Shown here: positions 1 through 64,000 of the stretch, in pieces | Numbering within the stretch: the stretch's first letter is position 1 | How the letters are laid out: every line of letters starts with the position of its first letter | Assembly (NCBI RefSeq): GCF_000150955.2 | Contig: NW_002238036.1 | Coordinates: 229,346 to 293,345 of the forward strand | Length of the DNA stretch: 64,000 nucleotides | Direction: 5' to 3' | From: Phaeodactylum tricornutum CCAP 1055/1 | Taxonomy: Eukaryota; Bacillariophyta; Bacillariophyceae; Surirellales; Neidiaceae | Made by a program: the position numbers and the translations under genes | Notes under the pieces: generated by a model | What the model was told of the DNA's origin: nothing | Databases searched by the model: none | The model's input: the letters and a program-made list of their open reading frames with translations, nothing else

Positions 1-776
1 CTGGGCAGGGGGCATCTTGGATTAGGATCTTTCCGAATTCGATAGGCGTGCTAGCCGCGTTATCTAACAACATCGAAACACAAAACTTGGGTGTGCGGGA
101 CGAAGATCAGTGCTATTACCACGGTGGCCACACGCGATGCTCGTTATCGGGGATCTTCATCTCGATCGACAAAGACAACAACGTGAGTATCCTGTCACTC
201 GGCGATGAGGACGAGCGCAGGCTCCAGACAACCCAGGTGTTTCGATCCTACTTCGGCAGCCTTGGTGCTGATACATCTACCGAAGACTTTGAAACTCGAG
301 TTCTTTTTTCAGAGCACGGGGAGGATGTGCTTAAGCTTGATCAATCGATGTCTCAGGTGCTGGAAACTCCAATGTGGTCGACAACCGATGACTATGGTGG
401 TTCCGGCTTCAAGACAACGTATTCTAGCTCTGGAATTTCTCAGACCGTAACATCGTTTAATTTGACTACCGGGGTGGAGGACATGGTCATGCGCTGGTAT
501 CAGAGAAGCACCACGGCCGGCCAAAAGGATGTTGAATTTTCAACGACGACCTCCGAAACATTCAACATTGCATTGACTGGACAAGACGTCGCGTGTGAGT
601 GGACGTCTGGAGTGACTGTACTCGGATGGGGCCTCGCCAACGCTTGTCCGGGATACGTGAGCAATCCGACATGCGTTCTCATCAGCAATCTCCATTGGTC
701 ATGCATTTGTGACCAGTCGGTCGAGACTCCGTTTGTGTGGGTCAATTTTCACGATACGATAGCACAGCAGCAGTGA
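1..776 (+). CDS. Unknown protein, 3' part of a gene cut by the window edge
   Basis: The reading frame is open from the left edge to a TGA at 774-776, so the true start lies outside the window. A GTG at 48 is not a credible start. The visible part is about 258 residues, rich in Ser/Thr and acidic residues, with several cysteines toward the C-terminus (CYYHGGHTRC near the start, SCICDQS near the end) and an NLT sequon. These would suit a secreted or luminal protein, which is inference. I recognise no family. It could be the last exon of a spliced gene. Confidence 0.5.
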   Translation, partial: GQGASWIRIFPNSIGVLAALSNNIETQNLGVRDEDQCYYHGGHTRCSLSGIFISIDKDNNVSILSLGDEDERRLQTTQVFRSYFGSLGADTSTEDFETRVLFSEHGEDVLKLDQSMSQVLETPMWSTTDDYGGSGFKTTYSSSGISQTVTSFNLTTGVEDMVMRWYQRSTTAGQKDVEFSTTTSETFNIALTGQDVACEWTSGVTVLGWGLANACPGYVSNPTCVLISNLHWSCICDQSVETPFVWVNFHDTIAQQQ

Positions 777-1241
777 AAACAAAGATACAATCCCGGCAAA
801 ACAAGTAGGTCGAAAGATTAATCGTTTAGAAGTAGCACATCAATAGGTATTCATACCGTTCATTGTAAAACATTGGTATCTTTCGCGGGAGGTGACATCA
901 TTCGGGATAGCTACTAGAGCAGACGGGTAATCTACAACAGAAACCCGGAAACGAACGGAGGTGCCCCATAAATCACACAGTCAACGATGACACGATGCCA
1001 CGATGACGAATTCCGTCCCTTCCGGGAGAGGGACAGGGCTCCCAACTGTGAGAAACCGAAGGAACAAGCAGCTTTACGTTAGTATCACGTCTACCTACAT
1101 CCCATTCACAGTCAGCAACACAAGATCGGCTCCCACCTTGGTTACAGAAACCAAAGTTCTTCAAAGGTTGAAGCCTCTTTGACCATTTCAACGATTCGAA
1201 TACGATTTCCAGCAGCCAGCACCATTAGAAACTAAAGGAAG
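777..1241. other. Intergenic, no gene seen
   Basis: It lies between the unknown gene and the methionine aminopeptidase gene on the same strand. The open frames here are short and lack family resemblance. It should hold the 3' UTR of the first gene and the promoter and 5' UTR of the second. Confidence 0.5.
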
Positions 1242-2676
1242 ATGATCATGAGTGTGCGAGCCTCTCTGTCGATCGTCCTGTCGCTCACGTTGTTCACGCG
1301 CGCGGCGTCGGGCTTTACCGGTACGGCGCCATCGCGGCAATCCACGTTTTCCGGAATGCTGTTTATGAACAGCGACAACAAAAAGAAAAAGACTCGCGCC
1401 AAGCCGCAAGGCTTTGCGGGAGCCGTCTTGCGGGACTTGCAAACCTCCCGATTTCCCTACGCCGGCGACGTGCGTCCCGGTCAACAAACACCGCAAAAGG
1501 TGGTGCTAGACGAAAGCATCGTCAAGCCGGATTACTGGCAGACGGGGGCGCCGTCGCGGCCCTCGAAACTGGCCCTCCCGTGGATGATTGAAGTCAAGAG
1601 CCCGGAAGAAATTGAAAAGATGCGGGCCTCCGGGAAACTGGCGAGGGAGATTTTGGATCTGGCGGGCAGAGCCGTTCAACCGGGAGTGACCACGGACGAA
1701 ATCGATCAGATTGTGCACCAGGCTATATTAAAGGTGCGTAATAAAACCGCGTCCCGACAATTTTTGTGGCGAACAGGGGACTTGTTGGTTGTATGCTTAC
1801 AGTTAGTGTGCGCTTTTCGTTTCGCTCGCCAATAATTGCATTCGTTCTGGATTTTGGTTTCAGGCTGGAGCCTACCCCTCACCACTGAATTACCACGGAT
1901 TTCCGAAATCGTGTTGCACCTCCGTCAACGAAGTCATTTGCCATGGAATTCCCGACGACCGAAAGTTGAAAAATGGTGATGTCATCAACTTGGATATTAC
2001 CGTGTACTTGGACGGCTACCACGGCGACTGTAGTGAAATGTTTGTGGCTGGCGAAGTGGATGAAAGCGCCCAGAAACTACTACAAGCAACCTACGACTGT
2101 TGGATCAAGGCGTGCATGTTTGTCAAACCAGGAAACGATTACAAAGACATTGGTGGTATCATTGAAGATCACGTGACACCATTGGGTTTCTCAACCGTCC
2201 GTCAGTTCTGCGGACACGGCATCGGCCAGGTACGGTTTATTTATTTTTTCTTTGAGTACGATTCTTCGCGCATTCTAGTATTTGGGATACTGACAACATG
2301 CCTTCTTACTCGTCTCTAGATCTTCCACACAAGCCCCAATATTTTACATTACCGCAACAACGAACCCAACGGCCAAATGGCAGCTGGGCACACCTTTACC
2401 ATTGAGCCGATGATTTGCGAAGGATCCGCCAAGGCCCTAACTTGGCCCGATGAATGGACGGCTACAACGATCGACGGCAAGCGTTCGGCGCAGTTTGAAC
2501 ACACGTTGCTCATCACCAAAGACGGCGTGGAGGCTTTGACGGGCAAGAACGAAAAGTCTATGCTGCAGCTTTGGGAACGCAATTCGGAGGTACACAAGGG
2601 TATCTGGCTGGGTACTTCCAAGGCAGCGGAAGCGAGACACAACGAAATCAATGCACGCTTGTTGGCGGCATCGTAA
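1242..2676 (+). CDS. Methionine aminopeptidase type 1, probably plastid-targeted, three exons
   Basis: Removes the initiator methionine from nascent proteins. Three exons join in frame: 1242-1733, 1864-2229 and 2320-2676, with GTGCGT...CAG and GTACGG...TAG introns of 130 and 90 nt, giving about 404 residues. MetAP1 metal ligands are visible: the Asp pair in [13 protein letters not shown], His in CGHGIGQ, Glu in FTIEPM and Glu in FEHTLLIT; the substrate His is in [10 protein letters not shown]. The N-terminus is a hydrophobic signal sequence ending in AASGF, like the heterokont ASAF plastid junction, so plastid import is likely. The start chosen is the ATG directly before this signal sequence. 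It is convergent with the cysteinyl-tRNA synthetase gene, 134 bp away. The family call is firm; targeting is inference. Confidence 0.92.
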
Positions 2677-2810
2677 CTTGATATCGAAGTGCCCTTCAAT
2701 GATACTTCATACCACCTGGGGCTCTTATACAATACACACGCACAAGAGTAGACGGAAGTAATGTGTACGCCTAAATTCTTACTCTAGCTATAGCTGGCCA
2801 AAGTAAGTTA

Positions 2811-4517
2811 CTACAGTTGTGTGACGATCGGATCTTCACCTTTGACGTCCTTGACCGCGTAACCCAATTCCGTTACTTGGGATCGCAAGGCGTCGGCCAA
2901 TTCCCAGTCTTTGGCTTCTTTCGCGGCTGTTCGCCGCTCTACCAGCTCCACCACATCGTCTGGTATTACCAAGGCTTCTTCTTGAGCAGTTTCTTCTTCT
3001 TCCGACACCGGTACTCGGTAGAATATACCAAACACTTGATCCATTTGCTTCATGGCATCGAGGATCCGTCGGAGACCGGTATAGTCCAACGACACTTCAT
3101 CGTCACTCACTTTATTTACACGCTTGAGCTCGCCTTCGGCAGCCTTGACGAGTGAAAAGAGTGCGGCGGATGCCCGCGGCATGCTCAAATCGTCGCAAAT
3201 CGCGACTTCAAAATTCTCCAACGCCGTACGGGCTACCGTGGGCAGCTCGCTGTCCGTCGTCTCGTCCACCACGCTGGCCCCGTTCACCCGTGTGCACTCT
3301 TCCAATTGGTTTTTAATCTTGTCCATACGGGCAATCGCGTTGCGAGCCGCCGTCATGGCTTGCGGCGTAAAGGCCAGCGCTTGTCGGTACTGGCTGCTGA
3401 CGGCCAAATACCGGTAGGCTCGGACATCGTCCGGCGTCGGACAAGCTCCGCGCAGGGTCAAAAAGTTGCCGAGCGATTTGGACATTTTCTCATTGTCCAT
3501 ATTAACAAAGCCGTTGTGGAACCAGCAATTGCAAAATACGTTGCCGGTTGCCCCTTCGGATTGGGCAATTTCGTTTTCGTGGTGCGGGAACTTGAGATCG
3601 ATGCCACCCCCGTGCAAGTCGATGGTGTCGTCACCAAAGAAGTGTCGGGCCATGGCGGAGCATTCCAAGTGCCAACCGGGACGACCCAGTGCAATGTCGT
3701 TCGACTCCCACGCCGCATCCATGCGGTCCACACCAGTCTTGAAGGCTTTCCACAAACAAAAATCGGCGAAATGCTCCTTATCGTCTGACTCGCCCCGTTC
3801 CGTTTGGGCCATTTCTTGGTAGTTGAGTTGCACGAGCTGGGTACCGTAACGCGGTTGCGCCTGGGTTCGAAAGTACCAGGACCCATCCGGTGTTTCGTAG
3901 GCCAACTCCTTATCCCGCAAGACACGAATCAAATCCATCATATCATCAATGTGTTCCGTGGCCCGGGGATACTGGCACGCCGGTTGTATGTTGAGTGCCT
4001 GCAGGTCATCCCGAAAGTGCTGTTCGTAGCGACGGGTGAGAGTCTGTACGTGATCGATTTTCTGTTCGTTGGCACGTTGAATGATCTTATCATCCACGTC
4101 GGTGAGATTGCACACGTGAGTCACGTGGTAGCCAAGATACCGCAAGACACGTTTGAGGACATCGTACGTGAGGAAGGCCCGAAAGTTTCCCACGTGCGCG
4201 AAATCGTACACCGTCGGACCGCACGTGTACATGGACACGACGTTCGTGTCGGCGCGGACCGGTCGGAAGGGTTCCTTCGCGCGCGTCTTGGAATTGAACA
4301 AGGACAACACAGGCGCGTCGGTAGTCGTCGGTGTGGACGTAGTCTGTAACGTGAGAATAGACGGGAACCATGGGACCCCGGGAATCGTGGGTGTTGCGCG
4401 CTGGCGTGGACGTCGGGAACCCCACGGCACGACGGGGAGCCAAGCATGCGTGGGAAGGCTCGTCCGTAAGCTACAGAGGAACGCCAAAGTTAGCGCGGGT
4501 GCGTATCGTACAATCAT
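2811..4517 (-). CDS. Cysteinyl-tRNA synthetase, organellar
   Basis: Class I aminoacyl-tRNA synthetase that charges tRNA-Cys. It is a 568-residue single-exon frame. Seen: TCGPTVYDFAHVGNFRAF near residue 100, carrying the HIGH-type signature and the first zinc Cys; further zinc ligands in HLECSAM and FPHHENE (residues ~285-312); and EKMSKSLGNF near residue 342, the KMSKS loop. The DALR-type helical domain and C-terminal region follow. The first ~27 residues form a hydrophobic signal sequence ending in THAW, an ASAF-like junction with Trp at +1, suggesting the plastid, possibly dual targeting. The length suits a bacterial-type CysRS plus a presequence. No introns. Confidence 0.93.
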   Translation of the reverse strand: MIVRYAPALTLAFLCSLRTSLPTHAWLPVVPWGSRRPRQRATPTIPGVPWFPSILTLQTTSTPTTTDAPVLSLFNSKTRAKEPFRPVRADTNVVSMYTCGPTVYDFAHVGNFRAFLTYDVLKRVLRYLGYHVTHVCNLTDVDDKIIQRANEQKIDHVQTLTRRYEQHFRDDLQALNIQPACQYPRATEHIDDMMDLIRVLRDKELAYETPDGSWYFRTQAQPRYGTQLVQLNYQEMAQTERGESDDKEHFADFCLWKAFKTGVDRMDAAWESNDIALGRPGWHLECSAMARHFFGDDTIDLHGGGIDLKFPHHENEIAQSEGATGNVFCNCWFHNGFVNMDNEKMSKSLGNFLTLRGACPTPDDVRAYRYLAVSSQYRQALAFTPQAMTAARNAIARMDKIKNQLEECTRVNGASVVDETTDSELPTVARTALENFEVAICDDLSMPRASAALFSLVKAAEGELKRVNKVSDDEVSLDYTGLRRILDAMKQMDQVFGIFYRVPVSEEEETAQEEALVIPDDVVELVERRTAAKEAKDWELADALRSQVTELGYAVKDVKGEDPIVTQL

Positions 4518-5056
4518 TGCCAGTGTAAAATGTGCGATGCCTTATACAGCTTGTGGAAGAGTTACGGAAGATGGACGATATCGAGAAAGGACGTGCCGGA
4601 CGATGGATACCTCACCGTCAATCGAACGTGTATTGGAGAGCACTCATTTCATTGACGATGATGTTGTGATGTGTGTCGAATGATTTGTTTCCGGGTATCC
4701 CAAATGAAGTGTCAACGGCCAGACGGAAACTTTCGAAAGCACAGGATCAAGGACAGACACCGGCAATGCGGTGTTCGCGTTCTCACTGTCCGAGCGCCCA
4801 TCACCGAGCATCGACGACCGTCGACGAACATGCGTTCTGTTGTTTGAACCGTAAAGTACGCTGTGTGTCCTGGGACACCTAGCTAGAGCGTGTACCGTTC
4901 TAGTAGCAATGAGCCACGGAGAGACAACGAGAATTCATTGTCACACCAAAAGCGTCACACCAACCGGTAACTTTCCCGAGTCAAATCGTTCGTATCCATA
5001 AAGTATCATTGTCCATTGTCCCCTGTTCCTTTGAGTCTTTTGTTATTACTATTAGC
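4518..5056. other. Intergenic, divergent promoter region
   Basis: It separates the cysteinyl-tRNA synthetase gene (leftward) from the small membrane protein gene (rightward). Open frames here are short and compositionally unremarkable. No RNA gene or repeat was seen. Confidence 0.45.
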
Positions 5057-5410
5057 ATGGCTTCATCCTCGTCGACAGCGAGCGTGAAAACCTCACCAAC
5101 GACAACACCGTCTGCAACGGCGGCGTACACGTTCCGTCCCAAGTTTCAACGCCCCTTGACGCAAACGAACAGCGACAATCTCTGTCTCCCCCAACCTTCC
5201 AACGCCTTTTCGCGCTTCTTTTACATCTTTCGGATGAATAACGGATCGTACGTTCTCAACAATTTCGAACTCACCGTGTTCTACCTCGCCACCGCTACCT
5301 GTACCGTCGCCGTCGCGCTCTACGGGTACGTCTTTGTGCGGGGATTCCTCGACGGCCTGCGGCAATGCTCGTTCGCGGACACGTGCACCGCGACGCCCGC
5401 CGCCGTGTGA
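5057..5410 (+). CDS. Small single-pass membrane protein, unknown
   Basis: A 117-residue frame starting at MASSSSTAS; the frame extends 16 codons upstream, but this ATG fits better. The first ~35 residues are Ser/Thr-rich. A middle part follows (FRPKFQRPLTQ...), then one clear hydrophobic segment (FYLATATCTVAVALYGYVFV, residues ~75-95), then a short tail with two Cys. No family was recognised. A mitochondrial or ER one-TM subunit would fit the size, but that is conjecture. It is followed by a CA/TG microsatellite. Confidence 0.5.
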   Translation: MASSSSTASVKTSPTTTPSATAAYTFRPKFQRPLTQTNSDNLCLPQPSNAFSRFFYIFRMNNGSYVLNNFELTVFYLATATCTVAVALYGYVFVRGFLDGLRQCSFADTCTATPAAV

Positions 5411-5731
5411 CCGGAAGAAATCACGATGGTCGCTAGACGGACCAATCACCGATCCATGCTCCACTACCGCCGAATGGAACGCCGACACACACACTGTGTG
5501 TGTGTGTGTGGGTGTGCGTACAGGGTTGTATGTGTTTCTACGGTCACTTTGTTGCCCACACCCAAGCCATACGTCGAAACTTACAGGATAACCATGTTAA
5601 TCTCCATTATGTTACTAATGAAACAGTAAAACTATCAGAAAGTACGGTTGACACGGAATTGGTGTGTTGGATTAGAAACAGTTATTTGTACACAAGGTCT
5701 ACGTGAACAGTCCACACACTTTTGTAGCCGT
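5411..5731. other. Intergenic between convergent genes
   Basis: Apart from the microsatellite, nothing recognisable is present. It lies between the 3' ends of the small membrane protein gene and the NAPE-PLD-like gene, so it holds their 3' UTRs. Confidence 0.4.
5485..5510. repeat. (AC)n-(TG)n microsatellite with palindromic symmetry
   Basis: An ACACACAC run is followed at once by CTGTGTGTG..., so the tract is self-complementary and could form a hairpin. It sits about 75 bp after the small membrane protein gene. Confidence 0.8.
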
Positions 5732-7870
5732 CTATCGCGATGACCCTTCTAGTAGTTGATCACTGTCCAGCGCGGGAGTTTCGCAGCGTATTATCAACGA
5801 ATCTCCATTCGGAATGGTCACGAAATCAATCGAGTCTCGATCCGGATCGCGGTCGATACAGGATTGTAGCAGCCGCGGAGGCTCGTCCATGGGCTCTTCC
5901 GATAGCGCAAACGTGCCCCAATGGATACCGACCGAGTGGTCCACGCGCAGCGCCTTGTGCATCAACAAGGCCTCGGACGGATGCATGTGCGCGTCCCGCA
6001 TCATGAAATCCGGTTCGTACGCACCAATCGGCAAAGCCGCCAAATTCAACGGCCCCAAGTAGTCCGACACAATCTCGAACAACGGAAAACTCGGCGGCAG
6101 GGCGGTATCGCCACCAAAAAAGAAAGTGGCACGCGGAAAGAAAACAGCAAAGGCACACCACAATCGATAGTTGCGATCAAAGAACGTTCGGGAGGCCCAG
6201 TGTTGGACAGGGCAGCAGGTCAACCACATTTGGTTGGATTCGGCCGGATCGCTAGTAGACGGATGGGCGTTGTCTTGCGTGGTGGCGAGGGAACGGCGCT
6301 CGGTTTCGAGCCACGCGCCTTGCTCGTTCCGTACCAGTTTGACGGATTCCCACCATTCCAGCTCGACAATCCGCGCGGCTGGAATGTCGCACTTATCTTG
6401 CAGCCATTCGGAAATGCCCAGAGGCACTACCCATCCTCTTACCTTATCGCGTAATCGTATACAGCTCATCTTGTCCAAATGATCGTAGTGATCGTGTGAT
6501 ATTAAGCAGACATCGACTGCGGGCAAATCGTCGGCATCGTAGGCCGGCGGTATATCCCGTGCAACGCCCACCACGTTCTTGTAGGGACTGGCCCGGGTGG
6601 AGAACATGGGATCGGTTAGGACTGTAATGTCACCTTGCTGCACCAAACACGTGGCGTGACCGATCCAAGTAAACTTTAGTTCGTCGTCCGGTACAGCCGG
6701 TTGTAATGGAGGCAGAGTGGCTGTAACCGTCAAGGCCTTGGTGGAGGACGTGGCGGCGTAAGCTTTGGGATCGAAACTCCAGGACGGAATGAGCATTCGC
6801 CATCCGTACTGTTGGTAATTACGTAAGAAGCGCTCCCAGCGCCAGCGAAGAATTGCCGACGCGGTTTTGACCCCCGAGGTAGATTGGGACAACCATGGAT
6901 TGACGAAGCGTCCCGTAGCGTCTCGACTGGTCAAGGGCCGTCCGGCTGAATCGAACCAGTTTGCTTCGAAATATTCCGTCAACGTGACGGCTTTGGTTTT
7001 GAACAAAACATAGCGGTGGAGACGATCCCGACTGCGATTCCAGATACGGCGTAAACTTTCTTGCATTTTGATACGACGGGCTTGCATCCGTATTCGTACC
7101 TTCGCGCGGTAGGTGTCCCGTTGATCGCGCAAGGACAGACGGGTCGTTTGAAAACGTGATTTCTTGTCCTGCATCCAAGTTTTCGAACTGCGTTTCGCCA
7201 ACGCGTACCCGTCTCTAGAATTTTGGATAGCTTTGTTCCAACGCACGTGCAAACGTTCCTTCCAACGCGATTTGAGTAACTTGACGTGCAGTATTTGTTT
7301 CTGCTGACGGGCGTTCCATCGAAGTTTGCATTCTGTCCAGGACGTGGGTAAATACAAATAATGGCGCCTTTGTTGTTTCGGGACCAAGGTTGCCATAAAC
7401 GAGAATGTAGTGGAAGCGTTCCAAAGAGAACTGTTGGGAGTGGCGGCTCTTGTGTACGGTCTCTTGCTGATCGTTCTGGTTCCAACCGACGAATGAGGAG
7501 TCCTACAATTCGTCGTAGCACTCGCACATGCCAAGGTAGAAACAAACGGCTTGTTGGAATACATCAGACTCGAAGTGACAAGAGGATGCCCGGGACGCAT
7601 TAGCGTCACGGCGACTCTCCCCGCCATGGTGCCCTCGACTTGGTCGTCTGTGGCAACAGCGCACACTGGAAGGTGGGCTGCGTGGGCTTTCCAATAGAGG
7701 TGGTGCCTACCTATCCTCTTACGCCAATCATCATCTTTCACTGTCCGTGGCAATCCGAACCGGCGTATCGTATTTTTTCTCGCGCAGGCGTAAGGAAAGC
7801 AATTCTCAATTAGGGTCACAAATAGGTGGCTATACTTTCCATCGATCGCACACCGCGTCGACAGGCGCAC
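5732..7870 (-). CDS. NAPE-PLD-like metallo-beta-lactamase-fold hydrolase
   Basis: Probable zinc phosphodiesterase of the N-acylphosphatidylethanolamine phospholipase D group. Seen in the C-terminal half of a 712-residue frame: FTWIGHATCLVQQGDITVLTDP near residue 405, HDHYDHLD near 460 (the HxHxDH metal site), FFFGGDTA near 588 and GIHWGTF near 650, all expected of this family. The N-terminal ~330 residues are Lys/Arg-rich (many RWK and RRIK segments) and not part of the fold. They may be a targeting region or an RNA- or lipid-binding extension. The true start may be the methionine at 7627 (MAGRVAVTL), since the first 81 codons look noncoding. Substrate is not deducible from sequence alone. 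Confidence 0.82.
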   Translation of the reverse strand: MRLSTRCAIDGKYSHLFVTLIENCFPYACARKNTIRRFGLPRTVKDDDWRKRIGRHHLYWKAHAAHLPVCAVATDDQVEGTMAGRVAVTLMRPGHPLVTSSLMYSNKPFVSTLACASATTNCRTPHSSVGTRTISKRPYTRAATPNSSLWNASTTFSFMATLVPKQQRRHYLYLPTSWTECKLRWNARQQKQILHVKLLKSRWKERLHVRWNKAIQNSRDGYALAKRSSKTWMQDKKSRFQTTRLSLRDQRDTYRAKVRIRMQARRIKMQESLRRIWNRSRDRLHRYVLFKTKAVTLTEYFEANWFDSAGRPLTSRDATGRFVNPWLSQSTSGVKTASAILRWRWERFLRNYQQYGWRMLIPSWSFDPKAYAATSSTKALTVTATLPPLQPAVPDDELKFTWIGHATCLVQQGDITVLTDPMFSTRASPYKNVVGVARDIPPAYDADDLPAVDVCLISHDHYDHLDKMSCIRLRDKVRGWVVPLGISEWLQDKCDIPAARIVELEWWESVKLVRNEQGAWLETERRSLATTQDNAHPSTSDPAESNQMWLTCCPVQHWASRTFFDRNYRLWCAFAVFFPRATFFFGGDTALPPSFPLFEIVSDYLGPLNLAALPIGAYEPDFMMRDAHMHPSEALLMHKALRVDHSVGIHWGTFALSEEPMDEPPRLLQSCIDRDPDRDSIDFVTIPNGDSLIIRCETPALDSDQLLEGSSR

Positions 7871-8638
7871 AGTCTAACGCAATCATGGAATTATCAATAG
7901 CTCCGAGTGTTTCTTCCTATAGATATCAGATGTGTCGTTTCATACCCGAGCGCAGTTCACGATCCGTTGCCCTCGAGAGAAAGTGCAATAAAAAAAGTAT
8001 TTTTTGGAGCAGCCTCTTTGAGATGCCCTGGAATTGCAGGAAGTAATAATTAAAACGAAAATTGAAGTTCATACTTACTTATAATCACTATAAACATAAC
8101 GGAACCGAGCCGATATTCTCACATTAGGTTGGTGCGAACTTTACATTCCCTGGGAGAGTAACATGAACAGTAAGTAATAATTGGTATTTTGGAATCCATG
8201 CCTCTGGACGTTTTCAGAAAGATACACACGGGAAAGAAATGGTGTACGGGGTTGGACTATGTTGGCTTCGGAAGGGAATTCTTGACCGTAAATCGACCCC
8301 GTACAACACCAGCGTAATACCTGAGTCGCGTACCCAGGAATAAAGTTGCGTGGGACGACCTGTTCGATGTAAGCCCTTTGATAAGTCGTCAATCCGAACA
8401 GCCGTGGCAACTTTCCACTGGTGGAACCAAGCAGGATTCGCTCCAAAATGCAAGGGAAAGGAACGTTCGGACTGCGAGGCAAAAGTCACGAAACCCAAAG
8501 GTAACACTCGGGGCAAGCTTCGCACGAATACTTCGCATCATCTCGTTGTCCAAAGCAGAGTCTGTTAGGAATAGCACCACCCCTTGGGAGAGGTATGCTC
8601 TGGTTTTCGAGCCGACAACATCCTACGTCTCGTTGGCC
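7871..8638. other. Divergent intergenic region
   Basis: It lies between the NAPE-PLD-like gene (leftward) and the first receptor gene (rightward). The receptor frame is open back to 8378, but that stretch has no domain and precedes the signal sequence, so it is treated as leader. Confidence 0.4.
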
Positions 8639-11038
8639 ATGACGGAGCCCATGCATTTTGCTCCAGGCCGAAGGAGGAAACGTCTTTCTCGGCACACGTC
8701 TTTCCGAACGTTGATATGGATCTCGAGCGTGCTCTTGCTCCACTTTAGAGTTGCATGGGTCATAGCGAGCAAAAACACCACGGAAAAAGTCTACCGCTTC
8801 GGCATCATGCCCAAATCTACCAACAATCGATTTTACGATCCCGTTAGAGAAGGGTGCGAGGCACGGGCGGCTTCGTACGACATCAACGTGCTGTGCGACT
8901 GGGTCGGACCGGACTGGGAGGATTTGACTGGCAAGGCCCAGGCTTCCGTCCTCAACACCTTGATCGACGCCAAACTTGCGGGTGATCCGGATGCCTTGGA
9001 CGGTATTGCTGTTGCCGTAGTCAATGAAGACGCCTTACAGGAACCTTTTCAACGGGCACTTGCGGCAGGCATGTCCGTTATCTGCTTCGACAGCGATTCA
9101 TTCAAATCCTCTCGTCAAGCCTACGTCGGGACCGACAATTTTGCCTTTGGTGAACAACTCGGTAAAGTTTTGTTGCAGCTACGACCGGAAGGGGGAGTCT
9201 TTTCTGTAGCGACCTTTAGAGGGCCGAATTTGCTTCAACGGGTCAGCGGAATACGATTTGCGCTCGAAGGAACGACCTGGAAAGAGTTGCCGGACTCCAT
9301 CTTGTACGAAGATATCACAAAACCCGAATTGGGCCTTCAGCACTTTGAAGATCTCAAGCGATCCAATCCCGAGCTCGGGGCGATCGTACCGACATTCGGA
9401 ACCTTCATGGAAGAAACGTCTCTTTGGATGAATCACGTGAATAGTCGTGACGATATGACTTTTGTTGTGGCGGACGCTTTACCACATCAAATTGTACTCA
9501 TGGAACGAGGGTTCGCCGACGGACTAGTGGGGCAGTTGCCTTACCAATCGGGAGAGTTGTGTATCGAAACTATGTTGGAATTACAACAGCAAGGCAATCC
9601 GCCACGAATGGAGAACAACGATTTGCTGTTTGGGACAAACCTGTCCTTTTTCCTACGTATTCCACTTATTTTGCCCGATCTGAAGGTTGATATGAATTAT
9701 GTGGAAAACTTTCGAATCATTGGATATTCGAGTGTTGGTCTTCTATGGGCGGCCACCTCAGGGGTCACCGCTTGGGTCGTGTACAACTGGAAAACCCGTA
9801 TCGTACAAGCGTCGCAGCCCATTTTTCTTCTCATGATTGTGCTAGGCGTGTTCATTATGAGTAGCTCAATTATCCCCATGGGAATAGACGACCAGCACAA
9901 TTCTACGGGTGCTTGCACAGCTGCGTGCAACGCAACTCCCTGGCTAATTTCCATGGGTTTCTCAATGACTTTCTCGGCGCTTTTTAGCAAACTTTGGAGA
10001 ATCAATCGGCTGATCCAGTCGGCCCAGCGCTTCAGCAAAGCTAAGGTCACTGTTCGGGATGTGATGCTTCCATTTTGCATTCTCATGGCTGCAAACTTGA
10101 CCATTCTAATTTGTTGGACGGTGATTGATCCGCTACATTATACACGCACCGATCATTTGGGAACAGATCCCTGGAATCGGATCATTTCAACGTATGGAAG
10201 CTGCGAAAGCGCCGACGGGGATCGGTCGCTGCCGTATCTCGTATCGTTGGCGGTTGTGAATTTTGGTGCCCTTGCTGTGGCCAACTTTCAAGCTTACAAA
10301 ACCCGGCAGATTCGTAGCGCATACAGCGAATCTAAATACGTCGGCGTTGTGGTGGCGAGCATGACTCAAGCCGGTTTGGTGGGTCTACCGGTGCTTCTGC
10401 TCGTTGATGAAGCACCACAGGTCAAGTATCTTGTTCGTGTACTGCTGGTGTTTGTTATTTGCTTAGCCATCCTGGGATTTATGTTTGTTCCTAAAATTCT
10501 GCATCACCGACGCGAAGAGGAAACCCAGATGCAATCCAGAGTTTCAGTATCGTTTGGTCCAACGTCGTACCTCCAAGATGACTCCGGACCTGCAAGTGGA
10601 CCCTTTCCGAGACGGTCGTCATCCCTAGGAAGCGGAGAGTTTCTTCGCAGCGGGTCTGCATTGGCTCGGAATTCCTGCGTTTCTTCTTTGGGATGGAATT
10701 CTGCCGGACGAAGTCCTTCCGAGGCGGAGCTTGGGGACCTCTTATACACCAGCGTAGCCGACATTCGTCTTGCGGCCGAAGCGGCCCAGGAATTTGCTCG
10801 TAAGCTTGACGCACAGGAAGAGAACGATATTGAGAATCAAAACGAAAGGCGCTCCGATGAGAGCAAGTCAGAAGTTGGACAAGCTTCTTCATCAGATAGT
10901 CTTGGTTTCGCTAATAGTCGAATAACCGCTTCAAATGGCCAAATTCAGAATCACGATTCTAAAGCCTATACTGACGATGTCGCGTTACGAACTCTCCTTT
11001 GCTCGGTAGAGGAGGAAAAACTCGACATCAAGAGTTGA
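8639..11038 (+). CDS. Receptor: bacterial-type periplasmic-binding ectodomain plus class C (GABA-B-like) 7TM domain
   Basis: Start placed at MTEPMHF, so that the hydrophobic signal segment (TLIWISSVLLLHFRVAWVIA) falls near residues 25-45; about 799 residues. The ectodomain (~50-345) reads like an RbsB/Peripla_BP_4 sugar-binding protein: FGIMPKSTNNRFYDPVREG at its start, MSVICFDSD and QAYVGTDNFAFGEQLGK in the middle. Seven hydrophobic segments follow (~360-620), including ASQPIFLLMIVLGVFIMSSS and FSALFSKLWRINRL, which match the TM2-TM3 pattern of GABA-B receptors. The Ser-rich cytoplasmic tail (~620-799) looks phosphorylatable. A paralog lies at 52009-54075. Ligand unknown; a sugar or small polar molecule is the inference. 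No introns. Confidence 0.85.
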   Translation: MTEPMHFAPGRRRKRLSRHTSFRTLIWISSVLLLHFRVAWVIASKNTTEKVYRFGIMPKSTNNRFYDPVREGCEARAASYDINVLCDWVGPDWEDLTGKAQASVLNTLIDAKLAGDPDALDGIAVAVVNEDALQEPFQRALAAGMSVICFDSDSFKSSRQAYVGTDNFAFGEQLGKVLLQLRPEGGVFSVATFRGPNLLQRVSGIRFALEGTTWKELPDSILYEDITKPELGLQHFEDLKRSNPELGAIVPTFGTFMEETSLWMNHVNSRDDMTFVVADALPHQIVLMERGFADGLVGQLPYQSGELCIETMLELQQQGNPPRMENNDLLFGTNLSFFLRIPLILPDLKVDMNYVENFRIIGYSSVGLLWAATSGVTAWVVYNWKTRIVQASQPIFLLMIVLGVFIMSSSIIPMGIDDQHNSTGACTAACNATPWLISMGFSMTFSALFSKLWRINRLIQSAQRFSKAKVTVRDVMLPFCILMAANLTILICWTVIDPLHYTRTDHLGTDPWNRIISTYGSCESADGDRSLPYLVSLAVVNFGALAVANFQAYKTRQIRSAYSESKYVGVVVASMTQAGLVGLPVLLLVDEAPQVKYLVRVLLVFVICLAILGFMFVPKILHHRREEETQMQSRVSVSFGPTSYLQDDSGPASGPFPRRSSSLGSGEFLRSGSALARNSCVSSLGWNSAGRSPSEAELGDLLYTSVADIRLAAEAAQEFARKLDAQEENDIENQNERRSDESKSEVGQASSSDSLGFANSRITASNGQIQNHDSKAYTDDVALRTLLCSVEEEKLDIKS

Positions 11039-11614
11039 AGAAATGGTCACAACCAAAACGGAGCAGCGCGTTGTCAACTTCGTACCTGACGGTGACAACA
11101 AGCGCAATGCTCAGATTTAGTGATGTATAACTACATATACAGATTCTACTTTATAGTCTGAAACCAGTTCCCTACGATACCAATTGTTTGTTTGCACTGC
11201 GGCCATTCAAACGATACTGATACCTACCAACCGACAATCGAACAGCGACTTGATGAACAGAAGCCATGAAGGGGTTTCTTCGTTCATCACGTATGTCCGT
11301 TTCAGAGCAAAGTGAAAATCTCTATAATGCCATACCTTACCCATTCAGCATGGGTAGTGATGCTGTAACACTATGTGTTCCGTGTATGGGATGCTTTCCA
11401 GTTTGTTGCTCTTCCTTGACTGACAGGGAGATCTTTCGTCTCTGTTACTTTTAACTCTTGAGTATTACTCTACCAGTACTTTTAAGAGCCAGATCGACGG
11501 TGAAAATGCGATTGTAACTTCAGAAATGTAGTAGACATTGTGGATAATACTTATATTTGACAGTCAATAATATTTCTGTCGCAGCAAAACCAGCTCTCTA
11601 ATCCGAAGCCTCTG
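11039..11614. other. Intergenic, left flank of the retrotransposon
   Basis: AT-rich relative to the genes. Before the insertion this was directly upstream of the JmjC-like gene now at 18429, so it probably contains that gene's original promoter. A 62-codon frame at 11266-11454 has no support. Confidence 0.5.
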
Positions 11615-11995
11615 TGTCGCAAGGAACAGACAAGAGTACGGGACTCAGAATATATGTTTAGCATACTCGATGCAAGAGTACACAATATATTAGGAAAGGA
11701 TACAAACTATGTAAGTATCCAGTGAGATTGAATATTTACAAGATCAGAACCGCAGGAATGAAGAGGTCTGGTCCCACGGGTTTGAGAGGTTCTTACCCAA
11801 AGGAGAATAGTCAAATAAAGTTCGTATAATCTCAGAAGTTAGTAAAGTAGTAAGCTTACAGCTCTAGATTGGTTGACTGATAGCGAGTGCAGTTGTGGAC
11901 CCGAGATAGGCCACGACGAATCCGCGACCCGGTACGACCCACCGAAACAACACCGTGAACGAGAGAGTCTTGTGAGAAGTCGTCCGTTCACGACA
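11615..11995 (+). repeat. 5' LTR of the copia element
   Basis: 381 bp, TGTCGC...CGACA, aligned base for base with 17994-18374 at a constant offset of 6,379 with a single difference. An ATG at 11873 in the LTR is in frame with gag, but the gag start at 12023 outside the LTR is more likely. Confidence 0.97.
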
Positions 11996-12025
11996 AGTTA
12001 TCGAGCCCAACGCATCCGACTGATG
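11996..12025 (+). promoter_or_regulatory. Possible primer-binding site for half-tRNA priming
   Basis: The bases directly after the 5' LTR, read as reverse complement, contain CAGTCGG then GCGTTGGGCTC. These resemble the D-arm and 5' side of the anticodon arm of a Met-type tRNA, not a tRNA 3' end. Copia-type elements are known to prime from a tRNA cleaved in the anticodon loop. The match is judged by eye and is imperfect. Confidence 0.4.
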
Positions 12026-13474
12026 GAGACCGAAGCTACAGCAGGTGGTGAGGTCTTCAAAGGTACATTTGCTGTGATGAGTGGTACTGTCGCACCAAAA
12101 CACGGTGGCCTGGTGGACTCACATGCTTGGACAGGAGGTGAACCTAGTCCTGATTGGAGCAAGGTTCTAATTGATGAACCAATGACACCTTACTGTTACC
12201 ATGCGCAGGGATTTGAGAAAGGCCTCAAGATCTACACTTCGCGAACAGGGCAGGGTGAGAAAAGTGCAAAGTTGTTTGGTTGCTCTAGCAAGGACTACTC
12301 ACTTTTGGCTTTCGCAACCGATGCTCAAGAGCATATGGAGACGCATGGGATGGATACGGTGTTCTACATGAAGGACCCGTCAACGTCGGAAATGAAAAAC
12401 TTATTCGACTTCCATTCTCGTTTTACGATCTCGCAAACCGAAGCTTGGATTGACCTTGCAAGCAAGGATGGAACTTTTGACAAGTACGACAAGAAAAACC
12501 TGAAGGATTCCTGTACGTGGCTCATGAACCACCTTGACTCGGATTTGACTGCAAGTATCCGTCCTTTTGTTCGTGGTGGGACCCTTACTGGGCCAACTGT
12601 CTGGATGCGCATTGTTGGAGAAGTGCAGTCGGATTCTATTCGACGCCTGAAGAAAGTGCAAGAAAAGTTGGAGACCCTCAAGTTGGCTTCTTTCAAGGGC
12701 GAAAATGTTCGTGAGTTTGCACAGTCGTTCCTAGACTTGTGTATTGAATTGGAAAACGCGAAACGACTTCCCGAAGATGTTCTACTTACCGTGGTTGAAG
12801 CTTTGTCGAAGTGTACTGTCGAAGAATTTCGGATCGACTTTATGAGTAAGCGATCCGCTGTCGAACGGTTCATGCGAGAGACAGCCGGAAAGGATTCTGC
12901 TACAATTGCGAGGATGTCGGACCGTCTTACCTACCGTGATTTGCTCGACGAAGCTAAGTCGAAGTACACGTCGCTTCTCGATAGTGGATTATGGGGGCCA
13001 GCTGGTGGGTCAGGTGACAAGTCTGGAGCCCCTGCTGGGTTTCTCACAAAAGCCGAAGTCAATGTCCTTATCCAAAAGGCCGTGTCAAGTGCCAAGAGTG
13101 GAGACAAATCTGGTATCACCTGCTACAATTGCAAGGAAGTTGGGCATTACTCTCGAGATTGCAAGAACAAGCCTGCTGATGGGAACGGAAACAGTTCAAA
13201 ACCCAAGAAATCCAAGGCAAGCTGGCGCACCGTTGCTCCAAAGTCTGGCGAATCCGAAACCAAGACCGAAAATAAACTTGAGTGGCACTGGTGTGCTCAC
13301 TGCAAGGAATGGCGTGTTGGACACGGCACCGCAACGCACGACCACAATTTCAAACCGAAAGAAGCAAGCAACGGAAAGAAAGGACCCCAAGCTAATCTCG
13401 CCGCAACTGGTGAATTGTTGGGTGGTGGCACTCTTTCAATGAGCGCCGGAGCCGGATTGTACGAGGCATGGTGA
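12023..13474 (+). CDS. Gag of the copia element
   Basis: About 483 residues from METEATAGG. A helical capsid-like middle part (FHSRFTISQTEAWIDLASKD..., SFKGENVREFAQSFLDLC) is followed by a CCHC zinc knuckle CYNCKEVGHYSRDC starting at 13121 and a second Cys/His cluster (WCAHCKEW) near 13290. It packages the element RNA in virus-like particles. It ends at TGA 13472-13474, followed by CTG ATG in the same frame as pol. Confidence 0.9.
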   Translation: METEATAGGEVFKGTFAVMSGTVAPKHGGLVDSHAWTGGEPSPDWSKVLIDEPMTPYCYHAQGFEKGLKIYTSRTGQGEKSAKLFGCSSKDYSLLAFATDAQEHMETHGMDTVFYMKDPSTSEMKNLFDFHSRFTISQTEAWIDLASKDGTFDKYDKKNLKDSCTWLMNHLDSDLTASIRPFVRGGTLTGPTVWMRIVGEVQSDSIRRLKKVQEKLETLKLASFKGENVREFAQSFLDLCIELENAKRLPEDVLLTVVEALSKCTVEEFRIDFMSKRSAVERFMRETAGKDSATIARMSDRLTYRDLLDEAKSKYTSLLDSGLWGPAGGSGDKSGAPAGFLTKAEVNVLIQKAVSSAKSGDKSGITCYNCKEVGHYSRDCKNKPADGNGNSSKPKKSKASWRTVAPKSGESETKTENKLEWHWCAHCKEWRVGHGTATHDHNFKPKEASNGKKGPQANLAATGELLGGGTLSMSAGAGLYEAW

Positions 13475-13477
13475 CTG

Positions 13478-16045
13478 ATGGGGTGGTGGTACCCTCTCCT
13501 ACAGTGGATTGTGGACCATCTACACCCACCCCCTTTCTTTTACTGGTTGATTGTTGTTTATACCTGGATAGGATGGCAACAGAGGAATGGTGAGTCCTGG
13601 TGCAAAGCGTCGCGTCGAAAGAAATTTTCTCGATCGTACGTACCGTTTGTTCGCCTTGGTGCCTACCCGACTCGTTTTGTCCTGCTTTCGAGCGTGATGT
13701 TACCAATGTCGGTTGTTTCTATGGTTCTCGGAGGGAGAGCCGAGTCTTTCGGAAGTCACATTGTGGCCCGATGGTACTCAGCCTGGTATGGAGGAGAGCG
13801 CGGTGAACAGCGAGCCGTTCGCGTTCGTGTACGGCGTCGTCGCCCCAATCTCAATTACCATGGCACTTGGAAAATTCGTCCGCCTCCAACCCCCTTCTTT
13901 GCGACTGAAGTTCCCGTCATTCCTAAATTTTCGTGGGGTGCCGCCTTCGCTGCAGAGGGAGAGGAGAGACTGTGTCGTGAGCAAACGAGTGCGAGCGAAG
14001 TCGACGAACAGTATGCCCAACCGATGGCGTTTCTGGGCAGTGCTTTGGACAGTACTTACTGGTTTTCGAGAGGGAGCCGGGACGAGTTGCTGCAAACTTT
14101 TGCCGTCATATGGGATACCGGAGCAACCCTGACCGTCACCCCGCATCGCGATGATTTTGTCGAGTTTGAAAGTTACGACAATGGCGGTCGACACGTACTG
14201 AAAGGTCTCGCGAAAGGCCTCACTATTGGGGGAGCCGGAGTGGTTGCTTGGAGTGTGGTCGCTGACAACGGTGACGTACTGACGATTCGTACGCCTGCTT
14301 ACTTGGTACCTGAAGCTGGGCAGCGTCTACTGAGCCCGCAATCTTTTCTTCAGAGTCTGGTAAGTCAGGATCTTTCGGGTTCGCGACCTTCAATTTCAAT
14401 TGGACCTAAGGCGTTAACCGTTGAGATGGGGGCGCAATCCAAATTAACGGTTCCATATGATGAGGGCAATAATCTACCAACCAGTCAGATGTTTTCGGTT
14501 GAGTCATCGGAAGAATCTACTGTGGAGTTGAATATGTGTGTGACCGACGAGGCAAATCAGAACCTAAGTGCGAGTCAGAAAGAGTTGTTGCGCTGGCATT
14601 ATCGTTTCGGTCATCGGAATTTCCAAGCCGTGCAAACAGTGTTGAAGTCGGGAGTCCTCGGACGGACCCCACTTATCATGGGAGCTTCTAAGTGTGAGCA
14701 TCCTAAGTGTGCGTCGTGCCAATATGGAAAAGGTCGACGCAGGGCGACTGGCGCTTCTAGTACAAAGTCAGTGCCGGCAAAAGAGGGAGCACTTAAGTCT
14801 AGTGACCTTTTTCCGGGCCAGCGTGTCTCTATGGATCATTTCAAGGTGACTCACAAGGGAAGGCTGTACGAATCGAAAGGAAAATCATTGGCGGACACTA
14901 TGTATTCCGGTGGATTGATATTTGTCGATCATGCAAGCAGTTATGTGCACGTTGAACTTTGTGTGAACTTTACGGCTGGTGAGACTCTCCGGGCAAAGGC
15001 GTCGTTTGAACGCGCAATGCTAGATCATGGGATCACGGTTCAGAGCTACCAGACGGACAATGGAGTTTTCGCAGCGAAGGAATTTATGTTAGAAATTCAC
15101 AACATGCAACAGAGTATTGGTTTCAGCGGCGTCGGCGCACATCATCAGAATGGGGTTGCCGAGCGATCAATTGGAACTATAATGGCAATGGCAAGGACGC
15201 TTATGCTGCACGCGGCTATTCGGTGGCCGGATGTGAGTGACGCCTGCTATTGGCCTATGGCAGTTGACTATGCAGTCTATCAGTACAATCATGGTCCTAA
15301 GTTGGTGACAACGGCGGCTCCAATAGATTTATTATTGAAGACTATGGTTCCCCGACACCGGTTGCATGATTTGCATGTTTGGGGATGCCCAGCATATGTT
15401 TTGGACCCGAAGTTGCAAGACGGACAGAAAATTCCAAAGTGGAGCCCCCGTTCGAGACGAGGAGTTTTTCTTGGGCTGTCGCGTAAGCATTCGTCTACAG
15501 TACCACTGATATTGAATTGCGAGACACTTACCATTTCTCCGCAATTTCATGTTGTTTTTGACAACTGGTTCTCGAGCGTACTTTCTATGTCTGCCGAGGA
15601 GCCGTTTGACCCTAATGTATGGACCGAAATGTTTGTCGGTTCCCGATACGAGTACTTTTTCGACGCGGACGATCCGGTTGAACTTGACGCAGAGTGGTTA
15701 AGCGAGCGTGAAAAGGAAGTCCGAAATATTCGCGACCGAGAGGACCGGGTGCGACCACAGCTAGATTTGCGAGATGGCGTGCCAAAGGGACCCAAAGTTG
15801 GTACTCACACAACCAATCTATCATTCAAGAGGGAGAACAGAGCTACGGATATGCCGTTGCAGTTGCCTCCAACTACTCCAATTGCCGTGTTGCCCACTAC
15901 TGGAACTGAGGAAGATCAATTTCCCATTTCTGATCCGTCGGTGCCAGAAAGTCCTAGCAGTAACAAGCCTCCGAGTATTTTGTCGCCTTCTAAAATTTGT
16001 CGCGAGACACCGCGCAGCCCACCTCCACCTGAACCGGAACCTTGA
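13478..16045 (+). CDS. Pol part 1 of the copia element: protease and integrase
   Basis: In the same frame as gag, separated by one TGA. The first ~180 codons are hydrophobic then Arg-rich and unassigned. Aspartic protease motif WDTGATLTV at 14111 onward. Integrase zinc site H-x-H-C-C (HYRFGHRNF ... CEHPKCASCQYGK), then catalytic region with SMDHFKV, YQTDNGVF and HHQNGVAERS as the D,D,E residues. Ends at TGA 16043-16045 after a Pro-rich linker. The ATG at 13478 is only the first Met after the stop; expression from gag by readthrough is possible. Confidence 0.88.
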   Translation: MGWWYPLLQWIVDHLHPPPFFYWLIVVYTWIGWQQRNGESWCKASRRKKFSRSYVPFVRLGAYPTRFVLLSSVMLPMSVVSMVLGGRAESFGSHIVARWYSAWYGGERGEQRAVRVRVRRRRPNLNYHGTWKIRPPPTPFFATEVPVIPKFSWGAAFAAEGEERLCREQTSASEVDEQYAQPMAFLGSALDSTYWFSRGSRDELLQTFAVIWDTGATLTVTPHRDDFVEFESYDNGGRHVLKGLAKGLTIGGAGVVAWSVVADNGDVLTIRTPAYLVPEAGQRLLSPQSFLQSLVSQDLSGSRPSISIGPKALTVEMGAQSKLTVPYDEGNNLPTSQMFSVESSEESTVELNMCVTDEANQNLSASQKELLRWHYRFGHRNFQAVQTVLKSGVLGRTPLIMGASKCEHPKCASCQYGKGRRRATGASSTKSVPAKEGALKSSDLFPGQRVSMDHFKVTHKGRLYESKGKSLADTMYSGGLIFVDHASSYVHVELCVNFTAGETLRAKASFERAMLDHGITVQSYQTDNGVFAAKEFMLEIHNMQQSIGFSGVGAHHQNGVAERSIGTIMAMARTLMLHAAIRWPDVSDACYWPMAVDYAVYQYNHGPKLVTTAAPIDLLLKTMVPRHRLHDLHVWGCPAYVLDPKLQDGQKIPKWSPRSRRGVFLGLSRKHSSTVPLILNCETLTISPQFHVVFDNWFSSVLSMSAEEPFDPNVWTEMFVGSRYEYFFDADDPVELDAEWLSEREKEVRNIRDREDRVRPQLDLRDGVPKGPKVGTHTTNLSFKRENRATDMPLQLPPTTPIAVLPTTGTEEDQFPISDPSVPESPSSNKPPSILSPSKICRETPRSPPPPEPEP

Positions 16046-17926
16046 GTGCGTTTCCAGGATCCTCCTCCCAAGCAAGAGTCGCGTCACCGTCGGCCTCCTC
16101 GTCGTTTCGGCTACGACGGCAGTCAGGGACATGGATACCTCAGTAAATTTTCGAAACCGGATACTGGTGAATTGTTGTGTTTTATTGGTGCAGCTTGCAA
16201 CCTGATCCGCCATCAACAGAGCTCGTCGGAAGCGGATTTGGCCTACCGGACCTTTTGCGAGAGCGATTTCGAGACGGAGACGTTCAATTTTCGCGATCCC
16301 TTAGCATTTGCCGCTTCGACGAAACGCCACGACCCCGACACCCCAAATTATCACGAAGCAATGTGCGGTCCCGACAGCGAAGGCTATCAGGAGGCTATGG
16401 CAAAAGAAATCAAGGCGTTAGAACGGCATGGTACGTGGACACTAGTTCCGAAGAGCTCGATTCCCAAAGGGAGACGCGCCTTACCTTCGACTTGGGCGTT
16501 CAAGAAGAAACGATTTCCGGATGGGATGATGCGAAAGCTCAAGGCCCGGTTTTGTGTTCGAGGAGACCAACAAGTGGAAGGAGTCGACTATTTTGAGTCG
16601 TACGCACCTGTGGTTTCTTGGACGACGGTGCGGTTGTTGTTGTCGTTGTCGATTATTTTCGGGTTGGAAACGCGTCAAGTAGACTACTCGAACGCGTTCG
16701 CACAGGCCAAATTAGACGAAGAAATTTACGTGCAGCTGCCGCGTGGTTTTCAGAGCCCAGATCCAAACGCAGAAACGGTCATGAAGTTGAACCGGAGTCT
16801 GTACGGGTTGGTGCAAGCTCCGCTGAAGTTTTTCGAGCATCTGAAATCGCACCTGGAGAAGCGTGGTTTTGTATCGACCGAAATTGACCCGTGCTTGTTC
16901 ATCCATAAAGATATGGTCTGTCTGGTGTACGTCGACGATTGCCTGTTCTTTGCCCGTGACGGAACGAAGATCGAAACGATGATTGCGAGTTTGCAGCAAG
17001 ACTTCGAACTCACTGTTGAAGGAGACGTGTCGGCATTTCTTGGGATCCAGTTCGAACGCGACACTAAAGCGGGTACGATTAAATTGACTCAGCACGGACT
17101 GATAGATCGTGTGATTAAGGCAACGGGTCTGGAAGAGTGCAATTCTGACCGTTCGCCAGCTGCGACGGATGCGCTAGGGAAAGATGTCGAAGGCGAGCCG
17201 ATGACCGAGGACTGGAGTTACGCGTCCGTCGTTGGCATGCTGCTCTACCTTGCGTCGAATTCTCGACCAGAGATTGCCTTTGCCGTCCATCAGTGCGCTA
17301 GGTTTACTCATGCGCCAAAGAAGTCGCATGCTCAAGCTGTGAAGCGAATTTGTCGCTATCTAAAAGGAACGAATCGCGACGGACTGATTTTGAAGCCAAC
17401 CGGCGAATTAGCAATTGATTGTTACGTCGACGCCGACTTTGCTGGGTTGTGGAAGCGTGAGGATGATCAAGATCCTATGTGTGCAAAGTCAAGGACTGGT
17501 TTTGTTTTTACTATTGCCGGTTGTCCGCTTATTTGGGTTTCTAAGATGCAGACGGAAATTGCGCTTTCGACAATGGAGAGCGAATACGTGGCCCTATCCC
17601 AAGCAATGCGAGAGTTGATTCCGCTTCGTACACTGGTAGAAGTGGTTCATAAAGGTATGGGATTGGCTGAGCAGAAGGCAGTTACTCGGGCGTATTCGAA
17701 AGTTTTTGAAGACAATAATGGTGCTTTGACTTTGGCAAATGTTCCGCGAATGACGCCTCGAAGTCGGCATTACGCAGTCAAATATCATTTCTTTCGAGAG
17801 TACGTACGCAAGGGTGATATTCAGATCCTCCCAATTGATACCAAGGTGCAGTTAGCAGACTGCATGACAAAGGGCCTGCCATGGGAGACTTTTTCGGCGC
17901 ATCGAAAGTTGCTCTGTGGATGGTAG
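16046..17926 (+). CDS. Pol part 2 of the copia element: reverse transcriptase and RNase H
   Basis: Continues the same frame after the TGA at 16043; no ATG start is needed if the stop is read through. RT motifs: STWAFKKKRFPDG, VDYFESYAPVVSW, DYSNAFAQAKLDEEIYV, and the catalytic YVDD at 16928-16939. RNase H: CYVDADFAG, then IALSTMESEYVALSQA and EDNNGALTLA. All catalytic motifs are intact, so only the stop codon separates this from protease-integrase. Ends TAG 17924-17926. Confidence 0.9.
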   Translation: MRFQDPPPKQESRHRRPPRRFGYDGSQGHGYLSKFSKPDTGELLCFIGAACNLIRHQQSSSEADLAYRTFCESDFETETFNFRDPLAFAASTKRHDPDTPNYHEAMCGPDSEGYQEAMAKEIKALERHGTWTLVPKSSIPKGRRALPSTWAFKKKRFPDGMMRKLKARFCVRGDQQVEGVDYFESYAPVVSWTTVRLLLSLSIIFGLETRQVDYSNAFAQAKLDEEIYVQLPRGFQSPDPNAETVMKLNRSLYGLVQAPLKFFEHLKSHLEKRGFVSTEIDPCLFIHKDMVCLVYVDDCLFFARDGTKIETMIASLQQDFELTVEGDVSAFLGIQFERDTKAGTIKLTQHGLIDRVIKATGLEECNSDRSPAATDALGKDVEGEPMTEDWSYASVVGMLLYLASNSRPEIAFAVHQCARFTHAPKKSHAQAVKRICRYLKGTNRDGLILKPTGELAIDCYVDADFAGLWKREDDQDPMCAKSRTGFVFTIAGCPLIWVSKMQTEIALSTMESEYVALSQAMRELIPLRTLVEVVHKGMGLAEQKAVTRAYSKVFEDNNGALTLANVPRMTPRSRHYAVKYHFFREYVRKGDIQILPIDTKVQLADCMTKGLPWETFSAHRKLLCGW

Positions 17927-17984
17927 ACCAACACTTTAGGAGACAAGAGCCTGGCCTGTTTGAACTCTTTGGTACATCTCATAT

Positions 17985-17993
17985 GAAAGGGAG
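17985..17993 (+). promoter_or_regulatory. Polypurine tract of the copia element
   Basis: GAAAGGGAG lies directly before the 3' LTR, where plus-strand DNA synthesis is primed in LTR elements. Confidence 0.75.
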
Positions 17994-18374
17994 TGTCGCA
18001 AGGAACAGACAAGAGTACGGGACTCAGAATATATGTTTAGCATACTCGATGCAAGAGTACACAATATATTAGGAAAGGATACAAACTATGTAAGTATCCA
18101 GTGAGATTGAATATTTACAAGATCAGAACCGCAGGAATGAAGAGGTCTGGTCCCACGGGTTTGAGAGGTTCTTACCCAAAGGAGAATAGTCAAATAAAGT
18201 TCGTATAATCTCAGAAGTTAGTAAAGTAGTAAGCTTACAGCTCTAGATTGGTTGACTGATAGCGAGTGCAGTTGTGGACCCGAGATAGGCCACGACGAAT
18301 CCGCGACCTGGTACGACCCACCGAAACAACACCGTGAACGAGAGAGTCTTGTGAGAAGTCGTCCGTTCACGACA
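17994..18374 (+). repeat. 3' LTR of the copia element
   Basis: 381 bp, 380 identical to the 5' LTR. It ends 54 bp before the first ATG of the downstream JmjC-like gene and is co-oriented with it, so the LTR promoter could drive that gene. A frame beginning with the ATG at 18252 inside the LTR runs without a stop into the gene. Confidence 0.97.
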
Positions 18375-18428
18375 CTCTGCATGTGGTTTCCACGACACGA
18401 AGCGGCCGCATACCGGTCACCGAGATCA

Positions 18429-20468
18429 ATGACCATGGATCATTGCACAACGACCGCCATCAAAATCAGAGGTGTCGCCGATACGAAACTTGTCACAATG
18501 ATGTTCACCACTCCTACTGCGGCGGCAGCGGCAGCAGTGGAAAGAGGCGACGACCCCCCACTGGTGACGAAAATCGAACGACGTTCTTCGCTACGGCGAA
18601 ATCGGCGCGTAACGACCGACAACGACGATGACGACGAAGAAGATCTCAAGCCGTCCGCCAAATACGACAAAGCCCGTCGTCGGCGCCGGAAGATATTTCG
18701 TCAGGGACTCTGGCATTTCCTATTTCGCCAAGGACTGTCTCTTCACCAACTAGTGGCGCTACTCTTTATCGTTGCTGGGTGTGTGACCGTTTACCGGTGG
18801 ATGGTGCTATCGAGTCGTATGTCTCCGGCTGCGTCGGTAGCCGAACGTTTCCGGCGTCACAAACTTGCTCAGTCCAAGATGCGTGAGCGGGAAATTGACG
18901 CCCCTCATCATGACGGGAAGCGTCGTTCGCAAGACGAATCCACCGACGGCTCGCTCCGCAGTCAATTGACGGGACAGAAAACCATTCTTGAATTGTTTCA
19001 GAACCACCGTTGGCAGCCTGATTTGGTGAAAAAACAAGTTCGCACTGGCACGGACAGCACGATTGCCACAGTCGATAAGATTCTACAAGCATGGGGTCGG
19101 CAACTGGATGAGGATGTAGAAGGAAACGTACACGGCGGTCCCCAATGGACCCGACCCTTTTTGTTACCTCCCCTACCCAATGCTGGTCGCAGCGAACCTG
19201 AAGCTGACCTGGCTACTGACGATGAAGTCAAGGAGAAAGGACGCCGAGACAAAGCAATTCACAAACGCGCATACTTCAAGGTTAACCGGAATGGACACAT
19301 GGCATGGCAAGACGAGTGGGAAAAAATGAAGCAAGCAGGCGGCACAGAAGTGGGTCCCAAGATTGACTACACCGATAAGGGCATGTACGTGTATCCCGAT
19401 GTTTTGCCACAGCCTCCCTTGGCTGGTCAATATCCCAAATTGCAGACGTTGAGTGACATCATGACACGTTGGCCGCAGGATGAAGAGTATGAAGATGACC
19501 ACTTTGAAGAAACGTTGATTCATTTCGACTTTACCAACGAAACGCAGATGGTAGCCGCGCTTAAATTTCGAGACAATCAATTACCTTTTAAAGTTTACAA
19601 TGTCCCAGAAATCCAAGCGGCGACGTCTAAATGGACAGACGAGTACGTGGCGGAACATTTCGGCAAAGGCACTAGTTTACTTAATGCCTGGACAAGTACT
19701 GTTCTAGCCGATGGCACTGCCCAAGAATCACCCAATAACTACTTTGCATTCTTCACTCCCAATCACTGGGATGTCGCTGCCATGGGACTTCCACCTACCC
19801 GCAACAACAATTGGAGCTTCGGTACTTGGGCCGAACATGCGCAATATGCGGATGCTGCCCCCCTCGCCGCCGATCAACCTCACTTTTACTGGCAAGCTGG
19901 AGTCAGCCGTGAAGAGCGGCACCAGGACCCAGCCAAATGGACTTTTATCAGCAAAGATTTGCCTTCATTTAGCTCGACCGAGGCTAACTTTTTCCAATTT
20001 CACCCGGCACAGCAAAAGGGTATTCAGTGCCGTTTTGGAGAGCGCGGTGTGGTCGCGGCAACACACTACGATTCGGGACGTAACATGGTCGCCATGATAA
20101 CGGGCGCCAAACGCTATATTCTGTCGCCTCCGAAAGAGTGTTCAAAACTAGGTATCTTTACGAGTAAATCATCACCGATTTACCGCCATTCACTGCTAAA
20201 CTTTGGACACTTAAAGTTTTTGAACGATTCCAGCACTGCAGAAAATCTGGGAATGTCACTGGAGGAGCGTGGCTGGCTGGAGCGAGCAGCGTCGGCTCAG
20301 GCGGTGGAAACTGTATTGAAAGCTGGCGAAGTCTTGTTCATTCCGAGCTTCTGGTTTCATTACATCGTGAGCGTGCAAAAATCAGCCCAGTGCAACGTAC
20401 GCTCTGGCATTGACGAATCCGGATCTTCCGAATTCGGAGGTAAGGAAAATGTCCTGGAATGCAATTAG
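18429..20468 (+). CDS. JmjC/cupin-like protein with an N-terminal membrane anchor
   Basis: 679 residues from MTMDHC, the first ATG after the retrotransposon; the open frame continues upstream into the LTR. One hydrophobic segment near residues 107-129 (LVALLFIVAGCVTVYRW) after a basic region predicts a type II membrane protein. The C-terminal third has a JmjC/cupin_8 pattern: THYDSGRNMVAMITGAKRY (HxD iron ligands, residue ~545) and IPSFWFHYIVS (second His, ~641). Such proteins are Fe(II)/2-oxoglutarate hydroxylases or non-histone JmjC enzymes. The membrane anchor argues against a histone demethylase role. The last residues include QCNVRSG, typical after the second His. Confidence 0.82.
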   Translation: MTMDHCTTTAIKIRGVADTKLVTMMFTTPTAAAAAAVERGDDPPLVTKIERRSSLRRNRRVTTDNDDDDEEDLKPSAKYDKARRRRRKIFRQGLWHFLFRQGLSLHQLVALLFIVAGCVTVYRWMVLSSRMSPAASVAERFRRHKLAQSKMREREIDAPHHDGKRRSQDESTDGSLRSQLTGQKTILELFQNHRWQPDLVKKQVRTGTDSTIATVDKILQAWGRQLDEDVEGNVHGGPQWTRPFLLPPLPNAGRSEPEADLATDDEVKEKGRRDKAIHKRAYFKVNRNGHMAWQDEWEKMKQAGGTEVGPKIDYTDKGMYVYPDVLPQPPLAGQYPKLQTLSDIMTRWPQDEEYEDDHFEETLIHFDFTNETQMVAALKFRDNQLPFKVYNVPEIQAATSKWTDEYVAEHFGKGTSLLNAWTSTVLADGTAQESPNNYFAFFTPNHWDVAAMGLPPTRNNNWSFGTWAEHAQYADAAPLAADQPHFYWQAGVSREERHQDPAKWTFISKDLPSFSSTEANFFQFHPAQQKGIQCRFGERGVVAATHYDSGRNMVAMITGAKRYILSPPKECSKLGIFTSKSSPIYRHSLLNFGHLKFLNDSSTAENLGMSLEERGWLERAASAQAVETVLKAGEVLFIPSFWFHYIVSVQKSAQCNVRSGIDESGSSEFGGKENVLECN

Positions 20469-22212
20469 ACAAACATGTGCTTCACGGGGGAAGCCTTCTG
20501 CGTTTGACTGTAAACGGGATACAGTGCGAGGATACCATTCCTGCAAAGTCGGAGCAGCTTGTTGCCCTCACCTCATGTCTGTAAGGCACTTAGATAGCTG
20601 TTGACGTTCAGCTGCTCCTCCCACTTTGAAATTGACTCGAAGTCCATCTGAATGGTCATTCCTTCTACTTTCAACCGTGATCTGGTTGGTATGCTACGGG
20701 CTACTGTCCCTCGTGAAGTGCCTCTAAAGCGCTCGTCAAATGACGACGAAAGACGGGAATAAGCTCTGCGGGATTGTCCAAAGGGAAGTGATTGACGCAG
20801 CGACAGTTGTTTAGCCATCCAATCTAACACTTTCCAATGTTGATAGTAATTTCCTCTTGCACCGTTTTGTAGATATGGTTGTCTGTGCAATGTCGTTAGT
20901 TTGCTGCGCACCTGTTTTCCTGTTTCTCTCTCGCTGCATCTGCCCTCCAAACCGCCGTGCTACATTTGCCGAGGTTACTCTTCAGAAATGCAATTGTCCG
21001 GTGAAAGTTGCTGTTTCCATCCATAGCGACCATCCTTGCGGATACGAGATACTAGCAGCAGGCAATCTGTCCTGTTGGCCAGGTCACCATAGCCATCTGC
21101 TTCGACTAGCTAGGAGACTTACTACTTTCGAGAAATGCTGTCGTAATGATAGCTGTGATATCTTTCTTGTAGCGAATATAAATTTCGAGGTTCCTAATGC
21201 TGATGTTAGGGTGGCCTCTAAGGTTAACAATCGGCGTTCCGTATTTGTCTCCCTGTCAATCGCGTTTCAAAAGAGGCTCACTGATAGTCAGTGCTATGCG
21301 CATTTTGAAATGATCTACCATCAGAGCTGCCGTGTATTGTTCGTTGCCTTTATAGAATTTCCGTTGTTGTTTACATCGCTTGCCTTTTTTGAGGTGGGCT
21401 TCACTGTCAGCTTCACTAACTCGTCTTTAGATGACTGGAGTAGGGAAACAATAAAGATCTTGGGAAGCAGCCAGGAAGTCACAGCCAACGCTAGAAAAAG
21501 ATGTGGGATACTTTTCTAGCCTCTCACATCTTCCTATCTTCAGGTCTGAATCAACGGAAGGTGCCCAAATTCTTCCCAATGGTCATGGAAAAGAGCGGCA
21601 CTTTCATCCGGAACTTACACTTAAATTAATAAAACCTGTAAAATATTAGGAGAGGAAAGTATGACGTAGAATTGGCTTCTTTTGGGATACTGTTGACGCA
21701 ACGTATATCTGTGAACATCTTATTGACAAAAATATTTTTTCTTTAATTCACTTACCTATTGGATGCGGTTTTTCATAAACGACTTCTAAAGCTTAGATGT
21801 AAACTGACTAAGGAGTCACACACTTCAAAAGTGAAGTGGGATACAAGGTACTGGGAGAAACGGTACTTAAGTTTTTATTTTTCCATTTATCGGACAGCAT
21901 TCTCGAATCCAGCGTGGAATACAACTTTGCTATACTTGTCCTGAATGTTTTCATGAAATTAATTTCTGCGGAATGTGTCCTGACGTCATAGCGTGCGCAT
22001 TCTTCTCGTAAGAAATCAACCAAGAACCTAAAAAGCCATCTGGCACCTGCAAGCAGCAATCCTTCAGATATGTGGAGAACCTATCAATGGTTGAGCAGCC
22101 TCCGAACTTTGCACATATTTTTTGAAGGCCAACAACACTTCCGTGTCCGAGAAGCAAACCCGCTTCTTTCCGCTTCGTGTTCACACAAAATAACACACAT
22201 AAACATCCAACA
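20469..22212. other. Long intergenic stretch with one weak open frame
   Basis: About 1.7 kb with lower GC than the genes. A 215-codon frame from the ATG at 20875 to 21519 (+) begins with a hydrophobic stretch (CAMSLVCCAPVFLFLSRC) and is Cys-rich, but has no recognised domain or supporting context. It may be chance or a fast-evolving secreted protein. The rest shows nothing. Confidence 0.3.
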
Positions 22213-24162
22213 ATGTCACCTCAAGCTGTAAACGATGGATCTGTCACCTCGATCGATAAGAAGGTCCGCGATGAAGTCCGCACTATTGATTTTCTTCATC
22301 ATGAGCACGAACACCAGAACAACGGCTGGGGGCGCGGTATCGTAAAAGATTTTCGTAAGACAATCGGAACTCACTGGGTCAACGAAATGACCAACTTTAA
22401 CCAGAAGTCGATTGCTGTTTCCTTTTTCATCTTCTTTGCGGCTGTCGCTCCCGCGATTACTTTCGGTGCCGTCTATTCCAAGGTAAGATATCTACGAGTT
22501 GTTGTTTTCGCCTTTTCATGGGACATCTTTCATACCATATTGTGAACTTTTTCATAGACTACTAATGATGCCATTGGCGCTGTCGAGATGCTCATTGCGA
22601 CTGCTTGGTGCGGAATTGTCTACGCACTTATGGGAGGACAGCCCATCATGATCAACGGTGGAACCGGTCCCGTTCTCGCCTTTAGTGCCGTGCTCGTCGA
22701 CATTGCCGACAACATGGACGTCAACTTTTTGACTTTAAATGCCTGGACTGGTCTCTGGGTTGCAGGATTTTTGTTCATTGCGGCTTTTGTTGACTTAAAC
22801 CGTCTCTTGAAGCATGCTACTCGCTTCACCGACGAAATCTTTGCCCTGTTAATTGCGTCCATCTTCGTGATTGATGCCCTTGGTAGTCCCTTTTCTGATG
22901 TAGGTATTTACTGGTACTTCACCCGCAGCCATGATTCGCATGACGAATTCGAAGACCAGGAAGACTACTCATACATGGCCACAGCCTTTCTCAGCGCCGT
23001 TCTCTGTCTGGGAACAACCTGGTTGGCCTTCTTCCTGAGGGATATTAAGTTTTCGCCCTACTTTCCCAACGATTCTTGGCGCACTCTCATCTCCGATTTT
23101 GCCGTGGTTGCCTCCATTCTGATCTGGACTTTGATTGCCAACGGGCTCTTCGACAATGTTGAAGTGGAGCGCCTCAATGTCCCGGATAGTATCACGCCGA
23201 CTCAAATCTGCTGCACCGCCGATTGCATGACGTCGTTCCCCGATGACTGTCCCGATATTACACCGTACGGACGCCGTTCCTGGATTGTGGACCTTGGTGC
23301 CGTCAATGGAAAGTCTTGGATCCCTTTTTTTGCCGCCATTCCGGCTCTTTTGGCATTTATCCTTGTTTTCTTGGATGATGGTATTACCTGGCATTTGATC
23401 AATCACCCTAGCAATAAGCTTACTCACGGAGATGCTTACAACTGGGACACGGTCGTTATTGCTGCTATGATCGCCGTCAACTCGATGCTTGGTCTTCCCT
23501 GGTTGGTCGCCGCCACTGTCCGATCCCTCACCCACGTCAATGCTCTCGCCGAACGTAGTGAGAACGGCAAAATTATCAGTGTGCAAGAAACACGCTTGAC
23601 GCATTTGGGTATTCACTTGCTTGTGCTCGCTGCTCTCTTTGCATTGGATGTGCTCAAGCTCATCCCTGTGCCAGTCTTATACGGAGTCTTCTTGTACATG
23701 GGAGTGGCCAGCTTGGCCACCAACCAGTTCTTCCAGCGCTTTCTGATGTTTTTCATGCAGCCCTCCAAATATCCGGATGAGCCGCACACCAAGTTCATGG
23801 CTCCAAAACGTATGCATCTATTCACAGGTATTCAGCTTGGACTTTTTGTGATCTTGACTGTCTTCCGATCCATCTCTGTGATTGCCATTGCCTTCCCGAT
23901 CGTCATCAAGGCCTGCATTCCAGTCAGGATGTACATGTTACCACGTTACTTCACCGAAGAAGAGCTCATCATGATCGATACCGATGATAGTATCGTCGAC
24001 GAGTATCTCAGTTACAAGGAGTTCAGGGGCGAGAAAATTCCGGTCCGTCACCGAGGCCAGCAAGAACCCGAGGAAGTGCCCATGGTCCGCATTACGGAGC
24101 ACCCGAACTTACATGTTGCTGCAGATGACGGCAGCTCAGAAAATTCTGGCAACAAGGTTTGA
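22213..24162 (+). CDS. SLC4-family bicarbonate/anion transporter
   Basis: Two exons, 22213-22482 and 22558-24162, joined by a 75-nt GTAAGA...CATAG intron in phase 0; 624 residues. Seen: a cytoplasmic N-terminus with HHEHEH, then FFAAVAPAITFGAVYSK | TTNDAIGAVEMLIATAW across the splice and GGQPIMINGGTGPVLAF, the hallmark first TM core of SLC4 anion exchangers. About ten to twelve further TM segments and a short C-terminal tail follow. Diatom SLC4 proteins import bicarbonate for the CO2-concentrating mechanism; this role is inferred from family knowledge. It lacks the long cytoplasmic domain of animal AE1. Start chosen at MSPQAV, since upstream codons are 5' UTR-like. Confidence 0.9.
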
Positions 24163-24425
24163 AATCCATAAGAAAGCACAACGATTCAATAACATCAAAT
24201 TTGTCCGTGCCAGTCTCGCAAGATCATGCCGCCCGTTCCAGTTCTAGAGAAACTAATTTTGCAGGTAATGAGAAACGTTTTATCCATATTCCCAAACACC
24301 TAGTGTCTCTTTGATCTTGTAGACTTTGACGCGCTTGAGTGTACAACGCAGACTTCATCCGCCTCAAATGAGATGTCAAGAATGACATTTCAATGAAAAC
24401 AAATTGCAACGAGTTCAACCGCATT

Positions 24426-26006
24426 TTATTTGCTGATCTTACGGTTTCGTCCGTCACGCACGTTACGTTTCCATTCAGGCGGCAAATCGTTCCAGGGAAT
24501 ATCGTGTCCATCCTGACCACCCAGTAGCTCCCGATACGTTTCAACCGGGACTGCTTGGCGGAGCTGCCATAGGACACCACTGGAGACTTGCCCGCGTTTA
24601 CAGGCTTCCCGAAAAACAGTAGGTGCGAAGCTACGATCCTTGACCAAAAGATTGGCACACGCTTTTAAGACAGTCCCAAACGTAAAGTGGTCAGGACCGT
24701 AGTCGCGAAGCACTTTATGATACAGTTTCTTGACGAGTTCTAGCACTCGTGGCGTGGATCTAGACGTTGCGCATGCGTTCAGTAAATTATTGAAGGTATA
24801 GCGATTTGGCAATACATCATTTTCTTTCATTTTCAGAAATACCTTGTACGCTTTCAGCGCTTTGTCCTCTTCTTTCGATACAGCATATGCATGAATGAGA
24901 GTCGAAAAAGAAATAGCGTTGGGCTTTAGCGACATATCTTGTGTCTTTTCAAAACGAATCAAAACTTCTTCCAATAACGCATAGGCTCGATCCACGCGTC
25001 CAGACTGACTCCAAGCGTCCATAGAGGTTGTGTAAGAACGCGCATTGGGTGAAATTCCGCGAGTTTGCATTTTGTCCAGCATAGCTTGTACCTGTTCACC
25101 GGCATCCGCGTTTCCCGACCGCGCTATCGCGTGCAACACGTTATTGTAAGAAATGACATCAGGTTGCATTGGAATGGATGCCAAGATATCTAGACATTCA
25201 GATACAGCCACTTCGCCACCACATTTGGCATAGGCAGAGAGCAAGGTATTATACGAAATCAAGTTTGGTTCCAGAGCCAAATCGCCAGTTACCAGGAACG
25301 CACTCTCCAAGTCTTCAAGGATCTTTTCGGCCCGTCGAGCCGCCTCTAAGTTTCCTTTGCGAGCCAGGGCATCCATGACGGTACTGTAGCTACGTACGTT
25401 CGGTTTGATGCGGACCCGTGGAGGGCCTTGCGAAATCTCTATATCCGACAGGGTTCCATCCGAAAGGCGATCGTACCATGCCCGATTGGCTTCGACTTGA
25501 CTTTCGCAGAGATCCTTCATATCCTGTAAAAGCTGCTCCGCTACTTTGGTTGAGGGGACTTGAAGAATGCGGGCCGGGGTGACTTTCGCCACGGCTTTGA
25601 TTACGGAGTTGTAAGCAACGGTATCGGGACGTTTCATATTTCGCAAGGTCTCCAGGGCCAGAGTGGCGGCGGTCACATTCCGCTGGCGAGCGCACTGTGA
25701 TGCCCAATCCGCCAACTGTAGATTTATTTGGTAAGTTTCTTTATCTTCGTCGTGTTCCAAAGTCTCTGAAGCGGATTGATTATGAATGTGTTGAGCGGGA
25801 TCGCCGGACTTGACGGAAGCTGAGCGTGAAGAGGCATATAGCGGTATTTGCGTTCTCAGGATCAAGGACGGCACGCCGTGCTCTCGGAGCTGAGCGCCTG
25901 TGGACGGTGTCCAGCTTTCCGTAAACGTCAATAGTAACATGAGCGCGTTGCAAAGTACGACCCATTGATTCATACAACTAAGATTGACACGGGTACGGAT
26001 TCTCAT
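24426..26006 (-). CDS. Pentatricopeptide repeat (PPR) protein, organellar
   Basis: About 526 residues from MRIRTRVNLSC; the frame is open to 26117, but this start places a hydrophobic segment (NQWVVLCNALMLLLTF) at residues ~12-30, followed by ESW, an ASAF-like junction, suggesting plastid import. At least eight 35-residue PPR units are visible, e.g. PDVISYNNVLHAIARSGNAD, PNARSYTTSMDAWSQSGRVD, PNAISFSTLIHAYAVSKEED and PNRYTFNNLLNACATS. PPR proteins bind organelle RNA and control processing or translation. No C-terminal E, DYW or SMR domain is seen, so it is probably a P-class protein. RNA target unknown. Confidence 0.87.
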   Translation of the reverse strand: MRIRTRVNLSCMNQWVVLCNALMLLLTFTESWTPSTGAQLREHGVPSLILRTQIPLYASSRSASVKSGDPAQHIHNQSASETLEHDEDKETYQINLQLADWASQCARQRNVTAATLALETLRNMKRPDTVAYNSVIKAVAKVTPARILQVPSTKVAEQLLQDMKDLCESQVEANRAWYDRLSDGTLSDIEISQGPPRVRIKPNVRSYSTVMDALARKGNLEAARRAEKILEDLESAFLVTGDLALEPNLISYNTLLSAYAKCGGEVAVSECLDILASIPMQPDVISYNNVLHAIARSGNADAGEQVQAMLDKMQTRGISPNARSYTTSMDAWSQSGRVDRAYALLEEVLIRFEKTQDMSLKPNAISFSTLIHAYAVSKEEDKALKAYKVFLKMKENDVLPNRYTFNNLLNACATSRSTPRVLELVKKLYHKVLRDYGPDHFTFGTVLKACANLLVKDRSFAPTVFREACKRGQVSSGVLWQLRQAVPVETYRELLGGQDGHDIPWNDLPPEWKRNVRDGRNRKISK

Positions 26007-26117
26007 TCTGGCAAGCGGCCTGCCTTGAGAAAAATTAGGTCTTTTCGTAATCGGCCCGTCGAACGAAAGAGCCTCATAATTTTGGTCCGCAGCTACCATG
26101 AAAGCACCCTTTGACAA

Positions 26118-26540
26118 AAAAGCGTCTTCAAGACCCTCGAAGACCCGACTGTTCGTTGTCGTTTCCGTTAGCTGTGTTCCTCGAAGTTGTGAGAGTGTTT
26201 TTGTTGATGCAAAAGCGTCGAGCGTGAAACGGTCGGCTTTACAATCGGTGCAAGTGGGCAGTCAGAGCGAATGCAACTGTAAATTAGAGAATAGTGAACA
26301 CCCGGATGTTCAACTAGACTTCGAAGATGATGCTCTGATGGTAGCTGTGTGTGGTCACTTTATTAATATCAATAGCATAAAATTGATGTGTTTGCTGTAA
26401 TCCCTGGCATTTATGCATCTTCTCGCTCACTTTTAGCTAGATCGGACTGAGCGGGTCTTTTCGTTTTGTTCGGCTTGAAGGAGCTTCATAGTCAATGCAA
26501 AAGTACAGTGAGCGGAACCGAACAAAAAGTGAGTTGAAGA
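26118..26540. other. Intergenic, no gene supported
   Basis: It lies between the PPR gene and the tRNA gene. A 100-codon frame at 26098-26400 (+) overlaps the PPR 5' end and shows no domain. Confidence 0.4.
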
Positions 26541-26625
26541 GGTCTTACCGAGATTCGAACTCGGGTTAATGGAAGCTTCTATAATTTTCAGAACCCATTG
26601 TGATAACCAACTACACTATAAGACC
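26541..26625 (-). tRNA. tRNA-Gln (anticodon CTG) with a ~13-nt intron
   Basis: On the minus strand a 7-bp acceptor stem (GGTCTTA with TAAGACC), a D-arm with TGGTTA, an anticodon loop TTCTGAA and a 5-bp T-arm CCGAG-TTCGAAT-CTCGG are all present. The anticodon is CTG (forward 26589-26591). The arm closes properly only if about 13 nt (26575-26587) are removed after position 37, the standard site of nuclear tRNA introns. The TTCGAAT T-loop also gives the B box. Confidence 0.85.
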
Positions 26626-26683
26626 ATGAAGTGACGCTCAGTTCTTGATATATTATACTATATAAACTTTCAATTTAGACTTC

Positions 26684-27410
26684 GACGGTACTCGGGACGG
26701 AAACAGTCGGTACGCGTGCCGGACAGTCATTGGTCATTTTCAAAACAAAAACGGGATTTTCGGTCGGCGTCACTTTTTTAGGGTTAGGACTAATAATTAT
26801 GTTCCCAAATTTTCATTGTGTGTGTGCCTGTTTGTGCGCATTCGAGTGTGTGTGTGTGTCAATTTGTACGAGTGTTTCGTTTCCGGCACATCCATCGCTA
26901 CATGCCGATTGGCCAGTCCATTCACGTCAATGCCCCGCTCCGACTGCAACTATTGAACTGCCAAATCAACCAAAAGGTGTGCCAATTCTTGTGAATTGCC
27001 CCACCTTCCGCGCAACCGAGACCCACAATGACACAACACGGAGCGCGATGTAAGAGGTCTCCCTGATTCCACCTACGCGGCCGGACTGACAGTGATAGCT
27101 GATCGTACCGGGTCTACGGCTGCTCCAACCTGCCTCCCCCCCCCAGGTCTCTGTCCGCATCGTCCTACGTGTCACTCACTACTCGGAAGCACGACACGCA
27201 CTGCACTTGCACGTAGCCACTCTGGTTGACTACTACTATAAATACAAAGGATGGTGAACGTCTAGGTCTCAAAATTCCCCTCGAGAGTGAGTTCCTCAAA
27301 CACATCACCACCATTCCACGGCACCTCACCCATACATCAAATCAAAGTCCTTCCCGCCCCACCCTTCTCCGAGCTCCCTCACTACAAACCCGCCAACGTT
27401 GCGGTAGGAG
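26684..27410 (+). repeat. Copy 1 of a ~730-bp dispersed upstream repeat
   Basis: Aligns in the same direction with 31249-31994. Shared blocks include GGACAGTCATTGGTCATTTTC, a TTAGGGTTAGG block, CCCCACCTTCCGCGCA, GTCCGCATCGTCCTACGTGT, CACTGCACTTGCACGTA, CCCCTCGAGA and the shared right end CGCCAACGTTGCGGTAGGAG. No terminal inverted repeats, LTR structure or coding capacity was found. The copy ends 127 bp before the ATG of the C2-TerD gene and starts 58 bp upstream of the 5' end of the tRNA-Gln gene. Confidence 0.85.
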
Positions 27411-27537
27411 TACCCTGGCGTCGGCAACATCGAGTCTTTGTCACTCTGGTCTATCCGATTTACTAAAATTTCTGTCTTCTTCCAGAGAGAGGCGAGGAGG
27501 CAGTGTATCTTCATACTCTCAAGAAGATTTCCAACAA

Positions 27538-29268
27538 ATGTCCACGCCGGTAACACAGCTATTGGATGGTCTCACATTGCTTGTGCAAGTTCACGAAGGG
27601 CGAAATCTAGTTGCTAAAGATCGCGCCTTGCTAATTGGAAAAAAGACTACTTCCGACCCTTACGTTTGTGTGTATTGGGGCCAACGTTATTTGGGCCAAA
27701 CAAGGGTACAGCACCAAACGTTGGCACCCGTCTGGAACCAAACCTTTTGCGCTGCACTTGACTATCAAGAAGCAAACGCTTTGCTGTATACGTCAGCGAC
27801 ACACCAACAGACGCAGATCCCCAGCATCATTTTGAATCTGTTCGATTTCGATTTCTTCTGCAACGCTGACCCAATGGGGACAATAGAAATCACCTCGAGC
27901 GATCGATGGAACGATACTCATCGTCAATGGCTGAAGGTAGGGCCAGGGTCTGGGACAAACCACTGCCGCAACGCCACTGGTGAAGTATGCGTATCGATCT
28001 TGCTCAAGACCCGGCAGCTGCTGCGGCTTGTACCGGGTAACACTCATCGACTTAGTTACCCACACGTCAACATTGGACTATCATGGCAACCTGAGAACGG
28101 TGTGCACATTGACATGGACGCCGCCTTAGTTGCTTTTGACGCGGTCGGCGAAGTTCTGATAAAAGAAACCGTCTACTTCGGAAATCTGCAAAATAGCAAT
28201 CAAAGCATTATCCATAGCGGTGACGACCCTACCGGAGAGGCTGTGAGGGACGACGAAACCATTGAGGTTCATTTGGACAGTATTCCACTTCATGTTAAGT
28301 GCCTCTACTTACTCCTCAGTGTTGCTACTCCTCACCAAACTCTGGAGCAGATCAAATCAGCACTGATTCGTTTCTACCACCAATCCTTACAAACCGGCAC
28401 GAAGGGTCCAGGAATCTGCGGGCTAACACCCTCCGACTTTGGTGGCGCCACTACTCTGATTGTTGCCCGTCTCAGTCGCGACCTTAGTCATCCACAGCAA
28501 TGGATGCTGAATCCGATCGAAGCTTCTGTAAGTCCAGATCGCGATTTTGGTACACTCATTTCGAAACTCAAGTCCTACACTCGTGATTTGGCACCCTCGG
28601 TACGCATTGACCCCAATGAACGCATCGCCATCATGCGCAAAGACGGAGTTGTGCGATTGCGCGATTTTTGTCCGGACCGCGTAGTTCCATCGACCGTCTC
28701 GTTTGGTTTAGCATGGGATGTGACGAATGGGGTTTCAATTGATCTCGATGCATCCGCCATTTGCTTGGATAGTAATATGGAGCTGGTGGATAAGGTCTAT
28801 TTTGGTAATTTGCAATCGAGCGATCACGCAATTCAACACGCTGGCGATCAACGCAGCGGAGACTCAGCAGGTGACGACGAAACCATCAGTGTTTCTCTGC
28901 AAATGCTGAATCCGCGTATCACCTACATAGGTTTCGTGATCAGTTCTTTCTCAGGCCAGGAGTTGGACGACATCGCACTAGCTTCCTGTCATTTGTACGA
29001 CACGGCATCGGTACGGGATATCGCTCGCTACTCATTGACCAATGCCCGAGCACTGGACAAGCACACGGCCTTAGTCATGGGATGTCTTTACCAGGACGAA
29101 GGAAGAGAATGGATGTTGCGAATCATCTCGAAGCCGGCGCAGGGGCGTAGCGTCCATGACAACATCGAAGAGCTACAAAACTTTTTGCGCCAGAACCCCC
29201 CTGCGTCGCCAGTTGTTTGTGTTGAAGAAGAAGAGATTGATCTCAGTATGCCCGCGTTTGTCCCTTGA
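27538..29268 (+). CDS. C2 domain plus two TerD domains
   Basis: 577 residues from MSTPVTQ. The frame is open back to 27226 inside the upstream repeat, but that part is Ser/Arg-rich and repeat-derived. C2 domain (~12-165): LTLLVQVHEGRNLVAKDRA, SDPYVCVYWG and FDFDFFCNADPMG supply the Ca2+-binding loop aspartates. Two TerD units follow: NIGLSWQPENGVHIDMDAA...VYFGNLQN...DDETIEVHL, and FGLAWDVTNGVSIDLDASA...VYFGNLQS...DDETISVSL. TerD folds also bind Ca2+. A Ca2+-dependent, membrane-recruited stress protein is the inference. A 5' UTR intron starting at the repeat end (GTAGGAG) and ending TTCCAG near 27484 is possible. Confidence 0.85.
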   Translation: MSTPVTQLLDGLTLLVQVHEGRNLVAKDRALLIGKKTTSDPYVCVYWGQRYLGQTRVQHQTLAPVWNQTFCAALDYQEANALLYTSATHQQTQIPSIILNLFDFDFFCNADPMGTIEITSSDRWNDTHRQWLKVGPGSGTNHCRNATGEVCVSILLKTRQLLRLVPGNTHRLSYPHVNIGLSWQPENGVHIDMDAALVAFDAVGEVLIKETVYFGNLQNSNQSIIHSGDDPTGEAVRDDETIEVHLDSIPLHVKCLYLLLSVATPHQTLEQIKSALIRFYHQSLQTGTKGPGICGLTPSDFGGATTLIVARLSRDLSHPQQWMLNPIEASVSPDRDFGTLISKLKSYTRDLAPSVRIDPNERIAIMRKDGVVRLRDFCPDRVVPSTVSFGLAWDVTNGVSIDLDASAICLDSNMELVDKVYFGNLQSSDHAIQHAGDQRSGDSAGDDETISVSLQMLNPRITYIGFVISSFSGQELDDIALASCHLYDTASVRDIARYSLTNARALDKHTALVMGCLYQDEGREWMLRIISKPAQGRSVHDNIEELQNFLRQNPPASPVVCVEEEEIDLSMPAFVP

Positions 29269-29467
29269 GAAGATGATGAGATCGTTGAAGTGCCCTTTTG
29301 TGAGTTTCCTGATGAAGAAACTATCGTCAGTCCAAGCTCATAGAATTGTTTTCGAAGTATGGAGATTCATACTCCGTGCACCTCTCCAGAAAAAGCTCTG
29401 AATATATATTAGGATTGTGCGCAAGTAAAGATGTTGTTTTGCAAATATTCCCAAGTTCATAAAAAAA

Positions 29468-31138
29468 TTATACGGCCATTATTTTAATGGGCTCCACGTT
29501 TTCGGTATCGTCATCCCGATTGGTGTGTTCCGAGTTCTTAATATCCTTCAGTGGTGCCATTACTTCAATATCTTCCTCACCGTCGCTGTGTCCTGCGGGA
29601 GGACCGTGGCGAACCAAATCCATCAGTTCCGTTACGGTCGTTTGCGTCAACACCGTCGCGTGGCGCGCGTAGTACGCGAGCGTGACAAAGACGACTCCAC
29701 ACAACAGCATGTTGAGGGTTTGCACTACCAGACTCCCGTCGGCACCAGCCCCGGGAATGACAATCGGAATGAACTGCACGTTTCGACACATAAAGACGTG
29801 AAACTGCAAGACGTACGTTTCCAAGGTGATACGACCAAAAAACTCCAAAGCTTCCGAGTGCAACTCACACAGATACCGTGACGAATTGCGCAGCATGAGC
29901 CATCCCGCCACGGGAATCCAAAAGACGTAGGGATGGATGGGATTGTACGTGAACTTGTCCTGGATGTGTCCGAACAAGATCCACCACAGAGCGATCAGAC
30001 CGACTCCCCCTGCCCGTTGCATCCACATGGCTCCCGCGCGGACTTGCTCGCCACCGTAGCACCACTGTATATAGCTCTTGAAGTGTCCCCACGAAAACCC
30101 GGACAATATGCCAACCCACGCGCTGTAGCGATCGGATGTGAATCGAAAGTAGTATTCGTCGGAAAACAATTTGAGGAAATGACTCGCCTTGGTTTCGTAA
30201 AAAAGTACGTGAACGAGGAAGCACACGGCAATCGCGAAAATGTTGCTGTGAGTCCGTGACCATTTTTTCCGGCTTTCCACTGCCTGTGCCAGGGCACACG
30301 TGGCCATGGTAATGAAAAAAGCGGCCGTGTGCAAGGGAACAACGTAGTACAGTTCGAGCGGCACGGTCAAGAAAAGACTGAGTAGTATGGGAAAGTAGTT
30401 GATGCGGAGCCACATGGAAATGGCACGCTCGAGACTAAAGTCCGACTTCTTGTCAAAGTACTGGAAGTTTCCGAACCCTGTCATCCATACGTAAGCCTAC
30501 GAGACGGAAGGGACAAAAGGCGGGAGGTAAGGGTGCCCGCATCGATAACGAGAAGCAGTTCGGGACGAGCACGGAGTCCAACTTTATGAATTCACCAGCT
30601 TCTCGAACACGTACCGAAACAAAGACTCGAATCGCATTGTAGGCACCATAGTATCGATAATAGTGGTACTAGAACGATGAAACAGTCAGAGAGGGGTAAG
30701 TCAATTCGTATAGCAACGGCTAAGCATTCCTGTACGACTACTCTTGCGTGGCGAGTTCCCGAAGCGTACCATAATAAAGGCCCACTGCATCCATCCCTTC
30801 CATTCTTCCGTCTGCGGTCGCGAAAGCAGCTGCACACCCCGAGAGCTGGAATTGCCGTCGTGCTTGAGTGTCGCGATACCCGCAATGAGCAAGAGCGCGT
30901 TCATGGCCCAGAACATGTAGGGCTTGGCGTTTTCGTTGCGTGGGTACGAGTGGGGCCAGTTGTTCCCGACGTAGGCGACGACGAGCACGACGGCAATCTG
31001 TCCCTGCGCCAAGAGAAAGTCCTTGCGACCTTTCCAGTGATTGGAAAGTAGATTCACAGCGTTGTTCATTTTATTTTGTTTTTGTTTGGGACTGTAAATG
31101 TCGCTTGCGTTGTCCTTTCTGGGCCTTGTTTTGGCCAT
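29468..31138 (-). CDS. CAS1-like multi-pass acyltransferase (O-acetyltransferase), three exons
   Basis: Polytopic membrane protein of the CAS1 family (sugar/sialate or cell-wall polysaccharide O-acetyltransferases, Golgi). Exons on the minus strand: 31138-30770, 30668-30615 and 30496-29468, all joined in phase 0, ~483 residues. The middle exon is only 54 nt and encodes YHYYRYYGAYNAIRVFVS. It restores the family block EEWKGWMQWAFIM | YHYYR... | AYVWMTGFGNF, which no single exon shows. Introns are GTACGC...CTAG and GTACGT...CGTAG. About ten TM segments, e.g. ISMWLRINYFPILLSLFL. The acidic C-terminal tail is cytoplasmic-like. Start at MAKTRPRK; MNNAVNL at 31069 is an alternative. The acceptor glycan is unknown. 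Confidence 0.85.
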
Positions 31139-31248
31139 GGTCGAGGCGAGGCCTACGCAACCTGTGGGATGCGGTTCCGTGTTCGTTCGGAAAAAGGATG
31201 CCGTTGGCTCGGTGTTTACAGTAGTTACCTTCGCTAGTTCAGAAATAC

Positions 31249-31994
31249 TACGGGTACTTACGACGGAAACGGTCGGTACTCGTATCGGACAGTCATTGGT
31301 CATTTTCAAACAAAAACCAGAACGATACGTTTCGGTGGGAGTCTCCCCTCTATTGTATTAGGGTTAGGGTAATCAAATGTCTGTCAGTCCCTAATGTGTG
31401 TGTGTGTCTGTGCATGTCAATGGGTGCGATTGTTTCGTTTCCGGCACAGCCATCGTTCCGTACTGACCGTGACAGGCGATGGACTGCAACAACGACAACC
31501 GTAACGGCGACACTCTTACTAACTGGGGATACGAGAGCACTGCCAACGGTGTGCCAATTTTTGTGGAATTACCCCACCTTCCGCGCACCCGAGACCGACA
31601 ATGATACAACACGGAGCGTGATGTGAGAGGTCTCTTCCATTGCCACCTACTACGCGATGGCCTGACTGTAATGTCGGATCGTACCAAGTCTACGGTTGCT
31701 CCTACTACCTCGAGGTCCCTGTCCGCATCGTCCTACGTGTTTGTCACGACTAGCGACAGAGCACGTCATACACTGCACTTGCACGTACCCACTCTCGTTG
31801 ACTACTACTATTATGACAAAGGATGATGAACGTTTTGGGGCTCGAGGTCTTTAAATTCCCCTCGAGATCGAGTTCCTCAAACACACCTCCTCCATTCCAC
31901 GACACCTGATCCCATACATCACATCACAGTCCGTCCCGCCCCACCCCCTTCTCCGAGCTCCCTGACTGCAAACCCGCCAACGTTGCGGTAGGAG
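31249..31994 (+). repeat. Copy 2 of the ~730-bp dispersed upstream repeat
   Basis: Same orientation and order as copy 1 at 26684-27410, diverged by substitutions and small indels along its length. It ends 152 bp before the ATG of the ATP-grasp gene and starts about 110 bp upstream of the CAS1-like gene, so it occupies most of this divergent promoter. It contains TTAGGGTTAGGGT near 31359, a short telomere-like motif. Confidence 0.85.
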
Positions 31995-32146
31995 GACCAC
32001 ACAGCTTTTTCATTTTGTTTCTCATTCGGTTTCAGTTTCGTCGACTCGCACAACTTGAACTCAACGAAAGGACACATATTTTTTCTTGACCAGACGATAC
32101 ACGTACGCACAAACAGAACCATTCACAGTCAACGCATCATCGCAAT

Positions 32147-33640
32147 ATGGGAAACACCGTTACCAAGTCTGCTTCTGTCCCCAATCTTCGGGCCCTCGTG
32201 AACGAGAAAGATGAATCCTTCGCTCACGACACTTCGTCCCCGGACTCTCCGCTCAAGCCGGTAGTCATTGTCACCACGGACAATCTCAACGAAGGCCTCC
32301 CACCGTTGACTCCCGGTACGACGATTGCCAATTCGGAAACCGAAAGTTTGGTCTCGTCCATCTCGGACCCGCTGGCGAGTCCAGCCTCGCTCGACACCAT
32401 CACTCCCGCCCAGACCTTTGCGGTGGCGCAGTGGGACGGCCAACAGTACTTTGCGGATTTGGTGCGCGACGGACTCGCCGCTCTCCACAAGGACAATACC
32501 AACGTTCTCATGCTTTACGAGAGCCCGTCTTCCTCCAGCACGGAAACATCCTTCTACAACTCGCAAGTTTTCAACTATCACGATTTTCCCGCCTTTCCTC
32601 CCTACTACAAGTCCGTACTGGCACCCTGCCGCTACAGTATCATGAACGGGTCGACCTACCCCTCGTATCTGCGAGATGATCCTCCCTCGGGTTTGATCGA
32701 GCACTGGCAAGCCACGGTCCCGGACTTTGTGGCTCCCACCTTTGTTCCAACAATCGACGAACAAGCTCAGGTCTACGCCTACTTGCCCGTGGAACACCTC
32801 AATCTGGACAATCACGTACTGGTACCACACGTTCACTATCACTTGGCCGGCAAGGACGCCATTCACCTCATGACCAACAAGACCACCCGGCTTTTGGCCA
32901 ACACGCAGGACGAGCGACCCTGTGTGGCCAAAGTCACACACGCCATGGGTAGCAAAGGAATCTTTGTCATTCGGAACGACGAGGACGAGGTGGAATTCAA
33001 CGAGTTTTTGCTAGAATCCGGCAATCCCACCTTTGTCGTGACGGAATACGTGGAAATCGCCCGCAACGTGGCGTGCCACTTTTTCGTCCACCCTTCCGGC
33101 GACGTGACCTTTTTCGGTTCCAACGAAAACGTCCTCTTGCCCAACGGCGACTGGAGCACGGACTCGACCATCGTCATGGCCGAACAGGAAATGCTCAAGA
33201 ACATGCAATTGCCGTACGTTCAAGACGTGGTCGCCTACTGCCGAGCACTCGGTTTCTGGGGCTTTTGTGGCGTCGACGTGCTCTTTGATACGAACGGCAA
33301 GGGATACGTGGTGGACGTGAATCCTCGGGTCACGGGAACCTGTCCGGCACTCATGATTGCCCAACTATTGCAAGCTCGGTACGGCTTTACGCACGCACTC
33401 TTCCGACGTAACAGCTCCTTCGCGTACCGAGGCACCGCCGCCGAACTCTTGGCCGAAACCGAAGCGTACAACAAGGTTCACGAAGGATCGAGTCGTATCG
33501 TACTGCACAGCTTTTACGAAAAGAAGCCAACCTTGACTCTACTCAACATTGCCGTCTACGGGACATCTCTCGAAACCTGTCAGGAGGTTTTGGACCGCCT
33601 GGCACCTCCCATTGAAGACGAAGAGGAAGCATCCGCATGA
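32147..33640 (+). CDS. ATP-grasp domain protein, possible N-myristoylation
   Basis: 497 residues, single exon. The N-terminus MGNTVTKS fits the N-myristoylation pattern (Gly2, Thr6), suggesting membrane association; this is inference. A Pro/Ser-rich leader to ~90 is followed by an unassigned part. The C-terminal half reads as an ATP-grasp fold: VAKVTHAMGSKGIFVIRN (Lys and Gly-rich ATP loop), FVVTEYVEIARNVACHFF, then GFCGVDVLFDTNGKGYVVDVNPRVTG with the Asp/Asn-Pro-Arg metal-binding end. ATP-grasp enzymes ligate a carboxylate to an amine or thiol. The substrate is not deducible. It is preceded by copy 2 of the upstream repeat. Confidence 0.8.
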   Translation: MGNTVTKSASVPNLRALVNEKDESFAHDTSSPDSPLKPVVIVTTDNLNEGLPPLTPGTTIANSETESLVSSISDPLASPASLDTITPAQTFAVAQWDGQQYFADLVRDGLAALHKDNTNVLMLYESPSSSSTETSFYNSQVFNYHDFPAFPPYYKSVLAPCRYSIMNGSTYPSYLRDDPPSGLIEHWQATVPDFVAPTFVPTIDEQAQVYAYLPVEHLNLDNHVLVPHVHYHLAGKDAIHLMTNKTTRLLANTQDERPCVAKVTHAMGSKGIFVIRNDEDEVEFNEFLLESGNPTFVVTEYVEIARNVACHFFVHPSGDVTFFGSNENVLLPNGDWSTDSTIVMAEQEMLKNMQLPYVQDVVAYCRALGFWGFCGVDVLFDTNGKGYVVDVNPRVTGTCPALMIAQLLQARYGFTHALFRRNSSFAYRGTAAELLAETEAYNKVHEGSSRIVLHSFYEKKPTLTLLNIAVYGTSLETCQEVLDRLAPPIEDEEEASA

Positions 33641-33952
33641 GAAACTTGATTTTTGCTACATGAGTAACAGTGCAGCGTCTGCCGTGTCTCTAAACGGTAC
33701 TCACTACCTATGTACGTAACCAGCCTGAACAAAATACATCTCTTCACTAAAGTTACGTGTAAAATCAAATTTATAAAGTAAATGTGGTTAGGCTGCCGAT
33801 CTCGATTTCCGAGGCGGATAACGAAATTGTATTCTTCTCAGGCGCCGAATGCTGCAACTTGAACGCGCTTGGTGGTCATTGAACTGTAAGTTGTTCACTC
33901 GTCGTCACTTGTCGTTTCGAGACGGCGTATGCCCTTTCTGCTGCGCATCGTT
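33641..33952. other. Intergenic between convergent genes
   Basis: It holds the 3' UTRs of the ATP-grasp gene and the kinase-like gene. Nothing else was seen. Confidence 0.4.
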
Positions 33953-35038
33953 CTATTTGCTCTCCACAATAAGGTCGGCATGTTTGCGACTGTGGTGATC
34001 AATCCAAGCAGAGTTCAAGACGTCGTTGGAGTCGGCCTTGCGTCCGGCGCCAATGTGTCCTTCGCCCCACATCTGGATCTTTTCTTCCGTCCAGTTGCTG
34101 AGATGCCGATTGATGAGACGTTCTCGTTGTTCTTCCAACGTGGTACAGGCGACGTACCTATCCGCACAGATACAATACGTCAGAAAACGCGAGTGATTCC
34201 GTTAGAACAGGTATGAGTACGTATACGTTGACACAAAGTATCGAATAGATGCACTTGTCGCTACATATACGTACCACGCTTCGTCAAAGACTCCTTGCAA
34301 GGAAGACCAGTTGGGATCGTCCCACGCCAACAAGTAGTTCCCTTCTAGAAAGACAATTTTGTGTGTCATCATGAGTTGAACTCCGTCTGGTACGGGATCG
34401 CTCTTTTCTCGGCTGTACACCGGGAAAGACCCTTCGCCGTGGTGCCGAGCTTGCTTGAATTTTTCGGCACACAAATCGTGATCGAACGTCCACGGCGCCC
34501 CGCGACGTTGCAACAGCTGCTCGTACGTATACACGCAGGCCTCCGTTTCGGCCATCTTCCGTAAAGATTCTCGACTGTAGTGAAAGCCGTCCATGGGCAG
34601 CACAACCGCAATGCCCGGTTCCAACCGGGCATTCACCCGCTGCGCCACTTTTTCACAAAGCGTCGATTTGCCCGAGCCGGGTCCGCCCGCTACCGCAATG
34701 AACAATTGGCCGTTTTGCAGGTCGTCTTTGCGGGATTGGTAGGTAGTAACGACACGCTGAGCGAGGGATTTAAAGAGATCCGTCGCGTGTCGGTTGACGG
34801 CTTGCATGTCCTCAGGCAACGAGAAACTCAACTGGCGTTGGTGATGGCCAGTCCCGAGACGGCGTGACTCCCATATGGCGTCTTCTTCGTCCTCCGTCAT
34901 GCCTTCGTAGAACGTTACATTGCTTGCCATCTTGGACATGATACCATTTTCGGGAACTTCGGGAAGTAGAATCGAGTCTTCCAAACGCAAGCTCTCGAGG
35001 TTCGGGGTCGTTGTAGGGGATACGGTGTTGTCCTTCAT
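33953..35038 (-). CDS. P-loop kinase-like NTPase (uridine/pantothenate kinase superfamily), two exons
   Basis: Exon 1 35038-34275 and exon 2 34157-33953, with a 117-nt intron splitting the Trp codon of DEAWYVACTTLEEQRERL; 322 residues. Walker A GGPGSGKST near residue 117; PMDGFHYSRESL carries the Asp-Gly-Phe-His typical of the PRK09270/YFH7-like group; GNYLLAWDDPNW and DEAWYV follow; NDVLNSAWIDHH ends the fold. These proteins phosphorylate a nucleoside, sugar or pantothenate-like substrate, not determinable here. Exon 2 is needed for the lid helix ERLINRHLSNW; reading through the intron gives a false C-terminus. An acidic ~90-residue N-terminal extension is present. Confidence 0.86.
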
Positions 35039-35422
35039 GGTCGCGTTGGTGTCGGCGTCGAGCTCGGCATTTTCTATGTTGTTCGCGATTCGGACCGGAT
35101 GTGGGCTTCCGGGTCGGAGGAATCGAAGAAGTCGACCAAATTCGATGTGTCGCCGTCAGCCGATGGAAGGACAAAGAAATTCCGAACCGAGGAATCGAAT
35201 CTTGAGTGCCATTTGACATGTGGTCGGATCCAACGTTGGCAACTTTTGATTGGTCCATCTGAGTACCGTTGTGCAAGGCGGATCCCACGCTCCTACAGTC
35301 CATGCTGGCACCATGAACGACCGGTAGTTTTCTGCTACTTCCAGTTAGATAAATTAAAAGGAGACACCTCGCCGCGGCTGTGAAGATCGCCAGTCCTAAG
35401 CTGTCACCGATGTATGGTATAT
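35039..35422. other. Intergenic/5' region of the kinase-like gene
   Basis: Longer open frames here on both strands show no family resemblance. It precedes the kinase-like gene and follows the 3' end of the SGNH gene, which is on the same strand. Confidence 0.4.
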
Positions 35423-36487
35423 TTACAGTTTGAAAGGGCGCAATTCGCCGTCGGAAATCATGTTTGCCCCACCGGTAAAGGGATCTGTCGGATTACACTC
35501 CATAACTTGGCAGATTCGGCAAGCTAGTAATCGCAATTCGTTCGCTTCGCCAACCGTTGGTCGCGGCATGGGCTCCTGCGAGGGGGGCTGCAGATAGCGA
35601 GCCTGATTCCACCACGAATCCAGATCGGTATACGCGGGCGGAGCTTCTCCTGTTACCGTACAGTAGATGACGCAAGCTTCCAACCAGGTCCCGTGCGGAC
35701 TCGGATGAAAGTCGTCCCAGCTGTACAGTTTTTCCCAAAGCACGCGGTGCTCGTGGTACAGAACCCGGAATGCTTCTCCCACTGGGGCGACCCGGCATTC
35801 GCGCCCCAGCAAAGTCTCTAGTAACTCTTGGTAAATCTGATACCCCTCCAGGACTTTGTCCGTAAAACTATCCACACCACCTAAATCTTCGCTACCGTTC
35901 ATATTGGGAACTTTGTAGGCGAATGTTTGCAAAAATACAGGGACGACGTTGGATTTCTGAAAGAGCGGCGCATAGTGCTTGCGTAGTACTTCCAGCGTCC
36001 GCCGTCGATTGGAATCTCGCGCTGGTGCCTGCGTATAATCGTTCATGACCACAAAATCCCATTCCATCTCTTCCCCGAACAAGGCCGACACCATAGGCGC
36101 TCCGGTATCAAAGGTACCGTCGTTGCGCTGGGCGGCCGGTGTGCGAAACTTACTCGTCATGCCGTTCCCTTCCTCCCATAACGACGGCAGCGACGCGCCG
36201 CCTCGCAAACAGGAATCTTGTTGTACCGAGCTGTATCTCCCGGAATGCTCGAGCATACGTTGCACCAAACGAGGACAATCGTTAAAGTACAAAATAGAAT
36301 TGCCTAGAAACGCTACCGATATGGACGATTCTTCCTTTTCCCGTCTCGAGACTGTCTCGAGGCCGCTGTGATTCGTATTCATCTCCGAAGAACTCTTTGC
36401 TGCAAAGCCAAGCCCATTTGCCAACAAAGACAAAAGCACGCACAAAAGACAAGCGATTCGTGGTCGACTTCGTAACTTGATAGCCAT
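35423..36487 (-). CDS. SGNH/GDSL-like hydrolase, secreted or plastid
   Basis: 354 residues. N-terminal signal sequence (IACLLCVLLSLLANGLGFAA) with an F-containing junction after Gly, which could serve the ER or the plastid. VAFLGNSILYFND at ~58 gives the GNS block-I nucleophile region; WDFVVMNDYTQAP carries a conserved Asn; SWDDFHPSPHGTWLEACVIY near ~270 is the Asp-x-x-His block V. These support an SGNH-type esterase or acyl hydrolase. One NGS sequon. Substrate unknown. Confidence 0.75.
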   Translation of the reverse strand: MAIKLRSRPRIACLLCVLLSLLANGLGFAAKSSSEMNTNHSGLETVSRREKEESSISVAFLGNSILYFNDCPRLVQRMLEHSGRYSSVQQDSCLRGGASLPSLWEEGNGMTSKFRTPAAQRNDGTFDTGAPMVSALFGEEMEWDFVVMNDYTQAPARDSNRRRTLEVLRKHYAPLFQKSNVVPVFLQTFAYKVPNMNGSEDLGGVDSFTDKVLEGYQIYQELLETLLGRECRVAPVGEAFRVLYHEHRVLWEKLYSWDDFHPSPHGTWLEACVIYCTVTGEAPPAYTDLDSWWNQARYLQPPSQEPMPRPTVGEANELRLLACRICQVMECNPTDPFTGGANMISDGELRPFKL

Positions 36488-37065
36488 TGTGAGAAAAACA
36501 GTGTGTGAAGAGCCGGTACTCCGTCTCGGTCCGAGCCATCGAATTGGCGGACGAAATGTGAATCATTTTCAGTCTTGTCGTGAACAAGTGACGTCAAGAC
36601 AAGCAAATTTCATTTACAGTGTCCGGCGACAAGTGAATATGCTTTTTTCAACACACAGGAAGCCTCTCACAGTCAAAAACACCGTTTTTCCATCAGTCAA
36701 TCGAAAAAAACCTTTGGGTGCATAAGAAGAATAGCAAGCCTATCGTTAGACTCTCTATTTGCCTTGGAGGGATTTGTTCTCAAAGGACTTGGAATGGAAG
36801 TGATCTGCGTTTTCCCGGAAAGGCCGAACTGCTGACGAGGATCAGAAATCTTACAAATTTCCCTGAACCCTTCGGAGAAGATCGAACGATGTCGCCGTCC
36901 GGCCGACCTCTTGTTCCGAATTGTAGTACCGTACACGCCGAAACTACATTTATCGCTAGTTGGAGATCCTGCTCCCTCTTGTGCTCCTCTATCACACATG
37001 CACGTCGCAACTGATTCAAAAATCGTTCGTACAATTTGGAACGCGATTCCAACCGCCTTCTCGCC
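36488..37065. other. Divergent intergenic region
   Basis: Shared upstream region of the SGNH-like gene (leftward) and the first K+ channel gene (rightward). No supported gene. Confidence 0.4.
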
Positions 37066-39207
37066 ATGACCAGCGAAGGAAGCTCTATACCTTCCTCCGC
37101 CACCTCAGAACCGAGACAGACGAGTACTACCAACGGCGAGGAATCCAAGACTATGCAACGGTCCGGCGATGTCGAGTCCAGCTGGAGCAAGTCGGAACAT
37201 ACGAGTTCTCGGGGCAACTACGATTACGATTACGATGAAACCACCATTGAAAAGATTGTCGTGCAGGAAGGTTACAGCATAGATGATGTTATTCCAAGGA
37301 GGAAAAAATTACCCAATAAGAAAAAGGAAATATCGAGCTTACCGGAGGTCGCCCATGCATTTGAGAAGGCCAAGATCAAAGTCGACACGGCCCGCCTTTC
37401 CGCCAATGATGTTTTGCTACTTCGTCAGCTAAACCTTACGTATCAGACAGAGATGGAGGTCAAACAGATAAGCAACTTGGCCCGATACCAGTCGATGCAA
37501 GAAATGTCATTTATAGCTGTTCTGGTGATGGTCTTGCTGCAAATCATTGCAGTTGTCTTGTGTGCCCACTTTGCCGACGTTTCGGTAGCTGATGCGTTGC
37601 TGTTTGCCATGTATACCGTCACAAGCGCAGGATTCGGAAGCGTCGATATCCCCAAAACATCAGGTTTTCTGCTGTATGTAACGCTCTACGTATTTTTGGG
37701 CATTTCGAGTCTAGCCATTTTGGTACGTCAATGTTCAGAGCTGCGTGAATCTCAGAGCCCTACGCTTTTTGCACGCTTTGTTCAGTGTCTCATTTTGAAG
37801 TTGTCTCTCTTCTCTTTGCGAACACAGGTAGCGCAAGTCTATCAATACCTTGAGTTCGAAAACCAACGTCTGAATCATGCACGTGACAAGGCAAGAATGG
37901 CGAGGGAAGGCTTGCGAACGTTAAAGCAGATTCAAGATCAAGAACCGACGGTTGAGACTGTTATTCGCTACGACTTGATCAGAGCTCTTAAGACAATTCC
38001 ACAACCTCGACGGTTTGTGCGCCTCCAAACTAGAGTGACCAAGGATGTAAATCCAGAACTCGTCTACGCGCTCGGTGTAGGTGGATTCTTGACAAGTCTA
38101 CTAGCTATTGGAACTTTCGCCATGATGGCCATGGAAGGGTGGACTTTTCCGGAAGCCCTGTATTTTTCTACCTTTGCTATGACTTCTATTGGTTACGGTG
38201 ATCTGGCTCCAACGAAACAATCCAGCACATGGTTTGTTGTGTTTTGGTTGCCCTTCAACGTGGCGTTTCTCTCATTGTACCTTGGCACTGTCGCCCATTA
38301 CTTTGTCATGATCAGTAGATGGAATGTTTCTCGCATTAAAAAATCACTGACCGACAGCTTAGAATCAAGCTCCTCCTTGGAACATAATAATACTGTCGGG
38401 GAATATACCATTGATGACACCGACAGCGTCGAAAATGCAGTCAGCAGAGGAACTCAACGTCGTGAGAGAATTCGCCAGAACAGCGATATGTCATTTGCCG
38501 AAGAATTACAACGAGAGGGTGCAGCAACGGTGCAAGATTTGCTTGCTCTGCTTTCTTCTTCCGCATCGAAAGACATCCCTTTGCGTTTAAATGCACCTAC
38601 CGATACCGCGGTCATCGGTTCAGCGAAGCCTACTCCTCTGATTGAAAAACTCTGGCGTAGCACCACTGCGACCGATGGACCTTCGTTGGCGTTGCGCTTC
38701 CTTGTTGAAAAACGTCTGGCCCGTATCGTTGCAACGGAGGTCGCCGGCTTCGAATCGAGCATGCAAATTAAGGGATGTACATTCTTTGTGACCATCAACT
38801 CATTGAAGGGCACAGCTGAGAAGTGGCATATCCCTCGTCGCGCACGTAGCGCTTTTCGGGCCAGCGCATTCGAAAGCTTATTCTTTGTCGGAGAAAGGGA
38901 GATCATATCAGATGGTCTGGACGGCTTTCTCAAGCTCAACCCCTATGAGTTTAACGACCTTTTTCGTCCTTTTGTGATGGCGCTCGGTGATAAGGAGACA
39001 ATGGAGGCCTGGCTTGCCTGTACCGAGGTGCTTGTAGATCAAAGTCCGGGGAAGGAGATGGCGACAATCGAAGAGGGCGGTGGTGAAGAGGACGATGATC
39101 CAGGCTCTAATATGGGTATGCGTCGTAGCTTCCACTTATCCATGAAGAACGAGATCGAAGATTACTTCCCAGTAAACCAAGGAAACGCGGTTCGTATACA
39201 GCTGTAA
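37066..39207 (+). CDS. Two-pore-domain K+ channel-like protein (paralog 1)
   Basis: 713 residues from MTSEGSS. Hydrophilic N-terminus (~145), then a first TM-pore-TM unit with MYTVTSAGFGSVDIP (~185), a cytoplasmic linker of ~110 residues with a helical KARMAREGLRTLKQ segment, and a second TM-pore-TM unit with FAMTSIGYGDLAPTKQS (~373). GYGD in the second filter is the K+ signature; GFGS in the first is atypical. A ~290-residue C-terminal domain (FLVEKRLARIVATEVAGFES..., WHIPRRARSAFRASAFESL) is shared with paralog 2 and unassigned. Two units per chain imply a dimeric channel, as in plant TPKs. No EF-hands were seen. Confidence 0.85.
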   Translation: MTSEGSSIPSSATSEPRQTSTTNGEESKTMQRSGDVESSWSKSEHTSSRGNYDYDYDETTIEKIVVQEGYSIDDVIPRRKKLPNKKKEISSLPEVAHAFEKAKIKVDTARLSANDVLLLRQLNLTYQTEMEVKQISNLARYQSMQEMSFIAVLVMVLLQIIAVVLCAHFADVSVADALLFAMYTVTSAGFGSVDIPKTSGFLLYVTLYVFLGISSLAILVRQCSELRESQSPTLFARFVQCLILKLSLFSLRTQVAQVYQYLEFENQRLNHARDKARMAREGLRTLKQIQDQEPTVETVIRYDLIRALKTIPQPRRFVRLQTRVTKDVNPELVYALGVGGFLTSLLAIGTFAMMAMEGWTFPEALYFSTFAMTSIGYGDLAPTKQSSTWFVVFWLPFNVAFLSLYLGTVAHYFVMISRWNVSRIKKSLTDSLESSSSLEHNNTVGEYTIDDTDSVENAVSRGTQRRERIRQNSDMSFAEELQREGAATVQDLLALLSSSASKDIPLRLNAPTDTAVIGSAKPTPLIEKLWRSTTATDGPSLALRFLVEKRLARIVATEVAGFESSMQIKGCTFFVTINSLKGTAEKWHIPRRARSAFRASAFESLFFVGEREIISDGLDGFLKLNPYEFNDLFRPFVMALGDKETMEAWLACTEVLVDQSPGKEMATIEEGGGEEDDDPGSNMGMRRSFHLSMKNEIEDYFPVNQGNAVRIQL

Positions 39208-39428
39208 TTTCATCACTCCGAAGTAAAACAACGATGTTGTAAACGTCTGCTAAGGATGCACTCCCTCAACATCCGGCCCTTCAGTTATTTTTGCAGTAGG
39301 AATACAAAATCTAGTTTGTGTAGGCCAAGCTACAAGAGGCATGTAAAAGGATTATAATGAAGATTTTTTTGTAAATTCACAGGTCGGTAACGTTGTGGAT
39401 GACGTGAGGCGTACTATGGCAAGAGCTG

Positions 39429-41446
39429 TTAAACGTAAGACCGCGGAAATTTCTCAGCCGCTGTAGGAGTTGTAACCGCCAGCCATCCTTCCATCGTTCC
39501 AGAGTCTGCCAAAGCCGCCAACAGGGGACTGAAGATCTCATGAAACTCGAAGGGCGACAAATTTAAAAGAGCCTCAGCACCCTTTGACACCAATTTCTTC
39601 TCCCCGACAAAAATCAAGGCTTCAAACGCGACGGCACGAAATGCAGTAAGTGCACCTGCCGGCACTTGCCACTGATTCGCGACTTCCTGTATGGATTCAA
39701 CTGTCATCGAAACGGTTGTATCTTTGACGCACAAGTCTGAGTGGAAGCCCGCAATGTCATTCGCTATGATATGAGCGAAGCGTTCCTGAACAAGTACCAT
39801 CAAGGCAAACGATGGTTTCCGGACCCCATTCTTCTCAAAAGTCCCGGGGTGACTTAAACTCGATTGGAGCATGAACGTCTCCAACAGCGCTCCAATGCTC
39901 GACACTGGATTGCTTTTGTCGTCGAGTAGGCTGACATCTGCCGCAAGAGTCCCGAGAACAAAGCGCACGACGTCACCCATTGTTTGAATGCAATCCAATT
40001 CTGTGGCACTCATACCATGTCGCTGAATTTGGTATTTCTCGTCAGCAATCTGTCTGGATGGACCTTCTTCTCCAAGGAGAGGAGTGGTGAAGCCATAAAT
40101 CTTGCGAAGCTTTTTCTCTTTTCGGATCACATTCCAACTGCTCAACATCATATAGTAGCGACCGAGATTCCCCATAAAGATGGAGAGAAAGCTGATATTA
40201 AACGGCAACCAGAATATGACGAACCAGATGCTACTGGATTTGGTGGGAAAGTAGTCACCAAAACCAACCGTTGTCATGACAAAGGTTGAAAAGTAGAGGG
40301 CTTCGACAAACGTCCAACCTTCCAGTGACATCATTCCAATTACTCCAATTAACAACAAGCCAACAAGGTAGCAAGTGAGACAGAAGCATCTCGTGGCTTC
40401 GCTTGAGCGGAAAAATAATTTTAGACGGTCAACCAGGCTGAGTGACACCTGGCCAATGTTAAGGTGCCCATGGCGGCGATCATCTTTCAGTGCCTCTACG
40501 TGCGGCACAGCGGCTGGAGCATCGTTTTCGTCTTCGGAGTTCTCCTCGTTAGAACCTTGTGCTTTTGCTTGTGTCCAGTTGTTGAGGCCGCGATCAGCTA
40601 GTTCCCGTTGATCTACCGAGCTTTTGGAAATGCGAGTCACAAGCGCAACATACAAATAGACTTGGGATGCCTGAGGGGGGATAGTTGTACTCACCGTGAG
40701 ACTTTGAGCTTCGCTACATCCAGTCAACAAGAAGGACGGAGGCTACTCACCAACACCGTTGTCAAACCGATACCCACTAACATGTATACAACCAGATAAA
40801 GTAGAAAGCCGGGAGTGAAAGGTATGTCGACACTACCAAACCCTGCAGTCGTAACGGAATACATTGTGAATAGGATAGCTTCATCGATGGAAACATCCCC
40901 AGCACGGACAAGACTCGTCGCCGTCACAGTTTGCAAGACCAGCATAAGTGCGACCGAAACGACCGCCGTTTGACGAATGGATCGGTATTGCGCCATTTCC
41001 GTTACGGTTGCCTCACGCGATGCCGCCTTGTCTTGCTTTGTCAGATTGAGAAGCGTTTCTTCATCTACCGGGTTCGGCCTTTGATGCGTACCATCAAGCT
41101 GCTCGTTCTTACTCTCTCCACGATATTCCCTGACATCAAGTTGCAGGTCTCGAAAACCGTTCATTCCAAGCGACGTTGATCTAGTACGTCGCCCGTAGTT
41201 TTCCCTGTCTCTGTTAGGCCTCAATGATCCGACAGAGGCTCCTCGGAGTAACTGCTTCTGATATCGACCAGGCAGAGGAGGAAATGGTGCATCCGGTTCA
41301 GCGGCTTTTGGAGCTGTCGGTCCTTGACCGAATACCAAACCAGTTTCGCGCCTGGAGACATTTCCATCTGAGCTTATAGGTTTGGCGGTACATTCCAAAT
41401 TGCTATCCATAGTGCAAAGGCAGTCTGCGTGAGTGCGAGTGAACAA
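39429..41446 (-). CDS. Two-pore-domain K+ channel-like protein (paralog 2), two exons
   Basis: Exon 1 41446-40751 and exon 2 40670-39429, with an 80-nt GTGAGT...CTCAG intron in phase 0; ~645 residues, or 633 if translation starts at 41410. Pore 1 SVTTAGFGSVDIPF and pore 2 MTTVGFGDYFPTKSS match paralog 1 at the same positions. The same C-terminal domain is present (LVQERFAHIIANDIAGFHS, WQVPAGALTAFRAVAFEAL). The inter-pore linker is shorter. Both filters are GFG rather than GYG. Gene order is tail to tail with paralog 1, 221 bp apart, so this is an inverted duplicate. Confidence 0.85.
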
Positions 41447-41981
41447 ACGAGACCTATGATCCGCAAAATAATGGAAACCCTTTCTATCCTAATTATGAGA
41501 TCAACCAAACATTTTCCTAATCAGAGAGGAGCAAAGGGGATCAAGCAACTTCCGTATCCAGTCACTCGTGGGCACGAGGTTTTGCTGTCGATATCACGAT
41601 CTTCGATCGATCTTCCAAGAAATAAGAAATTGCGATTCGTGAATTATTGCAGTCAGACCTATCCATCGCGGCCGATTATATTAACTGGGCAACGCATTGC
41701 TTCAAATTCACAATCCACGCATTCTGGTGATTGCGGTATCGGCAATAGAAGGTCAATGCAAACACAGCTACAGGCTATTACATCAGCTTGACCACGTACT
41801 GCGTTTTCTTGTGACTGACTGTGACTACCGCTACTTTCGCTGGCCTTCATGCTACTCCGGTTTATGGGACTTCCTAGTCACGATCGATGAGAAAAGTTCG
41901 GAGACATTTTACTGTTAGAGTAAACTGTTACAATAATGAGCCGAATTTCAGCTCAGCTTGGAGATAAAGCGTATCTTTCAT
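41447..41981. other. Intergenic, no gene supported
   Basis: It lies upstream of paralog 2 and downstream of the amine oxidase gene. Open frames here show no domain. Confidence 0.4.
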
Positions 41982-43499
41982 TCACATTGGCGGCGTTGGC
42001 TGTCGCCCACATGCTATAGAAGATAACGCAACTTGGTTAAACCCTGTGGTCAATATTTGATTGGCGGCACGGATACCTGTTTCCATGGCAGCCTGAATTG
42101 TGCAGCACGCCTCCGTATTGGTGGCCTCTCCAGCAAAAAAGAGACAACCAGAGGGTGCAGCCAGGGCCTCCAAGTCGGAACTCTGCATACCGACTCTAGC
42201 ATGCATATATCCACCTCGCGCATATTCCTGATTACTCCAATCGAAATAGAGTACATTGATGAAAGCGTCCTCGATATCTTGTATTGCAACACTTAATATG
42301 GAGGACAACTGTGTCATCATCAAATCTGCGGCTCGTTGGTGAAGGTTCGTCACGTTTGCTAGTCGACCGGCAAAGTCATCCGCAAAGGTTGAGACTAAAA
42401 ACGCGGTCGCAACGTATACCATAGACTCTGTGGTGACAGAACGATACTCCCGAAACCATATTTCAGGAATTGCTTGGTTTGCACAAATGATGCTCTGAAC
42501 AAGCTCTGGCCAGAAACGACACGAAAAAGACAAGCGGATCTTAATGGCGTTCTCGAATCCAACTTTTTCAAGAGCTAGTCGTTTTTTCTCGGGAAGCTCC
42601 ATTTGAATTCGGGAATACATCGGTGGGGGCACCGTAACGACAATTGCATCCGCATGTAGACAATCGTTGGGTGAAGAGACGCATGCTGACCCATCGTCCT
42701 GGATTATACGTGTAGCTTCCCAACCCAGTTTGAGAGTAAAGCGTGGATCTTGTTCTAGCAATGTATGGCAAGTGCCGACAATCCCTGAAATCCCGATGTT
42801 ATGGGGCATGCGATAGTCTCCTTCCCTCTCATTTACTTCCCAGTGATGCTCAAACTTTTGGAGCATTGACAGGGACAACTTGCTCAAATCGCTGCAGCCA
42901 GCCGTGTTACCGTAGCTGGCTCTCGCTAGATCATAGAGCTCTTTCGACAGCTGAATCTCGTTTTGCTTAAGTGCGTCTTCCACCGAAATGGACGCATCAG
43001 CGGGAAGATCCAGAATGCTCTCCAATGCTTGATTCAACGGCTCAATTCGAGGGTCATTAAACATGACGAGTTCGCCATTAATGTAGTACATTCCGTACTT
43101 TCCATCTTTTGTTGGTGTTTCGTCAGGTCGACCTCCTCCGTCCGCGTGCGATAGTGTAAAGATGTGCTCGAAAAACGGATCCTGTTCCTGTCCATCGTCA
43201 ACCTTTTCCTGAATAGTGTTGACGTATTCCTGTCCCCACACACCAGACTGCCGAAATTCGTCTATCCAAGAAGTCAAGATTGTTCCACTCCCGTGTACGT
43301 ACTCGGCACCGAGCTCCAGCACGTGCCCGTCCGCCTCGGTGTGCGATCGAATCCGTCCGCCGACTGCTTGCGACGCTTCGACCATCGTCACGTGAACGCT
43401 GTCGGTAGCCGTGGATAGAATCTCTCGGGCACAGGCCAAGCCTGCCATGCCGGCTCCAACGATCACCACATGTTTGTTAACGCTGTCTTCCAATGGCAT
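41982..43499 (-). CDS. FAD-dependent amine oxidase (polyamine oxidase-like)
   Basis: 505 residues, single exon. The N-terminal Rossmann FAD motif VVIVGAGMAGLACAREIL is followed by the VGGRIRSH and ELGAEYVHG blocks that bind FAD. The C-terminal block LFFAGEATNTEACCTIQAAMETGIRAANQIL closes the FAD site. FDWSNQEYARGGYMHARVG is also typical. The family oxidises spermine, spermidine or N-acetyl derivatives, releasing H2O2; LSD1-type demethylases share the fold, but no SWIRM or tower domain is present. No N-terminal targeting signal; cytosolic or peroxisomal (the C-terminus PTPPM is not PTS1). Confidence 0.9.
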   Translation of the reverse strand: MPLEDSVNKHVVIVGAGMAGLACAREILSTATDSVHVTMVEASQAVGGRIRSHTEADGHVLELGAEYVHGSGTILTSWIDEFRQSGVWGQEYVNTIQEKVDDGQEQDPFFEHIFTLSHADGGGRPDETPTKDGKYGMYYINGELVMFNDPRIEPLNQALESILDLPADASISVEDALKQNEIQLSKELYDLARASYGNTAGCSDLSKLSLSMLQKFEHHWEVNEREGDYRMPHNIGISGIVGTCHTLLEQDPRFTLKLGWEATRIIQDDGSACVSSPNDCLHADAIVVTVPPPMYSRIQMELPEKKRLALEKVGFENAIKIRLSFSCRFWPELVQSIICANQAIPEIWFREYRSVTTESMVYVATAFLVSTFADDFAGRLANVTNLHQRAADLMMTQLSSILSVAIQDIEDAFINVLYFDWSNQEYARGGYMHARVGMQSSDLEALAAPSGCLFFAGEATNTEACCTIQAAMETGIRAANQILTTGFNQVALSSIACGRQPTPPM

Positions 43500-44294
43500 C
43501 TAGAACGTGCTAATTGCAAATGATAAATGTCACCGCTTCGTCATGGATCGTCGCTTTGGTCAGTGGTAGTCGGCAGTGATGGATGGATGGATGCCGGTTG
43601 GTTCGTTATTTGAAAGGTGGCTTGCAAAGTACAGATGCCTTTATAACATAGGTTTGCGGTTTCAGCCATACCGATCGTTGTTTGCGGACTCACAGTCACA
43701 ATTAATGCTATTATACCATGCACGCCAGGTGAGCATTAAGAAAATCTCTCGTTGCTAAAGCACTCCAAGATTACACTTAAGAAATTGTGGTCTTGCCTAC
43801 TCGCCGTTTCAACGCACGCTTAAGTACTGGAGACATAATTATAATTGGCATCCTTGATTGTAAGAGTTTCCTCAAATCGCTTGTTAGGGTAGCGTAGGTA
43901 TAATCTCGGGCTTGGCGTGTGCCAAATTATTGTCCGTCGGATTGTGTCACAGCGAGCTCAAATTGCAGCGGAGGAAGGGAAGCACCAGGGAGAGTTTCCG
44001 GTCGACAACGAGTGAGGCCGCCGGATTCGACCCACGAAGTTCTCGCGCTATGGACGACAGTTGATCGACCTTCCGTACAATTTTTCCTTTCATCGATAGA
44101 TGCATTTCTGTAACTGTAAGGAGAGATCACGGTTCTGACTCTATACAGAGCAATTGGTGTATTCTACGGGTCGTTTGTGCTCCGACCCTCTACCGGCGTG
44201 AACTACCTAACTAGCTCACGTCAAAAAAGACGATCGTGCCTTTGCTCGTTCCTCGAACTCAACAACGTAAAGAAGGAACTGACTGACTGCAGGG
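43500..44294. other. Divergent intergenic region
   Basis: Shared upstream region of the amine oxidase gene (leftward) and the NHE gene (rightward). Only short open frames are present. Confidence 0.4.
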
Positions 44295-45935
44295 ATGTCG
44301 TTTAGCACGGAGGGAGACGAAATTCAGACTCGATCGCTTTATTTTGTGTTGTTTGCCGCGTTGCTGGCGACAGTTTTTATTCTGGCGAAACAGTTACACG
44401 ATCACAAACGCCTGAATGCAGTCTTTTCCGAGGCTGCCCTCGTTTTGATGGTCGGAATGATAACCGGCGGTATTACGCGGAGTATTCAGGCGATCTCCAG
44501 CACCAATCAAAACACGGATGACGATGCGGTCGCGGTAGAAAGTGTACTGGCTAATTCTATTCTTTCCTTTTCACCAAATGTATTCTTCATGGCTTTGCTG
44601 CCTCCAATTTTGTTTCATTCGGGTTATGGACTTCGTCGAGAATTATTCTACCGTCACATTAAGCCTATTGCTTTGTTTGCAGCAGTTGGGACGCTACTTT
44701 CGGCTCTCGTCACGGGTCTTTCATTGTATGGGATTGGACGGTTGGGCGGTTTGGGTGCCTTTCAACCTTCCGTGCTGGAACTACTTACCTTTGGTTCCCT
44801 AATTGCTGCTACCGATACTGTTTCCGTAGTTGCTGTCCTACAAGCCAAAAGGGTCGATCCACACTTGTTCTACCTCACTTTGGGTGAAAGCGCGCTCAAC
44901 GATGCCGTTGCTCTCGTGCTATTTGAATCCTTTGGAGAGTTGTTGGAAAAGTTTGGCGAGAACGGTCAAGGGACGCTGGCGCGGAGCACGTTGCAGTTTG
45001 GCTTGGATTTCTCCCTTGCGGCGGTTGGTTCGCCCGCTTTGGGGATCTTATTCGGAGTGGGAGCGGCCTTGGTTTTCAAACGCAGTGATTTTCGGGATCA
45101 CAAAATGTTGGAGCTAGGCCTGTACAGCCTTTGTATGTATGTTCCGTACACGATCGCGGAATGCATCAATCTCAGTGGCATTGTTTCAATCTTCTTCGCG
45201 GGCATGTCGGCCCGTAGGTATATTGTGCCGAATTTGAGCACAGAAACGGCTCACAATGGGGAGGCAATCTTTGGACTAGCAGCCTATTTGGCAGAAATTT
45301 GCATTTTCTTGGAACTTGGAATGAGTTTATGGGGACTCAAGGCCAAGTTCAGCTGGGCATTCATTGGCTGGTCCCTTTTGGCTTGTCTTATTGGACGGGC
45401 TGTGGCCATCTACCCTCTCGCTAACCTGTGGAACTGCTCATTGAAAGAATCCCAGCTGAACGACGCTTTCGTGGAAGCAACCGAATCTTTCGATATAGAA
45501 GTAGAAAAGGCACAGAACGACGCCGGTCTTTTCCAAGACGATGTAAGTGTTTCCAGCGCATCGACATCCGCACAGATAGGTTTCGCATCTCGAATTAAAC
45601 GAAAACGACGGACCCCGGTCAAACGGAAAGACAAAAAGATATCCTTACCGATGATGCATTTTTTGTGGTTTGCTGGTTTACGTGGTGCTGTGGCGTACGC
45701 CTGCGCCAGAAAGTTTCCCGGAGCTAACCGCGATGAATTTATTGCAGCCACCATGTTCATCGTGCTCTTCACCATCGTCATTATGGGCGGCGCGACGGAA
45801 TTAGTGTTGGGGATCCTGAAAATTGCGACTAACGTTGACGAAGATAAATATATGGAAGAATGGCACAAGCAACGCATGCTTAAAGGTGCTTTTCACGATT
45901 TCGGTATGTTTCGCGAAAACGATCTTGTTGTTTGA
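44295..45935 (+). CDS. Na+/H+ exchanger, NHE/SLC9 (CPA1) family
   Basis: 546 residues, single exon. About twelve TM segments. Signature blocks: LPPILFHSGYGLRRELF, FGSLIAATDTVSVVAVLQ, LTLGESALNDAVALVLFESF (the ND ion-binding core) and FLWFAGLRGAVAYACARKFP. A basic loop KRKRRTPVKRKDKK near ~440 precedes the last TMs. The C-terminal tail is short compared with animal plasma-membrane NHEs, so it is closer to endomembrane/plant NHX types. It exchanges Na+ or K+ for H+ to set luminal or cytosolic pH. N-terminus without a long signal peptide. Confidence 0.92.
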   Translation: MSFSTEGDEIQTRSLYFVLFAALLATVFILAKQLHDHKRLNAVFSEAALVLMVGMITGGITRSIQAISSTNQNTDDDAVAVESVLANSILSFSPNVFFMALLPPILFHSGYGLRRELFYRHIKPIALFAAVGTLLSALVTGLSLYGIGRLGGLGAFQPSVLELLTFGSLIAATDTVSVVAVLQAKRVDPHLFYLTLGESALNDAVALVLFESFGELLEKFGENGQGTLARSTLQFGLDFSLAAVGSPALGILFGVGAALVFKRSDFRDHKMLELGLYSLCMYVPYTIAECINLSGIVSIFFAGMSARRYIVPNLSTETAHNGEAIFGLAAYLAEICIFLELGMSLWGLKAKFSWAFIGWSLLACLIGRAVAIYPLANLWNCSLKESQLNDAFVEATESFDIEVEKAQNDAGLFQDDVSVSSASTSAQIGFASRIKRKRRTPVKRKDKKISLPMMHFLWFAGLRGAVAYACARKFPGANRDEFIAATMFIVLFTIVIMGGATELVLGILKIATNVDEDKYMEEWHKQRMLKGAFHDFGMFRENDLVV

Positions 45936-46493
45936 CTTTAACTACCATCACATATCTCACCGCTCGATTTATACAAAGAATACAAGTTCTTTTATGCGTT
46001 TGCCGTTCGAGATACGCTCAGTGAGTCAGGGGAAGACACCGAGTTGGAAATGCCTTCACACAAACGGGCTGGCACGGGTGAACACACCGCTTTTGACTAC
46101 CATTCGGGAAACGACTTGTAGAGTAGAGCAGTCAGCTACTTCGTCATTATTAGTTCTTACTTTTCGTTTTTGATGGTCCATCGACATATTACTGCATACA
46201 TAAACGAAGTCTTTGCCAAGATAAAGTGTCCAATGGTACACGTTACGCTAAGCAGAGGATTCTACAATTTGCTTGACACCGGCATTTTCCACATATTCTT
46301 CCTCCTGAATATAGGTCGTTCACTGTTGCATCACATCAGAAGGCCACAAAGCCACATCGGCCCTACCTTGCTAATTTTACTATGCATGACTCGTTATGTA
46401 CGGTATGATTTACGGTTTGGTTTTCCCGCGCAGCACTCCTATACAGAAATTTAATGAAGCGCTCTTCAAAAGGCATGGCTTCTCCCATCCCGC
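45936..46493. other. Intergenic between convergent genes
   Basis: 3' regions of the NHE gene and the dehydrogenase gene. No supported gene or RNA. Confidence 0.4.
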
Positions 46494-48113
46494 TCAACTC
46501 TCTACAGCTGGGATGCAATTGTTCGGATGGGACTGTCCAGTCAATCGTTTTAGATGGAAATCACGAATGTTGTCGATGGTGGTCGACACAATTTTGTCCA
46601 CTGCTTCCTGGGTGAAAAAGGCCTGATGAGCGGTCAATACGACATTATTGTTACCGAGAAGGGCGACCAAATCTGGATCTTCAATATGACGGGCAGACCA
46701 ATCCTGGAAAAAGTAGTCCTGTTCGTTCTCGTACACATCCATTCCTACGCCGCGAATAATTCCCGAGCGGAGACCTTTCAGCAAGGCCGCTGTATCGATG
46801 AGACCACCTCGCGATGTGTTGATTAAGAGAACGCCCTTTTTGAGCTTGGGGAGAACCGATTCGTTAATCGTGTGGTGTGTAGCCGACAACAAAGGCATCA
46901 TCAAGAACAAAATATCTGACTGAGCAAAGATGTCCTCCTTGCTAACATATGTTCCGCCTAATTCCTTGACTTCATCTGATTCGTAAACATCGTAACAAAT
47001 CAGTTTGGCTCCAAATCCGTTCAAAATGCGGCAGAGAATCTGTCCAATTTTTCCTGTCCCCATGACTCCAACCGTTTTACCGTAAATGTCCATGCCCATG
47101 AGACCGGCGTCGAGCGTGAAGTTGGCCATTTTGACGCGATTCGATGCTTTGGCAATCTTGCGATTGACCGTCATCAGTAGAGCGATAGCCATTTCGGCTA
47201 CGGCGTAAGGCGAGTACGCCGGTACCCGGGCCACCGTCATGCCGTAAGCTCGCGCAGCTTTCGTATCAACCCGGTCGAAACCGGCGCATCGCATGGCTAT
47301 CATTTGGACTCCCATGAGGCTGAGAGTTTGTAGGACTTCAGAGCCAGCCGTATCGTTGACGAATAAGCAGATTGCGTCATAGCCCGCTGCGTAGGTGGCT
47401 GAGCTCTCACTCAAACGCTCTGTCGTGAACTCCATCTCGATCGCGTATCCATCGTCCTGCTCCTTGTTGAAGGATTCGATGGCGGGCTGAAAGCCTTCGG
47501 TAACCCAAGATGTGGCATCGTAACAAAGAACTCGGCACGTTTTACCGCTATCCTCTACCTCGCCTTCTTTGCCCTGCCGATGCTTTCCCTTGACTTTCTT
47601 CATGAGGGCACGGAGACTGCGACTTCCTCCCCGGAGTTCGTGACTCATGGCTTGCATCATCTGCAGCGCAAATTTCGAGTTGGTGCCAATGATGGATTGA
47701 AATGCTTTACCTTCGAGGGCCCACACTTTGGCCGGACCGGACGAGGTGACCGTCGCATAGGCCTTGGTGTCTTCGTGAATGTTGTGGAGCAGACCAGTAA
47801 CGCGGCCACGGCCCTGAACGGTATCGATCAAGACGGATTCCTCCTGCAACGAGTTCCGACGGTCAAGCTTGGACAGATTGCGGAGGGACTGACGACGAGT
47901 AAGCTTGCTGTTGTTGGACTTTTTCGTGCGCGATAGTGTTCCCTCCTCGATCACGAAAATATGCGTCATGATTTCGTCTTCCTCGACAAAGACATAGCCG
48001 TCGTCCACAGCGTGCAGCTCCATTTTGTCTGCTATTACGTCGAGAAAATCGTTCGACGCGTCGGCAAACCATGCGGTTTCCTTGAGAAGGCGGATGGCGT
48101 CGGATTTCGTCAT
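46494..48113 (-). CDS. Cyclic-nucleotide-binding domain fused to D-lactate dehydrogenase-like enzyme
   Basis: 539 residues, single exon. N-terminal ~14-150 is a cNMP-binding (CAP_ED) fold: FADASNDFLDVIADKMELH, EEDEIMTHIFVIEEGTLSR, then AKVWALEGKAFQSIIG. The usual phosphate-binding cassette (GE-L-RAA) is replaced by VTGLLHNIHEDTKAYATV, so binding is uncertain. Residues ~180-530 are a D-isomer 2-hydroxyacid dehydrogenase of the fermentative LdhA type: catalytic Arg/Glu/His in NTSRGGLID, MDVYENEQDYFFQDWS and VLTAHQAFFT; NAD motif GVMGTGKIGQILCRIL. It reduces pyruvate to D-lactate with NADH. No organelle signal. An allosteric or cNMP-controlled dehydrogenase is inference. Confidence 0.88.
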   Translation of the reverse strand: MTKSDAIRLLKETAWFADASNDFLDVIADKMELHAVDDGYVFVEEDEIMTHIFVIEEGTLSRTKKSNNSKLTRRQSLRNLSKLDRRNSLQEESVLIDTVQGRGRVTGLLHNIHEDTKAYATVTSSGPAKVWALEGKAFQSIIGTNSKFALQMMQAMSHELRGGSRSLRALMKKVKGKHRQGKEGEVEDSGKTCRVLCYDATSWVTEGFQPAIESFNKEQDDGYAIEMEFTTERLSESSATYAAGYDAICLFVNDTAGSEVLQTLSLMGVQMIAMRCAGFDRVDTKAARAYGMTVARVPAYSPYAVAEMAIALLMTVNRKIAKASNRVKMANFTLDAGLMGMDIYGKTVGVMGTGKIGQILCRILNGFGAKLICYDVYESDEVKELGGTYVSKEDIFAQSDILFLMMPLLSATHHTINESVLPKLKKGVLLINTSRGGLIDTAALLKGLRSGIIRGVGMDVYENEQDYFFQDWSARHIEDPDLVALLGNNNVVLTAHQAFFTQEAVDKIVSTTIDNIRDFHLKRLTGQSHPNNCIPAVES

Positions 48114-48874
48114 CGTTCGGTTGAAAAGCTGAAGTTCTTAAATTGCGTTGGAATATGGGCAAGGTGAGAGAACAATAACAATAACAACACCAAAAGCCCT
48201 GTCTGCCAAAGACAGAACCTTTCAAAGTGTGCTTTACGTACCTGGGGGAATAGCTTTTGTACGCGCTCGCGCGGAATTGGAACGAGAAGAAGCGATGGAA
48301 AAAAGTTCGAATTCTTTCGGGTTGGCGAAGCAATGGATTCAGTCGTTCATTGGCACCACAGCCGCAAAAAGGTCCGCAAGGAGAAAAAAAGATCCTACGG
48401 TTCGCATCGGGAACCATTAAAGTGGTGGGGCTCGCTTTCCAAGATTCGATTTTCTCCCTGAAGGAGAATATGACGTGGCGGACATAGTGCGGAGACATCC
48501 TCTTTGTAGTAATTCAACATGCTGAATTAAGAGGAAATAAATATGACGTGGCGGACACAGTGCGGAGACATCCTCTTTGTAGTAATTCAACATGCTGAAT
48601 TAAGAGGAAATACCTACCAGTAGTAAATTGGACGCTTTCATAACAATCTGAGATGCACTTGACTGCGCGAGACATCGGAGGTCATTGACAGATTCTACAA
48701 TCTGACTTTGGAAAGTTGAATATTGATTTCAAAATTCATTTGGTGAAAACGATCAGGAGCTTTCTCTTTCCCCGGCAATGTCACAATACTGCCACCCGAT
48801 GCCTCTTCTGGTCGTTCCTTGATTGCAACTCCCTCCAGTCTCTAAGCCCACTATTGCAGAGGCAGTCGAGGAAA
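48114..48874. promoter_or_regulatory. Divergent upstream region with tandem TGACGT-bearing repeat
   Basis: Shared by the dehydrogenase gene (leftward) and the plastid lipocalin-like gene (rightward). A 90-codon frame at 48148-48420 (+) has no domain support. The 73-bp tandem repeat is listed separately. Confidence 0.5.
48468..48613 (+). repeat. Two tandem copies of a 73-bp unit
   Basis: Units 48468-48540 and 48541-48613 are almost identical (one T/C difference in GACATAG versus GACACAG, plus the last base). Each holds TGACGTGGCGGA, a bZIP/CRE-type ACGT core, and an inverted repeat TAATTCA-ACATGC-TGAATTA nested within CCTCTT...AAGAGG. Confidence 0.92.
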
Positions 48875-49918
48875 ATGAAAACCACTTCCATCAATACGAC
48901 GGTCTGTAATGTCTTATTCGGATTGCTATTGGCTGGGGCCGCGGACGCCTTTTCCGCCAGCTCGAAATGTCACCAACCTTACCAATCGTATTGCAAATGG
49001 AACCGACCGTCTGCTCACCACTTCACGCAGCTGCGGAGAGCGCGACCAAAGTCGCGAATGTCAGCCAAACACAATATAAAGCACTCAATAGATAATGACG
49101 GCGACACCACTGAGTCCAGATTCCCGTTGAAATCATGGCCGCGCCGGTTTTGGTTTCGCCTAGGAAATATATTGCACCACGAGGACAGAATTGTGGCGAG
49201 TGACCAATCGAACACTTCCTCTAGATTATTGGAAGATGGACTGCATTCATCAATATCAATTTGCTCGGAAGAAAAAGAAAGCTCCGGCAGTCGCTTGAGC
49301 ATACCTAAAACTGACAACGCGTCCGTGTTTGTGTCACAACACAGCAGGTGGGCCTTTCCTTCCAACTCCACAGACTTATCAGGCGTGTGGAAGCCTCTCG
49401 TTACGGACCAATTTAAACGGGACTACGATGAGTATCTTCAAAACTGCAGTCAGACCATCTTCTTTCGGAATTTATTTCGCTCAACGGTTGGCCTCACGCG
49501 AGAAGAAATTGTGCAAGATGGGCGTAACCTCCACATGACGAGTAGCAATCCAATGGGGCAATGGAAGCGCTCACTAGTTTCCTCGGGCTGGGAAACAGAT
49601 TGTAACGGTGAAGGTGCCAGAATGCCAGAACCTATTTTTTCAAAGTTCAAAGACCCCGACGGCGATGAGGTGGAAGTGGAAGCTTGGTGGGAAGACGAAG
49701 GTACCAAGCACAAGTCCATACTTCGCGGCAAACCCCGTGTAAAGGGCGGAACTTTTGTTACGTCACGGTATCTGGACGCTACCAATGGCGATATCCTAGT
49801 CTGCGACTCATCATTCGAGCCGCCGCAGTCTAACGAACTGGACTTGAACGACCGGGAGAGCAAAAGCTCCCATTTTCGCCCAGGTTTCGTTCGATGGAAG
49901 TACAAACGCCTTGTATAA
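48875..49918 (+). CDS. Plastid-targeted protein with lipocalin-like domain, unknown function
   Basis: 347 residues from MKTTSINTT. Signal segment VCNVLFGLLLAGAADAF followed by SASSKCHQ: a textbook ASAF-type junction with Phe, so plastid import is likely. The frame extends upstream to 48716, but that would bury the signal. The C-terminal half, starting LSGVWKPLVTDQFKRDYDEYL, has the Gly-x-Trp opening and strand pattern of calycin/lipocalin or fatty-acid-binding folds (HMTSSNPMGQWKRSL, EVEAWWEDEG, HKSILRGKPRVKGGTFVTSRYL). It may bind a lipid or pigment; the fold call is tentative. Middle ~100 residues are low-complexity. Confidence 0.7.
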   Translation: MKTTSINTTVCNVLFGLLLAGAADAFSASSKCHQPYQSYCKWNRPSAHHFTQLRRARPKSRMSAKHNIKHSIDNDGDTTESRFPLKSWPRRFWFRLGNILHHEDRIVASDQSNTSSRLLEDGLHSSISICSEEKESSGSRLSIPKTDNASVFVSQHSRWAFPSNSTDLSGVWKPLVTDQFKRDYDEYLQNCSQTIFFRNLFRSTVGLTREEIVQDGRNLHMTSSNPMGQWKRSLVSSGWETDCNGEGARMPEPIFSKFKDPDGDEVEVEAWWEDEGTKHKSILRGKPRVKGGTFVTSRYLDATNGDILVCDSSFEPPQSNELDLNDRESKSSHFRPGFVRWKYKRLV

Positions 49919-50408
49919 CAAAGGACAGCTTATGTACCCAACCAGCTGCGTTTTCCAATGTAAGAAGCGCATTGTACTGGCACTTCCTCAGCGACCAGTT
50001 GGTTCCAATATTTACTGACGGTGACAGCCAAGGTTCACTAATATATAACAATTGCGCTCCAGAGCAATTTCTCTTATAGACCCTATCTTCCTCTCATAGA
50101 TGGCACCATTCTTGAAAATGCTACATTTCCATGTTTCATACACTGACAGGCACCTTTGTCAATGCTTGGTCTTTGAGTGCCGGTAGGGCTGCGTAGCTAA
50201 CTGCGAAAAGAGAATTTTTACAGTCAATAGAAGAAGTTGAGACTCGTTTGTCCAGCTGGACATTCTGGGCAAACCCACAGAATCGACCACACTCTTTGTA
50301 TAGGTATCCATCCCGTGGTTTGGACACATCGATTCTGCCCCGTTGACAGTCCCCAAGCACTTCCAGCGGAATATTCTCTTTGCCGCAAAGAAGCACTGAA
50401 TCCTTGTA
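49919..50408. other. Intergenic, no gene supported
   Basis: It lies between two genes on the same strand. Open frames on the minus strand here are shadows without domains. Confidence 0.4.
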
Positions 50409-51689
50409 ATGGGTGGGGGATTTTCGAAATCCCGTGAGTTGACTCCGGACGAACGCCGCCGAAAGGAACTTGAAGCCTTTGGTGTGCTGATTCCACCTTC
50501 GTTTGGCGTCGCGACACCACAGTTGTCCCCATCCGCGTTGGAACGACTGCCTCGCGAACCATCGTACTTGGAACACTTACACCAACGCGACCCATCCTTT
50601 CGTCTCCTTAACGACTACTTACAACCCGGGTTGTGGGTGACTGCCGATGCGGCCCTGGGAAAGGCGCGAGCTGCGTTGACGCTCGACGCATCAGATACGT
50701 CCGACGGCACGAGTTCGCAAGGAGAGGGACGTCTCTGCGGCAAACGGCACGTAACCAAAAATTTGGAAACAGAAGTTCAGGCGGGCACCAATGGACCGCC
50801 AAGCTTGTCGATGAGCTACCGAGCGTTTTCTGGTGGGTCCCTTTTCGCCAAGATGGATACTAAAGGGAAAGGCTGGATCGGCGGATTTTTCGACAAGTCA
50901 CTTCCGTTCACCTTGGCGGAGAATCCATTCACAGAATTACGGCTAGCGGATAATTCCAGCAAGCAGGAAAATGATTTTGATACTGTGGACTTGAAGGTAG
51001 GCGCATGGATTCCGTGCGAGATGACGCCCCGGTCTACTTTGAAGGATTGGACTGCTGCCGTTCCGACAGTCAACGGATTCGCGGCAGCAAACGTAGTGGG
51101 GGCCACCATTGCCATGGAAGCTCGTATACCCACGGACAGTCTGGTGCCGAGGACCAAATCATATTTCTCCATGGATCTGCAACAAGGAGCTGATATGGGC
51201 CCACCGATGCAGATCACGTTGGAACGTAGCAACGACACGGAACAAAATTCCGCAATTGCTCTTAGCCAGGTGTTCACCTTCGACCGCTATCAACTAAACC
51301 CGGTCGAAGATCGTGCACCCAGGGTACGCAACACAGCCGGATGGACGGTGCGGATGGAGAAGACGCCGCATAGCACAAACGTTGCCGTCGGAGGAGCCTG
51401 GCAGCTAAATCGGGGTCTTGCCATCAAGGCCATTGTTCGGCCAAATGAACACGAGCTTACGACTGCGATTTTATTGAAACGGTGGAGACAGCCACGTGTG
51501 GCCTGCAGCATTATTCATCGCTACAATTGGAACACAAAGAAAGCCGGCGTATTGGGAGTCGGTTTTGAGCTAGAAACGGGGAGGTTATTGACTTCAGATC
51601 TTTATCGGAATTCTGAAGTGAGCGGACATATTTTCGATCATGATGTTCCAGAAACCAAGGCAACTCTTACAAAAGAAAGCTTTGAGTAA
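50409..51689 (+). CDS. Unknown protein, possible N-myristoylated beta-barrel-like protein
   Basis: 426 residues. N-terminus MGGGFSKS fits the myristoylation pattern (Gly2, Ser6). After a charged leader (~40) the protein shows many short alternating-hydrophobic segments ending in Gly, e.g. VGAWIPCEM, NVVGATIAMEARIP, TNVAVGGAWQLNRGLAIKAI and AGVLGVGFELETG. This pattern suits an organelle outer-membrane beta-barrel, which is inference; no barrel family is recognised. No signal peptide and no predicted TM helix. Confidence 0.6.
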   Translation: MGGGFSKSRELTPDERRRKELEAFGVLIPPSFGVATPQLSPSALERLPREPSYLEHLHQRDPSFRLLNDYLQPGLWVTADAALGKARAALTLDASDTSDGTSSQGEGRLCGKRHVTKNLETEVQAGTNGPPSLSMSYRAFSGGSLFAKMDTKGKGWIGGFFDKSLPFTLAENPFTELRLADNSSKQENDFDTVDLKVGAWIPCEMTPRSTLKDWTAAVPTVNGFAAANVVGATIAMEARIPTDSLVPRTKSYFSMDLQQGADMGPPMQITLERSNDTEQNSAIALSQVFTFDRYQLNPVEDRAPRVRNTAGWTVRMEKTPHSTNVAVGGAWQLNRGLAIKAIVRPNEHELTTAILLKRWRQPRVACSIIHRYNWNTKKAGVLGVGFELETGRLLTSDLYRNSEVSGHIFDHDVPETKATLTKESFE

Positions 51690-52008
51690 GACTCTTCTTT
51701 CCAAGTTTTGGTACCGATGCGTCTCTATGCGATGCGAATGGCATACCAAAGTAGCAATAGTTGAACTCGGACTCGACGATACTTTCGATTTTATCCAGTC
51801 AGCATCTACCTCTTAAGTTTTGCTGATAGTTCAAATCGACTAACCAGTAAAGGCTTTGTGCTCGTATTTCAGAAGAAAAGTTGCTTTTTACTATTAGCAG
51901 CTATACGCCCGATTCTTGTGTTTTTCTCCTGATCCGAGACAGCGGTGCCCATATTGTCAAAAATGCTTTTCGCTCGTGCAATTTCTTCAGCAAAAGTATG
52001 ACCAGATT
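51690..52008. other. Intergenic between convergent genes
   Basis: 3' regions of the beta-barrel-like gene and the second receptor gene. Nothing else was seen. Confidence 0.4.
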
Positions 52009-54075
52009 CTAGGAGGGCTGCTCCTGAGCTCGGGCAGCCGCTGCCCTTATTGCCGCTATACTGGCCACCCCGGAAGATTCCTCTACACTGCCTTTAGGCA
52101 ATGCTTTCAAGTCTAACATAGAATTGACGTGCAATTCGTTAGAGTCTATTTTACCATCGTCGCCACGGTTTGAGTTTGACACCCTTGATAGGGTGCTGGT
52201 TGCACCGCCATCGGCTGAAGGGGTACCATACGAGACAACGACCTGCCGTCCGTTCTCTTTCGGCTTATGAAGCATTTTTGGAACAAAGATAAGCCCGATT
52301 ATCGCCAGAGTAATCACAAAGACCAACAGAATTCGAAGTAGGTAGTACACGGGAGGATTGTCGACTGTCAGAAGCAACACTGGCAAGCCGACAAGACTCA
52401 CTTGCATCATTCCCGCTACCACTAAAGCAATGTACTTCGACTCACTAAATTCGCTCTGAATACTCCGGGCCTTGTAAGCTTGAATGTTCGCAAACAAGAG
52501 AGCTCCCAGGTTGACAGCAACCAGCGCTGACACAAACGGTACAGAGCGCTGGCCTTCCCTAGTCATGCAGGTCCCATAGCTTGATATGACGCGGTTCCAA
52601 GGATCAGTTCCGAGATCGTCTCGTCGTACGTATTCCAACGGCGCAACAACCGTCCAGCAAATCAGTATGATCAAATTGGCTACCATCAGAAGACAGAACG
52701 GTAAAATGACGTCCCGCACCGTCACAACTTGCTTGTTGAACCTCTGAGCTGACTCCACCACCCGATTGATTCGCCACAGCTTGCTAAAGAGCGCCGAGAA
52801 AACGGTGGAAAAGCCTATAGAGAGCAACCAAGGGGTGGCGATACAAGCTGCCGAACAGGCACCAACACTGTAATTCTCGTTGTCGAAGCCAATTGGAATT
52901 ATCGAGGAACTCATAATTAGTGCACCAACAGCAACCACAATGAGAAAAATGGGCTGAGAAGCCCGAACTATGTATGTCTTCCGTTTCATCAACACCCATG
53001 CCATGACGACAATCGAAAGCGAAGCAAGGATGCAGAATAAGACGTAGCCGAGGATGCGGTAATTTCCAACAAAGTTCTGGTCGACAGTCAGTGTGGGTAG
53101 AATCAATGGTATTCGCAGCAGCAAAGACAAATTGGTCCCGAAAACCAGGTCTGAGCTTTTTCTGTGCGCAGAAGGTTTTCCACCCGATTCCCGACGTAGA
53201 TTTAAGAGGGTGTCGATGCACACCTCCCCAGATTGGTACGGTAGTTGTCCTACTAAACCATCAGCGAAGCCGCGTTCCAATAGGGATATTTGGTTCGATC
53301 CAGCGTCGGCTATAACGTGCGTGAGGTCTCGGTGACTATCAACGTATTTTATCCAAAGGTCTTCGTACTGCATAACAGTTCCGTAGAGCGGAATGATTGC
53401 TCCAAGGTCCGGATTTGCCACCTTCAAATCCCTCATATTCTGAAGTGTTAGCGTTATGTTGCCCGCTTCTTCGTACAAAATGGAGTCGGGAGGTTCTGTC
53501 CAGGTAGAGCCTGATAGTGCGGATCGTATACCGCGAACTCGCAGCTCCAAATTTGGCGTTTGGATGGAAACCAGTGCGAACATCCCACCGGTGGGTTGAA
53601 GTTGCAACAAAACCTTTCCGAGCTGCTCACCAAACGCGACGTTGTCGGTTCCAACGAATGCTTGACGATCCGAGTTAGCCGCATCGCTGTCAAAACAAAT
53701 AACCGACATTCCCGAGTCAAGCGCTCTTCGAATTGGCTCCTTCACGGACTCCTCGTTTACAACCGAAATGGCAAGTCCGTCGAGCGCCTCAGGGTCGCCG
53801 GCGAGCCTTTGATCTATCATTCGGTCAATCCATTCTACTTGGGCGGCACCCGTCGGCTCTTCCTGCTCTGGCCCAATCCATACGCACACTACGTTTCCGT
53901 AGACATCCGCTCGAGCTTCACAACCTGTCCGGACGGGGTCGAAGAAAGGATTATCTAGGCTCTTCGGCAGAATGCCGAATCGAAAAGTCTCATTAGCAGC
54001 GCTGACGCATGGTGGTGAAGGCGCAAACAAAAGCAGACAACGGAAAACTCCAAATACTGCTACATAATTCTTCAT
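52009..54075 (-). CDS. Receptor paralog 2: periplasmic-binding ectodomain plus class C (GABA-B-like) 7TM
   Basis: 688 residues with an N-terminal signal peptide (FGVFRCLLLFAPSPPCVSA). Same architecture as the gene at 8639: FRFGILPKSLDNPFFDPVRTG, MSVICFDSDAANSDRQAFVG, TDNVAFGEQLGKVLLQLQ in the ectodomain, and ASQPIFLIVVAVGALIMSSS, FSALFSKLWRINRV and ILPFCLLMVANLIILICWTV in the membrane part. Seven TM segments between ~340 and ~620. The cytoplasmic tail is shorter than in paralog 1. The left end of the Mutator-like element lies 78 bp upstream of its start. Confidence 0.86.
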   Translation of the reverse strand: MKNYVAVFGVFRCLLLFAPSPPCVSAANETFRFGILPKSLDNPFFDPVRTGCEARADVYGNVVCVWIGPEQEEPTGAAQVEWIDRMIDQRLAGDPEALDGLAISVVNEESVKEPIRRALDSGMSVICFDSDAANSDRQAFVGTDNVAFGEQLGKVLLQLQPTGGMFALVSIQTPNLELRVRGIRSALSGSTWTEPPDSILYEEAGNITLTLQNMRDLKVANPDLGAIIPLYGTVMQYEDLWIKYVDSHRDLTHVIADAGSNQISLLERGFADGLVGQLPYQSGEVCIDTLLNLRRESGGKPSAHRKSSDLVFGTNLSLLLRIPLILPTLTVDQNFVGNYRILGYVLFCILASLSIVVMAWVLMKRKTYIVRASQPIFLIVVAVGALIMSSSIIPIGFDNENYSVGACSAACIATPWLLSIGFSTVFSALFSKLWRINRVVESAQRFNKQVVTVRDVILPFCLLMVANLIILICWTVVAPLEYVRRDDLGTDPWNRVISSYGTCMTREGQRSVPFVSALVAVNLGALLFANIQAYKARSIQSEFSESKYIALVVAGMMQVSLVGLPVLLLTVDNPPVYYLLRILLVFVITLAIIGLIFVPKMLHKPKENGRQVVVSYGTPSADGGATSTLSRVSNSNRGDDGKIDSNELHVNSMLDLKALPKGSVEESSGVASIAAIRAAAARAQEQPS

Positions 54076-54152
54076 TGTTCTTCACCGCAAGAGTTCTTTT
54101 CTAATGAAGAGGGAAAAAACGCACAAAAAAACCGGTACGGTTATACGGAAAT

Positions 54153-54206
54153 GGGGATGGCTAGTACGCACCCCTTTTCGTGAATAAAACCCACACCCAT
54201 GACTCT
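54153..54206 (+). repeat. Left terminal inverted repeat of the Mutator-like element
   Basis: GGGGATGGCTAGTACGCACC... to ...GACTCT, reverse complement of 59468-59521 with a single T/C difference (CCATGACT versus CCACGACT). Confidence 0.95.
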
Positions 54207-54576
54207 CTGCTTCGTTGTCAGGCCTAATACGATTAATGTAACTGTCGAAGTGCGAGTCGAATAATATAAAAACGGCTGTGAGGCCTTTTGCAATTTACTG
54301 TCAAACGAGATTTGCCGAGCCGGTTGCGTCGACGGCTTCAAAATTTGGCTCTTTCGACAATGAAAATTTAGGATTGACAGTGAAGATTGAATGCTTTCGT
54401 ACCATTCAGGAGGGATGTCAACTGGTGTATTGTACTTCCAGGTCCATTTGGACTCCGAAAGTCCTCCAATGTTGTAGTTTGTTTTTCAATCGTACCCAAG
54501 TAGCCATGGAACATTTAAGCTGCCCAAGCGATATGTGTTCGAGTTGATGGTGTTGAACACGTCAACGCTTGACTGA

Positions 54577-55260
54577 ATGGTGTGTATGCTTCAAGAACTG
54601 GATAGGCTTTCTCTCATGTTGCTGGTGTCTGGTGTCGCATCCCACACACTTTGTTGCTTAAATGCTTCAATGCTCTTGGTCTCGAAGTGGGAACGCAAAC
54701 GCTCCCACAAAAAGTCCAAGTCCACCAAAACGCTCCTCATGGATCTCTTTCCCAACAATACCAACATTGAAGGCGCTACCATTATCAACGCGTGTTACGG
54801 AGGCACCGCCGCCCTGCTCAACGCTTTTTGTGGGTTGTTTTTGACGAATGGGACGGCCACTACGCCATCGTCGTCGCCGCCAATATTGGTGCCTACGCAC
54901 GCGGCCCCGCCCGACCCACTAGTGGGGCTGGCGCCGTTGCCATACTTGTGGGACGCGATGCGCCCTTGTCCTTTGACCCATGGACCCAAGCCACACACCG
55001 CCAATGTTTGGGGCTTTTACAAACCCAATCATACTGTGAAATACCCAACCGTGGATGGCGCACTCATGCTTCAAGCTCTAGAAGACGTCTACACTCGCTT
55101 TCCCGAAAAAGTCACCCTCCGAGACGGCGCCACGCACAGTGGAATACAATTCAAGGCCAAATCACCCAATTACCTTGTCTTTCACGCCCCTTACAACAAA
55201 CTCATGCAAAACCTATTCCCACATTCCCCTCAGCGCGACATTTACCGTCGCTACTGGCAG
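54577..55260 (+). pseudogene. HMG-CoA synthase fragment, frameshifted
   Basis: Frame 1 gives KSKSTKTLLMDLFPNNTNIEG and ATIINACYGGTAALLNAF, the HMG-CoA synthase catalytic Cys block (Cys codon at 54793). Near 54835 the reading shifts to another frame giving FDEWDGHYAIVVAANIGAYA and ARPTSGAGAVAILVG, then shifts back near 54985 to give NVWGFYKPNHTVKYPTVDGA and FHAPYNKLMQNLFPH. All are consecutive parts of HMG-CoA synthase (mevalonate pathway). With at least two frameshifts and no intact N- or C-terminus it is a pseudogene. It sits inside the Mutator-like element. Confidence 0.85.
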
Positions 55261-56280
55261 CCCCCTTGCTCCACCCATTGTCCTGCGGGAAGCCAAACGG
55301 GATTCCGTCTTGCAGCCTGTGACAGGTAAACTGCAGGTTCTGGCCAGCACGCGGGAAGGCACACACCAAAGCTTGGCGTAGAATTGCCTTTGTCCTTACG
55401 GGAACTGCTGCCGGTTTGCCCAAATTAGACAACGAAAGTTCCGAGGGAAACTCCATGTGGGCTGCGGAGGAAGAGCACAAGGCGCTAGCTGATGCATTCA
55501 GCAAGCAGAGAACTGCCCGTATTCTGACCAGCATTCCTCAGGCAATTCCGTTTGATTGTCCTGTGAAGCTTTTTGATGCCTTGCTTTGTTCAGACAAAGA
55601 GAAAACACAAAGCAAGAATGAAGAGAGGCGAGACACTGTAATGGCCATGACGGATTGGACAATCCGTTTGCTGGACATAATCTGGAGAGACTAACCGAGT
55701 CGCGAACTTTCCGACAACGACAAAGGCGCCTTTGCACAACTGGTTTCTCGTGCACGCAAAACAGAATCAGAAGGAAAAGACCCTACGAGTTTGATTGCAA
55801 ATTCTTGTTCCGCGTAATTGTCCTGGGCAACGCTCAGCTTGCTCAGTTAGCCGGTTGACAAGGTCCCAACATGCAAAGCAATGCCGCCTGTTCCGGTACG
55901 ACATACTGGTTTCTGGACGTGCTCAACAAGTAGTGGTTGTGGCCGGGGATAATGCTGTGGGAGAAACGCTGCTGCCTTGGTTAGGATCCGGATTCCGCGC
56001 TTTGTGCCACTACAGCTGTTACTGTGGAAGACGCCGCTTTGCCGTTCAATAAGCGTCGATTCGGGCATGTTGCTGCTGCTGGCGGTATGGGCTTGGTCCT
56101 CAAAACAGAGCTGAGTATGGTAAAAGACTATTGCCGTATCTGTCCTTCAGCCATCAACAAAGGTGACAATGAAAGCAAAGCCGGCGTTGACACCAAAGGC
56201 TTGGAAATGGCCAATACGTTGGGGCTACAAGTACACCATAGTGATTTTGCATTGGAAGGTCTGAGGACTCTAGTATAAGG
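55261..56280 (+). pseudogene. Further degenerate coding fragments inside the Mutator-like element
   Basis: Open frames in shifting phases: 55395-55694 (GTAAGLPKLDNESSEGN..., EEEHKALADAFSKQR) and 55915-56278 (VVVVAGDNAVGETLLPWLGSG, then EDAALPFNKRRFGHVAAAGG). The last block resembles the PFDxxRxGFV...G.G region of beta-ketoacyl synthases, but this is tentative. No intact frame exceeds ~100 codons. These may belong to captured genes other than HMG-CoA synthase. Confidence 0.4.
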
Positions 56281-56409
56281 CATGATGGTTCTGACAGAGG
56301 AAGAGTGCCAAGAATGGCTCACAATTATAATGAGGGATGCTACAGTCTTTAACATTTTCCTATAGAATGCTTCTCATGATGACAAATAGGTCTCACTATC
56401 ATTACTTGT

Positions 56410-59313
56410 TCAGCCACCAAAATTTTGCCTTTGTTTCTTTTTCGGTCTGTCTCTTAGATTCTTGCTCTTTGAAGGACTGTAGCTTGGCCTGAGCCTTTGG
56501 CCTACTGGTTCTTTTCCAATAGCTGGGCCAATACTGTAATCTACCATACCTGACCCTTCTGCAACGTGTTTCTGTAGCAATTCCAAAGTTTCCTGCATTC
56601 CTTTTGTCATTATGTCAGCAGCTTTTGAATTGAATTTGGCAAGTTTTGAGATTTCCTCGTAAAAATGAAGATTGTTTGTGTATGGACTTTTACCCGATTT
56701 TGAGAGATTTGAATCAATTTCTTCAACCTGCATGACAGTTACATCTCCAACATCCATTTCACTATCCAATTGAGTTTCAATAGCATACCCCTGGGAAAGG
56801 CTCGTCAACTCTTGCACCATACCGCTTGCTGCAGGAACTGTTTCCTGTTCAGTGCTTTTATGCACATAACATCCAGGTTGTCGTGAAAAAGAATCAGCCC
56901 ATCTGCTGTACTTCTGGATAATGGTGGGCTCGCTTGGAAGTGATCTCTTAAAATAGTTGTACTCTCTCTCACCCTTTCCAACTTCCCACTGATTTGTGTT
57001 TTCGAAATGTGGCCCTGGCCGCTCCTTCTTATACAATTCCTCTAACTGGTCCGACAGATCATGATATCCAGGTCGATGCAGGTAAACATCCCAAATTTTT
57101 GTCCATCTCACAGAAACGTCTGTTGATTGTGGTGGTCGGTTAAGTACTTTGTAGATGTGAGCACATGGAGAAGCTTGTCGTTGGAACTTGCTGCAACTAC
57201 ATTCCAGATAGAGTTCACCTTCAATTTCCGTAATTTTTACGATGCGGGTGCGCTCAAACTGTGGAATCATAAATTGGCAAAAGTTGCTGTCGTTGAAATC
57301 CTGGTAGGTCTCGCTTGGAATTTGGTACCATGCTCGCTTTACCCAAAATTCTTTTGGACCCGGGCAAAAGAGGTCATATTTTTTGGCTGCATTGAATTCA
57401 TGGGATATGGTTTCCTGTATGCAATCTACTAGGTCGGATATATTGGTGTAGTTTGCTGCCTTTGTCTTCTTTGTAGCATTGAGGTTATGAACTGCTTTTT
57501 GTTGCCTCTTCACTGTTCGCAATTGAGTCCCTTCGTTTATTGCCCGTGTTGCTTTTGGCACCGAAAAGTTTGGCTTGACCCCATCACCCCGTCGTTTTAG
57601 AGCACTGTTCTCTGCTTCTCCGTAGGAACTTGCGGACGTGTTGAATGCCCTCACGTTCAGAAAATGGTATCGAGCCCAGCGTTGCTCGTGCGGAAACAGA
57701 GAGGACGTCAAAAATGCATTTATCTGCGAAACAAGGGCACAACCCATTCCGCCCAAATTTGTATCAAGTGCCTCCGGAGATTTCAGCCAGTCAATCAAAA
57801 GCCCAGTTGACAAATTGTACTCCTCTTGCGTCTCAATTTTTGTCATCCAGCTTTCTATCCACTTCAGGACCACATGGAATAGAATTTTTGCTTTTGTTCC
57901 ACAGTTTCCAGTTTGTGCTTTCATAAGACTGCCGCGATAGAGTAGATGCCAATGGCATAGTTTGTGCCGACACAAGCTATACCAAGTAGGTATTGCATCT
58001 AAAAAAGTACCATACTCTCGCGGGTCTCCATCAGTAATCAATAGACGCATTCTGTTCAGCCCCTGTTCAGGTAAGAGCTGTGGAATGCATCTTGTCCACA
58101 CCCATCGGAAGGCCCAACGAGATTGTTGCGGTAGAAAGGCCCAAAGTGCTGTAAACGTGTTTTGATTTGATGTCTTTCCCGAAAACAAAAACAGCGGCCG
58201 TTTTGCATTGTTGGTACCTTCTGTCACATCTGCTACCATGATCTCGGAATAGCGAGCAAAGATTCTTCTACTCTCGTTGTCGGTCCAGGCCACTCCTAAA
58301 AGCATTTTTTCGTTGCCCTTCAACTTGAACGCCCTCCGCGTCCTATCTATATAGTCATCAAGCTCTCCCCTTGGATCAATAGCATCTAGCACCTTTTCAT
58401 TGAGCACTTCTTGTTGGGCAATTCCTCCAGAGATACTCCGTGTACTGGTGTGTAGGTGCCGACGTCCAGTTTTTGCCCTCTGCTTGTAAACAGTGAATAA
58501 AGGGGAATCTGGTTCATCATATATGGCACAGAAGCTGACATCCGGGGTGCTCTCAAGATAAGCTAGAAGTTGATCCGCTTGCGTCGTGAAATTATCATTT
58601 GCACCAAATTTGTTCCGTTCACCTTTTTCAGCTTGCATCCGTATATTTTTTAGAGATGAACCTGACAAGATATCTCCAGTTCGTATGTTCAGCAGCCGCC
58701 CAATCACGCTTGGTGGGGCATTACTTTTTGCTGCATCAAGTGCTATTTTTACTTCACCACCGTCAATATAGGAAATACTCTTTTTTACCTCACATGGATC
58801 CATTGGTAAATGATGACAGTGAAACCTGCAGCTGCCTTTTACACCTCCAAAAAGACACCATCGTTTATGTTCTGTCATCCAAAAAATACTGAACCGAAAA
58901 GGACACTCTTTTCCCTTTTGTGGACGTATGAAGGAAACGTTGCGATGTTTTATAGCCACATTGGATAGACTGTTTTGTTTTTTTTTGTACCTATCCGCAT
59001 CATGGGATCTACTTCTAAAGCATTCAAAACGTAGTCGCCTCTTTTTTGCATCCCATCCTCGTTCGACTAAGGGAAACTTTCCATTTGCAGCAGCAATCTT
59101 AATGGCCTTGGCTAGACTATTTCGGCAATTTGAGGTAGAGTCGTATCCTTCCGGAAACATAAAACACTCTCCAATGCGTTTACAATCTAGACCAATGTAA
59201 TCGCATAGATTAACTTCCTGCCCTTCTTTCGATGGAAAAGGGATGCACTCAGTCATCCACTCCTTCTTGCTGGCAATGTTGTTGTCAAGCAATTGCTTCA
59301 AAGAGCAATCCAT
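56410..59313 (-). CDS. MULE-type transposase with SWIM zinc finger
   Basis: 967 residues from MDCSLKQLL, the first ATG; the frame opens with a TTG at 59337. N-terminal Cys/His-rich DNA-binding region (CFRSRSHDADRYKKKQ, GKECPFRFSIFW, FHCHHLP; FAR1/MULE-like). MULE DDE core ~370-560: SEIMVADVTEGTNNAKRP, then RLLITDGDPREYGTFLDAIP and LCRHKLCHWHLLYRG. SWIM finger ~715-735: YLECSCSKFQRQASPCAHIY (CxCx(n)CxH). No stop or frameshift, so it may be active. It lies 154 bp from the right inverted repeat, typical of an autonomous Mutator-like element. A host-domesticated copy is less likely given the flanking TIRs. Confidence 0.88.
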   Translation of the reverse strand: MDCSLKQLLDNNIASKKEWMTECIPFPSKEGQEVNLCDYIGLDCKRIGECFMFPEGYDSTSNCRNSLAKAIKIAAANGKFPLVERGWDAKKRRLRFECFRSRSHDADRYKKKQNSLSNVAIKHRNVSFIRPQKGKECPFRFSIFWMTEHKRWCLFGGVKGSCRFHCHHLPMDPCEVKKSISYIDGGEVKIALDAAKSNAPPSVIGRLLNIRTGDILSGSSLKNIRMQAEKGERNKFGANDNFTTQADQLLAYLESTPDVSFCAIYDEPDSPLFTVYKQRAKTGRRHLHTSTRSISGGIAQQEVLNEKVLDAIDPRGELDDYIDRTRRAFKLKGNEKMLLGVAWTDNESRRIFARYSEIMVADVTEGTNNAKRPLFLFSGKTSNQNTFTALWAFLPQQSRWAFRWVWTRCIPQLLPEQGLNRMRLLITDGDPREYGTFLDAIPTWYSLCRHKLCHWHLLYRGSLMKAQTGNCGTKAKILFHVVLKWIESWMTKIETQEEYNLSTGLLIDWLKSPEALDTNLGGMGCALVSQINAFLTSSLFPHEQRWARYHFLNVRAFNTSASSYGEAENSALKRRGDGVKPNFSVPKATRAINEGTQLRTVKRQQKAVHNLNATKKTKAANYTNISDLVDCIQETISHEFNAAKKYDLFCPGPKEFWVKRAWYQIPSETYQDFNDSNFCQFMIPQFERTRIVKITEIEGELYLECSCSKFQRQASPCAHIYKVLNRPPQSTDVSVRWTKIWDVYLHRPGYHDLSDQLEELYKKERPGPHFENTNQWEVGKGEREYNYFKRSLPSEPTIIQKYSRWADSFSRQPGCYVHKSTEQETVPAASGMVQELTSLSQGYAIETQLDSEMDVGDVTVMQVEEIDSNLSKSGKSPYTNNLHFYEEISKLAKFNSKAADIMTKGMQETLELLQKHVAEGSGMVDYSIGPAIGKEPVGQRLRPSYSPSKSKNLRDRPKKKQRQNFGG

Positions 59314-59467
59314 GTTGCAATAGAAGGGCACCTGCAACGCAATTTTTCATTCAACTATGGTGACCTATATCATTGTCAACATTCTGTTTGGGGGCTTTGC
59401 CGGCTTGGCATTGCTCTTTTGAATCCCAATAGGCCTCAAGCAATGGCCTCAAGCAACCTCTCTTTAC

Positions 59468-59521
59468 AGAGTCGTGGGTGTGGGTTTTATTCACGAAAAG
59501 GGGTGCGTACTAGCCATCCCC
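59468..59521 (-). repeat. Right terminal inverted repeat of the Mutator-like element
   Basis: Reverse complement of 54153-54206, 53 of 54 positions matching. Confidence 0.95.
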
Positions 59522-59624
59522 GATCATGGAGAGAAACTTACTGTATTCGCCGACACAAGGCCAATTCCCACTGTCTGTGAACTAATGGACTGCGAGACAG
59601 GAAACAACGGCGTGAGATCACAAT

Positions 59625-59909
59625 AGTGATTTTGATATTGGAACTGCCCATTTCGAAAAAGAAATAAATATAGAATGACTATCTGTGACTTTGATCCATA
59701 AACGACAATAAATCAAACACGATTTACTTGCAGTTACATTTCGATGGCTGCAGTCAAATCACATAGGTGGTCGGGGAGTGATTTTGACATCGGAACTACC
59801 CATTTCCTAAAGGGAATAAAAATAGAATGGCTGACTGTGACCTGAATACATAAACAACAACAAATCAAACACAATCTACTTTCAGTTGTATTTGGATGGT
59901 TGCAGTCAA
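59625..59909 (+). repeat. Two diverged direct repeats of 133 bp
   Basis: 59625-59757 and 59777-59909 align end to end (AGTGATTTTGA...GCAGTCAA) with many substitutions but no net length change. They lie between the Mutator-like element and the RT relic. They could be old solo or tandem remnants of a transposon end. Confidence 0.85.
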
Positions 59910-60089
59910 TGTTAGGAAAGTGCGATACCTATGGTATTGATTTGATTGGTGTAAGCAATCAGGATCTTGGTCACAAAGGTCTTAAAAATGATTGGCAGGG
60001 ACACAAAATGATGTCAAAAGCATAAGCTAAAGGCCTAACAATAAGCAACAAATCTTTGATTTGTACCAGGTTCTTCTATAAACTTCCTT

Positions 60090-60670
60090 TCTATGGTCAC
60101 AACCACATTGTCCTGTTGGCTGTTAACAAAGAAAAGCCCTCCACCACTGGTAGCACCACCATGCACTTCATTGCCCACAACACCATCCCTCTCGGCCGCA
60201 AAGCCACAACATTGCATATTGTGGCCAGTATTTGCCTTCAGAAAGCTGAACCCAAGCGCATCCGGTTCACCGTCAGTGGTAACCTAGTTCAGTGCCCCGG
60301 CAAGGTTAGTACCCCCACCGCTGACATCACCATGTCCAAAATCCTGTTCAACAGTGTGCTCTCCACGCCCTAGGCCGAGTTCATGCATATTGAGATCAAA
60401 GATTTTTATCTTGGCACACCCATGGCCAGGTTTGAGTATATGTGTATCCCAGTCCCACACATCCTGCCATCCATCCTTACACACTACAAGCTGGCCCCGC
60501 TCAAACACAACAACACTGTTTCCATCAAAATTTGCAAAGGCATGTGAGGCCTTCCCCAAGCCGGCATTCTAGCACATGACCACCTTGTGCAGCACCTTGC
60601 CAGCCATGGATACGTCAAGACTGTCACAGTATACACCAAGGCGACATTCTCTGGGACAAGAGACGCCTAA
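60090..60670 (+). pseudogene. Reverse transcriptase relic of an LTR retroelement
   Basis: One continuous frame interrupted by stops (TAG at 60371-60373 and a TGA near 60545). Recognisable blocks are LQKAEPKRIRFTVSGNLVQC, KVSTPTADITMSKILFNSVL, FMHIEIKDFYLGTPMARFEY and GLPQAGILAHDHLVQHLA, typical RT fingers and palm motifs of copia-like elements. The YxDD motif is not reached before the similarity is lost. It is probably part of the same decayed family as the gag/integrase relic downstream. Confidence 0.75.
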
Positions 60671-61501
60671 CACTGTCTATGGAAGTGTGAGTCAAGGTGG
60701 GAATTGTGGTGGGATTGTTTCCTTTATGTCGGCCTTATTGTACAACCCGATGTATACGCGGTATGATCAGAGTTGTCCCGTATCGGAAGCCACGGGAGTT
60801 GAACTCAAGGATGGAGAATAGGACACAGTCCCACAAACTACAAGGAGAGTGACAAGCAGGATGGTTACTCACCAAGTGGTTCTGTGTGGGATTTATACCT
60901 AGGAGATGTTACTCTATGTGGGAGTAAGATTATCTGTCACATGGTAAGAGGTCTTGCATTTGTATGAAGAGACCAATTCTCATGGACTAGTAGTAGAATA
61001 ATCTTCCTCTCATTGTTTTAGAAATTCATTGATCCAAATATTGCATTGCATAGGTCCTTGTATCCGCTGTCTAACCCATGGGGAGCATCGTAAGCAAGTT
61101 GAGTTTTACAGTCCCTAAGTGGCCTTCCTCGGAGTCACCGGTGTCGAACCCCCTTGGAGTCTTCAGGGTTTGTCGGCAGGGTTGCTTCGTGACTACGGGT
61201 TGCTCCGGTCAAGTGAGGTAGAAACACCAATAGGCTTGAGGACCTCAGCCCTGATTCCGGTTGGAACGGACTTACTACCCGGCGTAAAGTAGTATGGGGG
61301 GGGGGGGGGGGCTAATCAAACCCTCGTCAGTCCCCGAGGACACTGCCTACAGAGGTAGAAGTGAGTGTACCAGTGCTAGCTTCGTTCACTGGTGTAGGGT
61401 CATTTTAACGAAGTCCGCTATAAGTATACAGCAAAGGACCTGAACACATAAGTAGTAATCTTTCAAGAACTCCTTTATTTCTCTTGGCTTCTCAGGACAC
61501 C
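60671..61501. other. Transposon-derived or unassigned sequence with a 16-G run
   Basis: No gene. It contains a G16 homopolymer at 61296-61311, which may be unstable or uncertain in length. The stretch directly before the gag-like frame could be the 5' LTR or leader of the right-end retroelement, but a matching second LTR is not in the window. Confidence 0.4.
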
Positions 61502-64000
61502 ATGGTCCCTGCCACTCAGCAAATGACAGGTGCAGCAGTCTACGCCCACCTTTTGGATAACATTCTTCTACTTCCTCAAGGGCATCCTATCCGTCTCAGT
61601 TTTGAGCAGCAAGGATATGATTCGGCTGATGACCTCATGTGTATTTTTGAGAACGAACTTGAATCTCTTGAATACATTCCTCCTGCCCTCCCTGACGATT
61701 TCGAAAATCCGTCAAGCATTCCCCTACTCATGGCACACCGACAAGTCATACGTCATTTCCTTCGTTGGCAAGCGTCCCTAAAACGACAAAAAGGGACCCC
61801 TTTGAAGAACTCTGAGCTTGCTGCACTCAACAATGAAGATTTTGTTATGTACCGTCGCGCAGCTCTTGGCCAAGTCTCGACGGCTACCACACCTGCCGCT
61901 TCTTTGTCGACCATTCAGGGTCCTATGGGGAAGACTCGTTCAGCTGTCAAGGATTTTAATCATGGAATAAAACGTGACAAAATCCACTACCCAGTGCTCA
62001 AGGATGACCGCTACTGGGACAATTTTTATCGCTTGTTTGTTGTTACTGCCGTAACTCATAATGTCGAAAAAGTTCTGGACCCGACCTACACTCCTACTGA
62101 CCCTTTGGAGAAGTCCCTTTTCGAAGAGCAAAACAAGTTTGTATATTCCGCTCTAGAGCATACGCTCCAGACCAACATGGGTAAAAACATTGTCCGTGAG
62201 CACAGTTTCGATTTCAATGCTCAGGAAGTTTTCCATAAGGTTGTGAAACACTATACTGAGTCAGCTAGTGCAAAGATCAGTTCATCTACCACCTTGGGAT
62301 ACCTTACAACGGCAAAGTATGGATCATCATGGACAGGTACTGCGGTTTATTCTCCACTGGAAAAACCATCTGCGCATTTACAACGACACTGTTCCGGCTG
62401 GTGAGCAACTTCCCCAACAACTATGCCTTAGTCTTTTGGAAGATGCTGTCCATGATGTCCCTGAACTTTGCCAGGTGAAAATCACGGCAACTCTAGACTT
62501 AGCCAAGGGAGGCAATCCTATTAGCTACAACGGTTATCTCAGCCTATTACTTGCATTAGCATCTCTATACAACAATGATAATAATTTATTTAACTCTCGT
62601 AACAGCAAGAACAAGCGAAGCGTGTATACTACTGATCTAGCTTATCATCCGACTGATTTTAACAGTGAACCTGACATAGATTATGATATAGATGTATCAC
62701 CAACTACCATCTATGAGGCCAATGCTCACAACAGGAACAACTGCGCGCCTGAAACGGAACTACTCGCTCACCCCACCAATCAAGTCAGCCGCATGAGTGA
62801 TGGTGACATCCATAAAGTACTTGCTGCGTCCCGCGATGTACCTGTTTACGATCCGAAAAATGATAACCCAAATCAATGCAATCCAATGTCCTGCAATACC
62901 AAGTCTCTTGATACAATGTCAATGAGACTACTGCAGCCCTTGTTGATTGCGGCGCAAATGGTGGACTTGCTGGTGGGGATGTCATTATCCTGCGTTAAAA
63001 CTGGCCGTTCTGCCAATATGACAGGTATCAATGACCACACCTTACCCAATCTGGACATTGTTACTGCTGCTGGTTGCGTCAAATCTCAAAATGGACCCAT
63101 TTTTCTCATTATGAATCAGTACGCACATTTGGGAAAAGGGAAAACGATCCATTCCAGTGCTCAAAGCATCACGTCACCCGAAATGCCCAGGACTATGAAA
63201 CACTTCGACCGTACTTAGGTTAGGTTTCTGCCGAAACCGTTTGAAAAACCCTCATGGTCACCACGCAGCATGCCCGAGAAGTCTACAATGTCCCGTTACG
63301 CAAGCATTTCAAGTCGCGTTTCCCAGCTTTAAATGTGCATTGTCGCAAAAAACCCGTCGCCACTGATACAATCTGGTCTGACACACCCACTGTGGACAAT
63401 GGTGCCAAGTTTGCAAGTCTCTTGTCACTGATGTGTATCCGATAAAAACCGATAAAGAATTTGTCAACACCCTCGAAGATCACATTCGACACCATGGAGC
63501 AATGGATAAACTGATCAGCGATCGAGCTCAGGTTGAAATCAGCAAAAAGCTCACTGACATTACACGGGCTTATAACATTGACCAATGGCAGAGCAAACCC
63601 AACCATCAGCATCAAAATTTTGCCAAACGTTGTATTGCCACTATTGAAGCAAATACCAACAAAATTCTCAATTGTATCGGGGCCCCTGATTCCACTTGGC
63701 TCCTTTGCGTCACGTACGTTTGTTACGTTTTTAACCATTTGGCGCATGAGTCCCTCGAGAACGGTACACCCCTCGAGATCTTAACTGGTTCCACACCTGA
63801 TATCAGTGTTCTCCTTCAGTTTCATTTTTGGGAACCCATTTTTTATTGCCTCGAAGATGCGACATTTCCTTCTGATGGTACCAAACAACGAGGACGTTTT
63901 GTTGGAATCGCGGATTCCGTGGGAGATGCACTTACTTATAAGAGCTCCTCACTGACGGCACCAACAAAATTCTGTACCATTCAAGTGTTCGTTCTGCAAC
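61502..64000 (+). pseudogene. Decayed LTR retroelement (gag, protease and integrase remnants), runs off the window
   Basis: Gag-like frame from MVPATQQMTG at 61502 to about 62330 (FEQQGYDSADDLMCIFENEL, YPVLKDDRYWDNFYRLFVVT), then a shift to the frame at 62335-63218 (RFILHWKNHLRIYNDTVPAG, DIVTAAGCVKSQNGPIFLIM). A protease-like CGANGGLAGGDV is in a third frame near 62945-62985. Integrase remnants are in shifted frames from ~63250 (AREVYNVPLRKHFKSRFPAL, then GAMDKLISDRAQVEISKKLT and IEANTNKILNCIGAPDSTWL). At least three frameshifts mean it is non-functional. RT would lie beyond the right edge. Confidence 0.75.

Follow-up and report, generated by a model that had tools for sequence, protein, structure and literature searches.

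The unit at 54153–59521 of the 64-kb window (the whole stretch of DNA analysed, 64,000 nt) is 5,369 bp long, is bordered by terminal inverted repeats and carries a transposase frame on the minus strand and fragments of two enzyme genes on the plus strand (Table 1). Both enzyme fragments are located between the left arm and the 3′ end of the transposase and are co-oriented with each other.

Table 1. Features of the 5,369-bp unit (positions in the window).
Feature	Position	Strand	Basis
Left terminal inverted repeat, 54 nt	54153..54206	+	Complementary to right arm
Left subterminal stretch, without recognised coding homology	54207..54680		Pfam
HMG-CoA synthase fragment	54681..55248	+	Frameshift-aware alignment, Pfam, PDB
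Short VLTGTAAGLP reading, similar to a motif that precedes related ketoacyl synthases	55392..55421	+	Post hoc
Ketoacyl-synthase domain fragment, type I polyketide-synthase kind	55763..56110	+	Alignment, tblastn
MULE/SWIM transposase frame	56410..59346	-	Pfam MULE, ZSWIM1-3 RNaseH-like, SWIM
Right terminal inverted repeat, 54 nt	59468..59521	-	Complementary to left arm

Terminal repeats and transposase

The arms are complementary at 53 of 54 nt, which bears out the 54-bp terminal inverted repeats proposed in the first-pass annotation. Such repeats are a feature of the MULE superfamily, some families of which have none, and their published length range is 14–500 bp (PMC6446971). A 24-nt core of the arm was found at two sites only in the window with up to three mismatches allowed (expectation 0.00 from 100 shuffles), and the outer 22 nt gave no exact match in the viral_contigs collection. 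The single mismatch between the arms corresponds to a divergence with a 95% interval of 0.05–9.9%, which is a loose bound. In the left subterminal stretch, a frame-3 reading of one part gave no Pfam match above the cut-off.

The 25 nt outside each border have no 5–12-nt word in common, and the target-site duplication of 8–11 bp expected of MULEs was not found at this unit; that the full 5.4 kb went in together is therefore presumed. The missing duplication would be expected of recombined ends, as in a composite locus. There, the left arm would stem from another family member, non-autonomous and possibly containing the gene pieces, and a deletion or recombination involving neighbouring copies would have joined it to the transposase copy; the unit as a whole would never have moved. 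The confinement of the gene pieces to one side of the transposase also fits such a locus. However, the published table of MULE groups gives 'No TSD and not indicated' for those of diatoms (PMC6446971, Table 1), and a missing duplication may thus be usual here. Moreover, no relic of an internal arm was seen: beyond the arms, the outer 22 nt were matched with no fewer than 8 mismatches, in a search that used these 22 nt only and in which 27 of 50 shuffles did equally well or better. A composite origin is considered distinctly unlikely.

The transposase frame (59346..56410) comprises 978 codons from stop to stop, or 967 aa counted from the first Met at 59313; the longest open run among 200 plain shuffles of the same DNA was 199 codons. 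The Pfam domains MULE (1.5e-6, 29 bits, cut-off 27.6), representing the MULE-type DDE domain, ZSWIM1-3 RNaseH-like (4.2e-6, at or above the curated cut-off) and SWIM (6.3e-5, 22.9 bits, cut-off 19.6), representing the zinc finger, were recognised in it, in agreement with the intact MULE/SWIM transposase gene described earlier. A zinc finger such as SWIM is usual in the MULE superfamily, if not universal. Inspection by eye located D362, D428, CHWH at 453–456, E566/E568 and the SWIM motif C705–H719; we take D362, D428, E566/E568 and the C/H motif to be the putative catalytic residues. The AlphaFold model of the catalytic part (residues 292–728), made without an alignment, had a mean pLDDT of 36.7, too low to support an intact fold. 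Searches for relatives of the transposase gave no stretch in the viral_contigs collection, 10 candidate stretches with none confirmed in the genome_contigs collection and no PDB entry up to E 1. The MULE label is applied to the transposase, and the entire unit is termed MULE-type only. Autonomy of the element is plausible because of the open frame and its motifs.

Fragments of two enzyme genes

The first fragment corresponds approximately to residues 77–267 of the 450-residue HMG-CoA synthase chain 2f82 and contains three frameshifts and no stop. In the frameshift-aware alignment, 90 of 183 residues were identical to the solved homologue, with a score of 385 against 26–36 in 8 plain shuffles. 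Single frames matched Pfam at 2.7e-12, 1.6e-12 and 2.7e-10 and a PDB HMG-CoA synthase at 2.5e-20. The three frames joined by hand matched the N-terminal domain in Pfam at 1.7e-30 and four chains, presumably of eukaryotic type by their source organisms, at 1.1e-48 to 1.9e-46; these E-values are flattering because the frames were chosen by eye. Weaker matches were to further HMG-CoA synthases together with an HMG-CoA synthase-like protein (1.5e-12 to 5e-7) and to CurD/PksG (2e-5 to 9e-4). Judged by these similarities, the fragment is the middle of a eukaryotic-type enzyme. The decayed HMG-CoA synthase piece with its Cys block, as annotated earlier, is thus upheld by Pfam, PDB and alignment alike. 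A bacterial beta-branching cassette of HMG synthase and ketoacyl synthase was rejected, since the eukaryotic-type chains match far better than CurD/PksG. In the viral_contigs collection, the fragment had 9 candidate relatives, none of which was confirmed.

The second fragment contains one stop and two frameshifts and is identical to the L002 protein at 57 of 114 residues in the frameshift-aware alignment. The score of 248 compares with 31–42 in 6 plain shuffles, which were aligned to a shorter stretch of that protein than the real sequence. A first hand-joined reading gave a tblastn match at 1e-4, and a second, with an extended start, a match at 2e-14 to Nonomuraea; both readings match one and the same polyketide-synthase ORF, with E-values that are likewise flattering owing to the choice of frames by eye. 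Relatives are encoded by 115 of 134 candidate stretches in the genome_contigs collection, and in the viral_contigs collection the ketoacyl-synthase alignment gave 6 candidates, none of which was confirmed. Pfam gave no match with the limit relaxed to E 10 and the PDB only a weak one, to 3-oxoacyl-ACP synthase 2 (E 0.02), so the assignment rests on tblastn, the genome_contigs relatives and the frameshift-aware alignment. The ketoacyl-synthase-like piece, previously only suspected, is substantiated by the tblastn match at 2e-14 and the identity over 57 of 114 residues.

In tblastn at E up to 0.01, the DNA that separates the two pieces matched none of 81 ketoacyl-synthase loci. It includes the reading VLTGTAAGLP; the pattern TG.A.GLP precedes the active site by 234–241 residues in 23 of 74 loci, whereas at the unit the distance to the ketoacyl-synthase active site is about 155 codons. 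The pattern occurred in none of 20000 plain shuffles of 55249–55762, a count to be read with the motif having been picked only after it was seen. Given the differing distance, the post hoc choice of the motif and the lack of a tblastn match, a third captured gene between the pieces is possible.

Decay and origin of the fragments

The enzyme pieces carry six disabling lesions (five frameshifts and one stop) in 297 aligned codons, and the transposase carries none in 967 codons; under equal rates, all six would fall in the enzyme pieces with a probability of 1.7e-4. In this count, based on alignments to distant relatives, in-frame gaps were not scored as lesions, and frameshifts next to gaps, the one at 54998 among them, may be wrongly placed owing to the distance of the relatives.

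The third-position GC of the HMG-CoA synthase fragment (0.588) is inside the host range of 0.499–0.693, as defined by 17 long frames assumed to be host genes. The ketoacyl-synthase fragment (0.482) is slightly below this range and the transposase (0.409) outside it. A Copia element of the window (0.509) also falls inside the range, hence such a GC value is not proof of host origin. Codon-preference log odds were discarded as evidence, the in-frame value of 0.180 comparing with 0.181 and 0.052 in shifted-frame controls, which are themselves imperfect as the tested piece is frameshifted.

No HMG-CoA synthase match was found near the related ketoacyl synthases in any of the 81 loci, which are prokaryotic and cover at most about 6 kb per side (tblastn, E up to 0.01). 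The two genes therefore do not appear to have been neighbours natively. A literature search for polyketide synthase, HMG-CoA synthase, diatoms and Phaeodactylum in combination returned no paper. A further possibility is that the pieces are native genes that decayed in place, the transposon having landed within or around them. The decay of both pieces and their shared orientation agree with it. However, both are enclosed by the arms, they derive from two unrelated genes of which the middle part only is present in each, the left flank holds the beginning of a receptor-like gene encoded on the opposite strand, and three frames of the right flank have no Pfam match. A native origin is thus regarded as highly improbable.

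The unit is probably a MULE-type DNA transposon with decayed fragments of two captured genes, and on the best reading the transposon was active up to recent times. The observation from which the analysis started is confirmed, as the arms, the transposase frame and both enzyme pieces were all found. In a fuller reading, put forward tentatively and less likely than not, a still active diatom MULE took up parts of two metabolic genes that are unrelated to each other, kept its transposase and carried the pieces through later transposition. Alternatively, the MULE was inserted first and the pieces were later gap-filled at the locus, with nothing moving afterwards. Capture in place is the prevailing kind among single-copy captures in animals (PMC8277862). 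The lesion contrast speaks against it, suggesting either continued selection on the transposase once the pieces had decayed, or decay of the pieces before their capture. Capture in place is unlikely; it overlaps with the preferred transposon reading, differing in later movement only, so the likelihoods of the explanations do not sum to one.

Under the preferred reading, the transposase would bind the terminal repeats and mobilise the unit by a cut-and-paste mechanism. Repair of a break or stalled fork within the element may have used genes for an HMG-CoA synthase and a polyketide synthase as DNA templates, by gap filling with template switching; published models of such capture involve gap filling and fork switching (PMC8277862). 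The donor genes would belong to the host itself. The enzyme fragments would have no coding function and decay by drift, and selection for transposition would hold the transposase frame intact. Sense transcripts of the fragments could at most be driven from the left end.

Comparison with known gene-carrying elements

Gene capture by MULE-type elements is well known from plants, and a diatom case would widen its range. The known capture mechanism is unchanged by this unit taken alone. Like the Pack-MULEs of plants, the unit encloses parts of genes unrelated to each other within terminal inverted repeats of MULE type. However, Pack-MULEs are non-autonomous and are described as having lost the transposase (PMC6446971), whereas here a frame of 978 codons is open; the unit is therefore not a strict Pack-MULE. 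Of the Pack-MULE-like capture first proposed, the components hold and the name is only loosely apt. The accompanying view that capture within an autonomous element would be unusual needs tempering, since transposase-bearing MULEs with captured pieces are already present in plants, Abermu being a further suspected case, and the kind is thus known.

Among these, ULP-carrying MULEs (KI-MULE and relatives) of Arabidopsis, melon, rice and grapevine have a captured host-gene piece adjoining the transposase, reversed in some, and some bear terminal inverted repeats (PMC2528002, PMC13317346). They captured ULP1 and not HMG-CoA synthase and ketoacyl synthase; in the unit the pieces are broken and the host lineage is different. 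KI-MULE has no terminal inverted repeats, unlike the unit, and no ULP1 protease domain was matched by Pfam in the 9 frames tested. Abermu of barley, likely autonomous and with terminal inverted repeats, has a reverse ORF suspected by its authors to be host-captured, but in the account given it has no enzyme-gene fragments, and its host is a plant (PMC9168764).

Among algal elements, MULE-Diatoms group 37 of Dupeyron et al. (2019) shares the SWIM finger, the single ORF, the missing duplication and, presumably, the host group; by its table entry it differs in terminal inverted repeats of 123–124 bp, against 54 nt here, and has no inserts listed (PMC6446971). Group 36, the Jittery sub-group MULE-Cc of red algae (Rhodophyta), is likewise an algal MULE with a SWIM finger and is noted for 'various inserts, potentially host derived', but its terminal inverted repeats measure 192 and 500 bp (PMC6446971). 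If the fuller reading above is true, gene shuffling by autonomous MULEs would not be peculiar to red algae and land plants. In the majority of diatom genomes sequenced, cut-and-paste elements are described as rare (PMC8329260). If further copies of the unit exist, fragment capture by transposase-bearing MULEs would be extended to diatoms, and one small genome would offer a compact system for reading the donor genes, the capture junctions and any subsequent movement. Outside plants, a hAT element of Pyrenophora with a histone H3-like gene is also full-length, likely autonomous and gene-carrying; it belongs to another superfamily, and its captured gene was retained as an ORF and multiplied (PMC3538342).

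Structure of the transposon

The 5,369-bp unit at 54153–59521 is a MULE-type transposon; its transposase frame is intact, and the two enzyme-gene pieces that it carries are decayed. The 54-bp terminal inverted repeats and the intact MULE/SWIM transposase gene proposed in the first-pass annotation were both confirmed. The arms enclose 5,261 nt of DNA, and their 24-nt core occurs once in each arm and nowhere else in the 64-kb window, even with three mismatches allowed (expected number 0.00). A search with the outer 22 nt as the query revealed no relic of an internal arm. The transposase frame is unbroken and far exceeds the longest open run (199 codons) in 200 plain shuffles of its DNA. The Pfam domains MULE (1.5e-6), ZSWIM1-3 RNaseH-like (4.2e-6) and SWIM (6.3e-5) were all recognized at or above the curated cut-offs. 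The motifs VADVT (D362), LLITDGD (D428), LCHWH, YGEAEN (E566/E568) and CSC-CAH (705–719) were located by eye, and their residues are presumably the catalytic and metal-binding ones, as in MULE/FAR1 proteins.

Features of the transposon and the basis of their delimitation
Feature	Position	Strand	Extent or basis
Left arm	54153–54206		54 nt, 53/54 complementary to right arm
HMG-CoA synthase piece (middle of enzyme)	54681–55248	plus	frameshift-aware alignment to chain 2f82
Ketoacyl-synthase piece	55763–56110	plus	frameshift-aware alignment to L002
Transposase frame	59346..56410	minus	open for 978 codons; 967 aa from first Met
Right arm	59468–59521		54 nt, 53/54 complementary to left arm

No word of 5–12 nt is common to the 25 nt beyond each border; the usual target-site duplication of MULEs is 8–11 bp (PMC6446971). 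This absence weakens the reading of the locus as a single inserted unit, yet does not overturn it, because the same source lists "MULE-Diatoms" in its Table 1 as "No TSD and not indicated", with SWIM, one ORF and a TIR of 123–124 bp. The present transposon is similar in its SWIM domain, single transposase ORF and lack of duplication, but differs in its shorter arms. Next to it on the left is a receptor-like gene (52009–54081, minus strand), and the transposon's left end is 78 nt upstream of that gene's likely start codon (54075).

Enzyme-gene pieces

The annotation had also claimed an HMG-CoA synthase fragment with its Cys block and, possibly, a ketoacyl-synthase-like piece, and both stand. 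The former is identical at 90 of 183 aligned residues to chain 2f82, which we take to be a plant enzyme (score 385 versus 26–36 in eight shuffles). Its unjoined single frames suffice for Pfam and PDB matches (PDB 2.5e-20), and the hand-joined piece is much closer to four chains of eukaryotic type than to those of bacterial or polyketide type. The damage comprises three frameshifts and small in-frame gaps, with no stops. The largest insertion in the alignment is at most 5 codons, and the piece is therefore free of an interrupting intron. Of three positions that we assume to be catalytic, two are retained (Cys in NACYGG, His in VFHAPYNK), and at the third Gln replaces the Glu of SET/TET. With this replacement, even whole frames would probably leave the piece non-functional.

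The ketoacyl-synthase piece, with one stop and two frameshifts, is identical at 57 of 114 positions to L002, a protein of a Micromonosporaceae contig (score 248 versus 31–42 in six shuffles). It was not recognized by Pfam, and matches a Nonomuraea ORF (2e-14) that combines ketoacyl-synthase, acyltransferase, ketoreductase, dehydratase and carrier domains. Relatives are encoded in 115 of 134 candidate stretches (genome_contigs), and all of the best 80 of these 115 have bacterial or archaeal titles. A match to the HMG-CoA synthase piece accompanies related ketoacyl synthases in none of 81 prokaryotic loci (tblastn E up to 0.01, at most about 6 kb each side). Among the 74 of these loci in which the active-site pattern used for the search is present, 23 have a motif 234–241 residues before the active site that the reading VLTGTAAGLP (55392–55421) resembles; here the distance is about 155 codons. 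Noticed post hoc, this reading hints that the polyketide-synthase piece starts shortly past the end of the HMG-CoA synthase piece.

Decay and origin of the pieces

The 297 aligned codons of the enzyme pieces contain six disabling lesions, the 967 transposase codons none (probability 1.7e-4 if rates were equal). Therefore, either the pieces decayed while selection kept the transposase, or they were already decayed at capture. The single arm mismatch fits a recent insertion, with a wide divergence interval (0.05–9.9%). At third codon positions the HMG-CoA synthase piece has a GC of 0.588, within the range (0.499–0.693) of 17 long frames assumed to be host genes; values for the transposase, ketoacyl-synthase piece and Copia element are 0.409, 0.482 and 0.509. 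Since the Copia element is also inside the host range, this host-like value gives weak support. A codon-preference score did not discriminate and was set aside.

The enzyme-gene pieces would have been captured by the transposon. In several plants, MULEs that bear a transposase also hold captured ULP1 pieces in either orientation, TIR elements included (PMC2528002, PMC13317346), a likely autonomous barley MULE has a reverse ORF suspected to be host-derived (PMC9168764), red-algal MULEs carry "various inserts, potentially host derived" (PMC6446971) and a likely autonomous fungal hAT bears a histone-like gene (PMC3538342). In brown algae, giant DNA transposons carry additional genes, and some families are likened to Pack-MULEs (PMC12477816); for animal Pack-TIRs, gap-filling and fork-switching are the models (PMC8277862). 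Diatom MULEs were already known, with two Phaeodactylum families and TpMuDR1 of Thalassiosira (PMC2806351), 152 MuDR annotations in Phaeodactylum (PMC5859163) and a MULE expansion in Nitzschia inconspicua (PMC8329260). No account of host-gene capture by a diatom MULE was found in the titles and consulted passages of the matches listed, which cover mostly open-access literature.

Other features of the window

The window content is eukaryotic-looking, with a Copia element, receptor-like genes and a PPR protein. In two paralogous genes (8318–11038, plus; 52009–54081, minus), a periplasmic-binding domain of bacterial type (Peripla_BP_4) is combined with a class C receptor domain (7tm_3). The Copia-type LTR retrotransposon (11614–18292; RVT_2, 3.9e-48) has a 100% identical terminal 300-nt direct repeat and is probably a very recent insertion. 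A 73-nt unit occurs twice at 48467–48612 (98% matches), flanked by two long frames, and about 100 nt beyond the right arm a 152-nt unit is repeated 1.9 times (59625–59909, about 81–82% alike). Two long plus-strand frames without a Pfam match overlap in different registers at 61424–63218, possibly representing a frameshifted or degraded element.
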